Shown here one piece after another: positions 1-64,000 of a DNA stretch of 64,000 nt; position 1 is the stretch's first letter, and every line of letters begins with the position of its first letter. The notes beneath the pieces are model-generated. The model ran no database searches, was not told where the DNA came from, and saw only the letters and a program-made list of their open reading frames with translations. Origin of the DNA: Bacteroidales bacterium (lineage in GTDB: Bacteria > Bacteroidota > Bacteroidia > Bacteroidales > JAAYJT01); assembly GCA_014860575.1 (NCBI GenBank), contig JACZJK010000028.1:1-64000 (forward strand). The letters are read 5' to 3'. A program made the translations under genes and the position numbers.

Positions 1-327
1 CGGTAGGGGTATTTCGGGGGATTGTCAGCCTTGTAATGTTTGGGTTAGATGGGAAAGGCTTGGGGTTAGTATGTGCCTTGCGGAGGTCGGCAGCCTTTTA
101 TTAGCCTGGGTGGTTGTTCTGGGGGTGAGCTTTGGTTTGAGAAGTGTAGGGACATTAGGGACAGTAGGGTCTGTGGGGGTTGAGTGGAATGGGTTGTTAT
201 GGCTATGAAGGGTTGAGTTTGGTGACTTAAACCTTTGAAGAATGGAGGCAGGAAAGCTCAGTGGTTTGGGGAGTGGGTGGATAATGTGCAAATTATTCTA
301 TATTCCAAGCGGCAATGCAATGGCCGC
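1..327. other. Left-edge non-coding stretch
   Basis: No convincing gene is seen. The + strand is rich in G and T with short repeated words (gggtt, ggagt), a style shared with other intergenic stretches of this window. A minus-strand open frame here is proline/threonine-rich low complexity and is not believed. This stretch is downstream of the 328-867 gene, so it may hold its transcript end. Confidence 0.5.
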
Positions 328-329
328 TT
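307..329 (-). terminator. Hairpin overlapping the kinase stop codon
   Basis: A 7-bp perfect stem, AAGCGGC (307-313) and GCCGCTT (323-329), closes a 9-nt loop and overlaps the stop codon of the last gene of the minus-strand cluster. The T-run after it on the minus strand is poor, so it is only a possible terminator or mRNA 3' end structure. Confidence 0.35.
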
Positions 330-867
330 AGCGGAGTGCTGATCTTCCTTGCTTCATATATTTATAAATCAATTCAGATGTTTCTTTCGCTGTTAAATCT
401 GTCGTATCAATTTGTAACTCGTATTCGTGTTGGTATTTTTTAGTGTCAGAGTTTAGTTTTTTACAAATCTCAAAATCTTTAAACTTGTCGTCAGATCTTA
501 TATCTAAACGTTTTTGAATTTCATTTTCTGATGCATAAAGTCCGAAAATAGAAATTTTCCAATCTTTACCCACGCTAATCAATTGTTCATAATAAGCATG
601 AATTTTATCTCCGCTAAAAGTGTCAACTACAATGATTGGTTTAAGTTGTAATTCATAGAAGCTCGTTATCAATTGAATAGAAATATTTAAAATATCGACA
701 TGCTCTTTTTGGTTAGTCCAATCAACAGAAATCACCATCGAACGTAAGTTGTCAATTTCCATTCGAACTCCACGAGGAAAGTATTTAGCCAATTCCTTTG
801 CAGTTGTTGACTTTCCCGTAGCTGGAGCACCCTTGATGATAATAATATCCGAATCCCTATTTTGCAT
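328..867 (-). CDS. Small P-loop kinase-like NTPase
   Basis: This 179-residue protein opens with a strand and a Walker A loop, GAPATGKST (about residues 13-21), as in zeta-toxin, chloramphenicol-phosphotransferase and nucleoside-kinase-like AAA_33 enzymes. A hydrophobic strand ending in VVDTFSG (about 100) could supply the Walker B aspartate, and an RLDIRSDDK stretch (about 135) looks like a lid region with arginines. The start overlaps the stop of the radical SAM gene by one base (TAATG), which argues for translational coupling. It probably phosphorylates a small molecule or peptide made or handled by its two neighbours; the substrate cannot be told. A stand-alone resistance kinase is the main alternative. 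Confidence 0.75.
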   Translation of the reverse strand: MQNRDSDIIIIKGAPATGKSTTAKELAKYFPRGVRMEIDNLRSMVISVDWTNQKEHVDILNISIQLITSFYELQLKPIIVVDTFSGDKIHAYYEQLISVGKDWKISIFGLYASENEIQKRLDIRSDDKFKDFEICKKLNSDTKKYQHEYELQIDTTDLTAKETSELIYKYMKQGRSALR

Positions 868-1883
868 TAGTTATAGATAATTTCCGGAATATTACAAGCC
901 ATTTCTTTACATGGGAAATTACATGTTTTCATGAGTTTTGAAACCTCTGTTGAGCGTTTTTTACAAAGAATTTGAATTATATCTCCCTTTTCGATGTTTC
1001 CTAAAGGTTCTTTTGCTAAAGGTATTCTTCTATGGTCGAAACACTTTACCACATCTCCATTTGGGTAAATGATAATATTTTTCCTTGCTGCACAAGCAAC
1101 TTCATTAGAGGTAGTCTTTGGAGTGTTTGTCGGGTTATGCCACACTCCACCAAAATCAAGGTATGTTTGTGTAGTATGTAAAACACCTAGTTCTTTACAA
1201 AACCGTTGAATACTTTCAATTTCTGATTCTGATTCAGAAGCAATAACTGATTGAATTTGCAAATTCTTGCCTAAATAACTTTTTGATAACTTAATATTCT
1301 CCATTACTTTCTCAAATGTTGCCTTGCCTCTGAAATCAGTCCATTTGTTTTCATTAATTGTATCAATTGATATTACTAATTTATGCTTAAGCTCCGCGTA
1401 GCGTTTTAAGAAATCTGCAGTAATTAATACCCCATTCGTAAAAGTTAATAACAGAATGTCATGATTTCTAGATTCCTCTGCTATTTTCAAAACATCATCT
1501 GCAAAAAGTAATGGTTCTCCACCAGTTATTGTTACTTGATACAGATTTTCATTCAACATTTTTAGGCAGTTAATAAAAACAGAAATATCAATATGCTCAT
1601 TATCTGGTTCGGGTGTTTCCCAAATACCACATTTAGGACATCTTTCATTACAACGTTTTGTAATCATATAAATTAATTCATTACCCTTAATTCCATAAAA
1701 TCTACGAATCGGAGTTTTATACCATCTGTAGATACTCCATTCAATGGTTTTCATAATAATTAACGGAATGAAATAATACCATTTTCCAATTCTCTTAGCA
1801 AAAGGTTCGATTTCACCTAAATAATCACTTATTACATGGGTAATACTGGGTTGATTCGCTCTTCTTCTATAAATTAAGCTCAT
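867..1883 (-). CDS. Radical SAM protein with SPASM-like C-terminus
   Basis: This is a 338-residue radical SAM enzyme. The cluster motif CNERCPKCG (CX3CX2C) lies near residue 77, followed by an ITGGEPLL stretch that binds SAM. A cysteine-rich tail (VACAARK, VVKCFDH, KTCNFPCKEMAC) looks like a SPASM or twitch auxiliary cluster region. SPASM enzymes commonly modify ribosomal peptides or other macromolecules. An upstream in-frame Met at 1988 would overlap the glycosyltransferase by 122 bp, so I chose the Met at 1883, which leaves a 17-bp overlap. It sits between a GT2 gene and a kinase gene in a gap-free cluster. No precursor peptide was recognised, so a RiPP role is only one option; modification of a sugar or nucleoside is another. 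Confidence 0.85.
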   Translation of the reverse strand: MSLIYRRRANQPSITHVISDYLGEIEPFAKRIGKWYYFIPLIIMKTIEWSIYRWYKTPIRRFYGIKGNELIYMITKRCNERCPKCGIWETPEPDNEHIDISVFINCLKMLNENLYQVTITGGEPLLFADDVLKIAEESRNHDILLLTFTNGVLITADFLKRYAELKHKLVISIDTINENKWTDFRGKATFEKVMENIKLSKSYLGKNLQIQSVIASESESEIESIQRFCKELGVLHTTQTYLDFGGVWHNPTNTPKTTSNEVACAARKNIIIYPNGDVVKCFDHRRIPLAKEPLGNIEKGDIIQILCKKRSTEVSKLMKTCNFPCKEMACNIPEIIYN

Positions 1884-2631
1884 ATGCGTTTCCTGAATAA
1901 ATTGATTCTGAAGAGTCCCAAAGTAAAACCGTATGTCCTTCGTATAATGTGGCACTTGAACTCTTGTATTTTTTGAATAGATTGACAAAACGTCTAAAAC
2001 CTGTCAATGTGCTTTTATAGCCGAAGTCGTGCCATAACTTCGCTTTAGGACAAAATCCAATTTTATATTTACTTCTCATTCTTAAACAAAGGTCAACATC
2101 TTCACCTGCAGCCGTCGGAAAACGCTCGTCAAATGCAAAGTCTTCTGCTACAAATGATTTTATCCCAAAATTCAAAGAAGGCATATACCATAATTCCTTT
2201 TTATCAGGAAGCAACCACTTGCCATTTAATGTTCCATTAATATCATGGTAGTAATCATAAAGTGTTTTGCCATACGAAAAAGTCATTCCTCCAACGGCAG
2301 CAAATTCTGTTTTTTCAAGGAAGTCAGACATTTGCTCATTCCATTGAAAATCTAAAATGCAATCATGGTCGGTGAAAAAGATATGCTTTGCATTTTGAGA
2401 AAGGGCCTTGTCAATACCGACATTCCTTGCTTTTGCTGGTCCACCATTTTCAGTAAGTCTTATATGCTCAATAAAAGGGATATCCAACTTATACTCAAAT
2501 GGACTAAAATCATCAATCACTAGAACTTTCTCAAATTGAAGTGTTTGATTTTGAACACTCTCAAGTAATCTTGTTAGGCAATTAATATCCCATTTCGTTT
2601 TTATGTAACACGGTATTATTAAAAAATTCAT
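1867..2631 (-). CDS. Family 2 glycosyltransferase
   Basis: This 254-residue GT-A fold enzyme has the nucleotide-binding region VLVIDDFSP (about 36-44), an ENGGPAKARNVG segment (about 62-73), the DxD-like metal site TDHDC (about 87-91) and the late acidic motif GEDVDLCLR (about 176-184), where the catalytic base of GT2 enzymes sits. No membrane segment is seen, so it should be cytosolic. It is first in the three-gene minus-strand run and overlaps the radical SAM gene by 17 bp. The acceptor is unknown. The GT2 plus radical SAM pairing recalls glycosylated-RiPP loci, but that comparison is inference. Confidence 0.85.
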   Translation of the reverse strand: MNFLIIPCYIKTKWDINCLTRLLESVQNQTLQFEKVLVIDDFSPFEYKLDIPFIEHIRLTENGGPAKARNVGIDKALSQNAKHIFFTDHDCILDFQWNEQMSDFLEKTEFAAVGGMTFSYGKTLYDYYHDINGTLNGKWLLPDKKELWYMPSLNFGIKSFVAEDFAFDERFPTAAGEDVDLCLRMRSKYKIGFCPKAKLWHDFGYKSTLTGFRRFVNLFKKYKSSSATLYEGHTVLLWDSSESIYSGNAYELNL

Positions 2632-3116
2632 AAATACTGTCTAATCTGTTTATTTATTGCATTGTGGTTTTTTATACTTACACCCAACTAGTAAATATCT
2701 GTATAAAGTTGTCACTTTAAAATCTGGTACCGGTTGAGATTAGGCTGGGTGTATGTAAAGGGTCAGTAGTTTTCTGCAGCCGGTAATTAATAACTATTGT
2801 TCTCGCACTGTTGAAACGCAACACTAAGGAATGTTGCAGGTTCGCAGGATTTTATGTTCTGGCACTGTTTAAGCAAAAAAGGGAGTTGCATTTTGAACAT
2901 GCAACTATGTGCGCAAAATTATGGCTGGTTCTGAAGCCAGGCGAATTGTTTTCTTTGCGTTTTGTTAACAGCTGGATAATAGAATTAATATTATAGGAGC
3001 AAATATATAAAAATGGATGAGTAGTGCAGATATTTAGAAAAATATTTCAGTTTGGAAAGTTATTGTGGAGTCATATGATGGGGTGCATAGGTGAAATATG
3101 CTTTCTAAGCCTAAGC
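2632..3116. other. 485-bp non-coding gap with several hairpins
   Basis: No credible gene is seen. Visible structure: an imperfect 13-bp inverted repeat pairing 2676-2688 with 2744-2756 (11 of 13 bases), a short hairpin at about 2819-2838 (GCAACA / TGTTGC), a perfect 8-bp hairpin at 2884-2906, and a 5-bp TGGCT/AGCCA hairpin near 2921-2940. It separates the GT2 cluster from the DUF6508 gene and may hold the promoter of the former. Confidence 0.5.
2884..2906. repeat. Perfect 8-bp hairpin
   Basis: AGTTGCAT (2884-2891) and ATGCAACT (2899-2906) are exact reverse complements around a 7-nt loop. No T-run follows on either strand, so it is not a classical intrinsic terminator. Confidence 0.45.
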
Positions 3117-3551
3117 TTACATATCCAATTGTTGCTTAATAGATTTCAACATCTTCACCATAAACCCCGACTCAAATGCATTCATCAGCGCACCTTCACA
3201 AAACCTGTCGTTGCGGACGATGGCAGTGATGATCTTGCATTTGGTGGGAATGTCAATGGTGTTGAAATCGAAATCCGGATTTCTTGCCATTTCTCTTCCT
3301 TCATCCCATGCTGCCCAATTAAAATCAATGATGATGGGCATTTCATAAGCTATATCGAGGAAGCGGTCAATTAGCGGCACATTAAAGCATATAGGCAGGG
3401 TATATTCTTCTTCACCAATTTTTTCCGGCCCATGATATTCTCCGAATTCTTCCGTTTTTTCAATCTCGGGAATCAAATCCAGCAGTGGCTTCCAGTCCTC
3501 TTGTGTGAAGGCATTAATTCTTTCGATGTAGTTTTCCGAATTGAGAGTCAT
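3117..3551 (-). CDS. DUF6508 family protein
   Basis: This 144-residue soluble protein matches my memory of DUF6508: a WAAWDEGREM motif near residue 80 followed by the conserved tail segment ITAIVRNDRFCEGAL near 108-122. The function of the family is unknown. Its ATG overlaps the TGA of the preceding agmatine-deiminase-like gene (ATGA, 3548-3551), so the two are almost certainly co-translated. The C-terminal hydrophobic pattern (FMVKMLKSIKQQL) suggests a final helix. Confidence 0.75.
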   Translation of the reverse strand: MTLNSENYIERINAFTQEDWKPLLDLIPEIEKTEEFGEYHGPEKIGEEEYTLPICFNVPLIDRFLDIAYEMPIIIDFNWAAWDEGREMARNPDFDFNTIDIPTKCKIITAIVRNDRFCEGALMNAFESGFMVKMLKSIKQQLDM

Positions 3552-4396
3552 GATTGTTTGCTCTTTTTGATATTCCAGCTTATGCAGTTCATTAATCCAC
3601 CCTTCAGTCCAATTTCATTAATTTCTACAGGTTCGATAATCTTGTCAGGAAAGACTTTTTTGATTACATCAAGTGCAACCTGGTCCTTGTTTCCCGGAAT
3701 TTCAAAGACCGGAAACAATATCAGATTACCGACTTCAAGGTAATTCACATAGATGCCAATGGCTGACAGCGGTTCGCCTTTATACTTCTTATCAAACCAG
3801 GGCATTTCAACATACTTCAGCCCGGATTCCCTGATCATTCTCCTAAATCCGTCCTGCCAGTAAAGGTATTCATACTTTAACTCATTAACCAATAAGGTCT
3901 TGCTATCTATGAACCACACATGACCATCGGCATGGCCCGTTTCGTCGGAGCTAATAGCCGGTATTATTAGAACTTCGGCTTGCAATTGTTCTTCTAGCCT
4001 TTTGATGAGCTCATTCTTTTCAATATCAGGATTATCTTTAAAAATCCGGTTGGTCATGATCACTTTATCAGAACCACGAATTACATTCCCACCATCCAGG
4101 ATAATGTCCGAAAGTTCAGCTTCAATTTGGTTGGCCTGCAACACTTCAAATGGCCTTGTATGTTTCTCAGGTTCTTGATGGAGATAGGCCGCATCATAGC
4201 GGAACTGTACAAACCGGTTCACATCCGTTTGTACTGGCATGTAATCCCTACACCAGATATCCCTGGTTCCATCAAGTGTTTTGTAATCAATCTTGTGTTT
4301 ATCAAGAATAGATTTAATCCTCTTCCAGCAGTCCGGGTATTTTTCTTCAATAAGCCCCGAAAAGTAAACAAAATCAGTTTTTGCGTCGGTAATCAT
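3548..4396 (-). CDS. Agmatine deiminase / peptidylarginine deiminase-family enzyme
   Basis: This 282-residue protein belongs to the guanidino-group-modifying superfamily. Diagnostic pieces are TRDIWCRDYMP (about 44-54), LDGGN (about 100), the catalytic-His region ETGHADGHVW (about 152-161) and a near-C-terminal catalytic Cys in GGLMNCISW (about 269-274). Known members hydrolyse agmatine to N-carbamoylputrescine or deiminate arginine residues. The protein is shorter than typical agmatine deiminases (about 350 aa) and has no signal peptide, so the substrate is open. It is coupled to the DUF6508 gene by a 4-base overlap. Its position in a defence-rich island leaves room for a role other than polyamine synthesis. 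Confidence 0.8.
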   Translation of the reverse strand: MITDAKTDFVYFSGLIEEKYPDCWKRIKSILDKHKIDYKTLDGTRDIWCRDYMPVQTDVNRFVQFRYDAAYLHQEPEKHTRPFEVLQANQIEAELSDIILDGGNVIRGSDKVIMTNRIFKDNPDIEKNELIKRLEEQLQAEVLIIPAISSDETGHADGHVWFIDSKTLLVNELKYEYLYWQDGFRRMIRESGLKYVEMPWFDKKYKGEPLSAIGIYVNYLEVGNLILFPVFEIPGNKDQVALDVIKKVFPDKIIEPVEINEIGLKGGLMNCISWNIKKSKQS

Positions 4397-4504
4397 AATG
4401 CTGCGTTTTTGGTTAATGTGCAGCGAAGGTCAGGTGGATTTAAAGGGGGGTCAAATTTTTTAACACTTTTTAACTGGAATTACTAATGATTGTAATTCAG
4501 TATG

Positions 4505-5083
4505 TTAACTACTAACTTTCTGGCTTTTCAATCGTATACGTTCTTTTTCCGAATTATTAACATGTTTGTTATCCCAAGTTTCAAGGCTCGTATAATATCT
4601 GTATAAAGAATCTCTGAAATCATTTCCCGGATATTTAGAAAGGCCTTGCCTGAATGTCTTAAAGATTTTCACTTGTTCTTTTTTTACATTGGGAGTCAAA
4701 CCAAACTCCTGTTGCATATTTGTGACAGAATTCAGATTAATAAAAATTGCTGTCAAAACCCTTTTAGGGCCATTCACATTGTAGTTGTTGGATTTTAAGC
4801 CTCTGATTAATATGCCTCCATCACTATCATCTGTGGCAGGGAAGGTTATATCCAACCCTTGCAAATGAAAACGCCAGCGACCTTCAGGATAATTGTGTTC
4901 ATGTGTTGCATTGTCTTCATGAATCTGTTCTTTAAAGAAATAGAACTCAATTTCAGTAAAAGAAAAAAATTCATTGTTAACTTTTAATTGCCAATTGGTC
5001 ATTAGGTCAATGGCGATTCTATCAAAAGATTTCTGGATAGATTGAACACTATCAGAATTTAAATTTAAGTTTAGATGTTCCAT
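4505..5083 (-). CDS. Conserved-looking hypothetical protein
   Basis: This 192-residue protein is not recognised with confidence. It has a compact, natural composition with a central motif pair, YPEGRWRFHLQGLD (about 67-80) and DGGILIRGL (about 89-97), that resembles a beta-rich substrate pocket. The C-terminus is basic (KERIRLKSQKVSS). No signal peptide or membrane segment is seen. It stands alone, 108 bp upstream of the deiminase gene start and about 120 bp downstream of the 435-residue gene. A distant DNA-glycosylase-like fold came to mind from the GGILIR motif, but I cannot support it. Confidence 0.6.
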   Translation of the reverse strand: MEHLNLNLNSDSVQSIQKSFDRIAIDLMTNWQLKVNNEFFSFTEIEFYFFKEQIHEDNATHEHNYPEGRWRFHLQGLDITFPATDDSDGGILIRGLKSNNYNVNGPKRVLTAIFINLNSVTNMQQEFGLTPNVKKEQVKIFKTFRQGLSKYPGNDFRDSLYRYYTSLETWDNKHVNNSEKERIRLKSQKVSS

Positions 5084-5201
5084 GAGGATGAATTAATATT
5101 TAACTATAACGAGTGCGCAATAACTACTAAACTAGAGTTAAAAATATTTCTCTCATTATAACCCGAAGGAATTTTAAGGAGGTTTAAAATATGTGCGATG
5201 C

Positions 5202-6509
5202 TTAAATTTTGTTGAGGTTAATTCCTTTTCCAAAATCGGCTAAACTTGTTTTGTCTGCATCAGTGATCACACCTCTTGCAATGAGTTCATCGAGTAAGTC
5301 TTTGTTACTTAGGTCTTCAAATGTGATGTTACTGTATAACAGTTGTATGCTCATCTTACTGGCAAGTTCAAAAGCTTCGGGCCATCTGATGTTGTGAATA
5401 ATTTCATTAGCCTTATTTTCTGCAACTCTTTCGCGATAGGTTTTGTCTGATTTTAAGAATAAATCATTATCAGAAATCTGCTTTGGATTTTCAGTATAAA
5501 AGGTAATGAGCTCACTGAGTAGGTTGTTTTTGGTTTCTTGAATCATATCGTCGATTTTCTGAATAAGCGTGGCCGAAATTTTGACTATATCCTGCTCAAG
5601 TTCACGAATTTCTTTTTCAAAAGCCTCCTTTTTTTCAAGCTCTAACAAATTCTCTTCACGAATTTTTAAAGGCACAAGATAATACTCACGTAATATTTTG
5701 ATTTTTATTTTGATGTCCTCTAATTCCGGGAAGATTGCTTCTTCATCCCCTGGATTAAAAAGATTCAGTTTGGTTTCCAAGCGCTTGCGCAAAGCGGCAT
5801 CATTTAGTGGCAGGGCTTTTTTAGGTAGCTCAACTTTCTTTGCCTGGAGATTCGCCCCATGAAAGAAAAGTTTAACATACTGAAACTTTGTAGCATAATA
5901 TTCAACAATGCGCTTATAATCTGGCCTTAAGGGAGGATTTGCTTTCAGATCTGCACTAACAGTCTGAAACATATGTTCGTTAAGCTTATTTGTTGAGATG
6001 ATTCCGGGAGACTGAAATTCCTTTTCGACATCTTTAAAGCGAATGCTTTCGTCGATGATGGCATTGGAGAGAAGATCTTCTAAAGTGCTTTTTTCAAATG
6101 GCTTAAAAAAGTGATGTTTGAGCCTTACAATTGAAATTGGATCGATGCTGATGGCATTGATTGTTTCTTTTTCAGCTGGAATCAAATAACGGGATTCTAT
6201 GAAGAGGAAGTAGCCAATATCATCTGTAATAATAAAAGAAACCCTATTATCAATAATATTCTGGCAGTTGTAATTATTGAGGTTTGATTTTTCAAATGCC
6301 TCCATTTCTCCGTAACCCTGGCGGAATGTTTCGGGTGAAAAATCAAGGCCGATGTTGATGGAAACTTTTCCATTATGTTTGGCATACAAAGAATGAATGG
6401 CCGCCAACATCTCAGGATGAATGAGAGGCATTGTAAGGAAAAGTTCTTTTTTGGTTTGAAGAATAAGGTTACAGAGGGTTGCCTCGTTAAAGGATTTAAT
6501 ATAGCTCAT
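5202..6509 (-). CDS. Uncharacterised partner of the DUF262 protein, with degenerate PLD-like N-terminus
   Basis: This 435-residue protein has no family I can name. The N-terminal 130 residues have the alternating strand/helix rhythm of a phospholipase D-like domain (KELFLTMPLIHPEML, then a strand FIITDDIGYFLFI), but no HxK motif is present, so catalysis by that route is unlikely. Residues about 250-330 are strongly helical and charged, consistent with a coiled coil. Its ATG overlaps the stop of the DUF262 gene by 4 bases (6506-6509), so the pair is translationally coupled. It may be a sensor or regulator of the DUF262 nuclease; that is inference from position only. Confidence 0.7.
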   Translation of the reverse strand: MSYIKSFNEATLCNLILQTKKELFLTMPLIHPEMLAAIHSLYAKHNGKVSINIGLDFSPETFRQGYGEMEAFEKSNLNNYNCQNIIDNRVSFIITDDIGYFLFIESRYLIPAEKETINAISIDPISIVRLKHHFFKPFEKSTLEDLLSNAIIDESIRFKDVEKEFQSPGIISTNKLNEHMFQTVSADLKANPPLRPDYKRIVEYYATKFQYVKLFFHGANLQAKKVELPKKALPLNDAALRKRLETKLNLFNPGDEEAIFPELEDIKIKIKILREYYLVPLKIREENLLELEKKEAFEKEIRELEQDIVKISATLIQKIDDMIQETKNNLLSELITFYTENPKQISDNDLFLKSDKTYRERVAENKANEIIHNIRWPEAFELASKMSIQLLYSNITFEDLSNKDLLDELIARGVITDADKTSLADFGKGINLNKI

Positions 6510-8338
6510 ATCATCTCTTCATTATTGTTTATTTCATCTTCTGCATAATGGCCTTCTTCTTCTGTGGGAATGCCTCGTGGAATTGTTTTGCCCATGGCTT
6601 GCTCAATTTTCTGCAAAATTCTTTCTTTACGATCGTTATAAAAGCTGTAAAAATCGTCAGATTCCAGAAATTGAATGTTTAGGAGGTGAGATTCTACTAT
6701 CCCAGTAAAAGTTTCGTAATTCACACCGGCACGTTCCATTAAACGCTTCAGATATTTTGATGGAGCATCGCCACTTACAATCCGGTTTGTTCTTCCGGAA
6801 AGTGGTGTTTTATTGATTATGCTGTCAGAATCATTTCCTGGAATAGCGTTTTCAGGTTTCTGACACCATGCAACGGGGAAAATATGATGCACATCAATTG
6901 ATTCAGAAAAGTAAGTGCTCATGATTATTTGCGATGCAGAAAGCCAATCCTTTGCATTGTTGCTCAGAATTAATGCATAAACGCCTTTGTATGCTGCGCT
7001 ATTGCGGGTTCTCAGGGTTGAGAGCCTTGATGGAGAGAAGTTTGCTTCGAAAACTGTTTTCGGTTCTTCCCTATTATTGAGTATCCAGTCAATCGCTTGT
7101 ACAACGTCCAGAGCGTAGCGGGTTTCGTTTGCTCCACCATACAATTCGCCAAATACCCCGCACCAAAACCATTGCATCAGCTTTTGTTTGTAGCCTACAT
7201 TGTCAATATGCTCTTTGAGGTAAGCTAAAATGGATGACAGCGGAATTAACTGTGTAGTGTATGGAAGGTCGCGGGCACTGAAGATGTTGTTTTCGGTCAG
7301 AATTTTTGAAGCCTTAATAAATCCTGCTACTACGTCATCTCTGTGTTTCAAATAATCCTGAAGGCGAAGATTTAGCATCTCTTTACGTTTTGCACTTACT
7401 GCAGGCAAATTTTCTGTTTTACCCAAGGCAACTTGATCAAGTCTTCGTTGAAAAGTAGAATAGAGGGTTATCGCCTGAATCAGATCTGTATTGCGGGTTG
7501 ATTTTAGCAAAGGGAACCCATTGAGTTTCCCTTTGACTTTTGCCCAATCTTCTTTTAAATCGAATTCTTCCGAGGCAAAGGAAGCTGTTAAAAGTTCGAA
7601 AACCGTTAGTGAAACACCACCGGTATTTACTTTTTCAAACACTTGACATACAGCTTCCTTAGGATTTTCCTTTTTCATGAGAATAACCGGAAGCTGATAA
7701 CCTGTGAAGCCTTTTATAATTTTTCGTTCAAAGTCGTTCCAGAATTTGATTTTATCCCGGTCGTAATCCCAGTATTCGGAAAATTTCGTTCTCCAATCGT
7801 CATATTCGTCAACCATACAAACGGGATACATCAGGTTTTTAAATTCCTGTTCTTCGGTGGTAAGGTCAAGGATAATATCCCGGCCGATGTTTTCGGTAAT
7901 GATTTTTCTTTCGTTTATTGAGAAAATCGCTTCTTCCAGGTCTGTATCCGGGTCTAAGGCTTTTGCCATATCAATGTAATACCAGCGCTTGATTTCATAG
8001 TTCTTGGCATTTTTTGTAGTTACAACCTGGTTTGTGATGATGGCCTGATAAAGAGAGGTAATCCGTTGCTGACCATCCAGAATCAGCATTTCCGGCTTTA
8101 TGCCATTGTTTGGGGCCCCTTCTACGGGCTTGGTTTTGAAGCGTATGCTTTCGTTGCCGGTTTCCAGCAACATGATGGCGCCAATTGGAAAAGATTTGGC
8201 GACGCTGGCAATGATCCCTTTGATGCGATTATCATCCCACACCCATCCGCGCTGGAAATCGGGCAGTTGGATTTTCCCTTTGTGCACATCTTTCAGGATA
8301 TCGTAAAGGTTTGTTTTGGTGGAGTCGAAAGTTTCCAT
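6506..8338 (-). CDS. DUF262 protein with C-terminal HNH-type site (GmrSD-like)
   Basis: This 610-residue protein starts with a DUF262 (ParB-like NTPase) domain: QLPDFQRGWVWD (about 23-34) and the hallmark LDGQQRITSL (about 87-96). A C-terminal nuclease-like segment, SIDVHHIFPVAW (about 490), resembles the DUF1524/HNH core of the type IV modification-dependent enzyme GmrSD. In such proteins the first domain binds and hydrolyses nucleotides and the second cuts DNA carrying modified bases. It follows the 34-residue ORF by 21 bp and overlaps the next gene by 4 bp. The coupling to an unknown 435-residue partner is not part of the classical GmrSD system. DNA cleavage is a family expectation, not shown here. 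Confidence 0.85.
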   Translation of the reverse strand: METFDSTKTNLYDILKDVHKGKIQLPDFQRGWVWDDNRIKGIIASVAKSFPIGAIMLLETGNESIRFKTKPVEGAPNNGIKPEMLILDGQQRITSLYQAIITNQVVTTKNAKNYEIKRWYYIDMAKALDPDTDLEEAIFSINERKIITENIGRDIILDLTTEEQEFKNLMYPVCMVDEYDDWRTKFSEYWDYDRDKIKFWNDFERKIIKGFTGYQLPVILMKKENPKEAVCQVFEKVNTGGVSLTVFELLTASFASEEFDLKEDWAKVKGKLNGFPLLKSTRNTDLIQAITLYSTFQRRLDQVALGKTENLPAVSAKRKEMLNLRLQDYLKHRDDVVAGFIKASKILTENNIFSARDLPYTTQLIPLSSILAYLKEHIDNVGYKQKLMQWFWCGVFGELYGGANETRYALDVVQAIDWILNNREEPKTVFEANFSPSRLSTLRTRNSAAYKGVYALILSNNAKDWLSASQIIMSTYFSESIDVHHIFPVAWCQKPENAIPGNDSDSIINKTPLSGRTNRIVSGDAPSKYLKRLMERAGVNYETFTGIVESHLLNIQFLESDDFYSFYNDRKERILQKIEQAMGKTIPRGIPTEEEGHYAEDEINNNEEMI

Positions 8339-8359
8339 AGTTGTTTGAATATAAGTTGT

Positions 8360-8464
8360 TTAATGTGCATTGATTTTTTCAAATAATTTTGTAAACCGCT
8401 TCCTTTCATCACTCAACAGATGATATGCTGAGCATTCTGGAAGACTTGAATACTTATTTATCAT
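8360..8464 (-). CDS. 34-residue small ORF coupled to the HNH gene
   Basis: An ATG overlaps the TGA of the HNH gene (ATGA, 8461-8464) and opens a 34-codon frame ending in TAA 21 bp before the DUF262 gene. The peptide has a plausible soluble sequence, with a charged helix HLLSDERKRFTKLFEKI making up the C-terminal half. The 4-base overlap matches the style of other coupled pairs here, and the frame fills the gap between two defence-type genes almost exactly. It could be a small regulator or antitoxin-like part, a remnant of a longer gene, or chance. No family is recognised. Confidence 0.5.
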   Translation of the reverse strand: MINKYSSLPECSAYHLLSDERKRFTKLFEKINAH

Positions 8465-9477
8465 GGGATAATATGTTTGATCAATCCCGCTTGCTTTGCA
8501 ATATCCTGCATAAACTTCGCTAGCGGTCGTTTATTGATATCACTCACCTGTTTGTAATTGGCCAGGAGTAGCCATTCTATTTCGTCTTCGGAAGCAAATA
8601 GGCGTTCCCCATTATGTTCTAGATTCATTAAAGCCTCTTTGCCACCATTTCTATATGCATAAGCTTTCAAATAGATCTCCTTAACAATATCTATGTGGCG
8701 CTTATAAATGTTTTCTATTGCTGTGAACCTGTTTTGATTACGGACACGTGGTTCATCCGTATTAGACATACTGACATTTATCTCATTTATTGGTACTAAT
8801 GCTCCCTGAAGCAATCTGTTGTGAGCATCCTGATTAATCTCAAAGTGTGTCAAGGACTGAAAATCTTCATTGAAGGGATGTACAAGTTCATCCAATGTAA
8901 ATGTTTCTTTGCTTTTACTCTGATTGCATGAAGCGCAAGAGGGTGTTAAGTTGTACAATGAAATACTCAAATAAGGATACTTGTTCTTTGGGAAAAAATG
9001 ATCAAATTGAAACCTAGCCAGATTCTTGTTGGCATTATGTACAACCAGTGTGAATTGTGCGTTGCAATACAAGCATGTTTTGATGTTGAGGTAGTAGGCT
9101 AGTTTCACGAGCTTGTTGCTCCTTAATCTCTCATAGCTGAAAGCATCAAGAATTTTACTGCCGACAGAACTTAATCGGGCTCCTTCTCTTCGTGTAACGA
9201 TATCTTGCCAACCATTATCAAGAAACGTTTGAGTAATATGATATAAGCCTCGAGGTGGGGTTTTTATGATACTTTCAAAATTCTCAATTAAATAGTTAAG
9301 CAACTCCCTTTCCTTATCTGTTTCAAATACCGGATCTAATAATAATGCCTGAAGCCTAAATAATGGGGATTCGTAACGTCCGCGCACTACGAATAAATCA
9401 GTGTAATAAAGCTGTTCAATATCAGCCCACTGTCTTATTACACCATCCATGCCTTCAGATTCAAGAACTTGTTTCAT
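8461..9477 (-). CDS. ptuB: HNH endonuclease, Septu PtuB-like
   Basis: This 338-residue protein carries an HNH core with zinc-binding cysteines: CLYCNAQF (about 133-140), the RFQFDHFFPK histidine motif (about 155-164) and SCASCNQSKS (about 178-187). This is the arrangement of TIGR02646-like HNH proteins that pair with overcoming-lysogenisation/Septu-type AAA ATPases. It begins 5 bp after the ATPase stop codon, so the two form a PtuA-PtuB pair. In described Septu systems the ATPase-HNH complex protects against phage by nucleic-acid cleavage. No reverse transcriptase or retron RNA gene is nearby, so this is not a retron effector. The symbol is by analogy. Confidence 0.8.
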   Translation of the reverse strand: MKQVLESEGMDGVIRQWADIEQLYYTDLFVVRGRYESPLFRLQALLLDPVFETDKERELLNYLIENFESIIKTPPRGLYHITQTFLDNGWQDIVTRREGARLSSVGSKILDAFSYERLRSNKLVKLAYYLNIKTCLYCNAQFTLVVHNANKNLARFQFDHFFPKNKYPYLSISLYNLTPSCASCNQSKSKETFTLDELVHPFNEDFQSLTHFEINQDAHNRLLQGALVPINEINVSMSNTDEPRVRNQNRFTAIENIYKRHIDIVKEIYLKAYAYRNGGKEALMNLEHNGERLFASEDEIEWLLLANYKQVSDINKRPLAKFMQDIAKQAGLIKHIIP

Positions 9478-9482
9478 TTGTA

Positions 9483-11423
9483 CTAATTGTTTTGGCGTTT
9501 AAGCTTATCTAATTCATCCTGCAGGAATGCCCGGCGGCGGGCATTATCATCAAATGCAACTTTTGATAGCAGAAGTTCATAGAGCCTTTGCCTGATCATA
9601 GGCTCCCCTATTATTCCAATACGCAGTTTATAGTTTTCAACAGAAGCCACATCAGGATCGTTTAGTTGCTTAATTTCATTCATCAACTCAAATATTTTGA
9701 TTTTAGCAAACTCACCGATCAGACCTTGCTGTAGAAAAAATGCATCAGAAAATAAAGTATGGATATTTGCACCAAAGGTTTCTTGCATATCGAAATTATG
9801 AACATTGAAGATTGCTTCTTGAGTCTTCTTCAGGAAAATCAAATTACTTTTTGGGAGGTCCGACACAACAAAAGGAGAATGTGTTGCAATAAATAATTGA
9901 ATCTTGGTGTCCTGAAAGTAGGTGCCATCAGAGAATAAATAATTTAGAAACTCATTGAGGTAATAAATATATTTGCGTTGCCATTCCGGATGAAATCCAA
10001 TTTCGGCCTCATCAAGTAGTAAATAAACAGTTTCAAAAACCTTTTGCGTTTCATACTTGTATTGCTTAGATACAAGCTCTTTGGTATAGTAAAGGCGAGA
10101 AAAAAGGTCAAGAAATGCCTTTTCCCCGCTACTCAAATCTCTCCAGTCTATTTCTAAGAATCCATATTGGGTGTCAATTAAATCAAATGATTTCAAGTAT
10201 GCTTCATAATTTGTTATAATTTCGACAATGCGTGTTTCGTTGGACACAATTATAGAATAGTTGATTTCTTCTATGCCTACATCAACCTGGGAATCTATTA
10301 ATGAAAAAATTGTTTCGATGAGTGAAGTAACTGGCTGCTTATCAATAATTATTTGCGAATTAAAAAAATGCTTTACTGCATCGAAAATGTTAAGCATTTT
10401 CAGTTCTTCAATTTTCACCTTAGACCAGTTTCCATAATATTGACCATCATTAATGTTGTAAAAGAAGTTAGCTATCAGGGCATCAACGAACTTCAATTTG
10501 CATTTCAAGCGATTACCAACTTTAAGAGACTCATTTTCTTTTTTATTTCTTGCACGATTGATAATGCCATGAATTTTGGTGTACTCTATTCTGATAGTGT
10601 CGAAAAAATATTCAAATATTTCTATGTCATGGGGGGAAATGTCATTTGATTCTTTAATCCCAGAAGTTCTTACCTGCGCAAAGGATATAGTCATTCTTTC
10701 AGGTGTTCTAAAATCAATCTTGTCTAACAATCCCGATTTTACTAGTTTAAACTGCCTTAGTGTGTTTTTATGTTTATGGATAAAAAGAAAGTCCTTATCT
10801 GGTATTGAATCCCTCTCAAGTTCTACGTCATCGCTTATTATACAGTTCGTTGACAAATCAATATAACTTTTTGAATATGAATATGGATAGCCCTTTAAAT
10901 CGAAGATACCAGAATAATAAATCACCAGTGTTGGTGTAAGATTTTCAATTCTATCGATCTGAGGAGAAATTAGATCAGTATTATAAATCTTCAAAGTAGT
11001 AACACTAATTTCTGCAAAATCACAAATTACCTTCACTGACCATTCATTCGTGAAGCCTAAATAGTTGTTGTTGCCACTATCTCCATAATCATATAAAGTA
11101 TGGTATATTTCCAGGACATCTTTACTTTTAAAAACAGCTAAAAATTTATCACTGTAGCTTGTGTAGCCTGTTAATAAACGCTTAAGAAATTCAAAGAAAG
11201 AGGTCTTTCCTGTACCATTTTCGCCAATGATGCCAATAATATTTGAAATTCTTGGTGAAAAAAGTTGTAAGGAGTGTTGGTTTGGTTTAGTAATGTTTAA
11301 TTGTAATTCTCTTTGGTCATTGCTAAAGTTAGAAATCGAGAAGTGAAATTCTCCCCCAAACGAGACTTCTTTATGCTTACCCAATCGGGAGCAATCTTCA
11401 ATTAGTAAATAGAGCAGTTCCAT
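9483..11423 (-). CDS. ptuA: ABC/SMC-like AAA ATPase, Septu PtuA-like
   Basis: This 646-residue ATPase has Walker A GENGTGKT (residues 67-74), an ABC-type signature LSSGEKAFLDLF and a Walker B LLLDEAEIGFHPEW (near 465-478), then ATHSPFVVSDLP with the switch histidine. The layout is that of the OLD/PtuA group, with a long insertion between Walker A and the signature, and no TOPRIM domain. Its partner HNH gene starts 5 bp downstream. It is the first gene of a run that continues without gaps larger than 22 bp through four more genes. Upstream lies 135 bp with a short gene remnant. Promoter elements are not clear. Confidence 0.85.
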   Translation of the reverse strand: MELLYLLIEDCSRLGKHKEVSFGGEFHFSISNFSNDQRELQLNITKPNQHSLQLFSPRISNIIGIIGENGTGKTSFFEFLKRLLTGYTSYSDKFLAVFKSKDVLEIYHTLYDYGDSGNNNYLGFTNEWSVKVICDFAEISVTTLKIYNTDLISPQIDRIENLTPTLVIYYSGIFDLKGYPYSYSKSYIDLSTNCIISDDVELERDSIPDKDFLFIHKHKNTLRQFKLVKSGLLDKIDFRTPERMTISFAQVRTSGIKESNDISPHDIEIFEYFFDTIRIEYTKIHGIINRARNKKENESLKVGNRLKCKLKFVDALIANFFYNINDGQYYGNWSKVKIEELKMLNIFDAVKHFFNSQIIIDKQPVTSLIETIFSLIDSQVDVGIEEINYSIIVSNETRIVEIITNYEAYLKSFDLIDTQYGFLEIDWRDLSSGEKAFLDLFSRLYYTKELVSKQYKYETQKVFETVYLLLDEAEIGFHPEWQRKYIYYLNEFLNYLFSDGTYFQDTKIQLFIATHSPFVVSDLPKSNLIFLKKTQEAIFNVHNFDMQETFGANIHTLFSDAFFLQQGLIGEFAKIKIFELMNEIKQLNDPDVASVENYKLRIGIIGEPMIRQRLYELLLSKVAFDDNARRRAFLQDELDKLKRQNN

Positions 11424-11441
11424 AATCTGTTATTTTACTGA

Positions 11442-11504
11442 CTAATCAAATCCCAATAAATTCATCAACCTCCTAGATGTTTCACTTGCCGCAATGTCGT
11501 ATTT
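11442..11504 (-). pseudogene. Short C-terminal gene remnant
   Basis: Just upstream of the Septu-like ATPase a 20-codon minus-strand frame, bounded by stops, reads like a protein C-terminus: it contains YDIAASETSRRLMNLLGFD followed by TAG. The amphipathic helix-like sequence is unlike random intergenic translation. It may be the tail of a gene lost when the defence cassette was inserted. No family assigned. Confidence 0.3.
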
Positions 11505-11558
11505 TTAAAAGTCTTCCATTTCCAATGGCTTTCCAAAAAACGCGATCGAACAGAAAAC

Positions 11559-13037
11559 CTATAATGTTTTGCCTTCATCCAACAACTTTAAAAACACTAA
11601 ACCCTTTTGTGTTATCCTGTACTTCTGTTTTGAGCTTTTGGCTTCAGGTTCAGTCCATTCGACTAACTGATCGGTTTGTAGCCTGGACAATATTTTCTTT
11701 AGTTGCCCTGATATTGATTTTTGCCCAAGCGCTTCTGAAAGTTCTTTTGTTGATGAGGTTTTCTCTTTTACCAGTCTTAATATCTGTCCATACAGCGACT
11801 CGTGCTGTAACTCGTGCTGTAACTCGTGCTGCAGCTCCTGCTGTAACTCCTGCTGTAACTCCTGCTCCTGCAGGTAATTTTTCTTTAAGAATATAACCCG
11901 GAAAGCCAATCCGGGCTCTTTCCATTGAAACTCTATTTCAGGATACTGCTGCAATTCTTCTGCTATCAGTTTTAGCCCATTGCCCCATTGCTCTATAATA
12001 CCAAGCCGTTTGAATACCGGCGCCAGTATCTTATTTCTGATATCAGACTGCCCGGCCAACATCTCATTGAAATCAACTGTTGGGGGCAGTGTTCCGGGAC
12101 TGGTAATCTCAATCTTGTCGTTAAAAATGGCAATTTTAATATCCTTTCCGGAGAGAGAATAATCCCGGTGGATCACTGCATTACGAATTACTTCACGAAT
12201 TGCAATTACCGGATATTCCCAGCGGTCATTCCTGTAAACACCCGAATAGTCGGTGGAGCCTTCTGAAATATGGCGCAGCACGAACTGATAGGCTTGCTCT
12301 GGCTGCAAAGCAAGGTTCACATTGATGGTTTTCTGATCAATGAAATTCCCGGGAGTAATTCCCTTAAACCTTGCACATTCAATTTTTGCAAACGGGAAAA
12401 GCTGTTGCCTTAGCTCATCATCCGATAACATCAACATGGCGATGGTTGGAAGATGCTTATTTTGTTCGGAGCGGAAAAGTTCCAGTTTCTTTAAAACCTG
12501 ACGCGTAAGTTCTTCGCCCGTTTTCTCAAGGAATAGCTCTTTAAACGATTCAATATTGACTTTATCAATGGTTTTGGTAAAAATCAGTTCACTGTCGAAT
12601 GAAATGCTTTGTTTTTGCCTTTTCAGCTCTGCAATGATTTCACTGGAAGCCAATCTGTTGCTTGAACCCACCCGAATATATGTACCTTCTTCAAACTTCG
12701 CATTCTTAAGGTGATATGGAGGGGCGCTTCCTTTAAAAATTACAACCTTCACAATGAATTTCTCATCCTGTCTCAAAAATGAAATCTCAGGAAGAATAAC
12801 CGGCTCGCATAGGTCATGAATAATATTGCTGATCCTTTCTTCAGTTTTGATTAGCATATCCTCTTCAATGCCAATTACCTGACGGGGATTATCCTGAATG
12901 CCAATGTAAATTGCACCGCCGGCGTCATTTGCAAATGAAATAACCGTTTTAGCAATATCTACTCCCGAAGCTATTTCTTTTTTAAACTCAAGTTTGCGGC
13001 CTTCAGGCTGCTGAAGTATTTGGCTGATTTTAGACAT
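11559..13037 (-). CDS. AlbA_2 / HATPase_c-type regulator-like protein with Gln-Glu-Leu repeat
   Basis: This 492-residue protein begins with an AlbA_2 (divergent AAA_4, Schlafen-like) domain: GRKLEFKKEI (about 13-22) and FANDAGGAIYIGIQD (about 34-48). A central HATPase_c_4 segment follows, with IRNAVIHRDYS (about 283-293), ITSPGTLP and EQWGNGLKLI (about 347-356). The C-terminal 90 residues look like a winged helix (KELSEALGQKS) preceded by a stretch of ELQQ/ELQH repeats (about 390-414) encoded by 12-bp tandem repeats. Such proteins are often annotated as transcriptional regulators or RecG-like and are frequent in defence islands; their activity is poorly known. It lies alone between AbiH and the Septu-like pair. 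Confidence 0.8.
   Translation of the reverse strand: MSKISQILQQPEGRKLEFKKEIASGVDIAKTVISFANDAGGAIYIGIQDNPRQVIGIEEDMLIKTEERISNIIHDLCEPVILPEISFLRQDEKFIVKVVIFKGSAPPYHLKNAKFEEGTYIRVGSSNRLASSEIIAELKRQKQSISFDSELIFTKTIDKVNIESFKELFLEKTGEELTRQVLKKLELFRSEQNKHLPTIAMLMLSDDELRQQLFPFAKIECARFKGITPGNFIDQKTINVNLALQPEQAYQFVLRHISEGSTDYSGVYRNDRWEYPVIAIREVIRNAVIHRDYSLSGKDIKIAIFNDKIEITSPGTLPPTVDFNEMLAGQSDIRNKILAPVFKRLGIIEQWGNGLKLIAEELQQYPEIEFQWKEPGLAFRVIFLKKNYLQEQELQQELQQELQHELQHELQHESLYGQILRLVKEKTSSTKELSEALGQKSISGQLKKILSRLQTDQLVEWTEPEAKSSKQKYRITQKGLVFLKLLDEGKTL
11799..11870. repeat. 12-bp coding tandem repeat, about six units
   Basis: Six consecutive 12-bp units with register starts at 11799, 11811, 11823, 11835, 11847 and 11859 follow the pattern CTCSTGCTGYAR with few changes. 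On the minus strand they encode ELQH then ELQQ units between the HATPase and winged-helix parts. The length is a multiple of three, so copy change would keep the frame. The same DNA keeps two other frames open, which produces spurious Arg/Ala/Val/Thr-rich ORFs. Confidence 0.9.
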
Positions 13038-13057
13038 AATGCTTTAAAATAGTTTAT

Positions 13058-13255
13058 TTACTGCTTAAACAAATCCCCATATCCTCCATCTGCTTCATTA
13101 ACATTGGTTTTGGGTTTCTTGTATTCTTTCCCTTTCCAAAACCATTTGCTCACCTCCTCGGAGATGGCTGTTCCTTTCTGTTCCTAAAACTTCCTTACGG
13201 TTTCTTCTTTGTGTTTGCCTTCGCGGGCTTCCTGCTCAAAGAGTTGATGGTTTAC
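13058..13255 (-). pseudogene. Decayed gene 3' end downstream of AbiH
   Basis: Minus-strand translation directly after the AbiH stop, in the same frame, gives a protein-like charged sequence (LFEQEAREGKHKEETV) with one internal TAG, then EEVSKWFWKGKEYKKP and a hydrophilic end before TAA at 13058-13060. It looks like the C-terminal part of a gene broken by at least one stop. Whether it was once a separate gene or a longer tail of AbiH cannot be told. Confidence 0.4.
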
Positions 13256-14323
13256 TTACGTCAAAGGGCTGCACTTTTCAAAAGGCACAATCTTTTTTCT
13301 CATCATAGCTTTATTTTCCGGTTTGAAATGCCTGGATATTTCCTGAGTTTTTTCAAAGTAATCATTACTGCCATCTTTACGATCATGGTAGTAGATTTTA
13401 ATGTTTGAGCATTTATCGTGTTCAAATATGCTGTTTAGCAGAACCCTGTCAGATAGACCGCATGAATGACCCATGATGTAAATAACAAAAGGATCGGCTT
13501 CAACAAAGCGCATAAGTTGCAGATAATTAGTAGTTTTTAAATAGTGGAACGACTTAATGTGATCTAGAAAACTATTGATATTCAGATTTTCAAGTTTCGG
13601 GTAGTATGGATCCATTTCATCCCCATAACCAAAAATTACAGGATTAATCTCAGAATTGATCAATCCGTGTATGTTTACTACATTCGTCCTAGAATTGCTC
13701 ATGTCGAGATCGTGGGCGTACAAATCTAGCGTATTTGTGTAATTGAAATTCAGAAGTAGGGTATAAGGCGGATTTACAAGTTTGTTTTTGTTGCGTTCTG
13801 GTTTAATAATGCCTTTTAAAGTCTTGGAAATAAAAGGATTTCTTTTATTCTCATCAATTGTTAGAGTTGACAGATATTGTTCAAGTAAACTGATGATCGC
13901 ACTAAAGCATCTGTTAAGGCTTTTTGCTGAAGCTTTAGCATCTATATCATACTTGGAGAAGTTTCTTTCATAATCACGATAAATTGAGACCAGGTGACTA
14001 TAATAAAAGTATTCAATATCAACCCAATAACCATTTCGCATGTCTTTTAATAGGCCGTCGACGAATTCTGATTTGGGATAAATATTGATATTGCGATTCT
14101 TAAAGCTTTCAAAGGCGTTACTAATGGAATTAAACGGTTGATCGCCCGTAAGAAAATAGTTTCTTGGAAAGCTTTTCACAGCACAAATGTCATCTTCATA
14201 TTCAAGGTTATTGATTAACCATTTTCTGGTTTTATTTAAATACCAAAGCATGAAATCCGCATAGCTTGTTTTAAGCTCGTGCGCCAGATCGAAGCCATTG
14301 CCAATTATAATTAGATTATTCAT
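13256..14323 (-). CDS. abiH: AbiH-family abortive infection protein
   Basis: This 355-residue protein starts with the AbiH signature NLIIIGNGFDLAHELKTSY (residues 3-21), a glycine-rich nucleotide-binding-like loop followed by the conserved helix. A late YIMGHSCGLSDRVLL stretch (about 280-294) also fits the family. AbiH was first described from a lactococcal phage-resistance plasmid; its mechanism is not settled. Here it follows a DUF4760 membrane protein by 45 bp and precedes a decayed gene tail. No signal peptide; cytosolic. Confidence 0.88.
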   Translation of the reverse strand: MNNLIIIGNGFDLAHELKTSYADFMLWYLNKTRKWLINNLEYEDDICAVKSFPRNYFLTGDQPFNSISNAFESFKNRNINIYPKSEFVDGLLKDMRNGYWVDIEYFYYSHLVSIYRDYERNFSKYDIDAKASAKSLNRCFSAIISLLEQYLSTLTIDENKRNPFISKTLKGIIKPERNKNKLVNPPYTLLLNFNYTNTLDLYAHDLDMSNSRTNVVNIHGLINSEINPVIFGYGDEMDPYYPKLENLNINSFLDHIKSFHYLKTTNYLQLMRFVEADPFVIYIMGHSCGLSDRVLLNSIFEHDKCSNIKIYYHDRKDGSNDYFEKTQEISRHFKPENKAMMRKKIVPFEKCSPLT

Positions 14324-14368
14324 GAAAATGTGTTGTGCTTATTAATCACGATTTGAAATTCATAAATT

Positions 14369-14914
14369 CTACTCCATTACAGGCAATTCATCCTTTTTTG
14401 GTGGATTGCTGACCATTAAATTAAACTCAAGCACCAGGTTTTGAAATTCTGTATAGGCAGTTTCATTAACATGTATCTGCACATATTTGATATAGGGCTC
14501 AAATTTTTCATAGATCTTTTTAAGTTGCTTGCCTGACATTCTGTAGAGAATTTCCTTGTCAAAAACATCGGTGTGAATTCCTACCGATATGTGCTCCAAT
14601 AAACCTAATAATAATCTAACTTTTTTGAGAATTTCAGGGTTTTTAATAATGACATTAACAATATTCGCTTTTTCGCCTGCTGCCTGTATTAGAATGTCAA
14701 GATCATTTCTTGTATCATGCCATTGAGGCCGGACTTTAGCAAGGTAGTCAAAAGTTGCCTGCTTTCTGCGACGAGAATGATCAGCATTTAATGATCTTCG
14801 TAAATAATAGACCTGGCTAATTAGAATAAGCAGGGTAATGAATCCCACCAAAAGTGTAAAGAATTCGAAAATGGAAAGTCCTAGAACCAAATTAAGGATA
14901 ATTAATTTTTCCAT
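14369..14914 (-). CDS. DUF4760-like membrane-anchored protein
   Basis: This 181-residue protein has one N-terminal membrane segment (about residues 5-38, ending in QVYYLRRSL), then a helical cytosolic part with RRRKQATFDYLAKVRPQWHD (about 48-67) and a helix pair resembling DUF4760. Proteins of this type often sit beside phage-defence or unknown accessory genes. It is 45 bp upstream of AbiH on the same strand and 102 bp downstream of the ROCO GTPase. A role as a membrane-located partner of AbiH is possible but not supported beyond position. Confidence 0.65.
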   Translation of the reverse strand: MEKLIILNLVLGLSIFEFFTLLVGFITLLILISQVYYLRRSLNADHSRRRKQATFDYLAKVRPQWHDTRNDLDILIQAAGEKANIVNVIIKNPEILKKVRLLLGLLEHISVGIHTDVFDKEILYRMSGKQLKKIYEKFEPYIKYVQIHVNETAYTEFQNLVLEFNLMVSNPPKKDELPVME

Positions 14915-15016
14915 GATTGATAAGATTAGGTTTCAAACTACTTTAGTATGAATCTATTGCGATATGAATGTGTTTACAGTTTAATAAGATTAGAAATTTA
15001 GTGATTGCTTACATTT

Positions 15017-17641
15017 CTACTCCTTCTTCAAAAAAGGTGTTGGCACCTGGGGCAATGCCAGCCATTGTGCAATCTTATTGTATTCTTTGGCTATGTCCTG
15101 GGCTATGCTTATCCCCTTGCCGATGCCTTTCACGGTTTTGTGTAAACGTGATTTTTCATCGCCCATACCTTCAACAATGCGCTTAAGCCGTTGTGCAATG
15201 CCTTTTTCTCTGATCTCTTCTTTGTCCGTTATATCTTTTACCTCTTTGAGTATTTCGGCTGTTTCCTTTAATTCTTCAGCATCTTCTTTGTTACCCTGTT
15301 TTTCAAGCCGGCGGGCTAAATCATTTAAATTGCCTTGTAATTCAATGTTGCAGTTTTGAAAGTTGAAAGTGTTGATATCGCCAATCTGGCCAGCGCCTCC
15401 GATTGCGCCAATTTCGCCGCCACTCATCGTAACGTGATAATGCGTTTCAGTAATATTATAATTGATTATTGTTGGCTTCATGGGAATTCTGGCATCGGTA
15501 CGCCAATCGTAATAGGGAATGTCTTTTTTGCTCAAAGTTGCAATTTCCGGTTCAGGAAGCCATAATTCCTGACGCCGCGTCTGGGTTTCATCAATTACTT
15601 TGTAGCTCAGTTCAGGCCGTTGCGATTTGTAGCTCTCAAAAATGTTGTTTAGCGTTTCCCTGATCATGCTGATGAAATTGGTTTTCTCAATTCCTTTCAC
15701 CGAAACGCTGATCGTTCGATCAACTTCCCTCACCAGGGCAGTGCTTCCTTTTCCATCTTCAAGAATAACCCCAGTTTTCCAGATCAGGTAATTTCCCTGT
15801 TCTTTCTTTATCTGCTCATTGTGCCTAACTATAAACCTTGAAATGGTGTTGGGCGGCAAGGGCCTGTCGGCTTCATATTTCATCTTGAGGCTTGTTTCCG
15901 GCTCGAATACAGGCAAACTGGAAGGCTGATCCTGGTTGAGCAGGTGGGGGATGATCAGACCCTTGCCTTCTGCGGTTTCATAAGCCAGTTCATAATGTTT
16001 GATCAGATCAAACAAAAATTCATGCTTGTTTTTGGGAAAGCGTTGCTGGTCCGCATCGTGAAAAACCTTTTCAAAACACTCAAGGGTGATGTCATGCCTT
16101 TTTTCATTGTTTACCCAGTTGATTACTTTATATACCCCCTCGCTGATCCATTCGGGATTCAATACCAGGGTGTCGTATTTCTCCATGTCTTTGTACCACA
16201 AGCTGACACCTAAAGAATGTAAAGCGCGCAATAATTCTTCCGGGTCATTTGCCTGATTTTTACTTGCAATTTCAAGGAATTCAGTTTTAGTGATATGTTC
16301 TGTTCCCTGTTGCTTCTCTTTCTTTTTGAAAAGGTCTTCAAGGTCTTCTTTCACCGCATAATAGCTTTCAGGTATCTGTTGTTTTTCCCAGGAAGGATTG
16401 TTTTTGATGTACATTGCGACCTCTTCCCTGAATTCCAGCAGTTTATCGGTGTCCGCACCAATATCGAAAAAATGAAGCCCGGCTATCCGGTATTTTTCCT
16501 TTAGAATATTGATCGGTATTTCAATTTTGTGCTCATCCCGCTCATTTACAAGTATGATTGCTTCGGAATCACCGCCAAAATTCATCATGTGGTCTAGCCA
16601 ATATTCGAGTCGATTCCTCACTTCGGTACGGCCATCGTAGACGATGATGTATAGGCAACGTTCCGACAGAAAGAACTGATGCACAGCATGTGTAACTGTG
16701 TGCCCTGCAAAATCCCAGATTCGCACATTGATGTTCTCTTTTTCCAGTTTCCATAAGGAAGTGTCTACACCGGGAGTACTTTCTTCAGGTGTGGTCATGG
16801 CGGCATTGGGGTCTTTGAGCTTCCTTGCCAGACAAGTTTTACCCGAACCTTTTTCGCCAAGAATAATGATGCGGGCCTCATTTAGCCGCTTCGCTCCTTT
16901 GGCCAATTCCTCCATGTATTTACTAACAGCAGCCGCTCCTTGTACTTTAATGGATTCAGGCACATTGATCCTCCTCTCAAGTTCCTCCCTGTCCATCTCA
17001 AAATTGTTCTCAAATATCCCTTTGTATAATTTAGCCCAGTATTCACATCCTTCATTTTTGAGCGCTTGTTGGAAGTTATCCCATACAATGCCATAAGTAC
17101 TGGTGGATAATAAGGGCTTTTTGTTAGTTTTTATCTTTTTAAGATCATCCAGTATTTTAGATTCAAAGCCCATGTTTTTTATTTCGGCGGTGCAGGCAGC
17201 GGTGTAGGCGGCATCGTAGGCGGCATCTTTGGAGGCGTGGTAGGCGGGTAAGAGGGCGTAGGAGGCAGCGACTTTGATGGAGTAGGTGGCGGCGTTGGCG
17301 GCGGCGGTGGCGAATACGGCGGCGGCGCCGACGGCGGCGGCGGCAGCGGCGTTGGCAGCGTTGGTGAATACGACGTTGGCGTCGACGACAGTGTTGACGG
17401 CGTGGTATTCGTCGGGGGCGCTGACTGCAGCGATGGAGCAGGCGGCGGCGCTATTGGAAATGTCCAGTGCGTTAAATACAGAGAAAAGATGTTTTTGTCT
17501 ATATTCTTTTGTCCAATAATCAAAATGACCGTTACTTCCGAGAAAAGGTAAGGCGCGCACAGCACAGCGCCAGACAAATTCTCTCTGCTGTTTTTCAGTA
17601 AGGCCTTCTAATTCTTTACGAACTTGCTCTAAAAAGTCCAT
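15017..17641 (-). CDS. ROCO-type GTPase with alanine-rich N-terminal domain
   Basis: This 874-residue protein has a short N-terminal helix, an alanine-rich region at about 64-152 (over 40 percent Ala), then a ROC GTPase domain: P-loop GEKGSGKT (262-269), STPGVD switch (about 288-293), WDFAGH G3 motif (309-314) and VNERD at the G4 position where NKxD is usual. A COR-like region follows (about 450-690), then a Gly-rich beta stretch (MSGGEIGAIGGAGQIGD) and a charged C-terminal coiled coil (about 775-850). No leucine-rich repeats are seen. ROCO proteins act as GTP-dependent switches in cell signalling; some bacterial homologues and related STAND proteins act in immunity. Placement in this island favours a sensor or effector role, by inference. 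Confidence 0.8.
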   Translation of the reverse strand: MDFLEQVRKELEGLTEKQQREFVWRCAVRALPFLGSNGHFDYWTKEYRQKHLFSVFNALDISNSAAACSIAAVSAPDEYHAVNTVVDANVVFTNAANAAAAAAVGAAAVFATAAANAATYSIKVAASYALLPAYHASKDAAYDAAYTAACTAEIKNMGFESKILDDLKKIKTNKKPLLSTSTYGIVWDNFQQALKNEGCEYWAKLYKGIFENNFEMDREELERRINVPESIKVQGAAAVSKYMEELAKGAKRLNEARIIILGEKGSGKTCLARKLKDPNAAMTTPEESTPGVDTSLWKLEKENINVRIWDFAGHTVTHAVHQFFLSERCLYIIVYDGRTEVRNRLEYWLDHMMNFGGDSEAIILVNERDEHKIEIPINILKEKYRIAGLHFFDIGADTDKLLEFREEVAMYIKNNPSWEKQQIPESYYAVKEDLEDLFKKKEKQQGTEHITKTEFLEIASKNQANDPEELLRALHSLGVSLWYKDMEKYDTLVLNPEWISEGVYKVINWVNNEKRHDITLECFEKVFHDADQQRFPKNKHEFLFDLIKHYELAYETAEGKGLIIPHLLNQDQPSSLPVFEPETSLKMKYEADRPLPPNTISRFIVRHNEQIKKEQGNYLIWKTGVILEDGKGSTALVREVDRTISVSVKGIEKTNFISMIRETLNNIFESYKSQRPELSYKVIDETQTRRQELWLPEPEIATLSKKDIPYYDWRTDARIPMKPTIINYNITETHYHVTMSGGEIGAIGGAGQIGDINTFNFQNCNIELQGNLNDLARRLEKQGNKEDAEELKETAEILKEVKDITDKEEIREKGIAQRLKRIVEGMGDEKSRLHKTVKGIGKGISIAQDIAKEYNKIAQWLALPQVPTPFLKKE
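17186..17452. other. GC-rich codon-biased segment encoding the Ala-rich domain
   Basis: The minus strand is rich in GCC/GCG-type alanine codons, giving near-continuous ggc/gcg words on the + strand. GC content is far above the flanks. Antisense and shifted frames stay open and give Pro/Ser/Thr-rich or Ala-rich spurious ORFs. Confidence 0.85.
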
Positions 17642-17690
17642 TATATTAGTGTTTTAATGTTTGATTTTAAATTCATATTAATCTGCCCGG

Positions 17691-20600
17691 CTATTCAACC
17701 TTTAAACGTTTATACTCCTCCTCGCTCAACCAAAACTCCGGGTCAATGATTTTTACCTCAGCATAAGTGAGATCGTAAAGCTTGTAAACCAGTTCGTCGA
17801 TTTCCATTTCATACGAAAGGGTAACGTTCATAGAGTTCTGAGCCTTTAGCGCGGTTATCTTATCAACCAAAGATTCTATTTTCAATTCAATTGATGGAAT
17901 TGGTTCTGGGATTGGCAGTTTTTCTAGAAAAGCCTTTTTGTAACGATACTTTCCTACAAGTTCACCACCAGCGTAAAACTTCTTAAAAACATATGTGACT
18001 GCCCTTGAATTTAATATGGCAGTCAGGTACTTGATTTTTTCACCTGTAATGAAAAAAACAGTTGCCTCAGGATAATATCCTTTTGTGTCGTAGTAGAATT
18101 GAGGTTCACTGACTATTTCTGAGAAAATAATCTTGGGTTTTACAAATTCATTCCAATAGTCTGCGCCATATCTTTGTAGTGCATACCATTCATACCTAAT
18201 ACCTACTTCAGCCTGATTTCTACTTTGTAATTTGAATCTATATTGATCCATGAAATTATAAAGAGTGCTATATCTATTTTTAAATTCGGTTTCAGCTATT
18301 TCAGACGAACCAGTATGATTTTCATTATGCAATGGGAAATGCCAAGGTAGGTAAATCAGCCATAAATCAGCAAAATTGCAATAGTATCTTCTAGTATCTC
18401 TTCCTCTTAAGATTGGTTTTAAAATTTCTGCATTTCTTGAATCTTTATCTATAAGATCCTTTTTAATAGTACCATTTACGATAAAAGCCTCATTCAAACC
18501 AGTTTTTATACCATAATTGAATGTAATATTCCATTTAGACAATGTAACTCCAATACTTTCAAACTTATTCTTAATCAAAGTTTCATTAGAACTAGAAACT
18601 GTCCATATTTCATCCGATAAGTCAGCATTAATAATTCCATGCTGTTTAACATGTTCTTGGATGGTTATATTTGGGTTATAACTATCATCCTCAAATTGAA
18701 ACATGACAGGAGTGTGCTTATTATCAGCTTTTTGCAGTAATAGAATGTTCGAATGAACAATTGCACTGTCGAAGATCATTGCCTGTCCAAAATCAACAAG
18801 CAATAAAGGATTGGCTTTTACGAAAAACTTACGGAGACTTTTTCCATAGGCTGCCCGCATCCATTTATTTGATGTTATGTAAACGATTACTCCATTGTTT
18901 TTAAGCAGACTGAAGCCTCTTTCATAGAATATGGTGTATATATCGCCGGTACGCTCAAAAGTCTCGAAACCTTCATTCTCAAATTGCTTCGCAAGCTTAC
19001 CTTGTTCCTTTTGCATTTGAATATAAGGTGGATTACCAATAACAACGTCAAATCCTGCATTCACTCCAAACATCCATTCCTGGTCAAAGAAATCTGCGCT
19101 TCTGTTTTGTTCATAAGGATTCCAGTTTGCCAGCAGTTTGGCGGTCTTATCAATCGCGCCAGGATTAATAATGGACGCTTTAAGTTTGTCAATCTCAGTG
19201 GCCAGTTTTTTCAGCCGCTTTGTAAATTTTTCAATTTCAGTTGGGTGTTTTAACTTCCTGATTTCTTTGTTAGCTTGCTGGTATTCTAACTCTTTGCGTT
19301 CAAGCAACAGTTTATTACCTTCTATCAGGCTCATTGCTTCTGTAACAATAATTGAGGCTATCTCTTCTCTCAGCTTTTCATCAGCAGTGCGCATCTTGCG
19401 CTTTTGATCAGGCGTTTTGGCTGTAAAGTACTTGTGCCTGATTTTTTCAAGTTCCTTTTCCTTTGCCATGATTTCGTTGCTCCTCAGTATCACACCATAT
19501 CGGTAAATGGGTATCAAGGAATTTGCCGCCACAAACTTGGTTTCCAAGTTGGGCAGGGCCCTTATGCCCAGGTTGTCCGTTTCGGGATTGATGGTTTGGT
19601 CAACCAACAGGGAAATAAAGAAACGCAATTTGGCAATCTGTACGGCTATGGGCTGGATATCCACACCATAAATGCAGTTTTCAATCAGGTAGAGTTTGCG
19701 GCCGTAGTCCTCGGCATTATTTGTAAAGGCATCGGCAATTTCATTAAGGTGTTGAGCAAAGGTTTCGGTATCGCTGCTGTCAATGGTTTCCTTTAGTTCG
19801 GCTTGTGCGCGTTGCATCTGCAATTGTTTCCAGAGGCGGTTATCGGGGTCAAGCTTTTGAAGCACATGTACCAGTTGCTGCAACACGCCCATCGGAAAAG
19901 CGCCGGAGCCGCAGGCCGGGTCAAGCACCTTAATGCTGTCAATGGCTTTTACTATGCATTGGGTTTCCGTTTGGCCAAAGGGATTGCCATTGCCGGAATA
20001 AGAAACCAGGTTGCGCAGCATGGTTTCGGCTTCTTCTTCACTAGGGCTAGATTCAGCGCTTAGTTTTTGCTTCAGGTAGGCAATCAGCGATTCGTCAACC
20101 ATGTAGTTCACAATCTCGCGCGGAGTGTAAAAAGAACCGGTTTGCTTGCGGGCTGTTGTTTTGGTTTCGGGATTATAGCTGGCCAGCAGGTTTTCAAACA
20201 CCTTGCCAAGCAATTCAGGGTCAAGTGCTACCTGGATTTCAAGCGGAGTGTTTTCTTCCACCGTAAAATTGTAGCTGTTCAGAATTTCAATAATGCCCCT
20301 CACCTTCACGTTCTTTTGGCGGTTGTCGTCGTAAACCTGGCTCAGGTCAACAGCTTCAGCGCCTCCAAAGAAAAGGTAATCAGGAACCCAGAGCGGATTA
20401 TCATCACGGTCAGAAAAACCATCAATGCGAACGATCTTCTCATTGCCCTGCGGGGTTTTTTCGGTAGGATGAGGTTTGTCGAGGCATTCAAAAAGCCCAC
20501 CATTTAAAAACGGGATGTTTTTGAACAGCTCAATGGTTTCGTCCGGATTTCTGAACAACTTTTTGTAACGGAACAGGTTGGTAACGTTGTAGTTCTGCCC

Positions 20601-21464
20601 TTCTTTGCGGAAAGCACGCTTGTTCATTTCCTGGTTCAGGGTGGCAAAAAACAGGTTTTGCAGTATGGCTTTGTAATAGGTGCTTGCGGGTTCGTAACCT
20701 TTGTTCAGGTGAGGCCATATTTTTTCTCTCTCGAAGAGCTCTTCAGGAACCAGGCCTTTTTGTTTCAGAAACCAGACAAAAATAAGCCTTGTGATAAGCC
20801 TGATCAGGTTAATGGGGTTTCGCGCTTCGGCATTGGGTTCGTCATCATCGGGAAAAGTAACCTGGTTGATGGCCCAGAAATACCAACTGCTGAGTTCGCG
20901 GTAGAAATCCTTGGTGAGAATATCAACTGAGAAGGCTTTTTCAATTTCACTGATGGAAATTTTTGTATCAAAAAGATCGGAACTGGTTTTCAGGCTGGCG
21001 AAGCGTTCGGCAGCTGTGCGGCAATGCTGGCCGAGACCAAGGAGGTAGGTGTAGCGTTTGGGATCAGTCTGACGCTTTTCCCGCTTTCCGGTTTCCTTGT
21101 TCACCACTGTAAGTTCGCTGGCATAACTGAAGCGCCAGGTGCTTCCCTGGGTAAAGACGATAAGGGCGGCATCCATGTCACGTTTATAGACGTTTCGGAG
21201 CAAATTGCGCAGGCCAGATTTTATCCTTTCAAGGCGTTTGGCTGGTGAGATGGAAACTTCAAATAGGCCAATCAATAGTCCTTCGGATGTTTCAAAAAAA
21301 CCCAGTTCATGGGCAACAGCATCAAAATCGTTGGCTGGCAGATCAACAGGCTGTGGTGAGGCATGCAGATTCTGGATGTGGAATATTTCGCGTAACGCAT
21401 GGAGCCATTCGGCGCGGTGGTAATTTTTTTCAAAGATTGTTTTTAGTTCGGCAGCATGGATCAT
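17691..21464 (-). CDS. Eco57I/TaqI-type adenine methylase with specificity region
   Basis: This 1257-residue protein contains class I SAM-dependent methylase motifs: DPACGSGAFPMGVL (motif I, about 512-525) and the catalytic GNPPYIQMQ (motif IV, about 830-838), typical of N6-adenine methylases of the type IIG, BREX PglX and Eco57I groups. The 500 residues before motif I hold a helical region with a YTPREIVNYMVDE segment (about 447). The C-terminal 350 residues match a TaqI-like target-recognition region. It starts 25 bp after the helicase gene, so the two form one unit. The SNF2 helicase with a PLD nuclease domain presumably restricts DNA that this enzyme has not modified. Confidence 0.87.
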   Translation of the reverse strand: MIHAAELKTIFEKNYHRAEWLHALREIFHIQNLHASPQPVDLPANDFDAVAHELGFFETSEGLLIGLFEVSISPAKRLERIKSGLRNLLRNVYKRDMDAALIVFTQGSTWRFSYASELTVVNKETGKREKRQTDPKRYTYLLGLGQHCRTAAERFASLKTSSDLFDTKISISEIEKAFSVDILTKDFYRELSSWYFWAINQVTFPDDDEPNAEARNPINLIRLITRLIFVWFLKQKGLVPEELFEREKIWPHLNKGYEPASTYYKAILQNLFFATLNQEMNKRAFRKEGQNYNVTNLFRYKKLFRNPDETIELFKNIPFLNGGLFECLDKPHPTEKTPQGNEKIVRIDGFSDRDDNPLWVPDYLFFGGAEAVDLSQVYDDNRQKNVKVRGIIEILNSYNFTVEENTPLEIQVALDPELLGKVFENLLASYNPETKTTARKQTGSFYTPREIVNYMVDESLIAYLKQKLSAESSPSEEEAETMLRNLVSYSGNGNPFGQTETQCIVKAIDSIKVLDPACGSGAFPMGVLQQLVHVLQKLDPDNRLWKQLQMQRAQAELKETIDSSDTETFAQHLNEIADAFTNNAEDYGRKLYLIENCIYGVDIQPIAVQIAKLRFFISLLVDQTINPETDNLGIRALPNLETKFVAANSLIPIYRYGVILRSNEIMAKEKELEKIRHKYFTAKTPDQKRKMRTADEKLREEIASIIVTEAMSLIEGNKLLLERKELEYQQANKEIRKLKHPTEIEKFTKRLKKLATEIDKLKASIINPGAIDKTAKLLANWNPYEQNRSADFFDQEWMFGVNAGFDVVIGNPPYIQMQKEQGKLAKQFENEGFETFERTGDIYTIFYERGFSLLKNNGVIVYITSNKWMRAAYGKSLRKFFVKANPLLLVDFGQAMIFDSAIVHSNILLLQKADNKHTPVMFQFEDDSYNPNITIQEHVKQHGIINADLSDEIWTVSSSNETLIKNKFESIGVTLSKWNITFNYGIKTGLNEAFIVNGTIKKDLIDKDSRNAEILKPILRGRDTRRYYCNFADLWLIYLPWHFPLHNENHTGSSEIAETEFKNRYSTLYNFMDQYRFKLQSRNQAEVGIRYEWYALQRYGADYWNEFVKPKIIFSEIVSEPQFYYDTKGYYPEATVFFITGEKIKYLTAILNSRAVTYVFKKFYAGGELVGKYRYKKAFLEKLPIPEPIPSIELKIESLVDKITALKAQNSMNVTLSYEMEIDELVYKLYDLTYAEVKIIDPEFWLSEEEYKRLKVE

Positions 21465-21489
21465 GTTACAAGCGTATTTAGAAAATACT

Positions 21490-24400
21490 TTAATCGAGTG
21501 TAAAGGTTTCGGTGATGATGATTTCAGGTTTCTGGGTCACTTCAATGGGTAATTCAGCCATCAGGCCTTCGCCGGTTTCATCGTCGGACTTTGACGGACT
21601 GGTATATTTAACTGCCAGCGTCATGATCAGATTTTCTGCCTGATGCTTATTGATTTGGTTCTTATCGAACCTGGCTTTGAGTTTTTTGATTTCCATGGGC
21701 AACATCGAGATGGTTCCCAATTCCAACAGTTCAATGAGTGCAGTGGCAGATTCCCGGAACTTTTCATCGTTGCTTTCTGCTCTTCTTTCTCGCAGAAATT
21801 TCTTTGCAAGGTTAGCTGTGGCATCAGTGGATACTCCGGTTTTGGAATCAGACCAGGTTGCAAGCAATTCCTGTTCAAAGCGTTGCTCAGCCAATTGTAC
21901 ATGAAGGTGATGGTATTCCGGGAGTTCATTCAATGGTTCGTTGTAGCGGGCCTCAAATAATTCTGCTGCCTCAATAAAAGTGAGAGGTTCCAGCTTTTTG
22001 TCATGTTGCACCTTGTAGAACTCAAGTTTGTAAGGCGATTTCATGAATACCAGGCTGCCGCCTCTCATGCTATTCTTTTTTGAAGCGTTCACCGATCTGC
22101 CAGTTCGTGCTTTAACAGGCAGCTTTGCAATGCGCTTAAATTCTTTCTCGTTTTTCTCCTTGAAATCCCTGATAAACCTGAGATAGATCAGTCGTTTGTC
22201 CTCCTCTACAGTAGTGCCAGCAACATGAAGCTTTACTTTTTCAAGCACTTCTTCTATGGTGTAAATACGCGCATCTTCGCCGTAAGCGGTATGAAATCCC
22301 TGCAATTTTACATAGGCATTGTTATAAAGATTGATCAGGTCGTCGCTTTGTTTTGAGGGGTAAAACGAATAGCTGTAAATCGTATCTGATGTGCTGCCAA
22401 TCCTGTTAACACGGCCAAGGCGTTGCATCAGGCGGGTTGCATTCCAGGGCGTATCATAGTTCACAACGATATTGGCTTTATGGAGGTTTACACCTTCGGC
22501 CAGCACTTCTGTTGTAATCAGAAAATCATAATCCTCTGATTTCTTTAAAAATTCGTTGGCATCAAAATTCACGATAATATCTTCAAAGACCCGGGAGCGG
22601 TTTTCGGATGACACCAGCAGGATCTTTTTATAACCAAGTTCCTGCATACGGGCATTCAGATAATCGGTAGTTTCCTTTGATTCTGAAAAAATGACTAGTT
22701 TTCCGGATGGGTTCAGGTCTTTACGAAGCAATTCATTTTGCAGCAATCGGGCAAAGGTGTCAAATTTGGGATCTCGTTCCCGGTCAATTTTTTTCCATTC
22801 TTCCGCTAGTTCGATGAAAGAAGCGAGGTCATTTTTCAAGGTTTCAAGATAACCTTCCTGAAAATCTTCTGGCGTGAAAATGTTGTTCTTTGGATTTTCA
22901 GCGGACAATTCCAAAATGAGTTCCTCAATATCCTCATCTGTCCATTCCTTATCCATTAATTCGTTGATTTTGATGTCAGGAGCAATGTAGATCTTCCCTT
23001 TTTCAAACATCTGAATCATGCGCTGGTAAGAAACCACCTGCCTGTTGAGGGATTTCGTGAAAGCGTAAAAAGAGCTTTCAAGCCGCTTAACGAGTTGGGT
23101 CATCATAATTTGAGCCAAGGACTTTGAAGCCCTTTCAGCATTGCAGTAACCGCATCTGTCCTGCACCTCCGGAAGTAGAGCATTTATCGCCTGGTAACGG
23201 GCATAGCAAATCTTTTCATCATTAACCAGATAATTTATAGTTTTAAAGAACAGTGCATCAAGTTTCTTATCCATCACATACTCTAAAGCTCTGGGGTCGG
23301 CAATATCAGGGAAATGTATGCCCTGCTCCTCAATGTCTTTTTTGTACGCCGGATAATTCTTAATGTCCGTGCGTGTGCGCCTTACGGTGATGGGTTCCAA
23401 CACTTTTTCACGGATAAGGGAATAGATTTTACGAAGTTTTCTTATATCGGGCTTGCCGGTGATTTTCGATTCCATAAGGACTTCTTTATACTTCTGAATC
23501 AGCGGCCCGAAAAAAGCCTGAAGGTTGGTTACCGGCAGGTTGGACTTTCGTGCATCCTGAAAAAGTAAAAGCTGGTGATAAATGTCCTGTGGGCGATTAT
23601 TCAATGGCGTAGCTGATATAAGGATAACCTTTTTTCTGTTCCCAGGAACATCACCTTCAACTGCGCGATTTGTTTTGCAAATTAGCTGCAGGTTCTGAAA
23701 CATTTGTGAAGTATGGTTGCGGAATTTATGTGATTCATCAACCAGAACCAGATCATAGTCTTCCTTGGGCCAGTAATCCTGATTGTCATTCAGAATCTTA
23801 TGTAAACTTCCATTGCTTATGAACCGTGCATGTTTGTCGATGCCGAATTGACGGAAGGTCATCTTCCAGTTTTTCTCAACAGCCGGCGGATATACCACGA
23901 GAATTTTGGTGTTCAAAGTGCCATTGGCGATCAGAAAGCGCTTGGCGATCATGGTTGCAACAACAGTTTTACCAAGCCCCACCACATCAGCCAGCATAAA
24001 TCCATTGTGGTTGTGCAGCATCTGAAATCCCTGGTTTACTGCATCAACCTGGTAGCTAAGTTTTTTAAAGTTTTGCGGTAAATCGCCAACAGAATCAGGA
24101 TCATAGTCAATGTGCTTGCCAAAGTATTCAATGAGCAGTTTAACGTAAAGCTCAAATGGTGTGAAAAGCTGGCCTATGTGTGAGCCTTTCTTTACTCTTT
24201 CAATGTCAATAGGTAGGAGTTCTTCGCCCTGATCCCATAATTTCTGAAATTCACTTTCAGCAAATTTAATATCATCGTAGCGACGTAATGAAACATTGAA
24301 TTCATAGTTTGATTCATCCCGGATTCCCAGGCCTGCATCAGTGAGATTAGACGAGCCTGTAATAACTTCCCCGCCGGAATACTCATTGAATCGCTCAGGA

Positions 24401-24819
24401 AGAAAAATATAAATCTTGGCGTGCAGCTTCTTTGTCCGGTGAATCCGAATCTGGATTTTCCTGGCAACAATATCCTCAAAGAAATTGATGATGCCTTCTT
24501 CAACCTCATGCCTGTAGGATGCTTCTTTGATATCAGCCCTCATCCACCGTACAAATTCGTCACGGCTTCTTTCCGGGTCGCCAAAAAACATCATACCTCT
24601 TCGTTTGGCTTCAGCACTGATCAAGTCAACGTTTATACCGACCAGGATCTTCACGTCCTGCAGTTTGAGCAAATGATCCCGGATTGCAAAATACCCTGAA
24701 GACCTGAAATAACCAACTACAGCATGAAATGCATAGAGATTGGCAATGTTCTCAAAAGCGCCTGTAAATTTTCGGAAAAGGGAATTGTCGTTTTCGTTGG
24801 TGAAGAAGTTGGTAGTCAT
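21490..24819 (-). CDS. PLD-nuclease / SNF2-helicase fusion
   Basis: This 1109-residue protein begins with a phospholipase D-like domain carrying LHAKIYIFLPE (about 128-138) and GSSNLTDAGLG (about 149-159), the HxK...N pattern of this nuclease fold. A superfamily 2 helicase follows: VVGLGKTVVATMIA (about 278-291), LVDESHKFRN (about 356), ISATPLNNRPQDIYH (about 400) and the motif V/VI region TEVLAEGVNL and QRLGRVNRIGS (about 765-815). A CGYC pair lies between them. One PLD copy is seen, so dimerisation would be needed for cleavage. It forms an operon with the Eco57I-type methylase. It resembles the DISARM and type I restriction logic but is a single polypeptide; no DISARM DrmA or DrmB gene is nearby. 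Confidence 0.88.
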   Translation of the reverse strand: MTTNFFTNENDNSLFRKFTGAFENIANLYAFHAVVGYFRSSGYFAIRDHLLKLQDVKILVGINVDLISAEAKRRGMMFFGDPERSRDEFVRWMRADIKEASYRHEVEEGIINFFEDIVARKIQIRIHRTKKLHAKIYIFLPERFNEYSGGEVITGSSNLTDAGLGIRDESNYEFNVSLRRYDDIKFAESEFQKLWDQGEELLPIDIERVKKGSHIGQLFTPFELYVKLLIEYFGKHIDYDPDSVGDLPQNFKKLSYQVDAVNQGFQMLHNHNGFMLADVVGLGKTVVATMIAKRFLIANGTLNTKILVVYPPAVEKNWKMTFRQFGIDKHARFISNGSLHKILNDNQDYWPKEDYDLVLVDESHKFRNHTSQMFQNLQLICKTNRAVEGDVPGNRKKVILISATPLNNRPQDIYHQLLLFQDARKSNLPVTNLQAFFGPLIQKYKEVLMESKITGKPDIRKLRKIYSLIREKVLEPITVRRTRTDIKNYPAYKKDIEEQGIHFPDIADPRALEYVMDKKLDALFFKTINYLVNDEKICYARYQAINALLPEVQDRCGYCNAERASKSLAQIMMTQLVKRLESSFYAFTKSLNRQVVSYQRMIQMFEKGKIYIAPDIKINELMDKEWTDEDIEELILELSAENPKNNIFTPEDFQEGYLETLKNDLASFIELAEEWKKIDRERDPKFDTFARLLQNELLRKDLNPSGKLVIFSESKETTDYLNARMQELGYKKILLVSSENRSRVFEDIIVNFDANEFLKKSEDYDFLITTEVLAEGVNLHKANIVVNYDTPWNATRLMQRLGRVNRIGSTSDTIYSYSFYPSKQSDDLINLYNNAYVKLQGFHTAYGEDARIYTIEEVLEKVKLHVAGTTVEEDKRLIYLRFIRDFKEKNEKEFKRIAKLPVKARTGRSVNASKKNSMRGGSLVFMKSPYKLEFYKVQHDKKLEPLTFIEAAELFEARYNEPLNELPEYHHLHVQLAEQRFEQELLATWSDSKTGVSTDATANLAKKFLRERRAESNDEKFRESATALIELLELGTISMLPMEIKKLKARFDKNQINKHQAENLIMTLAVKYTSPSKSDDETGEGLMAELPIEVTQKPEIIITETFTLD

Positions 24820-24853
24820 CAGTAAGTCTTTTCTCGTTGTTAACTCGGACGAG

Positions 24854-24861
24854 CAAACTTA
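24854..24861 (-). promoter_or_regulatory. Bacteroidetes -7 box for the helicase-methylase operon
   Basis: Minus strand reads TAAGTTTG, an exact TAnnTTTG match, 34 bp upstream of the ATG at 24819. Both the position and the lack of a closer upstream gene on this strand fit a promoter. Confidence 0.6.
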
Positions 24862-25119
24862 AGCAAAAACAATAAATGAAAATGAATTGAATGAAATAAA
24901 GCAAAGCGGCGTGATAAATTGCTTTACCTGTTTATTTTTGGGTTTATTGCGCTAATAATATCCGTTTTTCCATAGGAAGAGACAAGAATAGTGTTGCAGT
25001 GATACAGTGTTGCTGTAAGGGAGTCCGGTTGTTATAAGGATGGAGTATTGGAGTGGTGGAGTGGTGGAGTGATGGAACCTTGATGTGTTTATTGGAATAG
25101 GGGTTGGTTTGAGTGAGGA

Positions 25120-25243
25120 AATCCCCCTGGCCCCCTTTTACTAAGGGGGAATTGAAGAAAATCCCCCTGGGCACCTTTTACTAAGGGGGAATGGGAAAGA
25201 AATCCCCCTGACCCCCTTTTTCTAAGGGGGAATGGGAAAGAAA
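25120..25243. repeat. Three tandem copies of a CCCCCT...AGGGGG hairpin repeat
   Basis: Units begin at 25120, 25160 and 25201 (period 40-41 bp). Each has AATCCCCCTG, a spacer with CCCCTTTT, and TAAGGGGGAAT, so each can fold into a hairpin. A related single unit occurs at about 27503-27536. The repeats lie just downstream of the AbiEii-like gene stop. Confidence 0.85.
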
Positions 25244-25244
25244 T

Positions 25245-26093
25245 TTACTGGATTAGTTCCTTGATCATAGCAAGCAAGGCATCATAGACCTCCTCGTATT
25301 TTAGGGAAGGATGGGTTTCAAGTATTTGGTTTATTAATTTGCTCTCCAGGGTTTTGTCAACTTCATTTTGGAGGATAAGCAGTAACCTTTCACGCACTGA
25401 TTGTTCGTCGCCGATAACAGTCTTGATGTCCCTGGCCATGAGGGTTGCGCCGGCAATGAATTTGGAGAAGGGTGTGGGTTCGTAAATATCATAATGATGG
25501 CGGGCAGCACGTTCGTCGTTGATAGAGAGGTAATTGTCAATGATGTACGCGATGTCCTCTGCGTCGCGGTGGTGTGTGAGGTGCCTATCGGACCAGGCGA
25601 TGAGTTTGAGGATGATGATTCCGGGCAGGGAAAGGACACGGATTTGTAACTCGTTGTCTATGGTGACTTCGAGGGCATCTTTTGCTGCTTCGATGAAGCC
25701 CAGGACAGGCATGGCGATGGATTCATCAGGAGGCCAGTATATGTATTTGTCGGCTTTGGCAATTTCGCCGAAGGGAACAATATCAAGCATGTATACTTCT
25801 TTGTAAAGGAAGCGTTGCTGTTGGTTCCTGACTTTGGAAAATGCAGGTTCATTGCAAAGTTTTTCAGATATTTCGTCATATTTATCCCAGTTGGGGATGG
25901 CAATGGCTAAGTCGAGGTCGAGTGTTCCTCTTCCTGCTTGCTGGGCGTGTATGCCTGACATGATGATGTCGCGTGCGGCTGCACCAATGACATAGAATTC
26001 AGTACCTGCCGACTTAAAGAAATCCGTTAGCTTGTGAAGCAATTCCTTCAGCACCGGGTTGCTGAACTGATCACTTGATATATTGTAGCTCAT
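25245..26093 (-). CDS. Nucleotidyltransferase, AbiEii/MenT-like toxin candidate
   Basis: This 282-residue protein has a nucleotidyltransferase head: FYVIGAAARDI (about 35-45) matches the GG/GS-type loop and LDLDLAIA (about 59-66) supplies the paired metal-binding aspartates; LDIVPFGE (about 103) gives the third. The later KLIAWSDRHLTHHRDAEDI segment is typical of AbiEii/type IV toxin nucleotidyltransferases. It overlaps the AbiEi-like antitoxin gene by 23 bp and follows it, as in AbiE loci. In described members the toxin transfers nucleotides to RNA and halts growth during infection. An adenylyltransferase of resistance type is the alternative. Confidence 0.78.
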   Translation of the reverse strand: MSYNISSDQFSNPVLKELLHKLTDFFKSAGTEFYVIGAAARDIIMSGIHAQQAGRGTLDLDLAIAIPNWDKYDEISEKLCNEPAFSKVRNQQQRFLYKEVYMLDIVPFGEIAKADKYIYWPPDESIAMPVLGFIEAAKDALEVTIDNELQIRVLSLPGIIILKLIAWSDRHLTHHRDAEDIAYIIDNYLSINDERAARHHYDIYEPTPFSKFIAGATLMARDIKTVIGDEQSVRERLLLILQNEVDKTLESKLINQILETHPSLKYEEVYDALLAMIKELIQ

Positions 26094-27066
26094 TGTTGAA
26101 GATTAGGTTTGCTGTTTCGATATTCCGATCGCTGCCGCTGCTCATGAGATCGGCATATACCAGGACGGGAGGTACCCCGGGGTTTGTTTCTTTTTTCCAG
26201 AACATTTCCAGCACCTCTACCTTGCCTGCCTCGTCAGGCACAAGTTCAAGTTCCCTGAAGGCGTGCCAGTTCTGGTCGGTATAGATGGTGAAAGTACCTG
26301 GGTGCAGGTATCCGGTGAGGAGGTTGGCAGCAGGTTCGCCACCCCATAAAGCAAGGCCATCAATTTTATCGAGCTTTATATCTTTCCAGCGATTATAGCT
26401 CTCCTGGTTGATAAAACGCATTTTCTTCTTCAGCAGCCTTGGCCTTAAGATGTCGTGGTAAGCGGTAATCCATCTATCAAGCAGCACTTTGGCGTTCTTC
26501 AGTTTCTTTGTTTGTTTTGTCCTGAGGATGAAGTTCAGTTCTGTGAGTTCCTGCATGATCGTGCCGACAGAACCCAGGGAGATGTTGGCGAGTTGGGCCA
26601 GGTCCCGATAAGTTAATTGGGTTTTTTGGGGATCAATAAGAAACTGGAAAATCAGCTTTATGCCGGCTTCCTGGAAAGCACGGGGTTGGTTCACTTTGGC
26701 CATGCGCTCCATTTTTTTTCCTTCGATCATCAGGAAAAGCTTGTTATTACGTAGGTTGCAGTTGCCTGCTATATCGAGACAGTTGATTCCTTCTGCTACG
26801 TATTCTTTTGTGATCTCAATGGGGATATACTTTGCTACCAGGAGAACAGGGAGGTTGTTTTCGCGGGAGATATTTTTCAGGTCCATGAGGACGATGCCTT
26901 TGTTGCCTTTGGTGATTTCAGATTTAATCTCCACTACAAACCGCTCTCCGGCTATATTCAAAAATGCATCGTAGCGCAGTCTGCCATCTTCAATGGTGGC
27001 TTCCATGTTGGTGTACTTGTGTAAGCTGTTGATGGCTTCGGCAAGTATGTCTTTCTCGTTTTTCAT
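26071..27066 (-). CDS. AbiEi-like antitoxin with winged helix
   Basis: This 331-residue protein carries a nuclease-like strand region (FVVEIKSEI, about 38-46), LDIAGNCNLR (about 96-105), a winged-helix DNA-binding region YRDLAQLANISLGSVGTIM (about 148-166) and a C-terminal part with ALWGGEPAANLLTGYL (about 236-251) and VYADLMSSGSDR, which are conserved in AbiEi-type antitoxins. Antitoxins of this family repress their own promoter through inverted repeats and neutralise the nucleotidyltransferase. The order antitoxin then toxin and the 23-bp overlap fit. A clear TAnnTTTG box and an inverted repeat lie just upstream. Confidence 0.8.
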   Translation of the reverse strand: MKNEKDILAEAINSLHKYTNMEATIEDGRLRYDAFLNIAGERFVVEIKSEITKGNKGIVLMDLKNISRENNLPVLLVAKYIPIEITKEYVAEGINCLDIAGNCNLRNNKLFLMIEGKKMERMAKVNQPRAFQEAGIKLIFQFLIDPQKTQLTYRDLAQLANISLGSVGTIMQELTELNFILRTKQTKKLKNAKVLLDRWITAYHDILRPRLLKKKMRFINQESYNRWKDIKLDKIDGLALWGGEPAANLLTGYLHPGTFTIYTDQNWHAFRELELVPDEAGKVEVLEMFWKKETNPGVPPVLVYADLMSSGSDRNIETANLIFNNELQYIK

Positions 27067-27073
27067 GGTTACA

Positions 27074-27109
27074 CGTTCATTTAGAATTAGGGTTCAATAA
27101 TAATGAACG
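27074..27109. promoter_or_regulatory. Candidate AbiEi operator (inverted repeat)
   Basis: CGTTCATT (27074-27081) and AATGAACG (27102-27109) are perfect 8-bp inverted arms with a 20-bp spacer. They lie between the -7 box and the start codon of the antitoxin gene, where AbiEi-type repressors are known to bind. Confidence 0.5.
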
Positions 27110-27111
27110 GG

Positions 27112-27119
27112 CAAATATA
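27112..27119 (-). promoter_or_regulatory. -7 box for the AbiE-like operon
   Basis: Minus strand reads TATATTTG, an exact TAnnTTTG match, 45 bp upstream of the ATG at 27066 and next to the inverted repeat. Confidence 0.6.
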
Positions 27120-27336
27120 GTGAACAATGTTTGAATTTGGTTACATTTTGATGATTATTTTTGGGGTTTTTTAATGAGGGGTAAGGACGTTAAGGAGTTT
27201 AAGGAGTGTAAGGAGTTTTGGGAGGTGGTGCAGTAGCGTGGTGGAATGGTTGATTGGTTAATTAGATAATTGGTGGAGTTCCCGAATCACAATGCTCTCG
27301 GGATTTCGATGCTCTCAAGATGGAGAGATGGAATAG

Positions 27337-27686
27337 TGAGATTTTAACAATAGAACATTTGAATAATTGAACAATTGAATGAAGAATCGCAGTTCGACAA
27401 GTTCAGGGGCCGATTTAAGAGGGATTGGATTTATCGAGGAGGCAGAAGGGCTTCAATCCCCTGTGGGCCATGGATCCCTTTTTTCTGAAATGGAGGAGTA
27501 AGAAAATCCCCCTTGCCCCCTTTTCCAAAGGGGGATGGTTGCCTGCAAGAAATTGTTGAAGGAGCTTTATTGGATAGGAGGGGATTTTTGAATCGTAATC
27601 CAGGGAATCCATCCGCTAAGGTGGGATTGCATCCCTTAACGATGAGATTTGAACAGTAGAACATTTGAATAATTGAACAATTGAAT
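27337..27686. repeat. Direct 44-bp repeat flanking about 260 bp
   Basis: Copies at 27337-27380 and 27643-27686 are identical except for two positions. Together with the 17-bp word 297 bp apart, they show a decayed tandem duplication that included the 3' tail of the DUF6633-like gene: the outer copy would still encode LLDKSNPS and a stop, against LLDKSKPPP in the gene. Confidence 0.8.
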
Positions 27687-27693
27687 TTTGAGT

Positions 27694-28278
27694 TTAGGTA
27701 GTGGGGGTTTTGGGTGGAGGTTTGGATTTATCGAGGAGATAACGGGAGTGGGCAAGCTGGTGGGCGGTGCGATCCTGATCGTCGGAGGAGGAACGGGGGA
27801 AAGGATCGGATTTGGAGTGGAGGTGGGCGGTGTAGCTTTGGGTTTCGGCAGCCTGGAGGCGTTCGGACCAGTGGCGGTGGAACCAGCGTGAAATGACGGT
27901 GATGTCGAGGCGGTCGTAAAGCTCGCCGTAATAGCCGGTTTTGGCTTTGCGAAATACGAAGGCGATGTCGGCAACAGTAAGGTAGGGGAATTCGATGAGG
28001 ATGACCTCGGCGGCGTCGCGGATCTGGAAGTCGGACATGCCTCGGCCTACGTTGAGCGAGGCGCTGAGGTGGATGATCCAGGCCATGATGAGGTTTTTGG
28101 CCGTGTCTTCGCCGAGCTTTACTGACAAACCTCCCAGCGTCGGTGTTTTTGCGTCCCAGATTGCCGGAAAAGTGGTTACGGTTTTAGCCAGGGCGGAGCT
28201 CGGGAGGAAGGCCTGAATAGACTTCTTCGACAAAGCTTCGGCTAATGCGGGAGGTTCCGGATTTTTGTTTTGGTTCAT
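27694..28278 (-). CDS. DUF6633-like mobile-element protein
   Basis: This 194-residue soluble protein has a helical core with LNVGRGMSDFQIRDAAEVI (about 76-94), VADIAFVFRKAKTGYYGELY (about 102-121) and DRLDITVISRWFHRHW, which matches the pattern of a protein common in Bacteroidetes phages and integrative elements (DUF6633 in my memory). Its role is unknown but it often neighbours replication genes. The start overlaps the preceding gene by 95 bp. That is long, but both reading frames look protein-like. The C-terminus is hydrophilic and low in complexity. Confidence 0.6.
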   Translation of the reverse strand: MNQNKNPEPPALAEALSKKSIQAFLPSSALAKTVTTFPAIWDAKTPTLGGLSVKLGEDTAKNLIMAWIIHLSASLNVGRGMSDFQIRDAAEVILIEFPYLTVADIAFVFRKAKTGYYGELYDRLDITVISRWFHRHWSERLQAAETQSYTAHLHSKSDPFPRSSSDDQDRTAHQLAHSRYLLDKSKPPPKTPTT

Positions 28279-28987
28279 GGGATGGAAAGATTAGTTCGTC
28301 GGTCCAGGATTTGTTGTTGAGAAAAGTTTCGGGGTTTTTGCGGAATTTTTTATCTGGCTGGGTGTGGAGGTAGAGCGGGATGTAATCCATGGCGGCCTGG
28401 CGGTCGGAATCCGATAGTGACAACCAGCGGTGGCGCAATTTTTCTTTGTTGCCTACTTTTTTGTCGTAGGCGTTCCAGAAATCATCGAACGGGATGTTTA
28501 TTGAATCTTTTAATTGAACGATAGAGATATTATTATTTACATTATTTCCCTTATTTCCCTTATTAATATTATTGATTGTGCTCGTCTGTGGCTTTTCTGT
28601 GGCTCGTCTGTGGCCTTTCTGTGGCTTTTCTGTGTCCCAAACAGGGTTTTGATCAGATTGGTAAATGTCATAATTACAGATGGTTATGATGGTTTTTTTG
28701 GTGTCACACTTTTTGATCACCATTTGATCACTTTCTAGTACATCAATGAATCGGTTTGCTTTCATCCTACTCCAGCCCCAACGCAATGAAAGTTTGCGAA
28801 TTGAGGTTAGAATTTCACCACGCCTGACTTCGATGATACCGGAGTCGAAAACGATTTTATGGTCCTGGTAGCTAGCCAGAAGCAAAAGATCGATCCAGGC
28901 CTGAGCCCAGGAGAATGGTTTTTTGCGCCAGAGGCGGTGGTCGGTTATTTTGCGGTGGAGGGAGATCCAGCCAGGGTTTGCGGTCAT
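28184..28987 (-). CDS. Phage/plasmid replication-initiator-like protein
   Basis: This 267-residue protein opens with GWISLHRKITDHRLWRKKPF (about 6-25), then a winged-helix region with RGEILTSIRKLSLRWGWSR, the pattern of phage replisome organiser / DnaD-like N-terminal domains. A polar linker rich in Asn follows (NNINKGNKGNNVNNN), then a C-terminal helical domain (FDDFWNAYDKKVGNKEKLRHRW) as in DnaT/DnaD-like helicase loaders. It probably starts replication of the mobile element by recruiting helicase. It precedes the DUF6633-like gene with a 95-bp overlap. Confidence 0.7.
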   Translation of the reverse strand: MTANPGWISLHRKITDHRLWRKKPFSWAQAWIDLLLLASYQDHKIVFDSGIIEVRRGEILTSIRKLSLRWGWSRMKANRFIDVLESDQMVIKKCDTKKTIITICNYDIYQSDQNPVWDTEKPQKGHRRATEKPQTSTINNINKGNKGNNVNNNISIVQLKDSINIPFDDFWNAYDKKVGNKEKLRHRWLSLSDSDRQAAMDYIPLYLHTQPDKKFRKNPETFLNNKSWTDELIFPSHEPKQKSGTSRISRSFVEEVYSGLPPELRPG

Positions 28988-29383
28988 AGGGGTTTAGGGT
29001 TTAGTTGTGATGCGATTTTTGTGTGTTGCAGTAATGGAGTGTTGGAGTAATGGAGTGATGGGACGGAAATCAGGTCTGATTTTTATTGTTTCAAACTTTT
29101 TGGCTTGATCCAAAAAGTTTACAAAAAGATCAAGGCTGTATGGAAAATGCTTGTTTTCTACGGATCGGGTCTGCCGTGCAATCCGAACCGTCCGGAGGCA
29201 ACGGTTGATTGCATAGTTGGCTTTTGTAGCTCCGGACTCTGCGGATTGCTCCTCAGGCCATCGCTTAAGACCCTTCCCTCGAAAAACTACGCATTTTCCA
29301 TAAGGCCGGAGGGGATCGTGGTATTTGAGATTGATGTTCATTTTATTTGGGATGGTTGAACATTTGAATGTTGAACTGTAGGA
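28988..29383. other. 396-bp gap dominated by a long imperfect palindrome
   Basis: A minus-strand frame of 115 codons (28994-29341) exists but runs straight through the palindrome at 29139-29302 and into TGGAGTAATGG repeats, so I do not accept it as a gene. No other coding signal is seen. Confidence 0.6.
29139..29302. repeat. Long nested inverted repeat, 164 bp
   Basis: Outer arms TATGGAAAATGC (29139-29150) and GCATTTTCCATA (29291-29302) are perfect 12-bp complements. Inner arms GCAATCCG-n4-GTCCGGA (29178-29196) and TCCGGAC-n4-CGGATTGC (29231-29249) are also exact apart from the 4-bp spacers. The two sets are almost concentric (centres near 29221 and 29214). This suggests a foldable RNA or a MITE-like or transfer-origin-like element. 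Confidence 0.75.
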
Positions 29384-29680
29384 TCAGAGGCGGCGGCGGT
29401 TACGGGGCTGATAGGCCGGACGGTTGTTGGCGGCGAGGAGCTGCTCGACGTCGGAGAGTTTGTAGTAGATCTTGGAGCCGATCTGGGAGAAGGTGATGCG
29501 TTGCTCGTCGCGCCAGTTTTGGGCGGTGCGTTTTGAAATGCCCATTAGGCGGATGAACTCGGCATTGTCCACAAAGGATTCTTTGGGGCTGGCAGTGATG
29601 CCGTCAATGGTTTTGATGATGTGCTCGACTTTTGCAAGGAGCTCGTTGAACTGATCTTTAGGAATAATGATTGCTTCCAT
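29384..29680 (-). CDS. Excisionase-like helix-turn-helix protein
   Basis: This 98-residue protein has a MerR/HTH_17-type DNA-binding domain: VDNAEFIRLMGISKRTAQNW (about 37-56) with the wing SQIGSKIYYKLSDVEQLL (about 65-82). Small proteins of this type in Bacteroidetes elements act as excisionases or regulators of integrase activity. The C-terminus is arginine-rich (QPRNRRRL). A palindromic site and TGTGACTTTT repeats lie upstream. Confidence 0.8.
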   Translation of the reverse strand: MEAIIIPKDQFNELLAKVEHIIKTIDGITASPKESFVDNAEFIRLMGISKRTAQNWRDEQRITFSQIGSKIYYKLSDVEQLLAANNRPAYQPRNRRRL

Positions 29681-29748
29681 ATACTTTTTGGTTTTAAGTG
29701 TATGGCGGCAAAGTAAGGTAGGAAATTAAAGTCACACTATCACAAAGC

Positions 29749-29762
29749 AGCCACATGTGGCT
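29749..29762. promoter_or_regulatory. Perfect 14-bp palindrome upstream of the excisionase-like gene
   Basis: AGCCACATGTGGCT is exactly self-complementary and lies about 70 bp upstream of the excisionase-like ATG. It may be an operator. A T-run follows on the + strand, so a + strand terminator is the alternative. Confidence 0.45.
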
Positions 29763-29952
29763 CGATTTTTTGTAACAAACAGATATACAGCAATATGCCC
29801 TGTGGGCGTTTTGGGGGCTTGTGTGACTTTTGAAAAAACGGGTTAAATATACACACATGTTACATGGATTCATGTCTTAATTTGCTGATAAACATGATTA
29901 TAAAAATTTGGATTGAAAGTGCAAAAGGGAGCAAAAATTGGAAAGCCACATC

Positions 29953-29974
29953 AATCACATTTTTTAATGTGATT
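29953..29974 (+). terminator. Hairpin with T-rich loop and tail
   Basis: AATCACATT (29953-29961) pairs with AATGTGATT (29966-29974), with a 4-T loop and a short T-run after it on the + strand. No + strand gene is nearby, so its meaning is unclear. Confidence 0.3.
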
Positions 29975-30110
29975 TTTGAGGCTTGTAATAGATTCAAATA
30001 GAAATATTTACAAAACGAGTTTAACCGGGAATGTGACTTTTATGTGACTTTTGGGGAGAAATGAGGAAACTGCATAACTACAATTTGTTTATGGAGCAAA
30101 TAATAGTTTT

Positions 30111-30998
30111 TTATATATCCATTTCATTTTCTGAATTGGGGCGGCTTTCTGGTTTTGAGGGGCTGAGGTAGGTTCGGACGGTGGTGGGGCTGAGGGATGA
30201 ACCGTCGGCTTCGCAGAAGGAGTTGCAGATATGCTCAGTGGCCTGGGTTATTGACCATGGAAGGATGAGCTTACCATTAGGGGCCCTTTTCATCATCAGC
30301 TTATAATATACATCGCATAGGAAATTCAGATTTCCGTTGAAGGGCATTTTGTGGCCCTGCTTGTCATTGTTTTTTTTCCGGTTGATTTTTTCGTAAAGTA
30401 ATTCCTGTTTTTCGAGGCGTTCGATTTCGAGGTTGCATTGGTGATCGAAGGGCTGCTCTTTGGTACAAATGAAGTCGGGTGGGTTCTGACGATAATCAAT
30501 GATCTGATCCTGGAGAAGGGCGATTTTTTCTTCGAGGGTTTCGTAAGTTTTGAGATGTTCGCGGACGTCGGCGAAGGAGTATTCTTTTTCGTCGGAGTAG
30601 CCGTTGAGTTTTTTGCTGTGTTTCCGGAGTAGGGTTGTTGGTAGCTGCAGGGAAAGGCGCTTTATGTCAATCTGTGATATAAGTTTGGTGTGACGGTGTT
30701 GTAGTGGGCGGGTTTCGAACAGATCAACGTTGAGCTTGATTAATTTTTCAAGTGAGTTGAGCCAGCGGTTTGGGTTTTCTACCTGGTTGCAATGATAATC
30801 GAGAAAAGCTGCGATTTCGGAGAGTCCTATTGTGAAGATCTTCTGGAATAGGTTCTGACAAAATTGGTGGGTAGAAAAAGGGCCGCTGATGATGATGGCG
30901 AAATCATCAGGAGTGGTTTGAGTGGGTTCGGAAAAAGGGTGTTCAAAGAACTGAACGTGGTGGAGATTGGGGAAGTGGTCAGCCATAACGGGTAACAT
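30111..30998 (-). CDS. Uncharacterised mobile-element protein
   Basis: This 295-residue soluble protein is mostly helical. The C-terminal 70 residues hold the block PFNGNLNFLCDVYYKLM, a middle region with LPWSITQATEHICNSFC, and a final SPTTVRTYLSPSKPESRP, a pattern I associate with RteC-like or hypothetical proteins of Bacteroidetes mobile elements. A charged coiled-coil-like stretch covers about 140-200. It sits between the integrase and the excisionase-like gene on the same strand. A downstream start at 30986 is possible. Function not known. Confidence 0.6.
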   Translation of the reverse strand: MLPVMADHFPNLHHVQFFEHPFSEPTQTTPDDFAIIISGPFSTHQFCQNLFQKIFTIGLSEIAAFLDYHCNQVENPNRWLNSLEKLIKLNVDLFETRPLQHRHTKLISQIDIKRLSLQLPTTLLRKHSKKLNGYSDEKEYSFADVREHLKTYETLEEKIALLQDQIIDYRQNPPDFICTKEQPFDHQCNLEIERLEKQELLYEKINRKKNNDKQGHKMPFNGNLNFLCDVYYKLMMKRAPNGKLILPWSITQATEHICNSFCEADGSSLSPTTVRTYLSPSKPESRPNSENEMDI

Positions 30999-31304
30999 TT
31001 AGAGACATGAGAAAAACACAATAGTGATAAAGCTTGAAGCGTAGGAGTGTTAACCCCGTTGTTTGCGGGTTTGGAAGTATAGACATGTTGTAAAGTTTTG
31101 GTTTCTTAGGATGAAAATTGGTGGCATAAAAATACTGAATACAAAAATCACATTGGGATCAAAACGAGGAAAACGGGAGAATTATTTATCAACATTTCGA
31201 GATTGATAAAATCTTGATATAGGGAACGTGGAGAGTCGGAAGTCGGAAGTCAGAAGTCGGGAGACGGGAAGATTGTGGATTAATGAGGGGTTAGGATGGT
31301 TTTA
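30999..31304. other. 306-bp non-coding gap
   Basis: Lies between the integrase stop and the uncharacterised gene. The only clear structure is an AGTCGGAAGTCGGAAGTCAGAAG-like tandem heptamer stretch at about 31226-31262. No gene is seen. Confidence 0.5.
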
Positions 31305-32510
31305 TCAATTAAAAACGTCCATGGCTTTATCGAGTTCTTCGTTTACGATTTTTGCGTAGACCTGGGTGGTTTTGATGGAGGCATGGCCCATGAGTTTTGA
31401 AACATATTCAATACGCATTCCTTTGCGGAGGGCACGGGTTGCCCAGGTATGGCGGGAGGTGTGGAAGTGGAGGTTTTTGCTTATGCCGGCATCTGTGGCC
31501 AGGGCTTTGAGGTCCTTGTTGGTGTAGGCGGTGATGCCGCTTATGGCACGGTAGAGAACTTTGGGTTCAGAGTAATCTACTTCGTTATCGAGAAAAGGGA
31601 AAATAAAGTGTGAGGTCTGCTGATCGGGCTGACGGTAAAGTTCAATGATCTCGAGGGCTTTGTTTGGCAGTTTGATGGATACAACGGAGCCGGTTTTTGT
31701 GGTGCTTAGGAGTATGCGCTCGCCATCGAAGTTTTCCCAACGGAGTTTGCAGATATCGGAAATGCGCATGCCTCCAGAATAGGCGGCAAAAACATAAATG
31801 TTGCGGTGATGGTATTTCATGGAGCCGGGATTCAGAGGTAAATCTGCCAGGGCTTTGAGTTCGTTTTCGGTCAGGAAGGCTTTTTCGGTGTTGGTCCACT
31901 TAAGTTTGTATTTGAGAAAGGGGTTTTTTTCGATAGGGAAGATATCGTCGTTGATGGCTTCGTTGATGATGCGGCGGATGACCTTCATGTCGGTGTGAAT
32001 TGTGTTTGTGGCGTTCTTGAGTTCATCGCGGAGGTAATCTTCGTACTTTTTGAGGAAGTAGACGTTGAGGTCATCAAATGTGAAATCGCTTTTACCAACG
32101 AACTCCTTTAATTTTGAGACTACGGCTTTGGCTCTGTGATGTGAACCTATACGACCTTTTTTCTCGATATTTTCGTAATAGCGTTCAGCATAAGGGATGA
32201 ATTGTTCAGTTGTTTTGCCTGTAATGGCCTGTTTGATCTTCTTAGGCGTTACATATTTTGAATTGGTTTCCATTTCCAGGGAGACGGACTGTGCATCAGA
32301 AATTTTCTTCGCCAGGTAATTATTCAGATAGACTGAATTTGAATGAGATTTGCGCACAACTTTATCCTTATCATTCCAGTATTTGGGATCTATAGAGATT
32401 CCCAGGGAGATGAATTTGGCTTTGCGGTCTTTGATAATGCGGAGATAAATGGGAATTTCTCCGTTTGTTTTTGCTTTTTCGGTTTTTAGGATTATCTTTG
32501 TAGTTGCCAT
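31305..32510 (-). CDS. Tyrosine site-specific integrase
   Basis: This 401-residue recombinase has an N-terminal arm-binding domain (EIPIYLRIIKDRKAKFI, about 17-33), a SAM-like core-binding domain, and the catalytic domain with Arg in SGGMRISDICKLRW, HTSRHTWATRAL (HxxR) and GHASIKTTQVYAK with the nucleophile Tyr. I took the Met at 32510, 25 codons inside the longest frame, because the upstream residues are Cys/Tyr/Leu-rich and unlike the family. It is the first gene of the unidirectional minus-strand half and probably mobilises the element. Three GGTAYAACAA repeats lie just upstream. Confidence 0.92.
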   Translation of the reverse strand: MATTKIILKTEKAKTNGEIPIYLRIIKDRKAKFISLGISIDPKYWNDKDKVVRKSHSNSVYLNNYLAKKISDAQSVSLEMETNSKYVTPKKIKQAITGKTTEQFIPYAERYYENIEKKGRIGSHHRAKAVVSKLKEFVGKSDFTFDDLNVYFLKKYEDYLRDELKNATNTIHTDMKVIRRIINEAINDDIFPIEKNPFLKYKLKWTNTEKAFLTENELKALADLPLNPGSMKYHHRNIYVFAAYSGGMRISDICKLRWENFDGERILLSTTKTGSVVSIKLPNKALEIIELYRQPDQQTSHFIFPFLDNEVDYSEPKVLYRAISGITAYTNKDLKALATDAGISKNLHFHTSRHTWATRALRKGMRIEYVSKLMGHASIKTTQVYAKIVNEELDKAMDVFN

Positions 32511-32530
32511 GGCTGTAAGGTTTTTGTAAA

Positions 32531-32571
32531 GGTACAACAATAATGAATAGGTATAACAATAGGTACAACAA
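32531..32571. repeat. Three GGTAYAACAA direct repeats upstream of the integrase
   Basis: Copies at 32531-32540, 32550-32559 and 32562-32571 differ at one base. They overlap a TACCTTTA sequence on the minus strand that resembles a -7 box, so they could be operators or integrase arm-type sites. Confidence 0.5.
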
Positions 32572-32708
32572 ATGTTACTTTTCACTGCTTTTTAATGCTT
32601 TTGGCTGCGATGGTTGATTTTATAAAAAACTGTATATCAGATATATAATGATAATGTGAGGTAATGGAGTGAAGGGGGTATAGTACTAGTCGGACAACAA
32701 AAATTAAC

Positions 32709-32736
32709 GGCCCTCAAGCCGTTTATTTTTTTTCTA
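32709..32736 (+). terminator. Rho-independent terminator-like hairpin
   Basis: ACGGC and GCCGT arms flank CCTCAA and are followed by a run of T on the + strand. No + strand gene ends here within the window, so it may be left from a gene or flank disturbed by integration. Confidence 0.5.
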
Positions 32737-32881
32737 ACAAATGGTTTTCAAATGACTTGGACACTTAAAGAGGCTATAAGCAAGCGAAATAAGCTATCTC
32801 AAATATCTTTAAAACCATTTATTTTAGATGTTGTTTGCTCAATTTTTGCACAAAAAATTGCATTGATAATAAAAACCTGTA

Positions 32882-32889
32882 TACATTTG
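32882..32889 (+). promoter_or_regulatory. -7 box for the outer-membrane barrel gene
   Basis: TACATTTG matches TAnnTTTG exactly, 46 bp upstream of the ATG at 32936. TTG words at 32858 and 32863 fit the upstream element. Confidence 0.65.
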
Positions 32890-32935
32890 CCTTCATTAAC
32901 AAACATTTTTGTTTAACCAAAAAAACTTACCAATT

Positions 32936-33514
32936 ATGAAAAAAACATTTATGACCATTTTAGCATTACTCACAGTTACTGTTATGACCGCTCAGGATAT
33001 ACGGTTTAAGGAAGGCGACAAAGTCTTAAACCTTGGGATCGGACTTGGCTCAACACTTTACTCAGGCTCATATTACAAAACCAAGGTGCCACCTCTTTCT
33101 GCTTCGTTGGAATTTGGTTTTATGGACAACCTGTTTGATGTTGAAAACCTGAACCTTGGCTTAGGTGGATACCTTGGATTTACGTCTTCAAAATATGAAT
33201 ACTCATTATTTGGCAGTACCTGGGGTTGGGAATATTCGTCATTAATTGTTGGAGCAAGAGGCGTATTGCATTATCCACTTGTTGAAAAACTTGACACTTA
33301 TTCAGGGTTGTTGCTTGGATATAATATTGTTACCTCCAAGAGTTTTGGAACTGGTGTTACCGGATCAGCCTCAGGTAGCGGTATTGCCTATTCATGGTTT
33401 GTAGGCGGTCGCTATTATTTTACAGATAACATTGCCGGTATGGTAGAATTGGGCTATGGCATTGCTTATCTGAACCTTGGAGTTGCAGTGAGGATTCCTT
33501 CAAAAGGCGAATAA
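32936..33514 (+). CDS. Outer-membrane beta-barrel protein
   Basis: This 192-residue protein has a signal peptide (MKKTFMTILALLTVTVMTAQ) and then alternating hydrophobic strands rich in Gly, Tyr and Ser (LNLGLGGYLGFTSSKYEYS, YAWFVGG-like turns), consistent with a small outer-membrane barrel of the OmpX/porin-like group. I chose the Met at 32936 because it begins the signal peptide; nine upstream codons are not needed. It is the first gene after the integrase half and has its own promoter and terminator. It is likely a chromosomal backbone gene. Confidence 0.78.
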   Translation: MKKTFMTILALLTVTVMTAQDIRFKEGDKVLNLGIGLGSTLYSGSYYKTKVPPLSASLEFGFMDNLFDVENLNLGLGGYLGFTSSKYEYSLFGSTWGWEYSSLIVGARGVLHYPLVEKLDTYSGLLLGYNIVTSKSFGTGVTGSASGSGIAYSWFVGGRYYFTDNIAGMVELGYGIAYLNLGVAVRIPSKGE

Positions 33515-33539
33515 TAGAATCATTGAAATTTAAAAACTC

Positions 33540-33590
33540 AGCGGCCATTCGCTTCGGTTCAAACCGTAACGGATGGCTGCTTTTTTTTGC
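33540..33590 (+). terminator. Intrinsic terminator of the barrel gene
   Basis: An imperfect 12-bp stem (AGCGGCCATTCG with CGGATGGCTGCT) encloses a smaller CGGTT/AACCG hairpin and is followed by eight T. Confidence 0.8.
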
Positions 33591-33662
33591 CAGCTATAAA
33601 GCTTACTGCTTTACTACAAACTCAATACTGTATCACAGCACCACTGTATCACAGCCTCACAA

Positions 33663-34292
33663 TCATTTCCTTCCAAAATCTGCCGGAATCTCTCCCCATT
33701 CATCAGTTTCCCATTTCAGGATAGGATTGGAATATTGATTGTTATTCAGCCAGAATAATGCCCTTTCGATCAATTCAAAAACCTGTTCGTTTTTCTTTCT
33801 GCGAACAAGTTTAGTATTCACTTTCTTATTCCGAACCCAAAGAATCGCATTCCTGGAGTCGGAATATACCGGAAGCTCAAGCTTTTGTTTTTTCAACCAG
33901 GCAAGCGCGTGCACGATGGCCAGGAACTCGCCGATATTGTTTGTCGCTTCAGGAAAAGGGCCCTGTTTGAAAATCCGCGTTCCGGTATCGGTAAAAACAC
34001 CCTGATATTCCATTACCCCTGGATTTCCACTACAGGCAGCGTCAACAGCGATACTATGGCTCAAGGGGCTTCCTTTGGATCCTTGCGGCACCTTGTCTGG
34101 CGCGGGTTTGGTCTTGTAATTTAGAATCAATGATGGATCGGAGTTAAAAGCATGTTGAGCCTGAGTTTTGTTTTCAAACCCAGCATATTTTGCACCAGCG
34201 AAGCCCTTCACCTGTGTTTCACACTCTTTCCAGGTTTCATAAATGCCTGGCTTCAGGCCATGCCAGACCACATAAAATTTCTTCTTTTTCAT
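33663..34292 (-). CDS. rnhA: Ribonuclease H with viroplasmin domain
   Basis: This 209-residue protein starts with a caulimovirus viroplasmin-type domain (KKFYVVWHGLKPGIYETW, residues 4-21), which binds RNA/DNA hybrids, followed by an RNase HI domain. Its catalytic acids are in IAVDAACSGNPG (about 82), NNIGEFLAI (Glu, about 119), VYSDSRNAI (about 141) and the last Asp in IPADFGRK. It removes RNA from hybrids during replication and repair. The architecture is common in Bacteroidota. It is transcribed away from the gldH-like gene, with its own promoter. Confidence 0.92.
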   Translation of the reverse strand: MKKKKFYVVWHGLKPGIYETWKECETQVKGFAGAKYAGFENKTQAQHAFNSDPSLILNYKTKPAPDKVPQGSKGSPLSHSIAVDAACSGNPGVMEYQGVFTDTGTRIFKQGPFPEATNNIGEFLAIVHALAWLKKQKLELPVYSDSRNAILWVRNKKVNTKLVRRKKNEQVFELIERALFWLNNNQYSNPILKWETDEWGEIPADFGRK

Positions 34293-34308
34293 ACTTGCAT
34301 TCCAGGGA

Positions 34309-34316
34309 CAAAAGTA
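34309..34316 (-). promoter_or_regulatory. -7 box for rnhA
   Basis: Minus strand TACTTTTG matches TAnnTTTG exactly, 17 bp from the start codon at 34292. Confidence 0.6.
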
Positions 34317-34376
34317 TTCAATTGACTGATTTTTTAAAAGGCCAAAATGCGAAACCAGGGATCAGGCAAGGTTTCG

Positions 34377-34384
34377 TATTTTTG
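34377..34384 (+). promoter_or_regulatory. -7 box for the gldH-like gene
   Basis: TATTTTTG matches TAnnTTTG, 32 bp upstream of the chosen ATG. It overlaps an earlier in-frame Met at 34347, so that start is unlikely. Confidence 0.55.
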
Positions 34385-34415
34385 CAGGCAAATGACAGTT
34401 AACCCGGAAAGTATT

Positions 34416-34877
34416 ATGACAAGGCCGATAATAATATTTAGTCTTCTGTTTTTATTGATGGTATCGTGTAAGGATAGCAGGCAACATGAAGATATTCATT
34501 CCTTCAGCGAAGCAACCTGGCACCGCTTCGATATCTTGTCATTTGATCTTCCGGTTAAGAGCACCACCGACGAATACGCTGTAGTGGCGGTTTTAAGGCA
34601 TACCAATGATTTCTCTCTGGAGCGCATTCCGATGCATTTTATCATGACAATGCCATCAGGTGAAGTGCGAATCTGGGAACAGCCGCTGACCATCCGCGAC
34701 CGCGATGGACAATCCAGGGGAGAGCTAAAAGATGGCATTTATGAAGTAGTTATTCCTATACGAACACGATTGCGTTTCAATGAAGCTGGCACTTGCAACA
34801 TCACAGTGGAACAAATAATTCCCAAGTACAATACCGGGGGTATCGTATCGTTCGGCTTAAAATTCGTCAGAAACTGA
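34416..34877 (+). CDS. gldH: GldH-like gliding-motility lipoprotein
   Basis: This 153-residue protein has a lipoprotein signal (IIIFSLLFLLMVSCKDS, lipobox Cys near 19) and a body with WHRFDILSFDLPV, AVVAVLRHTNDF and a C-terminal VEQIIPKYNTGGIVSFGLK, matching the GldH pattern. GldH belongs to the gliding/type IX secretion-associated set of Bacteroidota and sits in the membrane facing the periplasm. I chose 34416 by the signal peptide and promoter position. It overlaps the convergent ribF 3' end by 21 bp. Confidence 0.72.
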   Translation: MTRPIIIFSLLFLLMVSCKDSRQHEDIHSFSEATWHRFDILSFDLPVKSTTDEYAVVAVLRHTNDFSLERIPMHFIMTMPSGEVRIWEQPLTIRDRDGQSRGELKDGIYEVVIPIRTRLRFNEAGTCNITVEQIIPKYNTGGIVSFGLKFVRN

Positions 34878-35804
34878 GTTTTCACCGAATAGCTTCAGCA
34901 CCATTTCTTTGTCGTAACCAAGTTGACCTTTCAGTTGCTGGAGGCCACCAAATTTGCGTTCATCCCTGATACGTTCTATAAACCGGATGGTGATGTGATC
35001 GTTATAAATTTCGCGGTCGAAATCAAAAATATTGGCTTCAATAGTGAGCTGGTTGGCATCAATGGTAGGGCGGTAACCAATATTACCCATTCCCTTGTAA
35101 TGATTGCCCTTCCAATCAACGATACAGGCGTACACGCCGGTTGCTGGTATCAGCTTGCGGGAATCGGTAAGCGAAAGGTTTGCGGTTGGATAGCCAATAA
35201 GTTTCCCAATCTGGTTTCCCCTGACTATGCGACCGGTGAGTGGGTAATGATAGCCAAGTAATTTGTTGGCTTCGGGGATATCGCCTGCTATCAGCGCTTC
35301 ACGGATAGTTGTTGATCCCACTATTTTTTCATCAATAATTATAGCCTCAATTTTTTCAATTGAAAAACCAAGATTGTCCGCCAGCGCCTCTAGTTCAGAA
35401 TAATGAGCCTTGCCTCCTTTGCCAAAGGTGTGATCGTATCCAACAATGAAGTGGTTCACACCGGCTTTTTGCGCAAGATAATCCTCCACGAACCGGGCAG
35501 CCGATAGTTCGGCGAAGCTTCGCGTAAATGGTAACACCCACACATTTTCAATTCCGGATTTTTCAATCAGGCTGATCTTTTCTTCAAAAGTATTCAGTAG
35601 GCGTATATCGTTCCTATGATTAAGCACAATCCGGGGATGCGTGTTAAAGGTGATAACCAGCGTTTCGCCACCTCGCCTGACCGCCATTTCTTTCATCTTG
35701 TCAAACAAAGCCTGGTGTCCTCTGTGAACACCATCAAAAGTTCCGACAGTTACAACCGGGTTTTTTAGTTTATGGGGTAGATTTGATCCCTGGAAAACGT
35801 TCAC
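34857..35804 (-). CDS. ribF: Riboflavin kinase / FAD synthetase
   Basis: This 315-residue bifunctional enzyme has the adenylyltransferase motif TVGTFDGVHRGHQAL (about 19-33), STTIREALIAGDI (about 168) and the flavokinase region VRGNQIGKLIGYPTANL (about 195-211). It makes FMN and then FAD in the cytosol. Full length for the family. It begins 11 bp after the asd stop, so the two form an operon. The C-terminal few residues overlap the convergent gldH-like gene. Confidence 0.94.
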   Translation of the reverse strand: MNVFQGSNLPHKLKNPVVTVGTFDGVHRGHQALFDKMKEMAVRRGGETLVITFNTHPRIVLNHRNDIRLLNTFEEKISLIEKSGIENVWVLPFTRSFAELSAARFVEDYLAQKAGVNHFIVGYDHTFGKGGKAHYSELEALADNLGFSIEKIEAIIIDEKIVGSTTIREALIAGDIPEANKLLGYHYPLTGRIVRGNQIGKLIGYPTANLSLTDSRKLIPATGVYACIVDWKGNHYKGMGNIGYRPTIDANQLTIEANIFDFDREIYNDHITIRFIERIRDERKFGGLQQLKGQLGYDKEMVLKLFGENSVSDEF

Positions 35805-35815
35805 CTGGCTGTATT

Positions 35816-36814
35816 TTAAGGGTTAAGCGTGTGAAGGTAGGCTGCAATATGAACTGCATTGGTGGCTGCACCTTTGCGGAGGTTATCGGCTACGATCCAA
35901 AGATCCAGTCCCCGCTGGTTCGAAATATCACGACGGATTCGACCCACAAAAACTTCATCTTTTCCTTCAGCGTCAATGGGCATTGGATAAACCGATTGTT
36001 CAGGGCGATCCAAAATAACAACCCCGCTTGTTTTTCGAATGATTTCAATTGCTTCTTCCAGGGCATAATCTTTTGCGAACTCAATATTTACTGCCATTGA
36101 ATGCCCGCCAAAAACAGGTACGCGAACCACCGTCGCGGTGATGTTAATGTTCTGATCATTAAGAATTTTGCGTGTTTCGTTTACAAGCTTTATTTCCTCT
36201 GTCGTATAGCCATTCGCTAGAAAAGCGCCTCCCTGTGGGATCAGGTTCAGATCAATTTGGTGAGGATAAGCCATTTCTGTTTCAACGCCCCGACGTTCGT
36301 TTTCAAGTTGCCGCACGCCTTTTATTCCCGAACCGGTTACTGACTGATAAGTGGAAATCACAAGTCTTTTGATGCCTATTGTTTTGTGCAAAGGCGCTAA
36401 AACCAGGGCCAATTGAATGGTGGAGCAATTTGGGTTTGCAATAATTCCAGGCATTGAGCCAATAGTATGCGCATTGATTTCAGGAACCACGAGTGGAATG
36501 TTCTCAAACATTCGCCAGGCCGAGGAATTGTCAATGACTGTGATGCCTGCCTCAACAAAAAGTGGCGCCCAGGTTTCTGAAGTTTTAGCTCCCGCCGAAA
36601 AAATGGCAATATCCGGCCTGAGGCTAATGGCTTGTTCCATGCCCAGCACTTCATATTCAGCGCCGTTAAACCTTAGTTTTTTCCCCGCCGAAGCCACTGA
36701 GGCCACCGGAATAAACCCGCTAATGGCTGAAAGCGGAAGATAACGGCCTTCTTCAAGCACTTTAATGATTACACTGCCCACCACACCGGTGGCACCAACT
36801 ACGGCTATCTTCAT
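35816..36814 (-). CDS. asd: Aspartate-semialdehyde dehydrogenase
   Basis: This 332-residue enzyme has the NADP loop AVVGATGVVGS (about 3-13), DNSSAWRM (about 94) and the catalytic Cys in ANPNCSTIQLA (about 126-136), with TYQSVTGSG after it. It reduces aspartyl phosphate in the lysine, methionine and threonine pathway. The Met at 36814 places the glycine-rich loop at the usual distance; a Met three codons upstream is possible. It leads the asd-ribF operon and has a -7 box 25 bp upstream. Confidence 0.94.
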   Translation of the reverse strand: MKIAVVGATGVVGSVIIKVLEEGRYLPLSAISGFIPVASVASAGKKLRFNGAEYEVLGMEQAISLRPDIAIFSAGAKTSETWAPLFVEAGITVIDNSSAWRMFENIPLVVPEINAHTIGSMPGIIANPNCSTIQLALVLAPLHKTIGIKRLVISTYQSVTGSGIKGVRQLENERRGVETEMAYPHQIDLNLIPQGGAFLANGYTTEEIKLVNETRKILNDQNINITATVVRVPVFGGHSMAVNIEFAKDYALEEAIEIIRKTSGVVILDRPEQSVYPMPIDAEGKDEVFVGRIRRDISNQRGLDLWIVADNLRKGAATNAVHIAAYLHTLNP

Positions 36815-36838
36815 GGTTCGCAAAATTATTCAGGAGGG

Positions 36839-36846
36839 CAAAAATA
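36839..36846 (-). promoter_or_regulatory. -7 box for asd-ribF
   Basis: Minus strand TATTTTTG matches TAnnTTTG, about 25 bp from the asd start. Confidence 0.55.
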
Positions 36847-36949
36847 GCACTTTTCAGGGGCATGGGAAAAAATCACTACCAGTTATTGATCCTGAATAAT
36901 TTCAAATGAAAAAAACTCTAAATTTACGCTGAAAACAAAATTCAGAACC

Positions 36950-39574
36950 ATGCTGACATACCGGCTTAGAACAATCTGCATATCTATTGTGCTGATGACA
37001 CCTTTTTTCCTTTTCGCGCAGTTCACTGATAATTTCTCAGATGGCGATTTCACCCAAAATCCTACCTGGACGGGTGACACAGACCTTTTCATCATTGAAA
37101 ACCTCCAGCTCAGGATCAATTCAGCCGCAGGAAATGATTCTACATACCTCGTAACACCAAGTACTGTTCTACATGATACTGAATGGAACTTCTGGGTAAG
37201 ATTGGCTTTTACACCGTCTGACAATAACCATCCAAGGATTTACCTGGTTTCAAATTCATCAAATCTTAAAGGCTCGTTGAATGGCTATTACATACAGATT
37301 GGTAAAACCGGAACAGACAATAAACGCATTTATATTTTTCGCCAGGATGGTTTACAACGAACAGAAATTATGGTTGGCTCCAGCAACCTCGCCACTGCCA
37401 CCAATAATATTCTTCGGATCAAAGTACTCCGAAACAACTCAGGCCATTGGGAAGTTTTTGCCGATCCGCAGGGAGGCAATCTATTTGCCCCGGAAGGAAG
37501 CGCGAATGATGCCACCCATACGAATACCTCATACTTCGGCGTGTTTTGTAAATATACCAGCAGCAATATCAACCGTTTCTATTTTGATGATTTTTATGTT
37601 GGAGACATTCTTGTTGATACAATTCCTCCAGGGATTACAAGTGCAGAGGCCATAAGCCAATATAATCTGGCATTGCTTTTCAGTGAAGCGGTTAACCCTG
37701 TTTCAGCAAGCAATATTTCTAATTATTCGGTAAACCAGGGCATCGGAAGCCCGACGTCAATAATTCAGGATATTTCAAATCCGGCCAGGCTTATTTTGGA
37801 TTTTAACACTGCTTTTATTGACGGGCAGGTTTATACCCTTACGGTTCAGGGTGTGAAAGACCTGGCCTCAAATACTATGGAACCGGCCAGCATTGACTTT
37901 TCTTATTATACAGTCCGCCCATACGATATAGTCATCAACGAAATCATGGCCGATCCAACGCCGGAAGTAGGCTTGCCACCGCATGAATACATTGAACTGT
38001 TTAACGCAACGCCTTACTCAATCAACCTGGCCGGCTGGACATTCAGGCACGGCACTACCAATCGCGATTTGCCTGCGGTTTCAATTGAGGGAAATGCTTA
38101 CCTGATACTTGGAACCGAAGAAGCCATTGCTGCTTTGGCTCAATACGGATCCGTTGCCGTTATTGACGGGCTTTCGTCAACAGCCCTTACCAACTCAGGA
38201 ACCACGCTTACACTCTATGACGCTCAAAATAACATCATTCATTCTGTCAGCTATTCCGACGAATGGTATCAGAACAGTGCAAAAGCAGAGGGCGGCTGGT
38301 CGCTTGAAATGATTGATCCCGGCAACCCATGCAACGAATCAAATAACTGGATTGTTTCCACCGACCTCCGTGGTGGCACTCCGGGTATTTCAAATTCAGT
38401 GAAAGCCACGAATCCGGACCTGGAAGCTCCTTGGCTCGACAGGGCGGTAATCAGCGATGCCAATACACTAACATTATATTTTTCCGAGAAAATGGATCAA
38501 ACCGGAATTGCGAACCCATCTAATTTTGCTGTTGACCAGGAGATGGGAATTCCAGAGTTTGCGATACCCTTCGAACCACGCTTTGACGCGGTTAGCCTTC
38601 TGTTCTCAGAGGCTTTTGCTGAGCAAACTGTTTATGAGGTGAGCATTACCGGCACACTTTCCGATTGTGCCGGAAACCCAATTGAATCAGGCACAACTAC
38701 ACGTTTTGCTGATCCGGTGTTTGCCGAACCAAATGATCTTGTGATCAATGAAATTCTATTCAACCCGCCAACAGGTGGCATTGAATACGTGGAAATTTAT
38801 AACCGATCACAAAAGGTAATTGATCTCAAAAATGTGAGTTTGGCTTCACAGGATACAATCCTGAACCAATTGACATCTGTAAGAGAGATTGCACCTGCAG
38901 GCTATCTTATTTTCCCTGAAGATTACCTGGTTCTGACCACCAGCCCGGATCTCGTTAAAAAGTTTTTTATGACCACCAACCCAAGGGGTTTTATTAAAAT
39001 GGTATCAGTTCCGCAGTTTTCAAACGCAAGTGGTATTGCTGTTTTGTGCGATCCTAACGAAACAATTCTCGACCGGCTTGTATATCGGGAAGAAATGCAT
39101 TTTCCTTTGCTCACCAATCTTAAAGGCGTGTCGCTTGAGCGGATAGATTTTAATCGTCCGGCTGATGATCCCACCAATTGGCATTCTGCATCATCGTCGG
39201 CGGGTTATGGAACACCAGCTTACAGGAATTCTCAATATATGGCAATTACGGCAGGGGAGGAGCCATTCAGTTTAAATCCGGAGATTTTCTCGCCCGATAA
39301 TGATGGCAATAATGATGTGCTTGAAATTTCTTACAATTTTTCCGAACCAGGTCATGTGGCAACCATCATGGTTTATGATGCGGGTGGAAGGCTGGTGCGC
39401 CGCCTGGTTCAGAACCAATTGCTCGGAAACACAGGTTCCTTTTCCTGGAATGGAATCACTGACGATAATGAAAAAGCTTCCATCGGTTACTATCTTATTC
39501 TTATTGAAGTTTTTGATTTGAACGACAACATCAAACAGTACAAAAAAACCGCTGTTCTCGGCGGACGATTATAA
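36950..39574 (+). CDS. Secreted lamin-tail-domain protein with FlgD-like C-terminus
   Basis: This 874-residue protein has a signal peptide ending near FLFAQF (residue 24), a LamG-like or beta-sandwich N-terminal part, two Ig-like segments (about 225-320 and 495-590) and two lamin-tail domains, each beginning with an INEI motif (DIVINEIMADPTPE, about 327; DLVINEILFNPPTGG, about 598). The last 100 residues are an FlgD-like/gliding-associated Ig domain (FSPDNDGNNDVLEI, then a VYDAGGRLV strand), a type used for type IX export. It is a large surface or secreted protein. It is related in domain content to the gene at 61113. Confidence 0.85.
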   Translation: MLTYRLRTICISIVLMTPFFLFAQFTDNFSDGDFTQNPTWTGDTDLFIIENLQLRINSAAGNDSTYLVTPSTVLHDTEWNFWVRLAFTPSDNNHPRIYLVSNSSNLKGSLNGYYIQIGKTGTDNKRIYIFRQDGLQRTEIMVGSSNLATATNNILRIKVLRNNSGHWEVFADPQGGNLFAPEGSANDATHTNTSYFGVFCKYTSSNINRFYFDDFYVGDILVDTIPPGITSAEAISQYNLALLFSEAVNPVSASNISNYSVNQGIGSPTSIIQDISNPARLILDFNTAFIDGQVYTLTVQGVKDLASNTMEPASIDFSYYTVRPYDIVINEIMADPTPEVGLPPHEYIELFNATPYSINLAGWTFRHGTTNRDLPAVSIEGNAYLILGTEEAIAALAQYGSVAVIDGLSSTALTNSGTTLTLYDAQNNIIHSVSYSDEWYQNSAKAEGGWSLEMIDPGNPCNESNNWIVSTDLRGGTPGISNSVKATNPDLEAPWLDRAVISDANTLTLYFSEKMDQTGIANPSNFAVDQEMGIPEFAIPFEPRFDAVSLLFSEAFAEQTVYEVSITGTLSDCAGNPIESGTTTRFADPVFAEPNDLVINEILFNPPTGGIEYVEIYNRSQKVIDLKNVSLASQDTILNQLTSVREIAPAGYLIFPEDYLVLTTSPDLVKKFFMTTNPRGFIKMVSVPQFSNASGIAVLCDPNETILDRLVYREEMHFPLLTNLKGVSLERIDFNRPADDPTNWHSASSSAGYGTPAYRNSQYMAITAGEEPFSLNPEIFSPDNDGNNDVLEISYNFSEPGHVATIMVYDAGGRLVRRLVQNQLLGNTGSFSWNGITDDNEKASIGYYLILIEVFDLNDNIKQYKKTAVLGGRL

Positions 39575-39796
39575 GCACTATAGGCGCATAGGGGTCGAAG
39601 TTAACCTACATGGGTTGGCTTTTTTTGTGATACAGTGATGCTGTAATGCAGTTTGGAGTGTTGGAGTGATGGAGTAATGTATTCGATTGCCACATGCCTG
39701 CCGATTGCAAACTGCCAATTGCAAACTGCCAACTCATCCTCAATCACCTATTTCCTTACGACGAGAAATATAGAATCTTGAATCTGGAATTGTATT
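39575..39796. other. Intergenic with weak terminator and short repeats
   Basis: AAGTTAACC and GGGTTGGCT flank TACAT and are followed by seven T (39597-39626), a probable terminator for the lamin-tail gene. Then come ATACAGTGATGCTGTAATG and TTGGAGTGATGGAGT words shared with other gaps, and a CAAACTGCCAATTG tandem near 39706-39732. Confidence 0.5.
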
Positions 39797-40489
39797 CTAA
39801 TGCATCGCACATGCAAGCGAAACTACGCTTACCCTGGTTCCTTCCACACCCAGCAAATGGGTTGCACAAGCCTCAATGGTTGCGCCGGTGGTGATCACAT
39901 CGTCAACCAGCAATAGATGTTTGCCGGCTATTTTTTCCGGATGGGTAATTTCAAAAATCTCTTTCACATTTTCCCAGCGGCTGAATCGCGATTTCCGGGT
40001 TTGGGTTGCCGAAGCATATGTTCTGATCAAAATACCGGACTCCATTGCTATTTCCATTGATTTTGCAAGCCCTTCTGCAATTTTTTCGCTTTGGTTATAG
40101 CCTCTTTTTCTGAGCTTATCAGGATGAAGTGGAACAGGGATTACCATTTCAATATCCCGGAAAGCATCCTCTTGCTTGAGTTCGGAGCCGTATAAGCGGC
40201 CCAGGTAAACACCAATTTCATATTGCCCGCGGTATTTGAATTGGTGCATCAAATGTTGCACTTTGCCGCCTTTGCTGAAGTAAAAATATGCGCCCACATT
40301 TTCCAGTTTCACCCTTCCCCAGAATGTTTTTGAAAGTGGGTTTTCAACGTTCTTATGAAAATTCGTTTTGGGCAGATGAAAGCGACAAAAGCTACAGATA
40401 ATTTCTTCGTTGCGATACAGACTGTTTCCGCAGGCACAGCAAACCTGCGGGTAAAACAGGGAAACGAAATCATTAAGTGTTGCAAGCAT
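39797..40489 (-). CDS. comF: ComF-family phosphoribosyltransferase-like protein
   Basis: This 230-residue protein has an N-terminal zinc finger (CCACGNSL and CSFC, about 17-36) and a type I phosphoribosyltransferase domain with the PRPP loop LLLVDDVITTGATIEAC (about 192-208). ComF proteins are needed for DNA uptake in naturally competent bacteria. RGYNQSE (about 130) is also conserved. It stands alone on the minus strand between two + strand genes. Confidence 0.9.
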   Translation of the reverse strand: MLATLNDFVSLFYPQVCCACGNSLYRNEEIICSFCRFHLPKTNFHKNVENPLSKTFWGRVKLENVGAYFYFSKGGKVQHLMHQFKYRGQYEIGVYLGRLYGSELKQEDAFRDIEMVIPVPLHPDKLRKRGYNQSEKIAEGLAKSMEIAMESGILIRTYASATQTRKSRFSRWENVKEIFEITHPEKIAGKHLLLVDDVITTGATIEACATHLLGVEGTRVSVVSLACAMH

Positions 40490-40696
40490 CTTGAAAATCT
40501 TTTATTGAGCCCTCCGAAAAGGCATTGTTTGTGAGATTATCTTAAAGAGATCATTTAATAATATTGATTATCTGTATTTTGTATTTTATTCATTCGTGCA
40601 TTCGTGGCTAAACATCCTTTTCTGAGTTGGCTTATTATTAGGGATTAAAGATACAAGGAAAGAAATATTCCCCAACATGAATTCTTCGTTAATCTT

Positions 40697-40704
40697 TACC
40701 TTTG
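40697..40704 (+). promoter_or_regulatory. -7 box for the ABC ATPase gene
   Basis: TACCTTTG matches TAnnTTTG, 22 bp upstream of the ATG at 40727. Confidence 0.6.
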
Positions 40705-40726
40705 AGCTTCATAAAAATAGCTGTAC

Positions 40727-42469
40727 ATGTCTTTTGCCCCGCTGCTTCAAATCAATAACCTTTGCATTGATTTCCATTCTGATGGCAAATTGCATCGTGC
40801 GGTTGACTATGTAAACCTTAGCCTGCAACCCGGAAAAACGCTTGGCATTGTAGGTGAATCTGGTTCCGGGAAAACCGTAACGGCATTATCAGTTTTACAA
40901 TTGCTTCCGGAAGCCGCAATTATTGGCGGGGGTGAGATATTGTTCACAAAAAGTAATGGCCAGGTCGTTGATCTGCTGAAATCCACGCAAGAAGAAATCC
41001 GGCAATTGCGCGGCCATAAAATCGGCATGATTTTCCAGGAACCCATGACCTCGCTTAACCCGGTAAAGAATTGCGGCAGCCAGGTGACCGAAAGCATGAT
41101 GGTGCACCTGGGATATTCATTTAAAAAAGCCAGGGCACGAACCCTTGAGCTATTCAGAGAGGTATTGCTTCCGCGCCCCGAATCAATTTTTAAAAGTTAT
41201 CCGCACCAGTTGTCAGGAGGGCAGAAACAGCGTGTGATGATCGCCATGGCGGTGGCCTGTGACCCGGTTTTGCTCATTGCCGACGAACCCACTACCGCGC
41301 TGGATGTGACGGTTCAGAAAAGCATACTTGCATTGATGAAATCGCTGCAGCAGAAATACCACATGGGATTGCTTTACATCAGCCACGATCTGGCCGTGGT
41401 TGCTGAAATAGCTGATGAGGTAGCCGTGATGTACCAGGGTAAAGTTGTGGAACAGGGAAATGTCCGGAAAATTTTCAGTCAGCCATCGCATGCCTATACC
41501 CAGGGATTGATAGCCTGCCGGCCGGAAATTGGCAGAAGGCCAGAAAAATTACCAGTGATAGCTGATTTCCTGAATGAACCAGGCAAAAATCCAATTTTTA
41601 ACATTACAGAAGTGTCGGCTGAAAAACGTGCCGGGCAACATAAACGTTTGTATAGCTCCGAACCAATTATCAGTGTCGAAAACCTGAAGGTCTATTTCCA
41701 GGAAAATACTTCCTGGTTCAGCACAGAAAAAAAGTATGTAAAAGCAGTTGACGGAGTGAGTTTTGATGTTTATCCGGGTGAAACCCTCGGGCTGGTAGGC
41801 GAATCAGGGTCGGGGAAGACAACGCTGGGCAGGGCATTGCTCTCGCTCATAAAAGCCCGTGAAGGTCAAATACATTTTATGGGAAATGATTTACGGAAGC
41901 TAACTTCAGGTAAACTTCGTTTGCTTCGCCGCCATATGCAGATTATTTTCCAGGATCCGTATTCTTCTTTAAATCCCCGGATCACAATAGGTGAAGCTAT
42001 TTCCGAACCAATGAAAGTTCATGGTTTGCATGCAACTGCCGGACAAAGAAAGCAAAAAGTCAAGGAATTGCTTGAACGGGTCGGCATAAAGCAGGAGCAA
42101 TACTACCGCTATCCGCACGAGTTTTCTGGCGGACAGCGTCAACGCCTCTGCATTGCACGTGCACTGGCTTTGGATCCGCGCTTCATCATCTGCGATGAAT
42201 CTGTTTCTGCGCTCGATGTAAGCATTCAGGCGCAGGTACTTAATCTGCTTAACAGTCTGAAATCCGATTTTGGGTTTACCTATATTTTCATTTCCCACGA
42301 CCTTGCTGTAGTCAGGTACATGTCGGACCGGATGATAGTGATGAAGGAAGGCAAAATTGTTGAAAGTGGTGAAGCAGATGCCCTTGTTTCCAACCCAGCG
42401 AGCGATTATACGAAAAGCCTGATCGCAGCAGTTCCGGGCGGAGGCAGCGGGATCGGAGGAATTAGCTGA
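40727..42469 (+). CDS. Fused dipeptide/oligopeptide ABC transporter ATPase
   Basis: This 580-residue protein holds two complete ABC ATPase domains. The first has [12 protein letters not shown] (about 44-55), LSGGQKQRV (about 163) and [12 protein letters not shown] (about 183). The second has [14 protein letters not shown] (about 359), [10 protein letters not shown] and [12 protein letters not shown] (about 485). This matches DppD-DppF/YejF-type fused subunits that power peptide import. No permease or binding protein gene is adjacent, so those would be encoded elsewhere. Confidence 0.92.
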
Positions 42470-42548
42470 GTGCTAAAGATCTAAAAACACTATTGTCCGG
42501 CTAAAACTTGGTTATCCACTACGTAGAAAAAAACAGAACTATTAAACC

Positions 42549-42640
42549 GTTACTCTACAACACTTTATACGCTACGCGGAACTCGTCTCACTTCTAAGCT
42601 TATTCGCTGTAGGCGATAAAGTATTGTAGTGAAAAGTAAC
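42549..42640. repeat. Large imperfect inverted repeat, 92 bp
   Basis: Arm CTACAACACTTTATACGC (42555-42572) pairs with GCGATAAAGTATTGTAG (42613-42629) with few mismatches, and GTTACT (42549-42554) pairs with AGTAAC (42635-42640) beyond a short bulge. It lies between the ABC gene and the hemolysin III gene. It is too long for a standard terminator. Confidence 0.7.
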
Positions 42641-42782
42641 CCAATTTCTACAAATACCTCGTAGAGGTTTCACAAATAAATGGGGTTGATTGTTTTACAA
42701 ATATTTCATCCGTTTCGCAATACAAAACCATGAAATAAGTTTTAAATCCAAGGCAATTTCACGCCTGATAATACAGCATTCT

Positions 42783-43433
42783 ATGGAACGTCGCCGCTGG
42801 GTTCTATACCTTGATGAAATATTTAACAGCATCACTCATGGAATTGGTGTATTGCTCAGCATTGCAGCGCTCGTTTTGCTGATTGTTTTCGCGGCAATGC
42901 GCGATGGAGATGCGTGGCAGATTGTAAGTTTCTCAATTTATGGGGCAAGCCTGATCCTTCTGTACATGTCCAGCACGCTTTATCATGCGATCCGAAAGAA
43001 ACGGACCAAGAGATTTTTTAACCTCTTTGATCATTGCTCCATTTTCATCCTGATTGCCGGAACATACACCCCATTTTGCCTGATATCATTGCGAGGCCCC
43101 TGGGGATGGACGCTCTTTGGAATTATATGGGGTGTGGCAATTGCCGGGGTACTTTTCAAGATATTTTTTTATACTGATAAACTCAGGGTTATCGGAACCA
43201 TACTTTATGTTGCTATGGGATGGATCATCCTCATAGCGCTGAAACCGCTTATTGAAAATGTGCCCGCAGGATCGCTCTACTGGATGCTTGCAGGTGCATT
43301 ATCCTATTGTACCGGTGTGATTTTTTATCTTTGGCGAAAACACCGGTTCAATCATGTAATCTGGCACCTGTTTGTTTTGGGAGGAAGCATTTGTCATTTC
43401 TTTGCTATATTTTTTTATTTGCTGCCTGAATAA
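42783..43433 (+). CDS. Hemolysin III / PAQR-family membrane protein
   Basis: This 216-residue protein (start at 42783) has seven predicted membrane segments and the PAQR metal-site residues: SSTLYHAI (about 66), FDHCSIFILIAGTYTP (about 81-96) and HVIWHLFVLGGSICHF (about 192-207), with His residues on the inner side. I chose this Met because it begins the conserved ERRRW-FNSITHGIG region; 31 upstream codons are not typical. Function in bacteria is not well defined; some members are hydrolase- or stress-related. Confidence 0.88.
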   Translation: MERRRWVLYLDEIFNSITHGIGVLLSIAALVLLIVFAAMRDGDAWQIVSFSIYGASLILLYMSSTLYHAIRKKRTKRFFNLFDHCSIFILIAGTYTPFCLISLRGPWGWTLFGIIWGVAIAGVLFKIFFYTDKLRVIGTILYVAMGWIILIALKPLIENVPAGSLYWMLAGALSYCTGVIFYLWRKHRFNHVIWHLFVLGGSICHFFAIFFYLLPE

Positions 43434-43548
43434 GCCTTCTTGCCAACCGGTTAATATTTCGGATTTCCGATTTTTGCCAATTGCTAACTTTTCACTGAAG
43501 TGGTTGTCCCCGAAACGAAAAAATAAAGGGAATAATAACGAATCCCGA

Positions 43549-45003
43549 TTAATAGCTTGTTGAAATATTCCTGCTGCAAACTTTCTCAATTTCATCTACG
43601 CTCATGTGGGCATTGCAGCAATAAGCCCCTTCTGCCAGGTGCTCGCGGCAGATTGTTACTTTTCGCTGTGCAATGCGCTGAATATTGATCAGGTGACGAG
43701 CGGAGATGTTGTCAGTAGTAATGTTCTTGCCGCCAGTTCCACATGCCAGGGTCATGGAAGGTTGCAGCGAATTATAGGTTCCTCCAAGAGCTCCTTGCGA
43801 TGAAGGTTGGTTCACAACAATGCGACCAGCATTCATGGTTTCAGCAAAATGACGGATCTTTGATTCATCGTTTGAAAAGATGCTTGCAGTGTGACCCAGG
43901 CCGCCATATCTATTGATTTCGCGGCAACGCTCAATACCCTGCTCAAAATTTTCAACTTTGTAAAACGCAAGGATAGGCGCGAGGATTTCGAGCGATAGTG
44001 GTGCTTCCAGCCCAACGCGATCCAGTGGTGCAATCAATACTGATGTGTCTTCCGGCACATCAAAACCTGCCATTGCTGCAATCTTAAAAGCCGATTGTCC
44101 GATCACCGAGGCGTTCATTACTTTCTGAGCCGTGTTAAACGCAACAGGTTCAAGCAAAGCCATTTCATCAGGGTTCATAAAATATGCTTTACGCCTCTTG
44201 AATTCCGATTTGAGCGCTTCAGCATTATATTTTGAAACCACAACAGCCTGTTCGCTGGCGCAGATAGTGCCATAATCAAAGGTTTTCGAAACCAGGATCT
44301 GATCCACGGCGAATGCCACATCCGTGGTTTTTCCAACGTAAACCGGTACATTTCCCGGTCCGATCCCAATTGTCGGATTTCCCGAGCTGTTAGCCGCCCG
44401 AACCAGTCCGACAGAGCCGGTGGCCAGGATCAACGCGGTTTTCTTGTGGCTCATAAAAGCAAGCACATCTTCTTTGCTCACCCTTTTTAACCATTGTATG
44501 CAATGTTCAGGCGCTCCGGCTTCAATGGCAGCCTCATAACAAATGCGGGCTGCCTCAATGCTGCATTTCCGGGCTGCTCCGTGCGGACTTATCACCAACG
44601 GATTTCTTGTCTTCAGACTTATCAGGATTTTAAACAACACCGTGCTCGTGGGATTGGTTACAGGCGTAATGGCAAACACAGGGCCCAGCGGGCGTGCAAT
44701 TTCAGTAATGCCACTCACTTCATCTTCAAAAACGATACCCGCTGCCGGGAAATCTTTAATGTCTTCATACACGAACCGCGTAGCAATAATATTTTTGATC
44801 ACCTTGTCCTCAACTTTGCCAATACCGGTTTCCTCGTGCGCCATTTTTGCAAGGCTGAAACGCTTATTAAAAGCCGCTTCATACACTGCCCGCAGAATGC
44901 GATCTGTTTTATCGCGATCATATAAGGAAAATATTTCGGCAGCCTGTTTTGCCTTGCCCATCACCTCCTCAACATAGGCGTGGTTAACCTGAATTGTTTC
45001 CAT
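43549..45003 (-). CDS. CoA-acylating aldehyde dehydrogenase
   Basis: This 484-residue enzyme belongs to the acetaldehyde dehydrogenase (EutE/AdhE N-terminal) branch: VTNPTSTVLFK (about 113-123), the Gly-rich ATGSVGLVRAA (about 192), IGPGNVPVYV and the catalytic Cys in DYGTICASEQ (about 243). The AdhE alcohol dehydrogenase half is missing, so it may work with a separate alcohol dehydrogenase to interconvert acetyl-CoA and acetaldehyde. The C-terminus contains many Cys. The Met at 45003 gives the usual start; an upstream Met adds eight residues. Confidence 0.85.
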   Translation of the reverse strand: METIQVNHAYVEEVMGKAKQAAEIFSLYDRDKTDRILRAVYEAAFNKRFSLAKMAHEETGIGKVEDKVIKNIIATRFVYEDIKDFPAAGIVFEDEVSGITEIARPLGPVFAITPVTNPTSTVLFKILISLKTRNPLVISPHGAARKCSIEAARICYEAAIEAGAPEHCIQWLKRVSKEDVLAFMSHKKTALILATGSVGLVRAANSSGNPTIGIGPGNVPVYVGKTTDVAFAVDQILVSKTFDYGTICASEQAVVVSKYNAEALKSEFKRRKAYFMNPDEMALLEPVAFNTAQKVMNASVIGQSAFKIAAMAGFDVPEDTSVLIAPLDRVGLEAPLSLEILAPILAFYKVENFEQGIERCREINRYGGLGHTASIFSNDESKIRHFAETMNAGRIVVNQPSSQGALGGTYNSLQPSMTLACGTGGKNITTDNISARHLINIQRIAQRKVTICREHLAEGAYCCNAHMSVDEIEKVCSRNISTSY

Positions 45004-45121
45004 CGTGGTGGATTTGGTTGTTTGCAATTAAACGCATGAAAGCACAGATGGTTTGAGCCTGTCAATACCGTGGCTCAAGACATCAATTCATTTTTTATCT
45101 TTACACATTCAATCTTGAAGA

Positions 45122-45853
45122 ATGAAGCGCAGTAAATTACTAAAAAAAATTGTTCGTGTACTTATCATTATCCTGGCCATTCCCGGATCAGCCTTTCTTT
45201 TTTTGCTTGCAATGGCATTCACTACCCGCCCGTATTACGCGCATCACAGGCTTGGAACCGGAATTGAAAACACTTGTTCCGAACCCGAAGCCATTGTTTT
45301 GTTTGGTGCCGGAGGAATACCCAGCGGTGAGAATATGGTAAGGATTTATTATGCTGCCGAAGCATGGAAGCAATTCCCGCATTGCCCGGTTTATATCTGC
45401 CTGCCAGGAGATACCGCCGAAGAAAAAGGAAGCTTACGGATGATGATGCAAGAACTGATGATCCGCGGCGTTAACCAGGAAATGTTACAGTTTATCGCGG
45501 ATGGCAAAAATACCCGTGCTCAAGTACTTGAATTGGCTGGCTTAAGAAACGGGAAAATCAAATCAAGTTGCCTGTTGGTTGTAACTTCCCCCGGCCACAT
45601 GAGGCGTTGTATGTTGTCGCTTCAAAAAGAATATTTCAATTCGCTTATCCCTTTTCCAGCTTTTGAAATTCCCCTCGAAGGCGAACTGCGTTTCGACGAT
45701 CAGAAACTGGGCGGTGAGCGCCGGTTTATTGCGCCATCTGCCGGTCAAACACTGACATTACGCTATGAAATCTGGACACAACTGAACTATCAGCTCATCT
45801 GTGCGCGTGAGTATGTGGCACTGGCGTATTACTGGGTAAGGGGGTGGATTTAA
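45122..45853 (+). CDS. DUF218/ElyC-SanA-like membrane protein
   Basis: This 243-residue protein has an N-terminal membrane anchor (VRVLIIILAIPGSAFLFLL, residues 12-30) and a DUF218 domain with AIVLFGAGGIPSGE (about 58-71), DGKNTRAQV (about 126) and VVTSPGHMRRC (about 152), where conserved GxG, NT and S-x-H residues sit. ElyC and SanA homologues act in envelope integrity and vancomycin tolerance. The 3' end converges on the tdh-like gene, with a short inverted CTGAC/GTCAG repeat in the gap. Confidence 0.82.
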   Translation: MKRSKLLKKIVRVLIIILAIPGSAFLFLLAMAFTTRPYYAHHRLGTGIENTCSEPEAIVLFGAGGIPSGENMVRIYYAAEAWKQFPHCPVYICLPGDTAEEKGSLRMMMQELMIRGVNQEMLQFIADGKNTRAQVLELAGLRNGKIKSSCLLVVTSPGHMRRCMLSLQKEYFNSLIPFPAFEIPLEGELRFDDQKLGGERRFIAPSAGQTLTLRYEIWTQLNYQLICAREYVALAYYWVRGWI

Positions 45854-45896
45854 AAGACCTGACGACGTTTTTAAGCCTGTCAGCGTCTCACAAAGA

Positions 45897-46847
45897 TTAA
45901 GCTTCCAATTTGGCCCGTATCTCCCTCAGCATCACCTCCGTCATTGAATCCAGGTTGTACTCGTAGCTTAAATTCCAGTCTTTACGAGCAACATCATCGT
46001 TGATGCTGGCAGGCCAGGAATCAGCAATCGCCTGGCGGAAATCGGGTTTGTAAGAAATCACGAAATCAGGAATGTGCTTGCGAATGGCTGCAGCCACATC
46101 TTTTGGAGTAAAACTCATTCCACCAATGTTATAGCTTGATCGCAATGATAATTTTGATGCATCGGCTTCCATATAATCAATGGTAGCTTTTATAGCATCG
46201 GGCATAAACATCATTGGCAAACCTGTATCTTCTTTCAGGAAACATTCGTATTTGCCTTCTTCAATGGCCTTATAGTAAATTTCAACGGCGTAATCGGTAG
46301 TGCCACCGCCAGCTTCAGTTTTATAAGAAATCAGGCCCGGGTAGCGCACACTGCGAAAATCAACGCAATAGCGTTTATGGTAATATTCGCCCCAACGCTC
46401 GCCGGCCAGTTTGCTTATTCCATAAACGGTATTGGGTTCCATTACGGTAAGCTGAGGGGTGTTTGTTTTAGGTGTTGTAGGTCCGAACACAGCAATTGAG
46501 CTGGGCCAGAATATCTTCTTCAACCTGACTGAGCGAGCCAACTCGAGCGTATTCATCAAGGCTCTCATGTTGATATCCCAGGCCTGCATAGGGATTTTCT
46601 CGGCGTTGCCCGAAAGTACAGCTGCAAGATTATAAACCTGCGTGATTTTATTGCGGATCACAAAATGGTTCAGCCGCCCTTCATCCAATACATCAAGGAT
46701 TTCAAACGGGCCGGTTTCCCTGATTTCGGCAGGGGCTTCTTTGATATCGGTGGCAAAAACATTGCCATCGCCGTAAATTTTTCTTAATTCAAGAGTGAGT
46801 TCCGAGCCAATCTGACCCGAGCAGCCGATCATTAAAATTCTTTCCAT
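45897..46847 (-). CDS. L-threonine dehydrogenase-like SDR epimerase-fold enzyme
   Basis: This 316-residue extended SDR protein has the NAD loop MIGCSGQIGSELT (about 5-17), NLAAVLSG (about 71) and the catalytic YxxxK in VYGISKLAGE. Short-chain-type threonine dehydrogenases share this layout. It lies 13 bp after the AOS-family gene, matching the kbl-tdh order, so threonine oxidation to 2-amino-3-ketobutyrate is the most likely role. The longer frame from 46967 would overlap the upstream gene; the Met at 46847 is the better start. Confidence 0.84.
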   Translation of the reverse strand: MERILMIGCSGQIGSELTLELRKIYGDGNVFATDIKEAPAEIRETGPFEILDVLDEGRLNHFVIRNKITQVYNLAAVLSGNAEKIPMQAWDINMRALMNTLELARSVRLKKIFWPSSIAVFGPTTPKTNTPQLTVMEPNTVYGISKLAGERWGEYYHKRYCVDFRSVRYPGLISYKTEAGGGTTDYAVEIYYKAIEEGKYECFLKEDTGLPMMFMPDAIKATIDYMEADASKLSLRSSYNIGGMSFTPKDVAAAIRKHIPDFVISYKPDFRQAIADSWPASINDDVARKDWNLSYEYNLDSMTEVMLREIRAKLEA

Positions 46848-46860
46848 GTACTTATGATAG

Positions 46861-48114
46861 TTAGTGTTGAGTTGACAAGTCGGGAACGAAGTTTTTATCA
46901 TACTTACCCGATTGAAGGTTGTTCCGAACTTCAATAAAGGCTTTAATGGTTTGATACACATCTTCAAGCGTATGCACAGCAGTTGGGATCAAACGGAGCA
47001 TGATCACATCCCTGGGTACAACCGGATATGCAACGATTGAGCAGAAGACATTGTGCAATTCGCGCAATTCGTAAGTTAACTGGGTTGCTTCAGGAACCCC
47101 GCCCTGGAGAAACACCGGTGTTACCGGAGACTCAGTGCGACCAAGATTAAACCCATTTTCCTTTAAGCCGCTTTGAAGCGCCCGCACAACCGTCCAGAGT
47201 TTTTCCCTGAGCTGAGGTTGTGATTTCAATAGTTCCAGTCTTTTCAACGAACCAATCACCAATGGCATTGGCAAAGACTTTGCATAAACCTGCGAACGCA
47301 TATTGTATTGCAGATAACTTATAATGTCTTTATGGCTACTCACAAATGCTCCGATTCCGGCCATAGATTTTGCAAAGGTTGAGAAATAGACATCAATCTG
47401 ATCCTGTACGCCTTGCGCTTCACCGGTTCCTATTCCATTTGCGCCCATGGTTCCGAACCCATGCGCATCGTCCACCAATAACCTGAAATTATATTGCTTC
47501 TTGAGTGCTGCAATTTTATCAATCTTGCCAAGATCGCCAGCCATACCAAAAACACCCTCGGTGATTACAAGAATACCGCCACCTGTTTGATCGGCTACTC
47601 TTTTTGCATGTTCAAGTTGTTTCTCGAAATTTTCCATATCGTTGTGCTGGAAAACAAATCGCTTTCCCATGTGCATCCTCAAACCGTCAATAATACAAGC
47701 GTGCGATTCGGAGTCATATACCACTACGTCTTTGCGGTCAATAAGCGAGTCAATAATTGAAACCATGCCCTGATAGCCATAGTTTAAGAGGTAAGTGCTT
47801 TCCTTGCCCACAAAATCAGACAGCTCTCTTTCAAGTTGTTCATGATATTCTGTTTGACCCGACATCATGCGCGCTCCCATTGGATAGGCCAGCCCGTACC
47901 TGGCTGTTGCATCTGCATCAGCTTTTCTTACTTCCGGATGATTTGCAAGCCCGAGGTAATTATTCAGGCTCCACACCAACCTTTCTTTTCCCTGGAAAAT
48001 CATCCTGTTTGAAATCTCACCTTCCAGTTTTGGGAACATAAAGTAACCATGAGCTTTTTCAGCCCATTTGCCAATCGGGCCATAGTTTTGCAAGCGCCTT
48101 TCAAAAATATCCAT
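46861..48114 (-). CDS. kbl: AOS-family PLP enzyme, probable 2-amino-3-ketobutyrate CoA ligase
   Basis: This 417-residue PLP enzyme of the alpha-oxoamine synthase family has LNNYLGLANHPEV (about 50-62), SHACIIDGLRMH, LLVDDAHGFGTMG (about 208-220) and the Schiff-base Lys in STFAKSMAGIGAF (about 241). KBL, serine palmitoyltransferase and KAS-type enzymes share this core, so substrate cannot be fixed by motif alone. The adjacent threonine dehydrogenase-like gene favours KBL, cleaving 2-amino-3-ketobutyrate to glycine and acetyl-CoA. The Met at 48114 starts the canonical MDIFERRL helix. A -7 box lies 31 bp upstream. Confidence 0.82.
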   Translation of the reverse strand: MDIFERRLQNYGPIGKWAEKAHGYFMFPKLEGEISNRMIFQGKERLVWSLNNYLGLANHPEVRKADADATARYGLAYPMGARMMSGQTEYHEQLERELSDFVGKESTYLLNYGYQGMVSIIDSLIDRKDVVVYDSESHACIIDGLRMHMGKRFVFQHNDMENFEKQLEHAKRVADQTGGGILVITEGVFGMAGDLGKIDKIAALKKQYNFRLLVDDAHGFGTMGANGIGTGEAQGVQDQIDVYFSTFAKSMAGIGAFVSSHKDIISYLQYNMRSQVYAKSLPMPLVIGSLKRLELLKSQPQLREKLWTVVRALQSGLKENGFNLGRTESPVTPVFLQGGVPEATQLTYELRELHNVFCSIVAYPVVPRDVIMLRLIPTAVHTLEDVYQTIKAFIEVRNNLQSGKYDKNFVPDLSTQH

Positions 48115-48144
48115 TTGTATGTGTTTTAAAGATTTTTGTGGCCG

Positions 48145-48152
48145 CAAAATTA
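48145..48152 (-). promoter_or_regulatory. -7 box for the kbl-tdh operon
   Basis: Minus strand TAATTTTG matches TAnnTTTG, 31 bp from the start at 48114. Confidence 0.55.
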
Positions 48153-48325
48153 GGAATTTAGCCATGATTTGCAAAAGGATCAGCAAACCCTGAAAGCATT
48201 TGATAAACAGTATTTGTCAATAAAATGCACCTTGTTGTTTAAGAATGAGATGAAAGGCTTAATTTTACACTCATAAACAACAGACATAATGTTTGGAATT
48301 TCGAATTAACCAATACCTGAGAAAA

Positions 48326-49267
48326 ATGAAAAACGTTTACATTTTACTAATGGCCCTTGCCTTGGTTGGCATGATGAATTCCTGCGCACCCGTTTACAAA
48401 TGTGGTGACCCTATACCAGATAAAAAACCCGGAAATAAGAGGCTCAAAGCCGTAATAACTGAGCGTGATGAACTTTGCATAACCCTCGCAAACAGGGAAA
48501 AAGAAAATGCTGCCATGAGCAAAGAGATCAATCTCCTTACAAAGGAAAAGAATGAGCTTGACAGGAATTATGCGGCATTGATCAAGACTCATGATGAGTT
48601 AGATACGAAGTATAAAAACCTGATCAACGAAAATCTTTCCCAGGCCGATCAGTTCAGCAGGGCGATTCAGATGAAATCAGAGGAACTTGACAGCAAATCG
48701 GAGGATTTAAGGAATAAAGAGCAATTGCTGGTTGAACGTGAACGCTCACTGAACGAAATGAAACAAATGTTGAACCGGCAGGATTCCATTACCCGGCAGC
48801 TCAATGATGTGCTGAGGAATGCGATGCTGGGATTCAACGCCGATGAGTTGTCAGTTGAAATTAAAAACGGCAAAGTATATGTTTCCATGTCCGATAGATT
48901 GCTGTTTAAATCAGGAAGCGCTGCCGTTGAGGTCAAAGGAAAAGAAGCAATAAAATTACTTGCCGGCGTGTTGGATAAGAACCCGGATATTGAGATACTG
49001 GTTGAAGGCCATACCGACAATGTGCCTATTAAGACTGCTGTTTTCAAGGACAACTGGGATTTGAGTGTTGCAAGGGCTACATCCATTGTAAGGATCTTAA
49101 CCGATGACCATAAGATTACACCAACACGCATTACGGCTTCCGGCAAAGGAGAGTTTCTGCCCAGGGCAACAAATGAAACCGCTGAAGGAAGAGCCTTAAA
49201 CCGCCGTACCGAAATTATCCTTTCTCCACGCCTGGACGAAATAATGAAGTTGCTTAACCTGAATTAA
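48326..49267 (+). CDS. OmpA-family lipoprotein with coiled coil
   Basis: This 313-residue protein begins with a lipoprotein signal (LLMALALVGMMNSCAP, Cys near 20), then a long charged coiled coil (about 45-165) and a C-terminal OmpA-like peptidoglycan-binding domain: VSMSDRLLFKSGSA (about 180), ILVEGHTDNVPIKT (about 226) and RALNRRTEIILSP (about 288). It should anchor in the outer membrane and reach to peptidoglycan. I used the Met at 48326 as it begins the signal peptide. Confidence 0.87.
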   Translation: MKNVYILLMALALVGMMNSCAPVYKCGDPIPDKKPGNKRLKAVITERDELCITLANREKENAAMSKEINLLTKEKNELDRNYAALIKTHDELDTKYKNLINENLSQADQFSRAIQMKSEELDSKSEDLRNKEQLLVERERSLNEMKQMLNRQDSITRQLNDVLRNAMLGFNADELSVEIKNGKVYVSMSDRLLFKSGSAAVEVKGKEAIKLLAGVLDKNPDIEILVEGHTDNVPIKTAVFKDNWDLSVARATSIVRILTDDHKITPTRITASGKGEFLPRATNETAEGRALNRRTEIILSPRLDEIMKLLNLN

Positions 49268-49403
49268 TTGTTTTTGTGTCAGGATATTTTCTGATAGCTT
49301 TCCCAAGGTTTAATTTATCCGGTTGTTAGCTGTCGGTATACTGAGATTTTCTGGCATGAACACAAGAAGACGATTCATAAACCGATAAACTCAAAACTAA
49401 AGC

Positions 49404-50867
49404 ATGCAACAAAGGCTCTCCGTTTATAATACTTTGACCCGTAGCAAGGAACCGTTTCAACCTCTTCACCCGCCATTTGTAGGTATGTATGTTTGCGGGC
49501 CAACAGTGTATGGCCATGCCCATCTCGGACACGCCCGGTCGGCCATTACGTTTGATCTGATTTTTCGTTACCTGAAAAATATCGGATTCAAAGTACGCTA
49601 TGTAAGAAACATCACCGATGTTGGGCACCTCGAAAATGATGCCGACGAAGGGGAAGATAAAATTGCAAAAAAAGCCAGGCTTGATAAGCTTGAACCTATG
49701 GAAGTGGTTCAGGCATATACTGAGAGCTATCACCGCGATATGGACCAGCTTAATGTGCTGAGACCCTCCATTGAACCCAGGGCATCAGGTCATATTATTG
49801 AGCAGATTGAAATGGTTAAAAAGATCCTGGCGTCTGGCTTTGGTTATGAGGTAAATGGTTCCGTTTATTTTGATGTTGAAAAGTATAGCAAAGCGCATCA
49901 ATACGGAAAGCTTTCAGGGCGCGTGCTGGATGATCTTCTGGCCAGTACCCGCGAACTCGATGGGCAGGAAGAAAAGCAAAAACCGTATGATTTTGCACTC
50001 TGGAAAAAAGCGGATGCTGAACATATCATGCGCTGGCCATCGCCCTGGGGCTATGGATTTCCTGGCTGGCACATGGAATGCTCGGCTATGGGAACCAAAT
50101 ACCTTGGTGACACTTTCGATATTCATGGGGGTGGAATGGATTTGCTTTTCCCGCATCATGAAGCAGAAATTGCCCAGTCAACAGCCGCACTCGGCCATGA
50201 AAGTGTACGCTATTGGCTTCATAATAACATGATCACCATTAGTGGGCAGAAGATGGGCAAATCGCTAAACAACTTCATCATAATGAGTGAGTTTTTTAGC
50301 GGTTCGCATCCTTTGCTTGAAAAGGCCTACAGCCCAATGGCAATCCGATTTTTCATACTTCAGGCGCATTACCGCAGCACATTGGATTTCTCAAATGAGG
50401 CATTGCAGGCTGCTGAGAAAGGTTTCAAACGTCTGATGACTGCCAAATCTACGCTTGAAAAACTTAAGCCGGGCGAAAAATCTGATTCAAATATTAAAGT
50501 CCTGAACCAGGCATGCTATGATGCCATGAACGACGACTTCAACAGCCCTGTTGTGATTGCTCAACTCTTTGAAGGGGTTCGGATCATCAACTCTATAAAT
50601 GATGGTAATGAAAGCATTACAAGCGAAGACCTTGAGTTGCTGAAAACTACCTTCAGCGTTTTTATGACCGAAATTTTAGGACTTTTACCCGAAGAAGCCG
50701 GTCAGAGCGATTTGGTTGAGAACCTGATGCAGACCATTATCAGCATTCGCAAACAAGCCCGCGAAGCCAAAGATTTCAAGACTTCCGATCTGATCCGCGA
50801 TGAACTGAAAAGCGCCGGAATTGCGTTGAAAGACAGCAAAGATGGAACAAACTGGGAGCGTTTATGA
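49404..50867 (+). CDS. cysS: Cysteinyl-tRNA synthetase
   Basis: This 487-residue class I synthetase has the Cys-x-Gly-pro-type [18 protein letters not shown] start (YVCGPTVY and GHAHLGH HIGH box, about 28-42), the zinc-binding WHMECSAM (about 220) and the [13 protein letters not shown] motif (about 280-287). It charges tRNA-Cys in the cytosol. Its length is normal and no defect is seen. Confidence 0.96.
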
Positions 50868-51015
50868 TGCTTCCATGATGAGCCCATTCTTGATTTTGGT
50901 TCAAACAATAATTCCGAATTGACTGTTTTTAGCTAAATCCGGTCATTACGTTGACAGTTTTACTGTGACGTAAAAGTTTGAAGACGTTTCTACTCCTTGC
51001 ACCACAATCTTTCCG

Positions 51016-51023
51016 TTACTTTG
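51016..51023 (+). promoter_or_regulatory. Possible -7 box for the peptidase gene
   Basis: TTACTTTG is one base off TAnnTTTG and lies about 25 bp upstream of the ATG at 51048. Confidence 0.35.
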
Positions 51024-51047
51024 CAGCATCATTAAAACCCAGTCGTT

Positions 51048-52739
51048 ATGAAAACAAAAAGTAAATCTTTAGCGGTCACTTTTGTGATCGGAATGTTACT
51101 GTTAACTTCTTGTCAATCAGAAACTATGAAAATGGAAAACAAACTTAAAGACTTTATTGTCAAATATGAAGAACGAGTAAAACCGCTTTATACAGAAGCT
51201 AACCTTGCTTATTGGGATGCATCAATCTCAGGCAAACCTGAAGATTGGGCACGTGCTGAAGCAGCCCAAGTCAAACTTACTGATCTTCATGCCAACAAGG
51301 AAGATTTTGCGATCCTTAAGGAGATCAAGGAATCCGGCGCTGTTCAGGATGAAATGATGGTTCGCCAATTGAATGCTTTATATAATGACTATCTGTTTAA
51401 CCAGGCCGACATAGGAAAGCTAAAAGAAAAGATTCGCCTCGAAACCGAAGTGGAACAAAAATATTCAAACTTTCGGGCTGAAGTGGGGGGCAAGTCAATC
51501 CCTGACAATGAAGTGGAACAAATCCTGAAAACATCTACCGACAATGCTTTGCTGGAAGAAGCTTGGCTCGCGCACAAGAATATTGGTCCGCTGGTAAGTG
51601 AAGACGTGAGAAATCTGGCCCGGCTCCGTAATGAGATCGCCCACGAACTTGGATTCGGCAATTATCATGAAATGAGCCTCAAGCTTGGCGATCAGGAACC
51701 AGAAGACGTGAACAAGCTTTTTGATGAACTGGATGTGCTTACACGCGATGCTTTTGCGAAGCTCAAAGATGACATTGATGTGCACCTTGCAAAGCGTTAT
51801 AACATCAAAAAGGAAGAGCTGATGCCCTGGCATTATCAGAACCGCTTTTTCCAGGAAGCGCCAGCCATTTATGAGGTTGACCTCGACAAATATTATGAAG
51901 ACCAGGATATCGTAAAGCTCACCCGCGATTTTTATCATGGCATAGGCCTCGAAATAGACGATATGCATGCCAACAGCGATATGTATGAAAAACCCGGCAA
52001 AAACCAGCATGCCTACTGCATTCATATTGACCGTGAGGGCGATGTGCGCGTACTTTGCAATATCCGACCCAACAATGGTTGGATGAATACCAATCTGCAT
52101 GAATTCGGTCATGCCGTTTATGATAAATATCTTGACCCGACGCTGCCTTTTGTTCTTAAAGACCCCGCTCACACTTTTACCACCGAAGCCATTGCTATGA
52201 TCTTTGGCCGTTTTGCCAGCAACCCCATGTGGATGTGCGATATGGGAATTATTGATCAGGAAGAAATGGAGAAAATAGCAGCAGAAAGCTTCAACAGCTT
52301 AAGGCTCGAACAATTGGTTTTTAGTCGTTGGTCGCAGGTGATGTACAGGTTTGAAAAAGCAATGTACGAAGATCCTGAACAAGATCTGAACACACTTTGG
52401 TGGAACCTGGCAGAAACTTATCAGTTACTTCGCAAACCCGAAGGCAGGAATGAACCCGATTGGGCTACAAAAATCCATGTTGCGTCATATCCATGTTATT
52501 ACCACAATTATCATTTAGGAGAGCTGCTGGCTTCGCAGTTGTTTTTCTATATCACCAAAAATGTGATCGGCTCGGATGATTTTCGTAACCAAAGTTTTGT
52601 GAACCATCCTGAAGTAGGGGAATATCTGAAAGAAGATGTGTTTATTCCTGGCAGCCGCTGGTACTGGAACGACATGATTGAAAAGGCCACAGGTGAAAAG
52701 CTAACGGCAAAATATTATGCCAAACAGTTTGTGAACTAA
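51048..52739 (+). CDS. Lipoprotein zinc metallopeptidase, M2/M3-like
   Basis: This 563-residue protein has a lipoprotein signal (FVIGMLLLTSCQS, Cys near 22) and an all-helical body with the zinc motif LHEFGHAVYD (about 348-357) and a downstream Glu in TTEAIAMIFGR (about 377-387). The pattern fits peptidyl-dipeptidase M2 or oligopeptidase M3 families, which trim short peptides; here the location would be the periplasm or outer membrane. A strong terminator follows. It stands between cysS and the RNA helicase gene. Confidence 0.85.
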   Translation: MKTKSKSLAVTFVIGMLLLTSCQSETMKMENKLKDFIVKYEERVKPLYTEANLAYWDASISGKPEDWARAEAAQVKLTDLHANKEDFAILKEIKESGAVQDEMMVRQLNALYNDYLFNQADIGKLKEKIRLETEVEQKYSNFRAEVGGKSIPDNEVEQILKTSTDNALLEEAWLAHKNIGPLVSEDVRNLARLRNEIAHELGFGNYHEMSLKLGDQEPEDVNKLFDELDVLTRDAFAKLKDDIDVHLAKRYNIKKEELMPWHYQNRFFQEAPAIYEVDLDKYYEDQDIVKLTRDFYHGIGLEIDDMHANSDMYEKPGKNQHAYCIHIDREGDVRVLCNIRPNNGWMNTNLHEFGHAVYDKYLDPTLPFVLKDPAHTFTTEAIAMIFGRFASNPMWMCDMGIIDQEEMEKIAAESFNSLRLEQLVFSRWSQVMYRFEKAMYEDPEQDLNTLWWNLAETYQLLRKPEGRNEPDWATKIHVASYPCYYHNYHLGELLASQLFFYITKNVIGSDDFRNQSFVNHPEVGEYLKEDVFIPGSRWYWNDMIEKATGEKLTAKYYAKQFVN

Positions 52740-52754
52740 TCAAACAAATAATCA

Positions 52755-52779
52755 CGCTCCTAACGGAGCGTTTTTTCTA
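52755..52779 (+). terminator. Intrinsic terminator of the peptidase gene
   Basis: ACGCTCC (52755-52761) pairs with GGAGCGT (52766-52772) around TAAC, followed by six T. Confidence 0.88.
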
Positions 52780-52804
52780 TCCCTCATTTTTGCAACCGGT
52801 ATTT

Positions 52805-52872
52805 GGCTCCTACGGAGCCTGGACTCCGGCAATCAATATCAGGAGCTACCAACATCTGGCTCCTCCGGAGCC
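52805..52872. repeat. Two GGCTCCTNCGGAGCC palindromic repeats
   Basis: Copies at 52805-52819 and 52858-52872 differ at one base. Each is a near-perfect palindrome of the REP-like kind found between genes. Confidence 0.75.
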
Positions 52873-52956
52873 TGAACGTCGCAAACAGTCTCAGGTGTGC
52901 TTGTAATGCACAAGCAGATCCCATAGGGATCGGATGTAGGTAGAAGGTGGAATAAA

Positions 52957-52984
52957 GAAAAAAAAAGCGCCCCATTTGGGGCGC
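52957..52984 (-). terminator. Intrinsic terminator of the DEAD-box helicase gene
   Basis: GCGCCCC (52967-52973) pairs with GGGGCGC (52978-52984) around ATTT. On the minus strand a run of T follows, directly after the helicase stop. Confidence 0.88.
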
Positions 52985-52994
52985 GATGTTTTTG

Positions 52995-54242
52995 TTAATA
53001 CCTGTTCCTGTAAAACGACCTCTTCGTCTTGCCTGCAGGGTTCCCATGTTGGGGTGCCCTGAAGTGCCTGGGCCTTTCAGCGGTTGCTGCTTTTGGCTGT
53101 TCACTTTCAATGGTTGAATAGCCAAACATACGTTTCACTTCGATGGACACAGGCAGCAGCTTATTAATATCTTTCAGGCTGCCACGCTCGGCGGATGAAC
53201 AGAACGAAATGGCGGTTCCTTTCAAACCGGCACGGGCTGTACGGCCAATGCGGTGGATGTAGGTTTCCGGAACTTCAGGTAATTCATAGTTGATTACATG
53301 CGAGAGTTTTTCAACATCTATACCACGCGAAGCAATATCAGTAGCAACCAGCACTTTGATGGTGCGGTTCTTAAAGCCATTCAATGCTCTTTGCCTGGCC
53401 TGCTGCGACTTGTTGCCATGAATGGCTTCGGCAACAATGCCAACTTTATTCAGATCCTGTGCCACGCGGTTCGCACCGTGCTTGGTTCGGGTAAAGATCA
53501 ATACGGTTTCAATTTCGTCGGAGAGTAATACTTGTTGTAAAAGGGCTTTTTTGCCTTCTTTCTCAACATAGTAAACCAATTGATTGATGCCTTCGGCAGG
53601 AGCTGATACTGTTACGGTTGTGATCATTATTGGCTTATGTAGCAGACTAGCGGCCAGGGCCCTGATTTCCGGCGGTATGGTTGCTGTAAAAAAGCCTGTT
53701 TGCCTGCGTGCAGGTAGCTTGGCAATAATGCGTTTGATATCAGGTGCGAACCCCATGTCGAGCATGCGGTCGGCTTCGTCGAGGATGAAGAATTCGATCT
53801 TGTCTAATTTTATGAACCCCTGGTTCATCAGGTCAATCAAACGGCCTGGCGTGGCAATTAAAATGTCAATACCTTTTCGCAACAATGTTGTTTGCGGGTT
53901 CTGGGAAACACCTCCATAAATAACTGTATGTCTTAGTTTGAGCCCTTTGCCGTAATCGCTGAAGCTATCGCTGATCTGGATGGCCAGTTCACGGGTTGGT
54001 GCAAGAATCAAAGCCCTGATGCCACCTGAGCGGCTATCGGAATTTGAAAGAGAGAGGTTTTGTAAAATAGGAATGGCAAAAGCCGCTGTTTTTCCGGTGC
54101 CGGTTTGTGCCGTACCAAATACGTCGGAGCCATTCAGAAAATGAGGTATTACCTTTTCCTGTATGGGTGTGGGTTCATTGTAACCCTTTTGTTTGAGCGC
54201 CTGGGTTATAGGCGCTATAATGTTCAAATTTTCGAATATCAT
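52995..54242 (-). CDS. rhlE: DEAD-box RNA helicase, RhlE type
   Basis: This 415-residue helicase has the Q motif PTPIQEKV (about 21), AQTGTGKTAAFA (about 39-50), PTRELAIQ (about 82), LDEADRMLDMGF (about 146-157), FFTATIPPE where the usual SAT reads TAT (about 175), and the late HRIGRTARAG (about 321). The basic C-terminal tail (about 370-415) fits the RhlE group. It remodels RNA in ribosome assembly or decay. The TAT change is mild and occurs in other helicases. Confidence 0.92.
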   Translation of the reverse strand: MIFENLNIIAPITQALKQKGYNEPTPIQEKVIPHFLNGSDVFGTAQTGTGKTAAFAIPILQNLSLSNSDSRSGGIRALILAPTRELAIQISDSFSDYGKGLKLRHTVIYGGVSQNPQTTLLRKGIDILIATPGRLIDLMNQGFIKLDKIEFFILDEADRMLDMGFAPDIKRIIAKLPARRQTGFFTATIPPEIRALAASLLHKPIMITTVTVSAPAEGINQLVYYVEKEGKKALLQQVLLSDEIETVLIFTRTKHGANRVAQDLNKVGIVAEAIHGNKSQQARQRALNGFKNRTIKVLVATDIASRGIDVEKLSHVINYELPEVPETYIHRIGRTARAGLKGTAISFCSSAERGSLKDINKLLPVSIEVKRMFGYSTIESEQPKAATAERPRHFRAPQHGNPAGKTKRSFYRNRY

Positions 54243-54564
54243 ATTTAATAGTTAAAATGCAAGCAGCCGGAAACAACCGTGGCTTTTCGGATAGTCCTGG
54301 GTTAAGTTTTGAAATAATCGGGAATTAACAAGGAAACGATTGGCGGGAGAAGTATGAACCTGATAATGATAACGGCTACTTTAATAAAGTGCAAAGGTGA
54401 GGATAATAATCGGATAATGCAGCAAAAAAGATTTTCGGGGAGATTTTGGGCTGGAAGTTGAACGTCCAGAGTAAAAAGTATGAAGTCGGAACCCGTCAGG
54501 GTTTTTTAAACCTGACTGGGTTTCAATACCAGCTACAAACTGCCACTGCCAACTGCTACTTTCT
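54243..54564. other. 322-bp intergenic region
   Basis: Holds an inverted element at 54491-54520 (CCCGTCAGG and CCTGACTGGG around a T/A-rich loop), a common hairpin type that also occurs in altered form near 45858-45890 and probably ends the tricorn transcript. A CAAACTGCCACTGCCAACTGC word follows. No gene is seen. Confidence 0.55.
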
Positions 54565-57500
54565 CTACTCAATCTCTACTTCAATCCATTTGCTTCTATC
54601 GGGCGGAGCAGGAGGGGAAGCTTTCTTTACTGGGTTATCTTCAAGTTCTTTCAACAGCACCTCAACGGCCTTTTCAATGCAGGCATCAATACCTTTGACC
54701 AATTGCTCGGGGCGCTCAACCACTTCAATATCCGGATAAACACCGATACCTTCAATGATCCATTCTTCGTTTTCATCGAATATGCCGAAGCGTGGAACCG
54801 AAATATACCCACCATCAACCATGCGTGCATTTCCCGAAATACCAATCAAGCCACCCCAGGTGCGGGTTCCGATTAAGATGCCCTGACCAGTTTTCTTAAA
54901 ATAATAAGGCAAGGCATCACCGCCTGATGATGCATATCCGTTTATGAGCATAGCTTTTGGCCCATCATGGGCAATTGCGGAAGATTTGCTGGGCCACAAT
55001 CCATTGCGGTGCCAGTAATTCATGGTACGACGGTCCAGGAGGTCAATCAAACGATCAGGAATAAAGCCACCACCGTTGTAACGGTCGTCAATGATCAGCG
55101 CTTCTTTGTTGTGATAGGTGTACATTCCGCGATACATTTCGCGATTGCCATCCTGTGCCGTGTTCGGAACATGAATATATCCTATCCGGCCACCCGAAAG
55201 TTTATCAACCATTTCACGGCGTTCATTCACCCAGTTGTAATAGAACAATTCCAATTCGCTGGTGATGGTTTTAATGGTTGATGTTCTTGCACCGCTTGCT
55301 GTTGGATTTGTGTTCACAGTAATTTCAATTGTTTTGCCACCAAGGTTCTCAAGATATTCATAAGGATTATCGGCTATTGTAATTTCCTTGCCGTTGATGC
55401 TGATCAGGTAATCGCCTTCATTCACATCCACACCGCCTTCCGTTAGGGGTGAGCGACGGCTGCTGTTCCAGTTTTCACCGGCATAGATTTTTGTTATTTT
55501 GTAACGACCGGTATTTTTATCGGCTTCAAGGTCAGCGCCAAGTAATCCGCCATCAATTCTTTTCACATTCTGGAAATCGCCCCAATCCACATAGGCATGG
55601 CCTGCATTGAATTCCGAAACAAATTCATTCAGGATATAATCCAGGTCGAAGCGGTGGCCAACATAGGGCAACATGGCTCCGTAACTTTTTTTCAGGCCTT
55701 CAAAATCAACGCCGTGCAGGTTGTCCACATAAAAATAATCGCGGAAAATGCGCAGGCCGTCATCGTAAATCTGTTCCCATTCTTTACGTGGGTCAATCTT
55801 CATGTCAAGGTTGTCGAGGTTTAGTTTGCCTGTTCCGGGCTTTTGGTTCGGGGCCACACGCGCAATCCCGTAATCACCACCTGAGCGATACATAAACATT
55901 TTACCATCATTGGTTGGCCTTGCCCAGGTCACCCTTTCCATGATCTCTTCCGTTTTCTGATCCGCGCCATTGTAGCGCATCAGTTTGCCATCACTGATAT
56001 AAAGCAAACCGCCATCACCCGGGCCAATTAAACGGTAATCACCGGCAGCAACAGGAAGGGCTTCAATCCGGTTGTTGATACCTTCAAAGTCAATTCCCAC
56101 CTTAACTTTCTCAGTCTTGGGTGCTTCTTCTTTTGGTTTTTCTTTCGATGGTTTTTCCACTTCTTTTTCTTCCTTCGCTACCGGTTCATCATCGCTCTTT
56201 TCCTTTATAAGCCTCGAACCATCATCCTTCAAAGCAACAGCATAAATTTTCGAAGCCTTGGTATAGAGATAATCGAACTCAAAACTTGAAAATGAGAGAT
56301 TGAAATCACGGTTCGAAACAAAAAACAGGAACTTGCCGCAATTGCCAAAAACAGGCTGACGGTCACTGAATTGATCATCGGTAAGTTGCGTTGCTTTCTT
56401 TGCAGCAATATTGTAAACCCAAACAGCAGACAATCCGTTTTCTGATTCTTTATCGTAGGTAAGCCATTCGCTATCAGGCGAAAAACCAAAAGAACGGATT
56501 TCACTCATAGTGGCATGGTCAACTTCTGTTTGCGAACCAGTTTCAACATCCAGGAGCCACAGCTTCAGAGTGCGATCGCTATATGCAAGATAACGACTGT
56601 CGGGCGACCATTCCGGTTCGTATTTCCATGCAGAGGAATTGAAGGTAAGCTGCTTTGGTTTCGCACTTTTTTTGTTTTCAAGCAAATACACTTCGTATTC
56701 ACCAGTAGCATCAGAATAGTAAGAAATGTATTTGCCATCGGGAGACCACTTTGGATAAACCTCTCGAACGCCCTGTGTTTCTGTCAGGTTTTGTACGACC
56801 CCATGTTCGGCGGGAACCGAGAAAATATCGCCGCGTGCATCAAAGAGGGCGCGTTTACCGGTTGGCGAAACCGAGAAACTATGAATATCGTCTTTCACAT
56901 TTTTGAAGTAAGATGCCAGGTCTGGGTTGTCGAAATTCATTGAAACAGTGATTTTTTCAGAATCCCCGGAGTTCAAATCCAAAACATAGAGGTGGCCACC
57001 GTTTTCATACACTATTTTCCCATTGCGACCCGATGGCCACATTACGTCAAATTCCTTATGGAATGTGAGTTGGGTAGTTTCTTTGGTTTGGGTGTTGTAA
57101 CGGTGAATGTTCAGGCGCAGATCGCGGTCGGAAGCGAAATAAATATTGTCGCCGTGCCAAACCGGCCATTGGTCGCTGCCGGCAAAGTCTGTGATTTGCT
57201 CTGAAGTATTGTTTTCAAGATCGTAAATCCACAAATCGGTAGCGCGCCCGCCTTTATATCGTTTCCACGTACGGAATTCACGGTCAACAGGGGTAAAGCA
57301 AATCTTTTTGGCATCAGGCGAAAGCACCGCGAAGCCACCATTGACAATTTGTAAGGGAGTTTCAAGTCCGCCATCAAGACCTACAAGGAAGTATTTTCCC
57401 TGGCGTTCGCCAAACTCTGTGCGGTTGGCGCGGATCAGAATTTGTTTACTATCGGGCATCCAGTCCAGCACCACATTGTCGAAGCCTCCGCGAGGGGGCA

Positions 57501-57840
57501 TTACGCCAACTGAGTTATAATAAGTCAATTGTTTTGCAGGGCCGCCTTCGGAGGGCATCACCCAAATCTGGCGGTTACCGGAATATTCTGCAGAAAATGC
57601 GATCCATTTTCCATCCGGTGAAATTTTAGGAAATAATTCCAGCCCTTCATGGGAGGTAAGGCGACGTGCTTCGCCACCGCTGGCATTTACAGTCCAGATA
57701 TCACCTGCATAAACGAATGCGATAAGATTTTGGTTGATGTCAGGGAAACGGAGCAGGCGGGCGTCATCCATAGCCTGCAGCATCATTGTAAGGCCGAAGA
57801 ACAAAGCAACAGCCAGTAGTTTCTTAAATGGTTTTTGCAT
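54565..57840 (-). CDS. Tricorn-type protease homologue
   Basis: This 1091-residue protein has a signal peptide (LLAVALFFGLTMMLQA, residues 8-23), two blocks of beta-propeller repeats with WSPDGKYISYYS-like and WSPDSRYLAYSD motifs, a Lys/Glu-rich linker (about 560-580), a PDZ domain (about 775-840) and a C-terminal S41 peptidase domain with the nucleophile Ser in GYASSGGDALPYYF (about 975-988). It degrades peptides and probably acts in the periplasm. The layout and length match bacterial tricorn homologues. Confidence 0.9.
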   Translation of the reverse strand: MQKPFKKLLAVALFFGLTMMLQAMDDARLLRFPDINQNLIAFVYAGDIWTVNASGGEARRLTSHEGLELFPKISPDGKWIAFSAEYSGNRQIWVMPSEGGPAKQLTYYNSVGVMPPRGGFDNVVLDWMPDSKQILIRANRTEFGERQGKYFLVGLDGGLETPLQIVNGGFAVLSPDAKKICFTPVDREFRTWKRYKGGRATDLWIYDLENNTSEQITDFAGSDQWPVWHGDNIYFASDRDLRLNIHRYNTQTKETTQLTFHKEFDVMWPSGRNGKIVYENGGHLYVLDLNSGDSEKITVSMNFDNPDLASYFKNVKDDIHSFSVSPTGKRALFDARGDIFSVPAEHGVVQNLTETQGVREVYPKWSPDGKYISYYSDATGEYEVYLLENKKSAKPKQLTFNSSAWKYEPEWSPDSRYLAYSDRTLKLWLLDVETGSQTEVDHATMSEIRSFGFSPDSEWLTYDKESENGLSAVWVYNIAAKKATQLTDDQFSDRQPVFGNCGKFLFFVSNRDFNLSFSSFEFDYLYTKASKIYAVALKDDGSRLIKEKSDDEPVAKEEKEVEKPSKEKPKEEAPKTEKVKVGIDFEGINNRIEALPVAAGDYRLIGPGDGGLLYISDGKLMRYNGADQKTEEIMERVTWARPTNDGKMFMYRSGGDYGIARVAPNQKPGTGKLNLDNLDMKIDPRKEWEQIYDDGLRIFRDYFYVDNLHGVDFEGLKKSYGAMLPYVGHRFDLDYILNEFVSEFNAGHAYVDWGDFQNVKRIDGGLLGADLEADKNTGRYKITKIYAGENWNSSRRSPLTEGGVDVNEGDYLISINGKEITIADNPYEYLENLGGKTIEITVNTNPTASGARTSTIKTITSELELFYYNWVNERREMVDKLSGGRIGYIHVPNTAQDGNREMYRGMYTYHNKEALIIDDRYNGGGFIPDRLIDLLDRRTMNYWHRNGLWPSKSSAIAHDGPKAMLINGYASSGGDALPYYFKKTGQGILIGTRTWGGLIGISGNARMVDGGYISVPRFGIFDENEEWIIEGIGVYPDIEVVERPEQLVKGIDACIEKAVEVLLKELEDNPVKKASPPAPPDRSKWIEVEIE

Positions 57841-57992
57841 GATGAATTAGATTTTTAAAAACTGGGTGCAAAATAGGAAGAATAAATGATATGGCGGATT
57901 TTTCAAGTAAGTCATCAGCGAATGGACGTATTTTTCAGCTCACTGTTACAAGCAATCAACATCGGAAAAGCAAGGAGATTTTAAGATTTAAT

Positions 57993-58835
57993 TCATGGTT
58001 TGGTTGCAATCACCATCACCGGCCAGTGATCGGAAGGCAAAATGCCTTTGTACGATTCCATCAACACCCTGTATTGCTGAACCTTTAAAGTAGGGTCAAG
58101 CAAAATATAGTCAATACGCTCACTTTGATGTGCATAATTGAACGCATTATAAGTACCAACCGGGCCTGTCCTGTGTTCGGCTTCATAAAACGGATCGGAC
58201 AACAAATCTTGCTCCATCAGCCATTTGTAAGGCTCATCATCAGGCCCGGTATTCAGGTCGCCCATCAGGATAAGGTGTTTGTGGGCAGCGCGTTGTTCAC
58301 GTAGAAAATTAGCGAGTAATTTAATACTGTTCAGTCTTGCAGTTTTTCCGATGTGATCAAAATGGGTATTGATCACAAGCAACAATTCCTGCGTTGTGCG
58401 ATCCGTCATTGTTGCCCAGGTTGCGATGCGCGGCAAAGCTGCATCCCAACCAACTGATATTTGTTCAGGCGTATCTGATAGCCAGAATGTGCCGGATTCG
58501 GAAAGAGAAAACCGGTCAGTCCTGAAAAACAATGGCGAATATTCCCCTGCTATTTTCCCATCGTCCCTTCCAACACCAATCCGCGTGTAGGTGGGCAAAT
58601 CTTTTTCAAGATCCAACACCTGCTGATGCAATACTTCCTGAAATCCGATAATATCCGGATCAAGCTCAAAAATCTGATTAATCACCAAAGGATTCCGGGC
58701 CGGCCATGTATGAGGCGCATCGGCGGGATTGGCAAAGCGGATGTTGTAAGTCATCAGCTTTAACTCCTGGGCATCTGAACTAACAATTTGTAAGATGCCA
58801 GCAAGCAATAGTATAAGTTTTCTGAAGTGTTTCAT
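57993..58835 (-). CDS. Secreted endonuclease/exonuclease/phosphatase-family protein
   Basis: This 280-residue protein has a signal peptide (LILLLAGILQIVSSDAQ, about 6-22) and the EEP fold: LMTYNIRFAN (about 26-35), IIGFQEVLHQQ with the metal Glu (about 64-74), INTHFDHIG (about 156), LMGDLNTGPDD (about 188-198) and a final SDHWPVMVI (about 268). Related enzymes act on DNA, RNA or phospholipids; the substrate is not set by motif. It starts at 58835 where the signal peptide begins. Confidence 0.87.
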   Translation of the reverse strand: MKHFRKLILLLAGILQIVSSDAQELKLMTYNIRFANPADAPHTWPARNPLVINQIFELDPDIIGFQEVLHQQVLDLEKDLPTYTRIGVGRDDGKIAGEYSPLFFRTDRFSLSESGTFWLSDTPEQISVGWDAALPRIATWATMTDRTTQELLLVINTHFDHIGKTARLNSIKLLANFLREQRAAHKHLILMGDLNTGPDDEPYKWLMEQDLLSDPFYEAEHRTGPVGTYNAFNYAHQSERIDYILLDPTLKVQQYRVLMESYKGILPSDHWPVMVIATKP

Positions 58836-58881
58836 GTGAACCTTTTTGCTTACAAAAATCATAAATGTTTTCCATTAAGTC

Positions 58882-58889
58882 TAAATTTG
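58882..58889 (+). promoter_or_regulatory. -7 box for the FucI-like gene
   Basis: TAAATTTG matches TAnnTTTG, 16 bp upstream of the ATG at 58906. Confidence 0.55.
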
Positions 58890-58905
58890 CCCAAAGCTTT
58901 CAAAT

Positions 58906-60072
58906 ATGGAATTAAGAGTTAAAGCGGTTGCTTTCCGGAATGCCCCACCCGAGTTTATTGAAAATGGCTGTAAGACACTAAAGGAAACCTTTCCCGAAAT
59001 TGCTATCCGCTTTGTCAGCGATAGTCCGGATGTAATATGGTTCTTGAGTGGCGGTTCGGAGCAGGATGCCATTAAATCAATGGCTTCAGGAAAGTATTAT
59101 TTGTTACTGTCAGATTTTCAAAACAATGCCTACGCTGCTGCAACCGAAGTAAAAGCATGGGCTGATTCCGTACAATTGACGGCTCAGCTGGTTTCAATAA
59201 AGGAAGCTAAAAAGGATTACCTGCTCCGAACATATCACACGATTTGCACTGCATACCGCAGCTTGCAAGGCAGACAAGCCGGGCTTATTGGCAATGTTTC
59301 GCACTGGCTGGTAGCATCTGCATTTCCGCATATCCTTGCAAAAGAGCGGTTCGGAATTAACATCATTCACTTTCTCTTGGAAAAATTGCCTGATTATCTC
59401 GGTTTTGAACCAGATGCAGATTTTCTGAAAGTGTTTAAACACAGCGAATATATAAATCTGGAAAAGGAAGCAAGGGTTTATAGTTTTCTGCAAACAATTA
59501 TCAAAGAAAATCAACTCAGCGGGTTTACGTTGGAGTGTTTTGATATGGTGAACGACCGAAGTGTCACGTCTTGCCTGGCGCTGGCTTTGCTGAACAGCCG
59601 TGGCATAGCGGCAGGCTGCGAGGGCGATCTCGTAAGTCTTGCGGGTATGATGCTGGTGCAGGCGCTTACCGGAACAATTCCCTGGATGGCCAACATAGCA
59701 AGCATTAATGAAAATACTGTACTGTTTGCTCATTGTACCGCACCATTGAATCTGCTCTCCAATTTTGAAGTCCGCACGCATTTTGAAACTGATAAATCGG
59801 CTGCTGTGCAAGGTAACCTTAACATGGAAGAGGTAACGGTTTTTCGTCTGAACCAACAACTCAATAAGGCATTTATAAGTGAAGGGAAAATTGTTTCGAA
59901 ACCGCGTCATAATTTTGCCTGCCGAACACAAACGGAAATAGAATTACCTGGCGGTGATTTAGAAAAATTAAAGCGTCGCCCACTGGGCAACCATCATCTT
60001 ATCATTTCCGGTAAACACAGAAACTTACTGGAATTGGCCTGCAGGTATAAACAGATAGAAATAATGCGATAG
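58906..60072 (+). CDS. L-fucose isomerase-like protein (COG2407-type)
   Basis: This 388-residue protein resembles L-fucose/L-arabinose isomerase-related proteins: GLIGNVSHWLVAS (about 126-138), FTLECFDMV (about 206-214), a Cys-Glu-Gly-Asp CEGDLVSLAGMM stretch (about 244-255) and a beta-rich C-terminal part. Its length is shorter than full FucI (about 590 aa), and its FDMV and CEGD segments resemble the metal-site regions of this family. It may isomerise a sugar or bind one. It lies just upstream of a class IV aminotransferase gene on the same strand; a joint pathway is not clear. Confidence 0.75.
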   Translation: MELRVKAVAFRNAPPEFIENGCKTLKETFPEIAIRFVSDSPDVIWFLSGGSEQDAIKSMASGKYYLLLSDFQNNAYAAATEVKAWADSVQLTAQLVSIKEAKKDYLLRTYHTICTAYRSLQGRQAGLIGNVSHWLVASAFPHILAKERFGINIIHFLLEKLPDYLGFEPDADFLKVFKHSEYINLEKEARVYSFLQTIIKENQLSGFTLECFDMVNDRSVTSCLALALLNSRGIAAGCEGDLVSLAGMMLVQALTGTIPWMANIASINENTVLFAHCTAPLNLLSNFEVRTHFETDKSAAVQGNLNMEEVTVFRLNQQLNKAFISEGKIVSKPRHNFACRTQTEIELPGGDLEKLKRRPLGNHHLIISGKHRNLLELACRYKQIEIMR

Positions 60073-60134
60073 AGAAAACCAAGCCCTAATGCCGATGTAG
60101 GGTTTAAAGGATATTTAAAATACGGTTCAAAGGA

Positions 60135-61034
60135 ATGACAGAATTTACAAGGGATAATTTTATCTGTAATGGCCTCATCAAGGCTGGCGCTGAATTTGAG
60201 GAGTGTTTCGGCCAGCATTCAAAATATATTTACGAAGTCTTCAGGGTGCAAGCAGGAATTCCTGTTTTTATAGAAGATCATTTAGACAGGCTGTGGAAAA
60301 CTGTAGAATTAGAAAATATTAAGCTACCATTTTCCCGAAATACAATGCTGGCGGATATCGTCACACTAATTCAGGCCAATCCAACTGGCGAAGGGAACAT
60401 AAAAATATTTATCAGTTTGCCAGTCCACAGCCCTATCATCAGACTGGTGTATTTTACCCCGCATCAATATCCATCAACGGAGCAATTTAACACTGGTGTG
60501 GCTGTGAGCCTTTTTCGCGCAGAAAGGGGAAATCCCAATGCCAAGGTGATGGACGTTGCACTTCGGAGCGCAACAGACGTGGCGAAAAAGGAAGAAGCTG
60601 TTTATGAGGTCTTATTGGTTGACCGTGATGGCTTTATTACTGAAGGCAGCCGCTCAAATGTTTTTTTTATTCAGAACAACCGGCTGATTACCCCGCCCAT
60701 TGAGTCGGTTCTGCAAGGAATAACCCGAAAACAGATAATGCAGATTTGTGATGAAGAAAGCATTCCTGTTTCAGAGCAAAAAGTTCATTACAACGAATTG
60801 AATGTTATGGATGCTGCTTTTATTTCCGGAACATCAAGAAGGGTGCTTCCCGTTGGTCGGATTGCCGGCCTGGCTTTCAACTCTTCCAATCAAGTTATCA
60901 GACAGTTGCAACAACTGTTCGAGTTGCGTGTTACAAAATACTTATTGTTGCATAAAAATGATTTTTCAAGCGATCTTTCATCTTCTGGCAATCAATTTCG
61001 AACATCCTGGTTCAATGGTATCAAAATGTTTTAA
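60135..61034 (+). CDS. Class IV aminotransferase (BCAT / ADC-lyase type)
   Basis: This 299-residue PLP enzyme has the Schiff-base Lys in NAKVMDVALRS (about 134-144), the Glu of GFITEGSRSNVFFI (about 170-183) and ITRKQIMQIC (about 202). It belongs to the branched-chain aminotransferase / 4-amino-4-deoxychorismate lyase group; the exact substrate cannot be chosen. A C-terminal tail of some 20 residues (SSSGNQFRTSWFNGI) goes beyond the usual end. It starts 62 bp after the FucI-like gene. Confidence 0.85.
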   Translation: MTEFTRDNFICNGLIKAGAEFEECFGQHSKYIYEVFRVQAGIPVFIEDHLDRLWKTVELENIKLPFSRNTMLADIVTLIQANPTGEGNIKIFISLPVHSPIIRLVYFTPHQYPSTEQFNTGVAVSLFRAERGNPNAKVMDVALRSATDVAKKEEAVYEVLLVDRDGFITEGSRSNVFFIQNNRLITPPIESVLQGITRKQIMQICDEESIPVSEQKVHYNELNVMDAAFISGTSRRVLPVGRIAGLAFNSSNQVIRQLQQLFELRVTKYLLLHKNDFSSDLSSSGNQFRTSWFNGIKMF

Positions 61035-61112
61035 ATTTGATGAATTATAAATTACGCAGGACTTCAGTTAACCAGGCTAGGGTCATGATTAATACCATTT
61101 AAAATCCATTTT

Positions 61113-64000
61113 ATGAAAACCCGGTATCATTTATTATTGGTGCTGTTCATGTTCACAACAGCATTTGTTTCACAGGGGCAGGTTGTTATCAACGAATATT
61201 CAGTTTCTAACCTTCATCAGTTTGCTGATAATTACAGCCATCACGAAGATTGGATCGAATTACATAACACTGGAACCGTAGCTATCAATATTGGTGGCTA
61301 CTATCTGAGCGATCAGGAAGACAACCCCACCAAATGGCAATTTCCTGCCTTCACTTTGATCCCGGCAAACGGCTACCTGCTTATTTGGGCTTCAGGAAGA
61401 AATGAATCTGAAAACGGGCATTTTCATACTAATTTCCGGCTCAGCCAAACGAAAGCCAATCCAGAACATATTGTTTTCTCAGATCCCTCAGGAAGCGTAC
61501 TTGAAATACAACAATTACAACTTACACAGCTTGGCCATTCAAGAGGAAGGATCACCAATGGTGGTAATATCTGGGGTGTTTTCACCAATCCTACTCCGGG
61601 GAGTTCAAACAATATGGCTACACATTTTGAAGGCTATGCATCAAGACCCCAGATGAATTATGAAGCCGGCTTTTATGAAGTCAGTCTTGTTGTAGAGTTA
61701 ACTACTGAAGAACCTAATGCCGTAATTCGCTACACAACCAACGGAAACACGCCTGTTTCCACATCTCCGCTTTATCTGATGCCGCTTTCGGTGGCATCAA
61801 CAAGCATTGTGCAGGCTCGGGTATTCAGCAATAATCCTGCAATCTTACCATCGCTGATTGAGTTCAACACATACTTTATCAATGAATCGCACGAATTGGT
61901 TGTACTTTCGGTGTCAGCCAATGAGATTTTGTTGTTGCTCAACGGAGATGCCAGCCTTGAGCCTCAAGGAACAATTGAATATTTTAACACGGATGGATTG
62001 CGCACCAATGCTGGTTATGGGGAGTTTAACAAACATGGACAAGATTCCTGGGTGCATCCGCAAAGAAGTATTGATTTTGTGATGCGTGATGAAATGGGAT
62101 ACAATCACGCCCTGCAGGAAAAACTGTTCACCCTCTCTGAGCGCGAAGAATTCCAGCGTATAATCATAAGGGCGGAAGGCGATGACAACTACCCGGGCAT
62201 TGACACATCTGCGCATATGCGGGATGTGCTGATACAAAATCTGGCTCAAAAATCTGGTATGAACCTCGACGTAAGGAAAGGGTCAAAAGCTGTTGTGTAT
62301 GCCAACGGGCAATATTGGGGAGTTTATTCCATCCGCGAAAAGGTTGATGATCACGATTTCACCAACTATTATTATAATCAGGACAAATTCAACATTCAAT
62401 TTCTAAAATACTGGGGTTCGCTTTGGGCAGAATACGGCGGCGACAAAGCCCTGGATGACTGGTTCGAGTTCAGGAATCTGATGTTGAGCGGAGATGTGAA
62501 TAATCCGCTTACTTTCGGTTTTATCAAAGCAAATTACGATTATACAAGCCTGGTAGATTATGTGATCATTAACTCATTTGTAGTATGTTCCGACTGGCTT
62601 AATTGGAATGTTGGCTGGTGGCGTGGATTAAGCCCTGATGGATCGCACCATAAATGGGCCTATATTCTTTGGGATGAAGATGCAACATTTGGTCACTATA
62701 TAAATTATACCGGAATTCCCGGGCAGCATCCTTACGTTTCGCCTTGCTATCCCGAGTACCTTTCCAGTTGGTCCGATCCCCAAAAACACATTGAAATTCT
62801 AAATAAGCTCAGGCAAAATCCGGAAGTAGAACAATACTACATTTCACGCTACCTTGACTTGAAAAATACAGCTTTTGTCAAGGAAGATCTTTTGCAGTAT
62901 GTTGACAGTATGGCTGCCCTTGTGTCGCCAGAAATGACCAGGCATGCCACAAGGTGGGGTGGGAGCTTCCAGCAATGGGAAGACAATGTGCAGAAATTGA
63001 GAAATTTCATAGCCAACCGTTGCGATTATCTTGGATCAGGCCTGATGAGTTGCTATGATCTTGATGGCCCTTTCGATTTTACGATTAATGCCGAACCAGC
63101 AGGTGTTGGAATGGTTAAACTGAATTCTCTGATGCTGGAAAACTTTCCGTGGAGCGGCGAGTACTATGGCGGGGTGGATATGAAACTTACAGCCATCGCT
63201 ACAAATACTAGTTATGAATTCGACTACTGGGAACTGGTCAATCATTCCGCTTCACCCGACACCACTGCTGAAGCAATCACAATCAGCCCATCAAACTGGG
63301 AAAACATTGTTGCACATTTTAAGCCTAAGTCATTTGCAGATTCTTTGGTAATTAATGAAATCAACTACAGATCATCAAGCAGTTTTGATTCAGAAGATTG
63401 GGTTGAATTTTATAATCCTCAGGAATATACGCTTGACATAAGCGGTTGGGTTTTCAAAGATGATGATGATGCCCACTCATTTATTTTTCCGGCATCAACA
63501 TTTATTGAACCGTTTGGCTACCTCGTGCTTTGCCGCGATACAATCAAATTCAAAGACAGGTATCCGCAAGTAAGTAATTATATTGGAGATATGGGTTTTG
63601 GTTTCAGCAGCGATGGAGAACTGATCAGGTTGTATAACCAAGACCAGGTTATTATAGACACGGTTCATTATTTGAATTATATTCCCTGGCCACCGGAAGC
63701 AAATGGCGGCGGTTTCACACTTGAGCTGATCCATCCTTCGCTTGACAATGCCCTGCCCGAAAGCTGGATGGCATCACCTTTGCAAGGAACACCCGGCGCA
63801 ATGAACAGCTTCTTGACTTACGTACCCAATCAACCCGAACCATTTAAAAAAGCATCTTTTGCAGTGATACCAAATCCGGCAACAGACAAGGCTGTTATCT
63901 TGATCGAAGCTGACGAACCGATTATACGGGGAAGCCTGAAGTTAATCAACTCTCAGGGTGTTGAAGTACTGCAAATAGATAATATAAGCACGCAGCTAGT
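61113..64000 (+). CDS. Secreted lamin-tail / CotH protein, cut by window end
   Basis: The frame starts at 61113 with a signal peptide (LLLVLFMFTTAFVSQGQ, about 7-23) and stays open for over 960 codons to the end of the window. Domains in order: a lamin-tail domain (VVINEYSVSN, about 24; DNYSHHEDWIELHN), a chitobiase-like Fn3 segment (AVIRYTTNGNTPVS), a CotH-type region (IIIRAEGDDN, IREKVDDHDF, WAYILWDEDATFG), a second lamin-tail domain (LVINEINYRSS, about 746) and the start of a type IX secretion sorting domain (FAVIPNPATDKAV). CotH-type proteins can be protein kinases of the spore coat in Bacilli; here the protein is exported. The 3' end is outside the window. Confidence 0.9.
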   Translation, partial: MKTRYHLLLVLFMFTTAFVSQGQVVINEYSVSNLHQFADNYSHHEDWIELHNTGTVAINIGGYYLSDQEDNPTKWQFPAFTLIPANGYLLIWASGRNESENGHFHTNFRLSQTKANPEHIVFSDPSGSVLEIQQLQLTQLGHSRGRITNGGNIWGVFTNPTPGSSNNMATHFEGYASRPQMNYEAGFYEVSLVVELTTEEPNAVIRYTTNGNTPVSTSPLYLMPLSVASTSIVQARVFSNNPAILPSLIEFNTYFINESHELVVLSVSANEILLLLNGDASLEPQGTIEYFNTDGLRTNAGYGEFNKHGQDSWVHPQRSIDFVMRDEMGYNHALQEKLFTLSEREEFQRIIIRAEGDDNYPGIDTSAHMRDVLIQNLAQKSGMNLDVRKGSKAVVYANGQYWGVYSIREKVDDHDFTNYYYNQDKFNIQFLKYWGSLWAEYGGDKALDDWFEFRNLMLSGDVNNPLTFGFIKANYDYTSLVDYVIINSFVVCSDWLNWNVGWWRGLSPDGSHHKWAYILWDEDATFGHYINYTGIPGQHPYVSPCYPEYLSSWSDPQKHIEILNKLRQNPEVEQYYISRYLDLKNTAFVKEDLLQYVDSMAALVSPEMTRHATRWGGSFQQWEDNVQKLRNFIANRCDYLGSGLMSCYDLDGPFDFTINAEPAGVGMVKLNSLMLENFPWSGEYYGGVDMKLTAIATNTSYEFDYWELVNHSASPDTTAEAITISPSNWENIVAHFKPKSFADSLVINEINYRSSSSFDSEDWVEFYNPQEYTLDISGWVFKDDDDAHSFIFPASTFIEPFGYLVLCRDTIKFKDRYPQVSNYIGDMGFGFSSDGELIRLYNQDQVIIDTVHYLNYIPWPPEANGGGFTLELIHPSLDNALPESWMASPLQGTPGAMNSFLTYVPNQPEPFKKASFAVIPNPATDKAVILIEADEPIIRGSLKLINSQGVEVLQIDNISTQL

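Follow-up and report, generated by a model that had tools for sequence, protein, structure and literature searches.

A conserved glycosyltransferase, radical SAM and kinase gene triad shared by bacteria and archaea and recurring beside defence genes: a possible small-molecule anti-phage module

The three genes and the enzymes they encode

The window, that is, the whole stretch of 64,000 nucleotides analysed here, begins at a contig end, and near that end its minus strand encodes three overlapping genes, transcribed in the order glycosyltransferase, radical SAM enzyme (rSAM) and kinase (hereafter the triad). The first gene (1867..2631, minus strand) encodes a GT2 family glycosyltransferase of 254 aa (Pfam PF00535), the second (867..1883, minus strand) an rSAM of 338 aa (PF04055) with a SPASM-like C-terminus, and the third (328..867, minus strand) a P-loop small-molecule kinase of 179 aa with a CPT/gluconate-kinase fold, as assigned from Pfam, alignment and an AlphaFold2 model. 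The GT2 and rSAM genes share 17 bases (1867..1883, minus strand), and the rSAM and kinase genes share one. The mechanical open reading frame of the rSAM extends to a TTG at 1988; because the relatives' enzymes start at the ATG at 1883, this conserved start is adopted here and sets the 17-base overlap. A gap of 485 bp (2632-3116) lies upstream of the triad, and the contig ends 327 bases beyond the kinase gene. An earlier note on this DNA had given the same coordinates and overlaps of 17 and 1 bases, which were verified on the minus strand, and the enzyme classes that it assigned (glycosyltransferase, Cys-rich radical SAM, small kinase) hold in the libraries and papers searched.

The glycosyltransferase matches Glycos_transf_2 (PF00535) at 60.4 bits against a Pfam cut-off of 23.3, which places it in GT2, and its motifs DHD (residues 88-90) and GEDVD (residues 176-180) are invariant in 30 aligned rows. 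A PDB sequence search with this protein returned nothing at E<=0.001. The second enzyme belongs to the radical SAM superfamily (PF04055, 65.5 bits against a Pfam cut-off of 29.5). Its CxxxCxxC motif (C78/C82/C85) is invariant in 31 aligned rows, as are the C-terminal cysteines C264, C281, C321, C325 and C330, and the SPASM profile (PF13186) matches at 21.3 bits, marginally below its cut-off of 21.5. It also carries an additional helical N-terminus (about residues 14-52), which is mildly hydrophobic at about residues 25-45. The AlphaFold2 model (mean pLDDT 77.3, N-terminus weak) is structurally closest to SuiB (Z 21.5, rmsd 4.7), followed by SkfB (19.6), viperin-like enzymes (up to 19.5), BlsE (18.6), PqqE (18.6), MoaA (18.4) and DesII (17.4). 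As all these classes score high, the predicted structure leaves peptide, nucleotide and sugar substrates undistinguished. Matches to the rSAM in a PDB sequence search are confined to the core.

The kinase has two marginal Pfam matches, AAA_33 (27.1 bits, cut-off 27) and CPT (22.8 bits, cut-off 22). Its motifs GxPxxGK, ExDxxR and DTFS are conserved, with G13/P15/G18/K19, E37/D39/R42 and D82-S85 invariant in 30 rows. The AlphaFold2 model (mean pLDDT 91.5) lies closest to chloramphenicol phosphotransferase 1qhs (Z 18.4, rmsd 2.2, 161 residues aligned, 16% identity), then to 2bdt (Z 17.0), 1zp6 (16.8), gluconate kinase (15.9) and the tunicamycin-resistance protein 2vli (15.8); 2bdt is also the best match in a PDB sequence search. 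The fold, together with the marginal Pfam match, makes the kinase CPT-like. The best structural match being an antibiotic-inactivating enzyme, the modelled fold is compatible with either activation or detoxification of a substrate.

Distribution and unit of transfer

Genome contigs were scanned with the rSAM alignment, which gave 31 loci; together with the window and L030 these make 33 (L numbers designate loci; the identical records L031 = L053 and L032 = L055 are each counted once). These loci share the order and orientation of the triad and come from 32 genomes, since the archaeon LFW-24 contributes two copies. The bacterial carriers belong to Bacteroidota, Chlorobiota (a bin), Verrucomicrobiota, Planctomycetota, Myxococcota, Pseudomonadota and candidate division LCP-89, and the archaeal carriers are Methanoperedens-type; named carriers include Anaeromyxobacter oryzae, a Deltaproteobacteria bin and Magnetospirillum molischianum. 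Individual taxon assignments may be in error, as the majority of host genomes are metagenome bins. The rSAM was found in all 33 loci (54-89% identity across loci; best-segment identity 55-89% for the 31 from the scan), the GT2 in 32 and the kinase in 30, and the missing genes (the GT2 in L056; the kinase in L039, L041 and L064) all fall at contig edges. The earlier note had proposed searching for the three genes in other genomes and had named chance adjacency as the outcome that would undo its reading; this conservation speaks against chance.

The junctions are conserved as well. The GT2 and rSAM genes overlap at 30 of 30 intact junctions, by exactly 17 bases at 18 of them (L043, L056 and L061 left out), and the rSAM and kinase genes overlap at 26 of 29, abut at one and lie 14 and 46 bases apart at the other two (L062 left out). 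Values of dN/dS for the pairs computed are 0.03-0.24 for the GT2, 0.05-0.23 for the rSAM and 0.13-0.26 for the kinase, and indicate that purifying selection acts on all three genes. Trees of the three proteins, drawn quickly and with several weak branches, are broadly alike and place archaeal rows amid bacterial rows; broken or cut rows (rSAM L062 and L064; GT2 L043 and L061) are excluded from alignments and trees. Both isolate genomes carrying the triad have one broken gene, a frameshift in the GT2 of A. oryzae and an in-frame stop in the rSAM of M. molischianum.

Among 59 relatives of the same order no orthologue was found; 48 have partial matches to the rSAM core, none above 39% identity. 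Three of 394 other genomes of the class carry an orthologue (58-60% identity), each within a GT2-rSAM-kinase triad, and a GT2 profile search of 394 genomes of the phylum revealed no additional carrier. Near relatives lack the triad, yet the window's copy is 61-65% identical to Methanoperedens-type loci; its distribution therefore appears patchy and shaped by horizontal transfer. A search of the phylum sample with the GT2 of a related arrangement, system B (rSAM-rSAM-GT2), retrieved no GT2 other than that of the window (1 of 395, E<=1e-40). A second GT2 of A. oryzae (5553824), which the open-reading-frame filter did not pick up as a strong match, has no triad or system-B rSAM adjacent among the open reading frames listed.

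Pairwise DNA homology between recent copies stops close to the triad in L045/L046 (9181-11555), L048/L055 (9189-11538), L054/L052 (160-2445) and L060/L065 (8859-11723), and the three genes almost certainly form one mobile functional unit. In L048, L054 and L055, gene units end at their 3' side in repeats of about 133 bp, all oriented with the genes. Aligned, these repeats form a common hairpin with 25 base pairs, and at 15 of them the pairing is kept through changes on both sides. A covariance model built from nine such attC-like repeats of the three loci found further sites in L055 at 13067 (46.5 bits) and in L048 at 6795 (39.3) and 11526 (32.0); thirteen control stretches gave one match, at E 0.58. 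The L048 site at 11526 falls exactly at the end of the homologous part of the kinase, so that this triad is bracketed by attC-like sites at 9064-9196 and 11526-11649. The cassette that follows the triad in L054 is a type I restriction-modification (RM) system, itself ended by another site. With attC-like sites at the kinase ends, the triad in these three Bacteroidota loci has the sequence features of an integron gene cassette and is integron-like, with attC-like hairpins.

The window itself has no attC-like site at E<=1 with the three-locus model, its contig ending 327 bases past the kinase. Among other flanking repeats, the palindromic ones in L060/L065 may be attC-like, and those of L058 and L063 are unconvincing; neither set is counted as cassette borders. 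As to the integrase, IntI-like recombinases in the same genomes score 181-206 bits against an integron-integrase cut-off of 265, and none of 14 genomes has a protein above the curated cut-off; a looser search also matches all 14 control genomes. According to PMC9668308, both Bacteroidota and archaea have integrons, and there is evidence that cassettes have been transferred across domains; PMC12409362 cites antiphage systems in chromosomal integrons.

A viral origin was rejected, the rSAM and GT2 queries having no relative among viral contigs. Plasmid and phage tblastn searches returned only distant rSAM-core matches covering 39-56% of the query.

Genomic neighbourhood

In the window the triad opens a low-GC defence island of about 25 kb, whose genes lie upstream on the same strand; GC is 0.36-0.39 in the first 16 kb of the window, against 0.41-0.46 further on. 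On the minus strand follow a GmrSD-type (DUF262/HEC-05) candidate defence protein (6506..8338), a Septu-like pair (PDC-M62B, 8461-9477, and PDC-M62A, 9483-11423; PADLOC E 1.4e-60 and 1.4e-89), a Schlafen/AlbA_2 protein (11559..13037), an AbiH-like protein (13256..14323), a type IIG restriction-methylase (17691..21464; PADLOC E 1.3e-131) and an SNF2-type defence helicase (21490..24819; PADLOC E 4.5e-46). Rfam searches gave no match in window positions 1-16000, and no tRNA was found anywhere in the window.

Similar company is found elsewhere. AbiEi adjoins the triad in L045 and L064, LmuB (Lamassu) and restriction-like genes lie upstream in L030, and type I RM systems are near it in L054 and L065. 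Neighbours in L060 are a type III restriction gene and PDC-S11, in L063 a SIR2 of the pAgo-associated type, a GajB-like helicase and HEC-05, and in L058 an AriA/HEC-01A-type ATPase. The 20 neighbours scored individually were selected by eye, and 7 had no match at E<=1e-8. In a less selective comparison, the near set consisted of 113 proteins lying no more than 5 kb from the triad at 13 loci, and the control set of 113 proteins drawn from arbitrary parts of those 13 genomes. At E<=1e-15 the near set matches 112 PADLOC families and the control set 21. This comparison counts families rather than proteins, the control set also has matches, and the near-set count is inflated because one type I RM protein matches dozens of models. 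A further 81 near-triad proteins match 120 families; the scans covered 194 of the 195 near-triad proteins listed (113 + 81) and 113 of the 166 controls listed. By these matches, the triad is repeatedly located among defence genes. In several loci, including the Methanoperedens-type L038 and L039, it is adjoined mostly by non-defence genes, and accessory islands hold non-defence cargo too, which counts against a defence reading. Against PADLOC-DB 2.0.0 the triad proteins themselves match no specific model; the hits are generic, to the rSAM core and the P-loop, and the GT2 has none.

Conserved partner genes beyond the three were sought in the window and 32 loci. When open reading frames of at least 30 aa were clustered over up to about 21 kb, only the triad proteins and frames overlapping them were general, and those of at least 15 aa within 900 bp of the triad formed no group common to distant lineages, the groups seen being pairs from close relatives or composition-driven, spurious frames. 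No transporter, regulator, tailoring, polymerase, flippase or export gene is conserved with the triad.

Possible functions and known systems

Gene order, joint spread, selection, motifs, homology borders, attC-like ends (in three genomes) and neighbourhoods are facts at the level of sequence. On our tentative reading, which we hold with somewhat less than even confidence and nonetheless regard as the most likely, this mobile unit acts against phages or other mobile elements by means of a small molecule, and the triad could represent a form of chemical defence not yet characterised. That the kinase fold lies closest to an antibiotic-phosphorylating enzyme would fit this reading as well. The GT2 would attach a sugar to a metabolite common to bacteria and archaea, such as a nucleotide, nucleoside, nucleotide sugar or lipid carrier; a shared substrate of this kind is suggested because the GT2 and rSAM are highly similar between hosts with very different envelopes. 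The rSAM, with its SPASM-like C-terminus, would then perform radical chemistry on the glycoside. Lastly, the CPT-like kinase would phosphorylate one of the product's hydroxyl groups; this step could turn the product into an active antiviral analogue, on the pattern of viperin and its kinase, or else protect the host from it. The order of glycosylation, radical modification and phosphorylation is a guess taken from the gene order.

Alternatively, the triad may be mobile accessory biosynthesis with no part in defence, making an antibiotic, a cofactor-like compound or an osmolyte, with the kinase serving self-protection; its place in islands would then reflect their tendency to gather accessory genes. 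The kinase is nearest to chloramphenicol phosphotransferase (Z 18.4) and close to the tunicamycin-resistance protein 2vli (Z 15.8), the rSAM is structurally near BlsE (blasticidin S) and DesII, and attC-like arrays carry many kinds of cargo, all of which would fit. However, such a pathway finds no transporter, regulator or extra tailoring gene conserved with the triad, and defence genes recur beside it in unrelated genomes, so we consider this reading rather unlikely.

Another reading is that the GT2 glycosylates a lipid-linked or envelope acceptor and that the sugar is then modified by the rSAM and phosphorylated by the kinase, with phage adsorption blocked or envelope properties altered as a result. 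GT2 enzymes often use lipid-linked acceptors, the mildly hydrophobic stretch (about 25-45) in the helical N-terminal extension (14-52) of the rSAM would suit a membrane-linked substrate of this kind, and genes judged from their sequence to be NAD-dependent epimerase-like adjoin the triad in L042, L047 and L057. The GT2 and rSAM are nevertheless very conserved between archaea and several bacterial phyla that share few envelope acceptors, and the conserved gene set includes no polymerase, flippase or export gene; a surface or lipid-linked glycan thus seems distinctly unlikely. Modification of a RiPP-like peptide or protein encoded elsewhere is improbable. The rSAM does resemble maturases (StsB 59 bits, SuiB Z 21.5, SkfB Z 19.6) and has a SPASM-like C-terminus, but no small open reading frame is conserved within 900 bp or, at 30 aa or more, across loci, and among the matches listed the rSAM lies far under the NCBIfam maturase cut-offs (StsB, 59 against 625).

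The earlier note had recognised no precursor gene, which the lack of any small open reading frame conserved across lineages near the triad bears out; the same result weakens its suggestion of a modified peptide, and a RiPP cluster with a neighbouring precursor finds no support; a nucleoside or sugar product, which it also named, may still apply. The note recognised no known pathway with exactly these three genes, and none emerged from the profile libraries and literature searched. It did not bring out the horizontal mobility of the triad, its integron-like form in some hosts or its place in a defence island. A full-text literature search, mostly outside subscription papers and bioRxiv, found no published description of the triad, and passages of the review PMC12926258 deal with prokaryotic viperins and a Vibrio integron defence set, not the triad.

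The prokaryotic viperins (pVip) offer one comparison. Like them, the triad pairs an rSAM with a kinase in defence-gene neighbourhoods, and its rSAM core matches PADLOC pVip models (1.8e-15) and viperin structures (Z 19.5). Unlike them, it has an extra GT2, an rSAM with a SPASM-like, Cys-rich C-terminus and a CPT/gluconate-kinase-like kinase. Assignment of the rSAM as a prokaryotic viperin was rejected (NCBIfam NF038283, 49.4 bits against 180; PADLOC pVip covering only residues 72-200 of 338), and the kinase is not a VakA-type viperin-associated kinase, the model matching at E 2.3e-4 over residues 9-29 (the P-loop) only. With the RiPP maturases SuiB, SkfB and StsB the rSAM shares a radical SAM fold of SPASM-like type, whereas the triad lacks a conserved precursor, has fixed GT2 and kinase partners and falls far below the family cut-offs.

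For blasticidin S, a glycosyltransferase (BlsD) and a radical SAM enzyme (BlsE) act on a nucleoside sugar. The triad resembles this pair in the logic of glycosylation followed by a radical SAM step and in the structural match to BlsE (Z 18.6), but is a three-gene cassette without further pathway genes; in contrast to chloramphenicol phosphotransferase, its kinase is encoded together with a GT2 and an rSAM. Integron-borne defence cassettes were reportedly described by Darracq et al. in 2025. The triads of L048, L054 and L055 resemble such cassettes in being flanked by or ending in attC-like sites, whereas the other loci, the window included, have no attC-like site by the covariance model, and the recombinases score below the integron-integrase cut-off.

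Few anti-phage systems are, to our knowledge, known to act through small-molecule synthesis. If the triad is one of them, it would point to a new antiviral metabolite and to new radical SAM chemistry, in a compact, self-contained cassette of three enzymes present in archaea and many bacterial phyla. A bolder view, in which Bacteria and Archaea share through the triad a chemical immunity of a new class, strikes us as somewhat unlikely; the three enzymes would here use universal metabolites to build a novel antiviral of the sugar or nucleotide type, and integron-like arrays and defence islands would spread them as a cassette. Three natural copies end in attC-like sites, which already marks out the minimal functional unit and makes it directly clonable.

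Recombinases and attC-like sites

Genomes having arrays of attC-like sites, the hairpin repeats recognized by a covariance model, also contain recombinases, located at L091 210–1358 and L094 1240–2319 (coordinates local to each compared locus, here and below); the best PDB match of the latter is IntI4. Recombinases of this type score 181–206 bits, below the curated integron-integrase cut-off of 265 bits, and their match to the integron-integrase profile is interrupted mid-way, with an additional N-terminal stretch present. In one genome (G796), an attC-like site lies 2.4 kb away from one such recombinase.

The window's own genome (G000) carries an IntI-like tyrosine recombinase, i.e., one resembling integron integrases (G000:C36:2496-3236; L090), as well as 10 attC-like sites, the best of which has E 3e-32. 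All lie on contigs other than the window's, those involved being C8, C19, C39, C43, C51 and C54 besides C36.

Closely similar and damaged triads

The triad of glycosyltransferase (GT2), radical SAM and kinase genes is 94.5% identical in DNA between L060 (8859–11723) and L065 (8858–11732), a pair whose bins are labelled Deltaproteobacteria and Planctomycetota, and this likeness reflects either recent transfer or mis-binning. Short palindromic repeats follow the triad on its 3′ side in both loci. L058 has four copies of a 65-bp direct repeat containing a short hairpin (at 2315, 6015, 7877 and 11546), one of which sits directly past the triad. Both isolate genomes with the triad hold damaged copies, namely a GT2 frameshift in Anaeromyxobacter oryzae (L043, about 9259–10014) and an in-frame stop in the radical SAM gene of Magnetospirillum molischianum (L062, 2350–3370).

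A relative of the triad, and other genes of the window

In system B (L033 6734–9476; L034 7222–9937), a pair of radical SAM genes precedes a GT2 gene; these share 31–32% (radical SAM) and 38–39% (GT2) identity with their counterparts in the triad, and comparison with the triad's kinase revealed no kinase in either locus. Two caspase-like genes, judged by eye from the start of their sequences, adjoin L033. At L042 279–3036, the N-terminal half only of a system-B radical SAM gene leads directly into a full triad, as if one of the two systems had displaced or invaded the other.

In the window, the stretch separating the triad from the defence genes contains overlapping DUF6508 and peptidyl-arginine-deiminase-like genes (3117–4396). 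Past the defence island, a 426-aa open frame (31305–32585), with a weak tyrosine-recombinase match in its C-terminal part only, may mark a mobile element.
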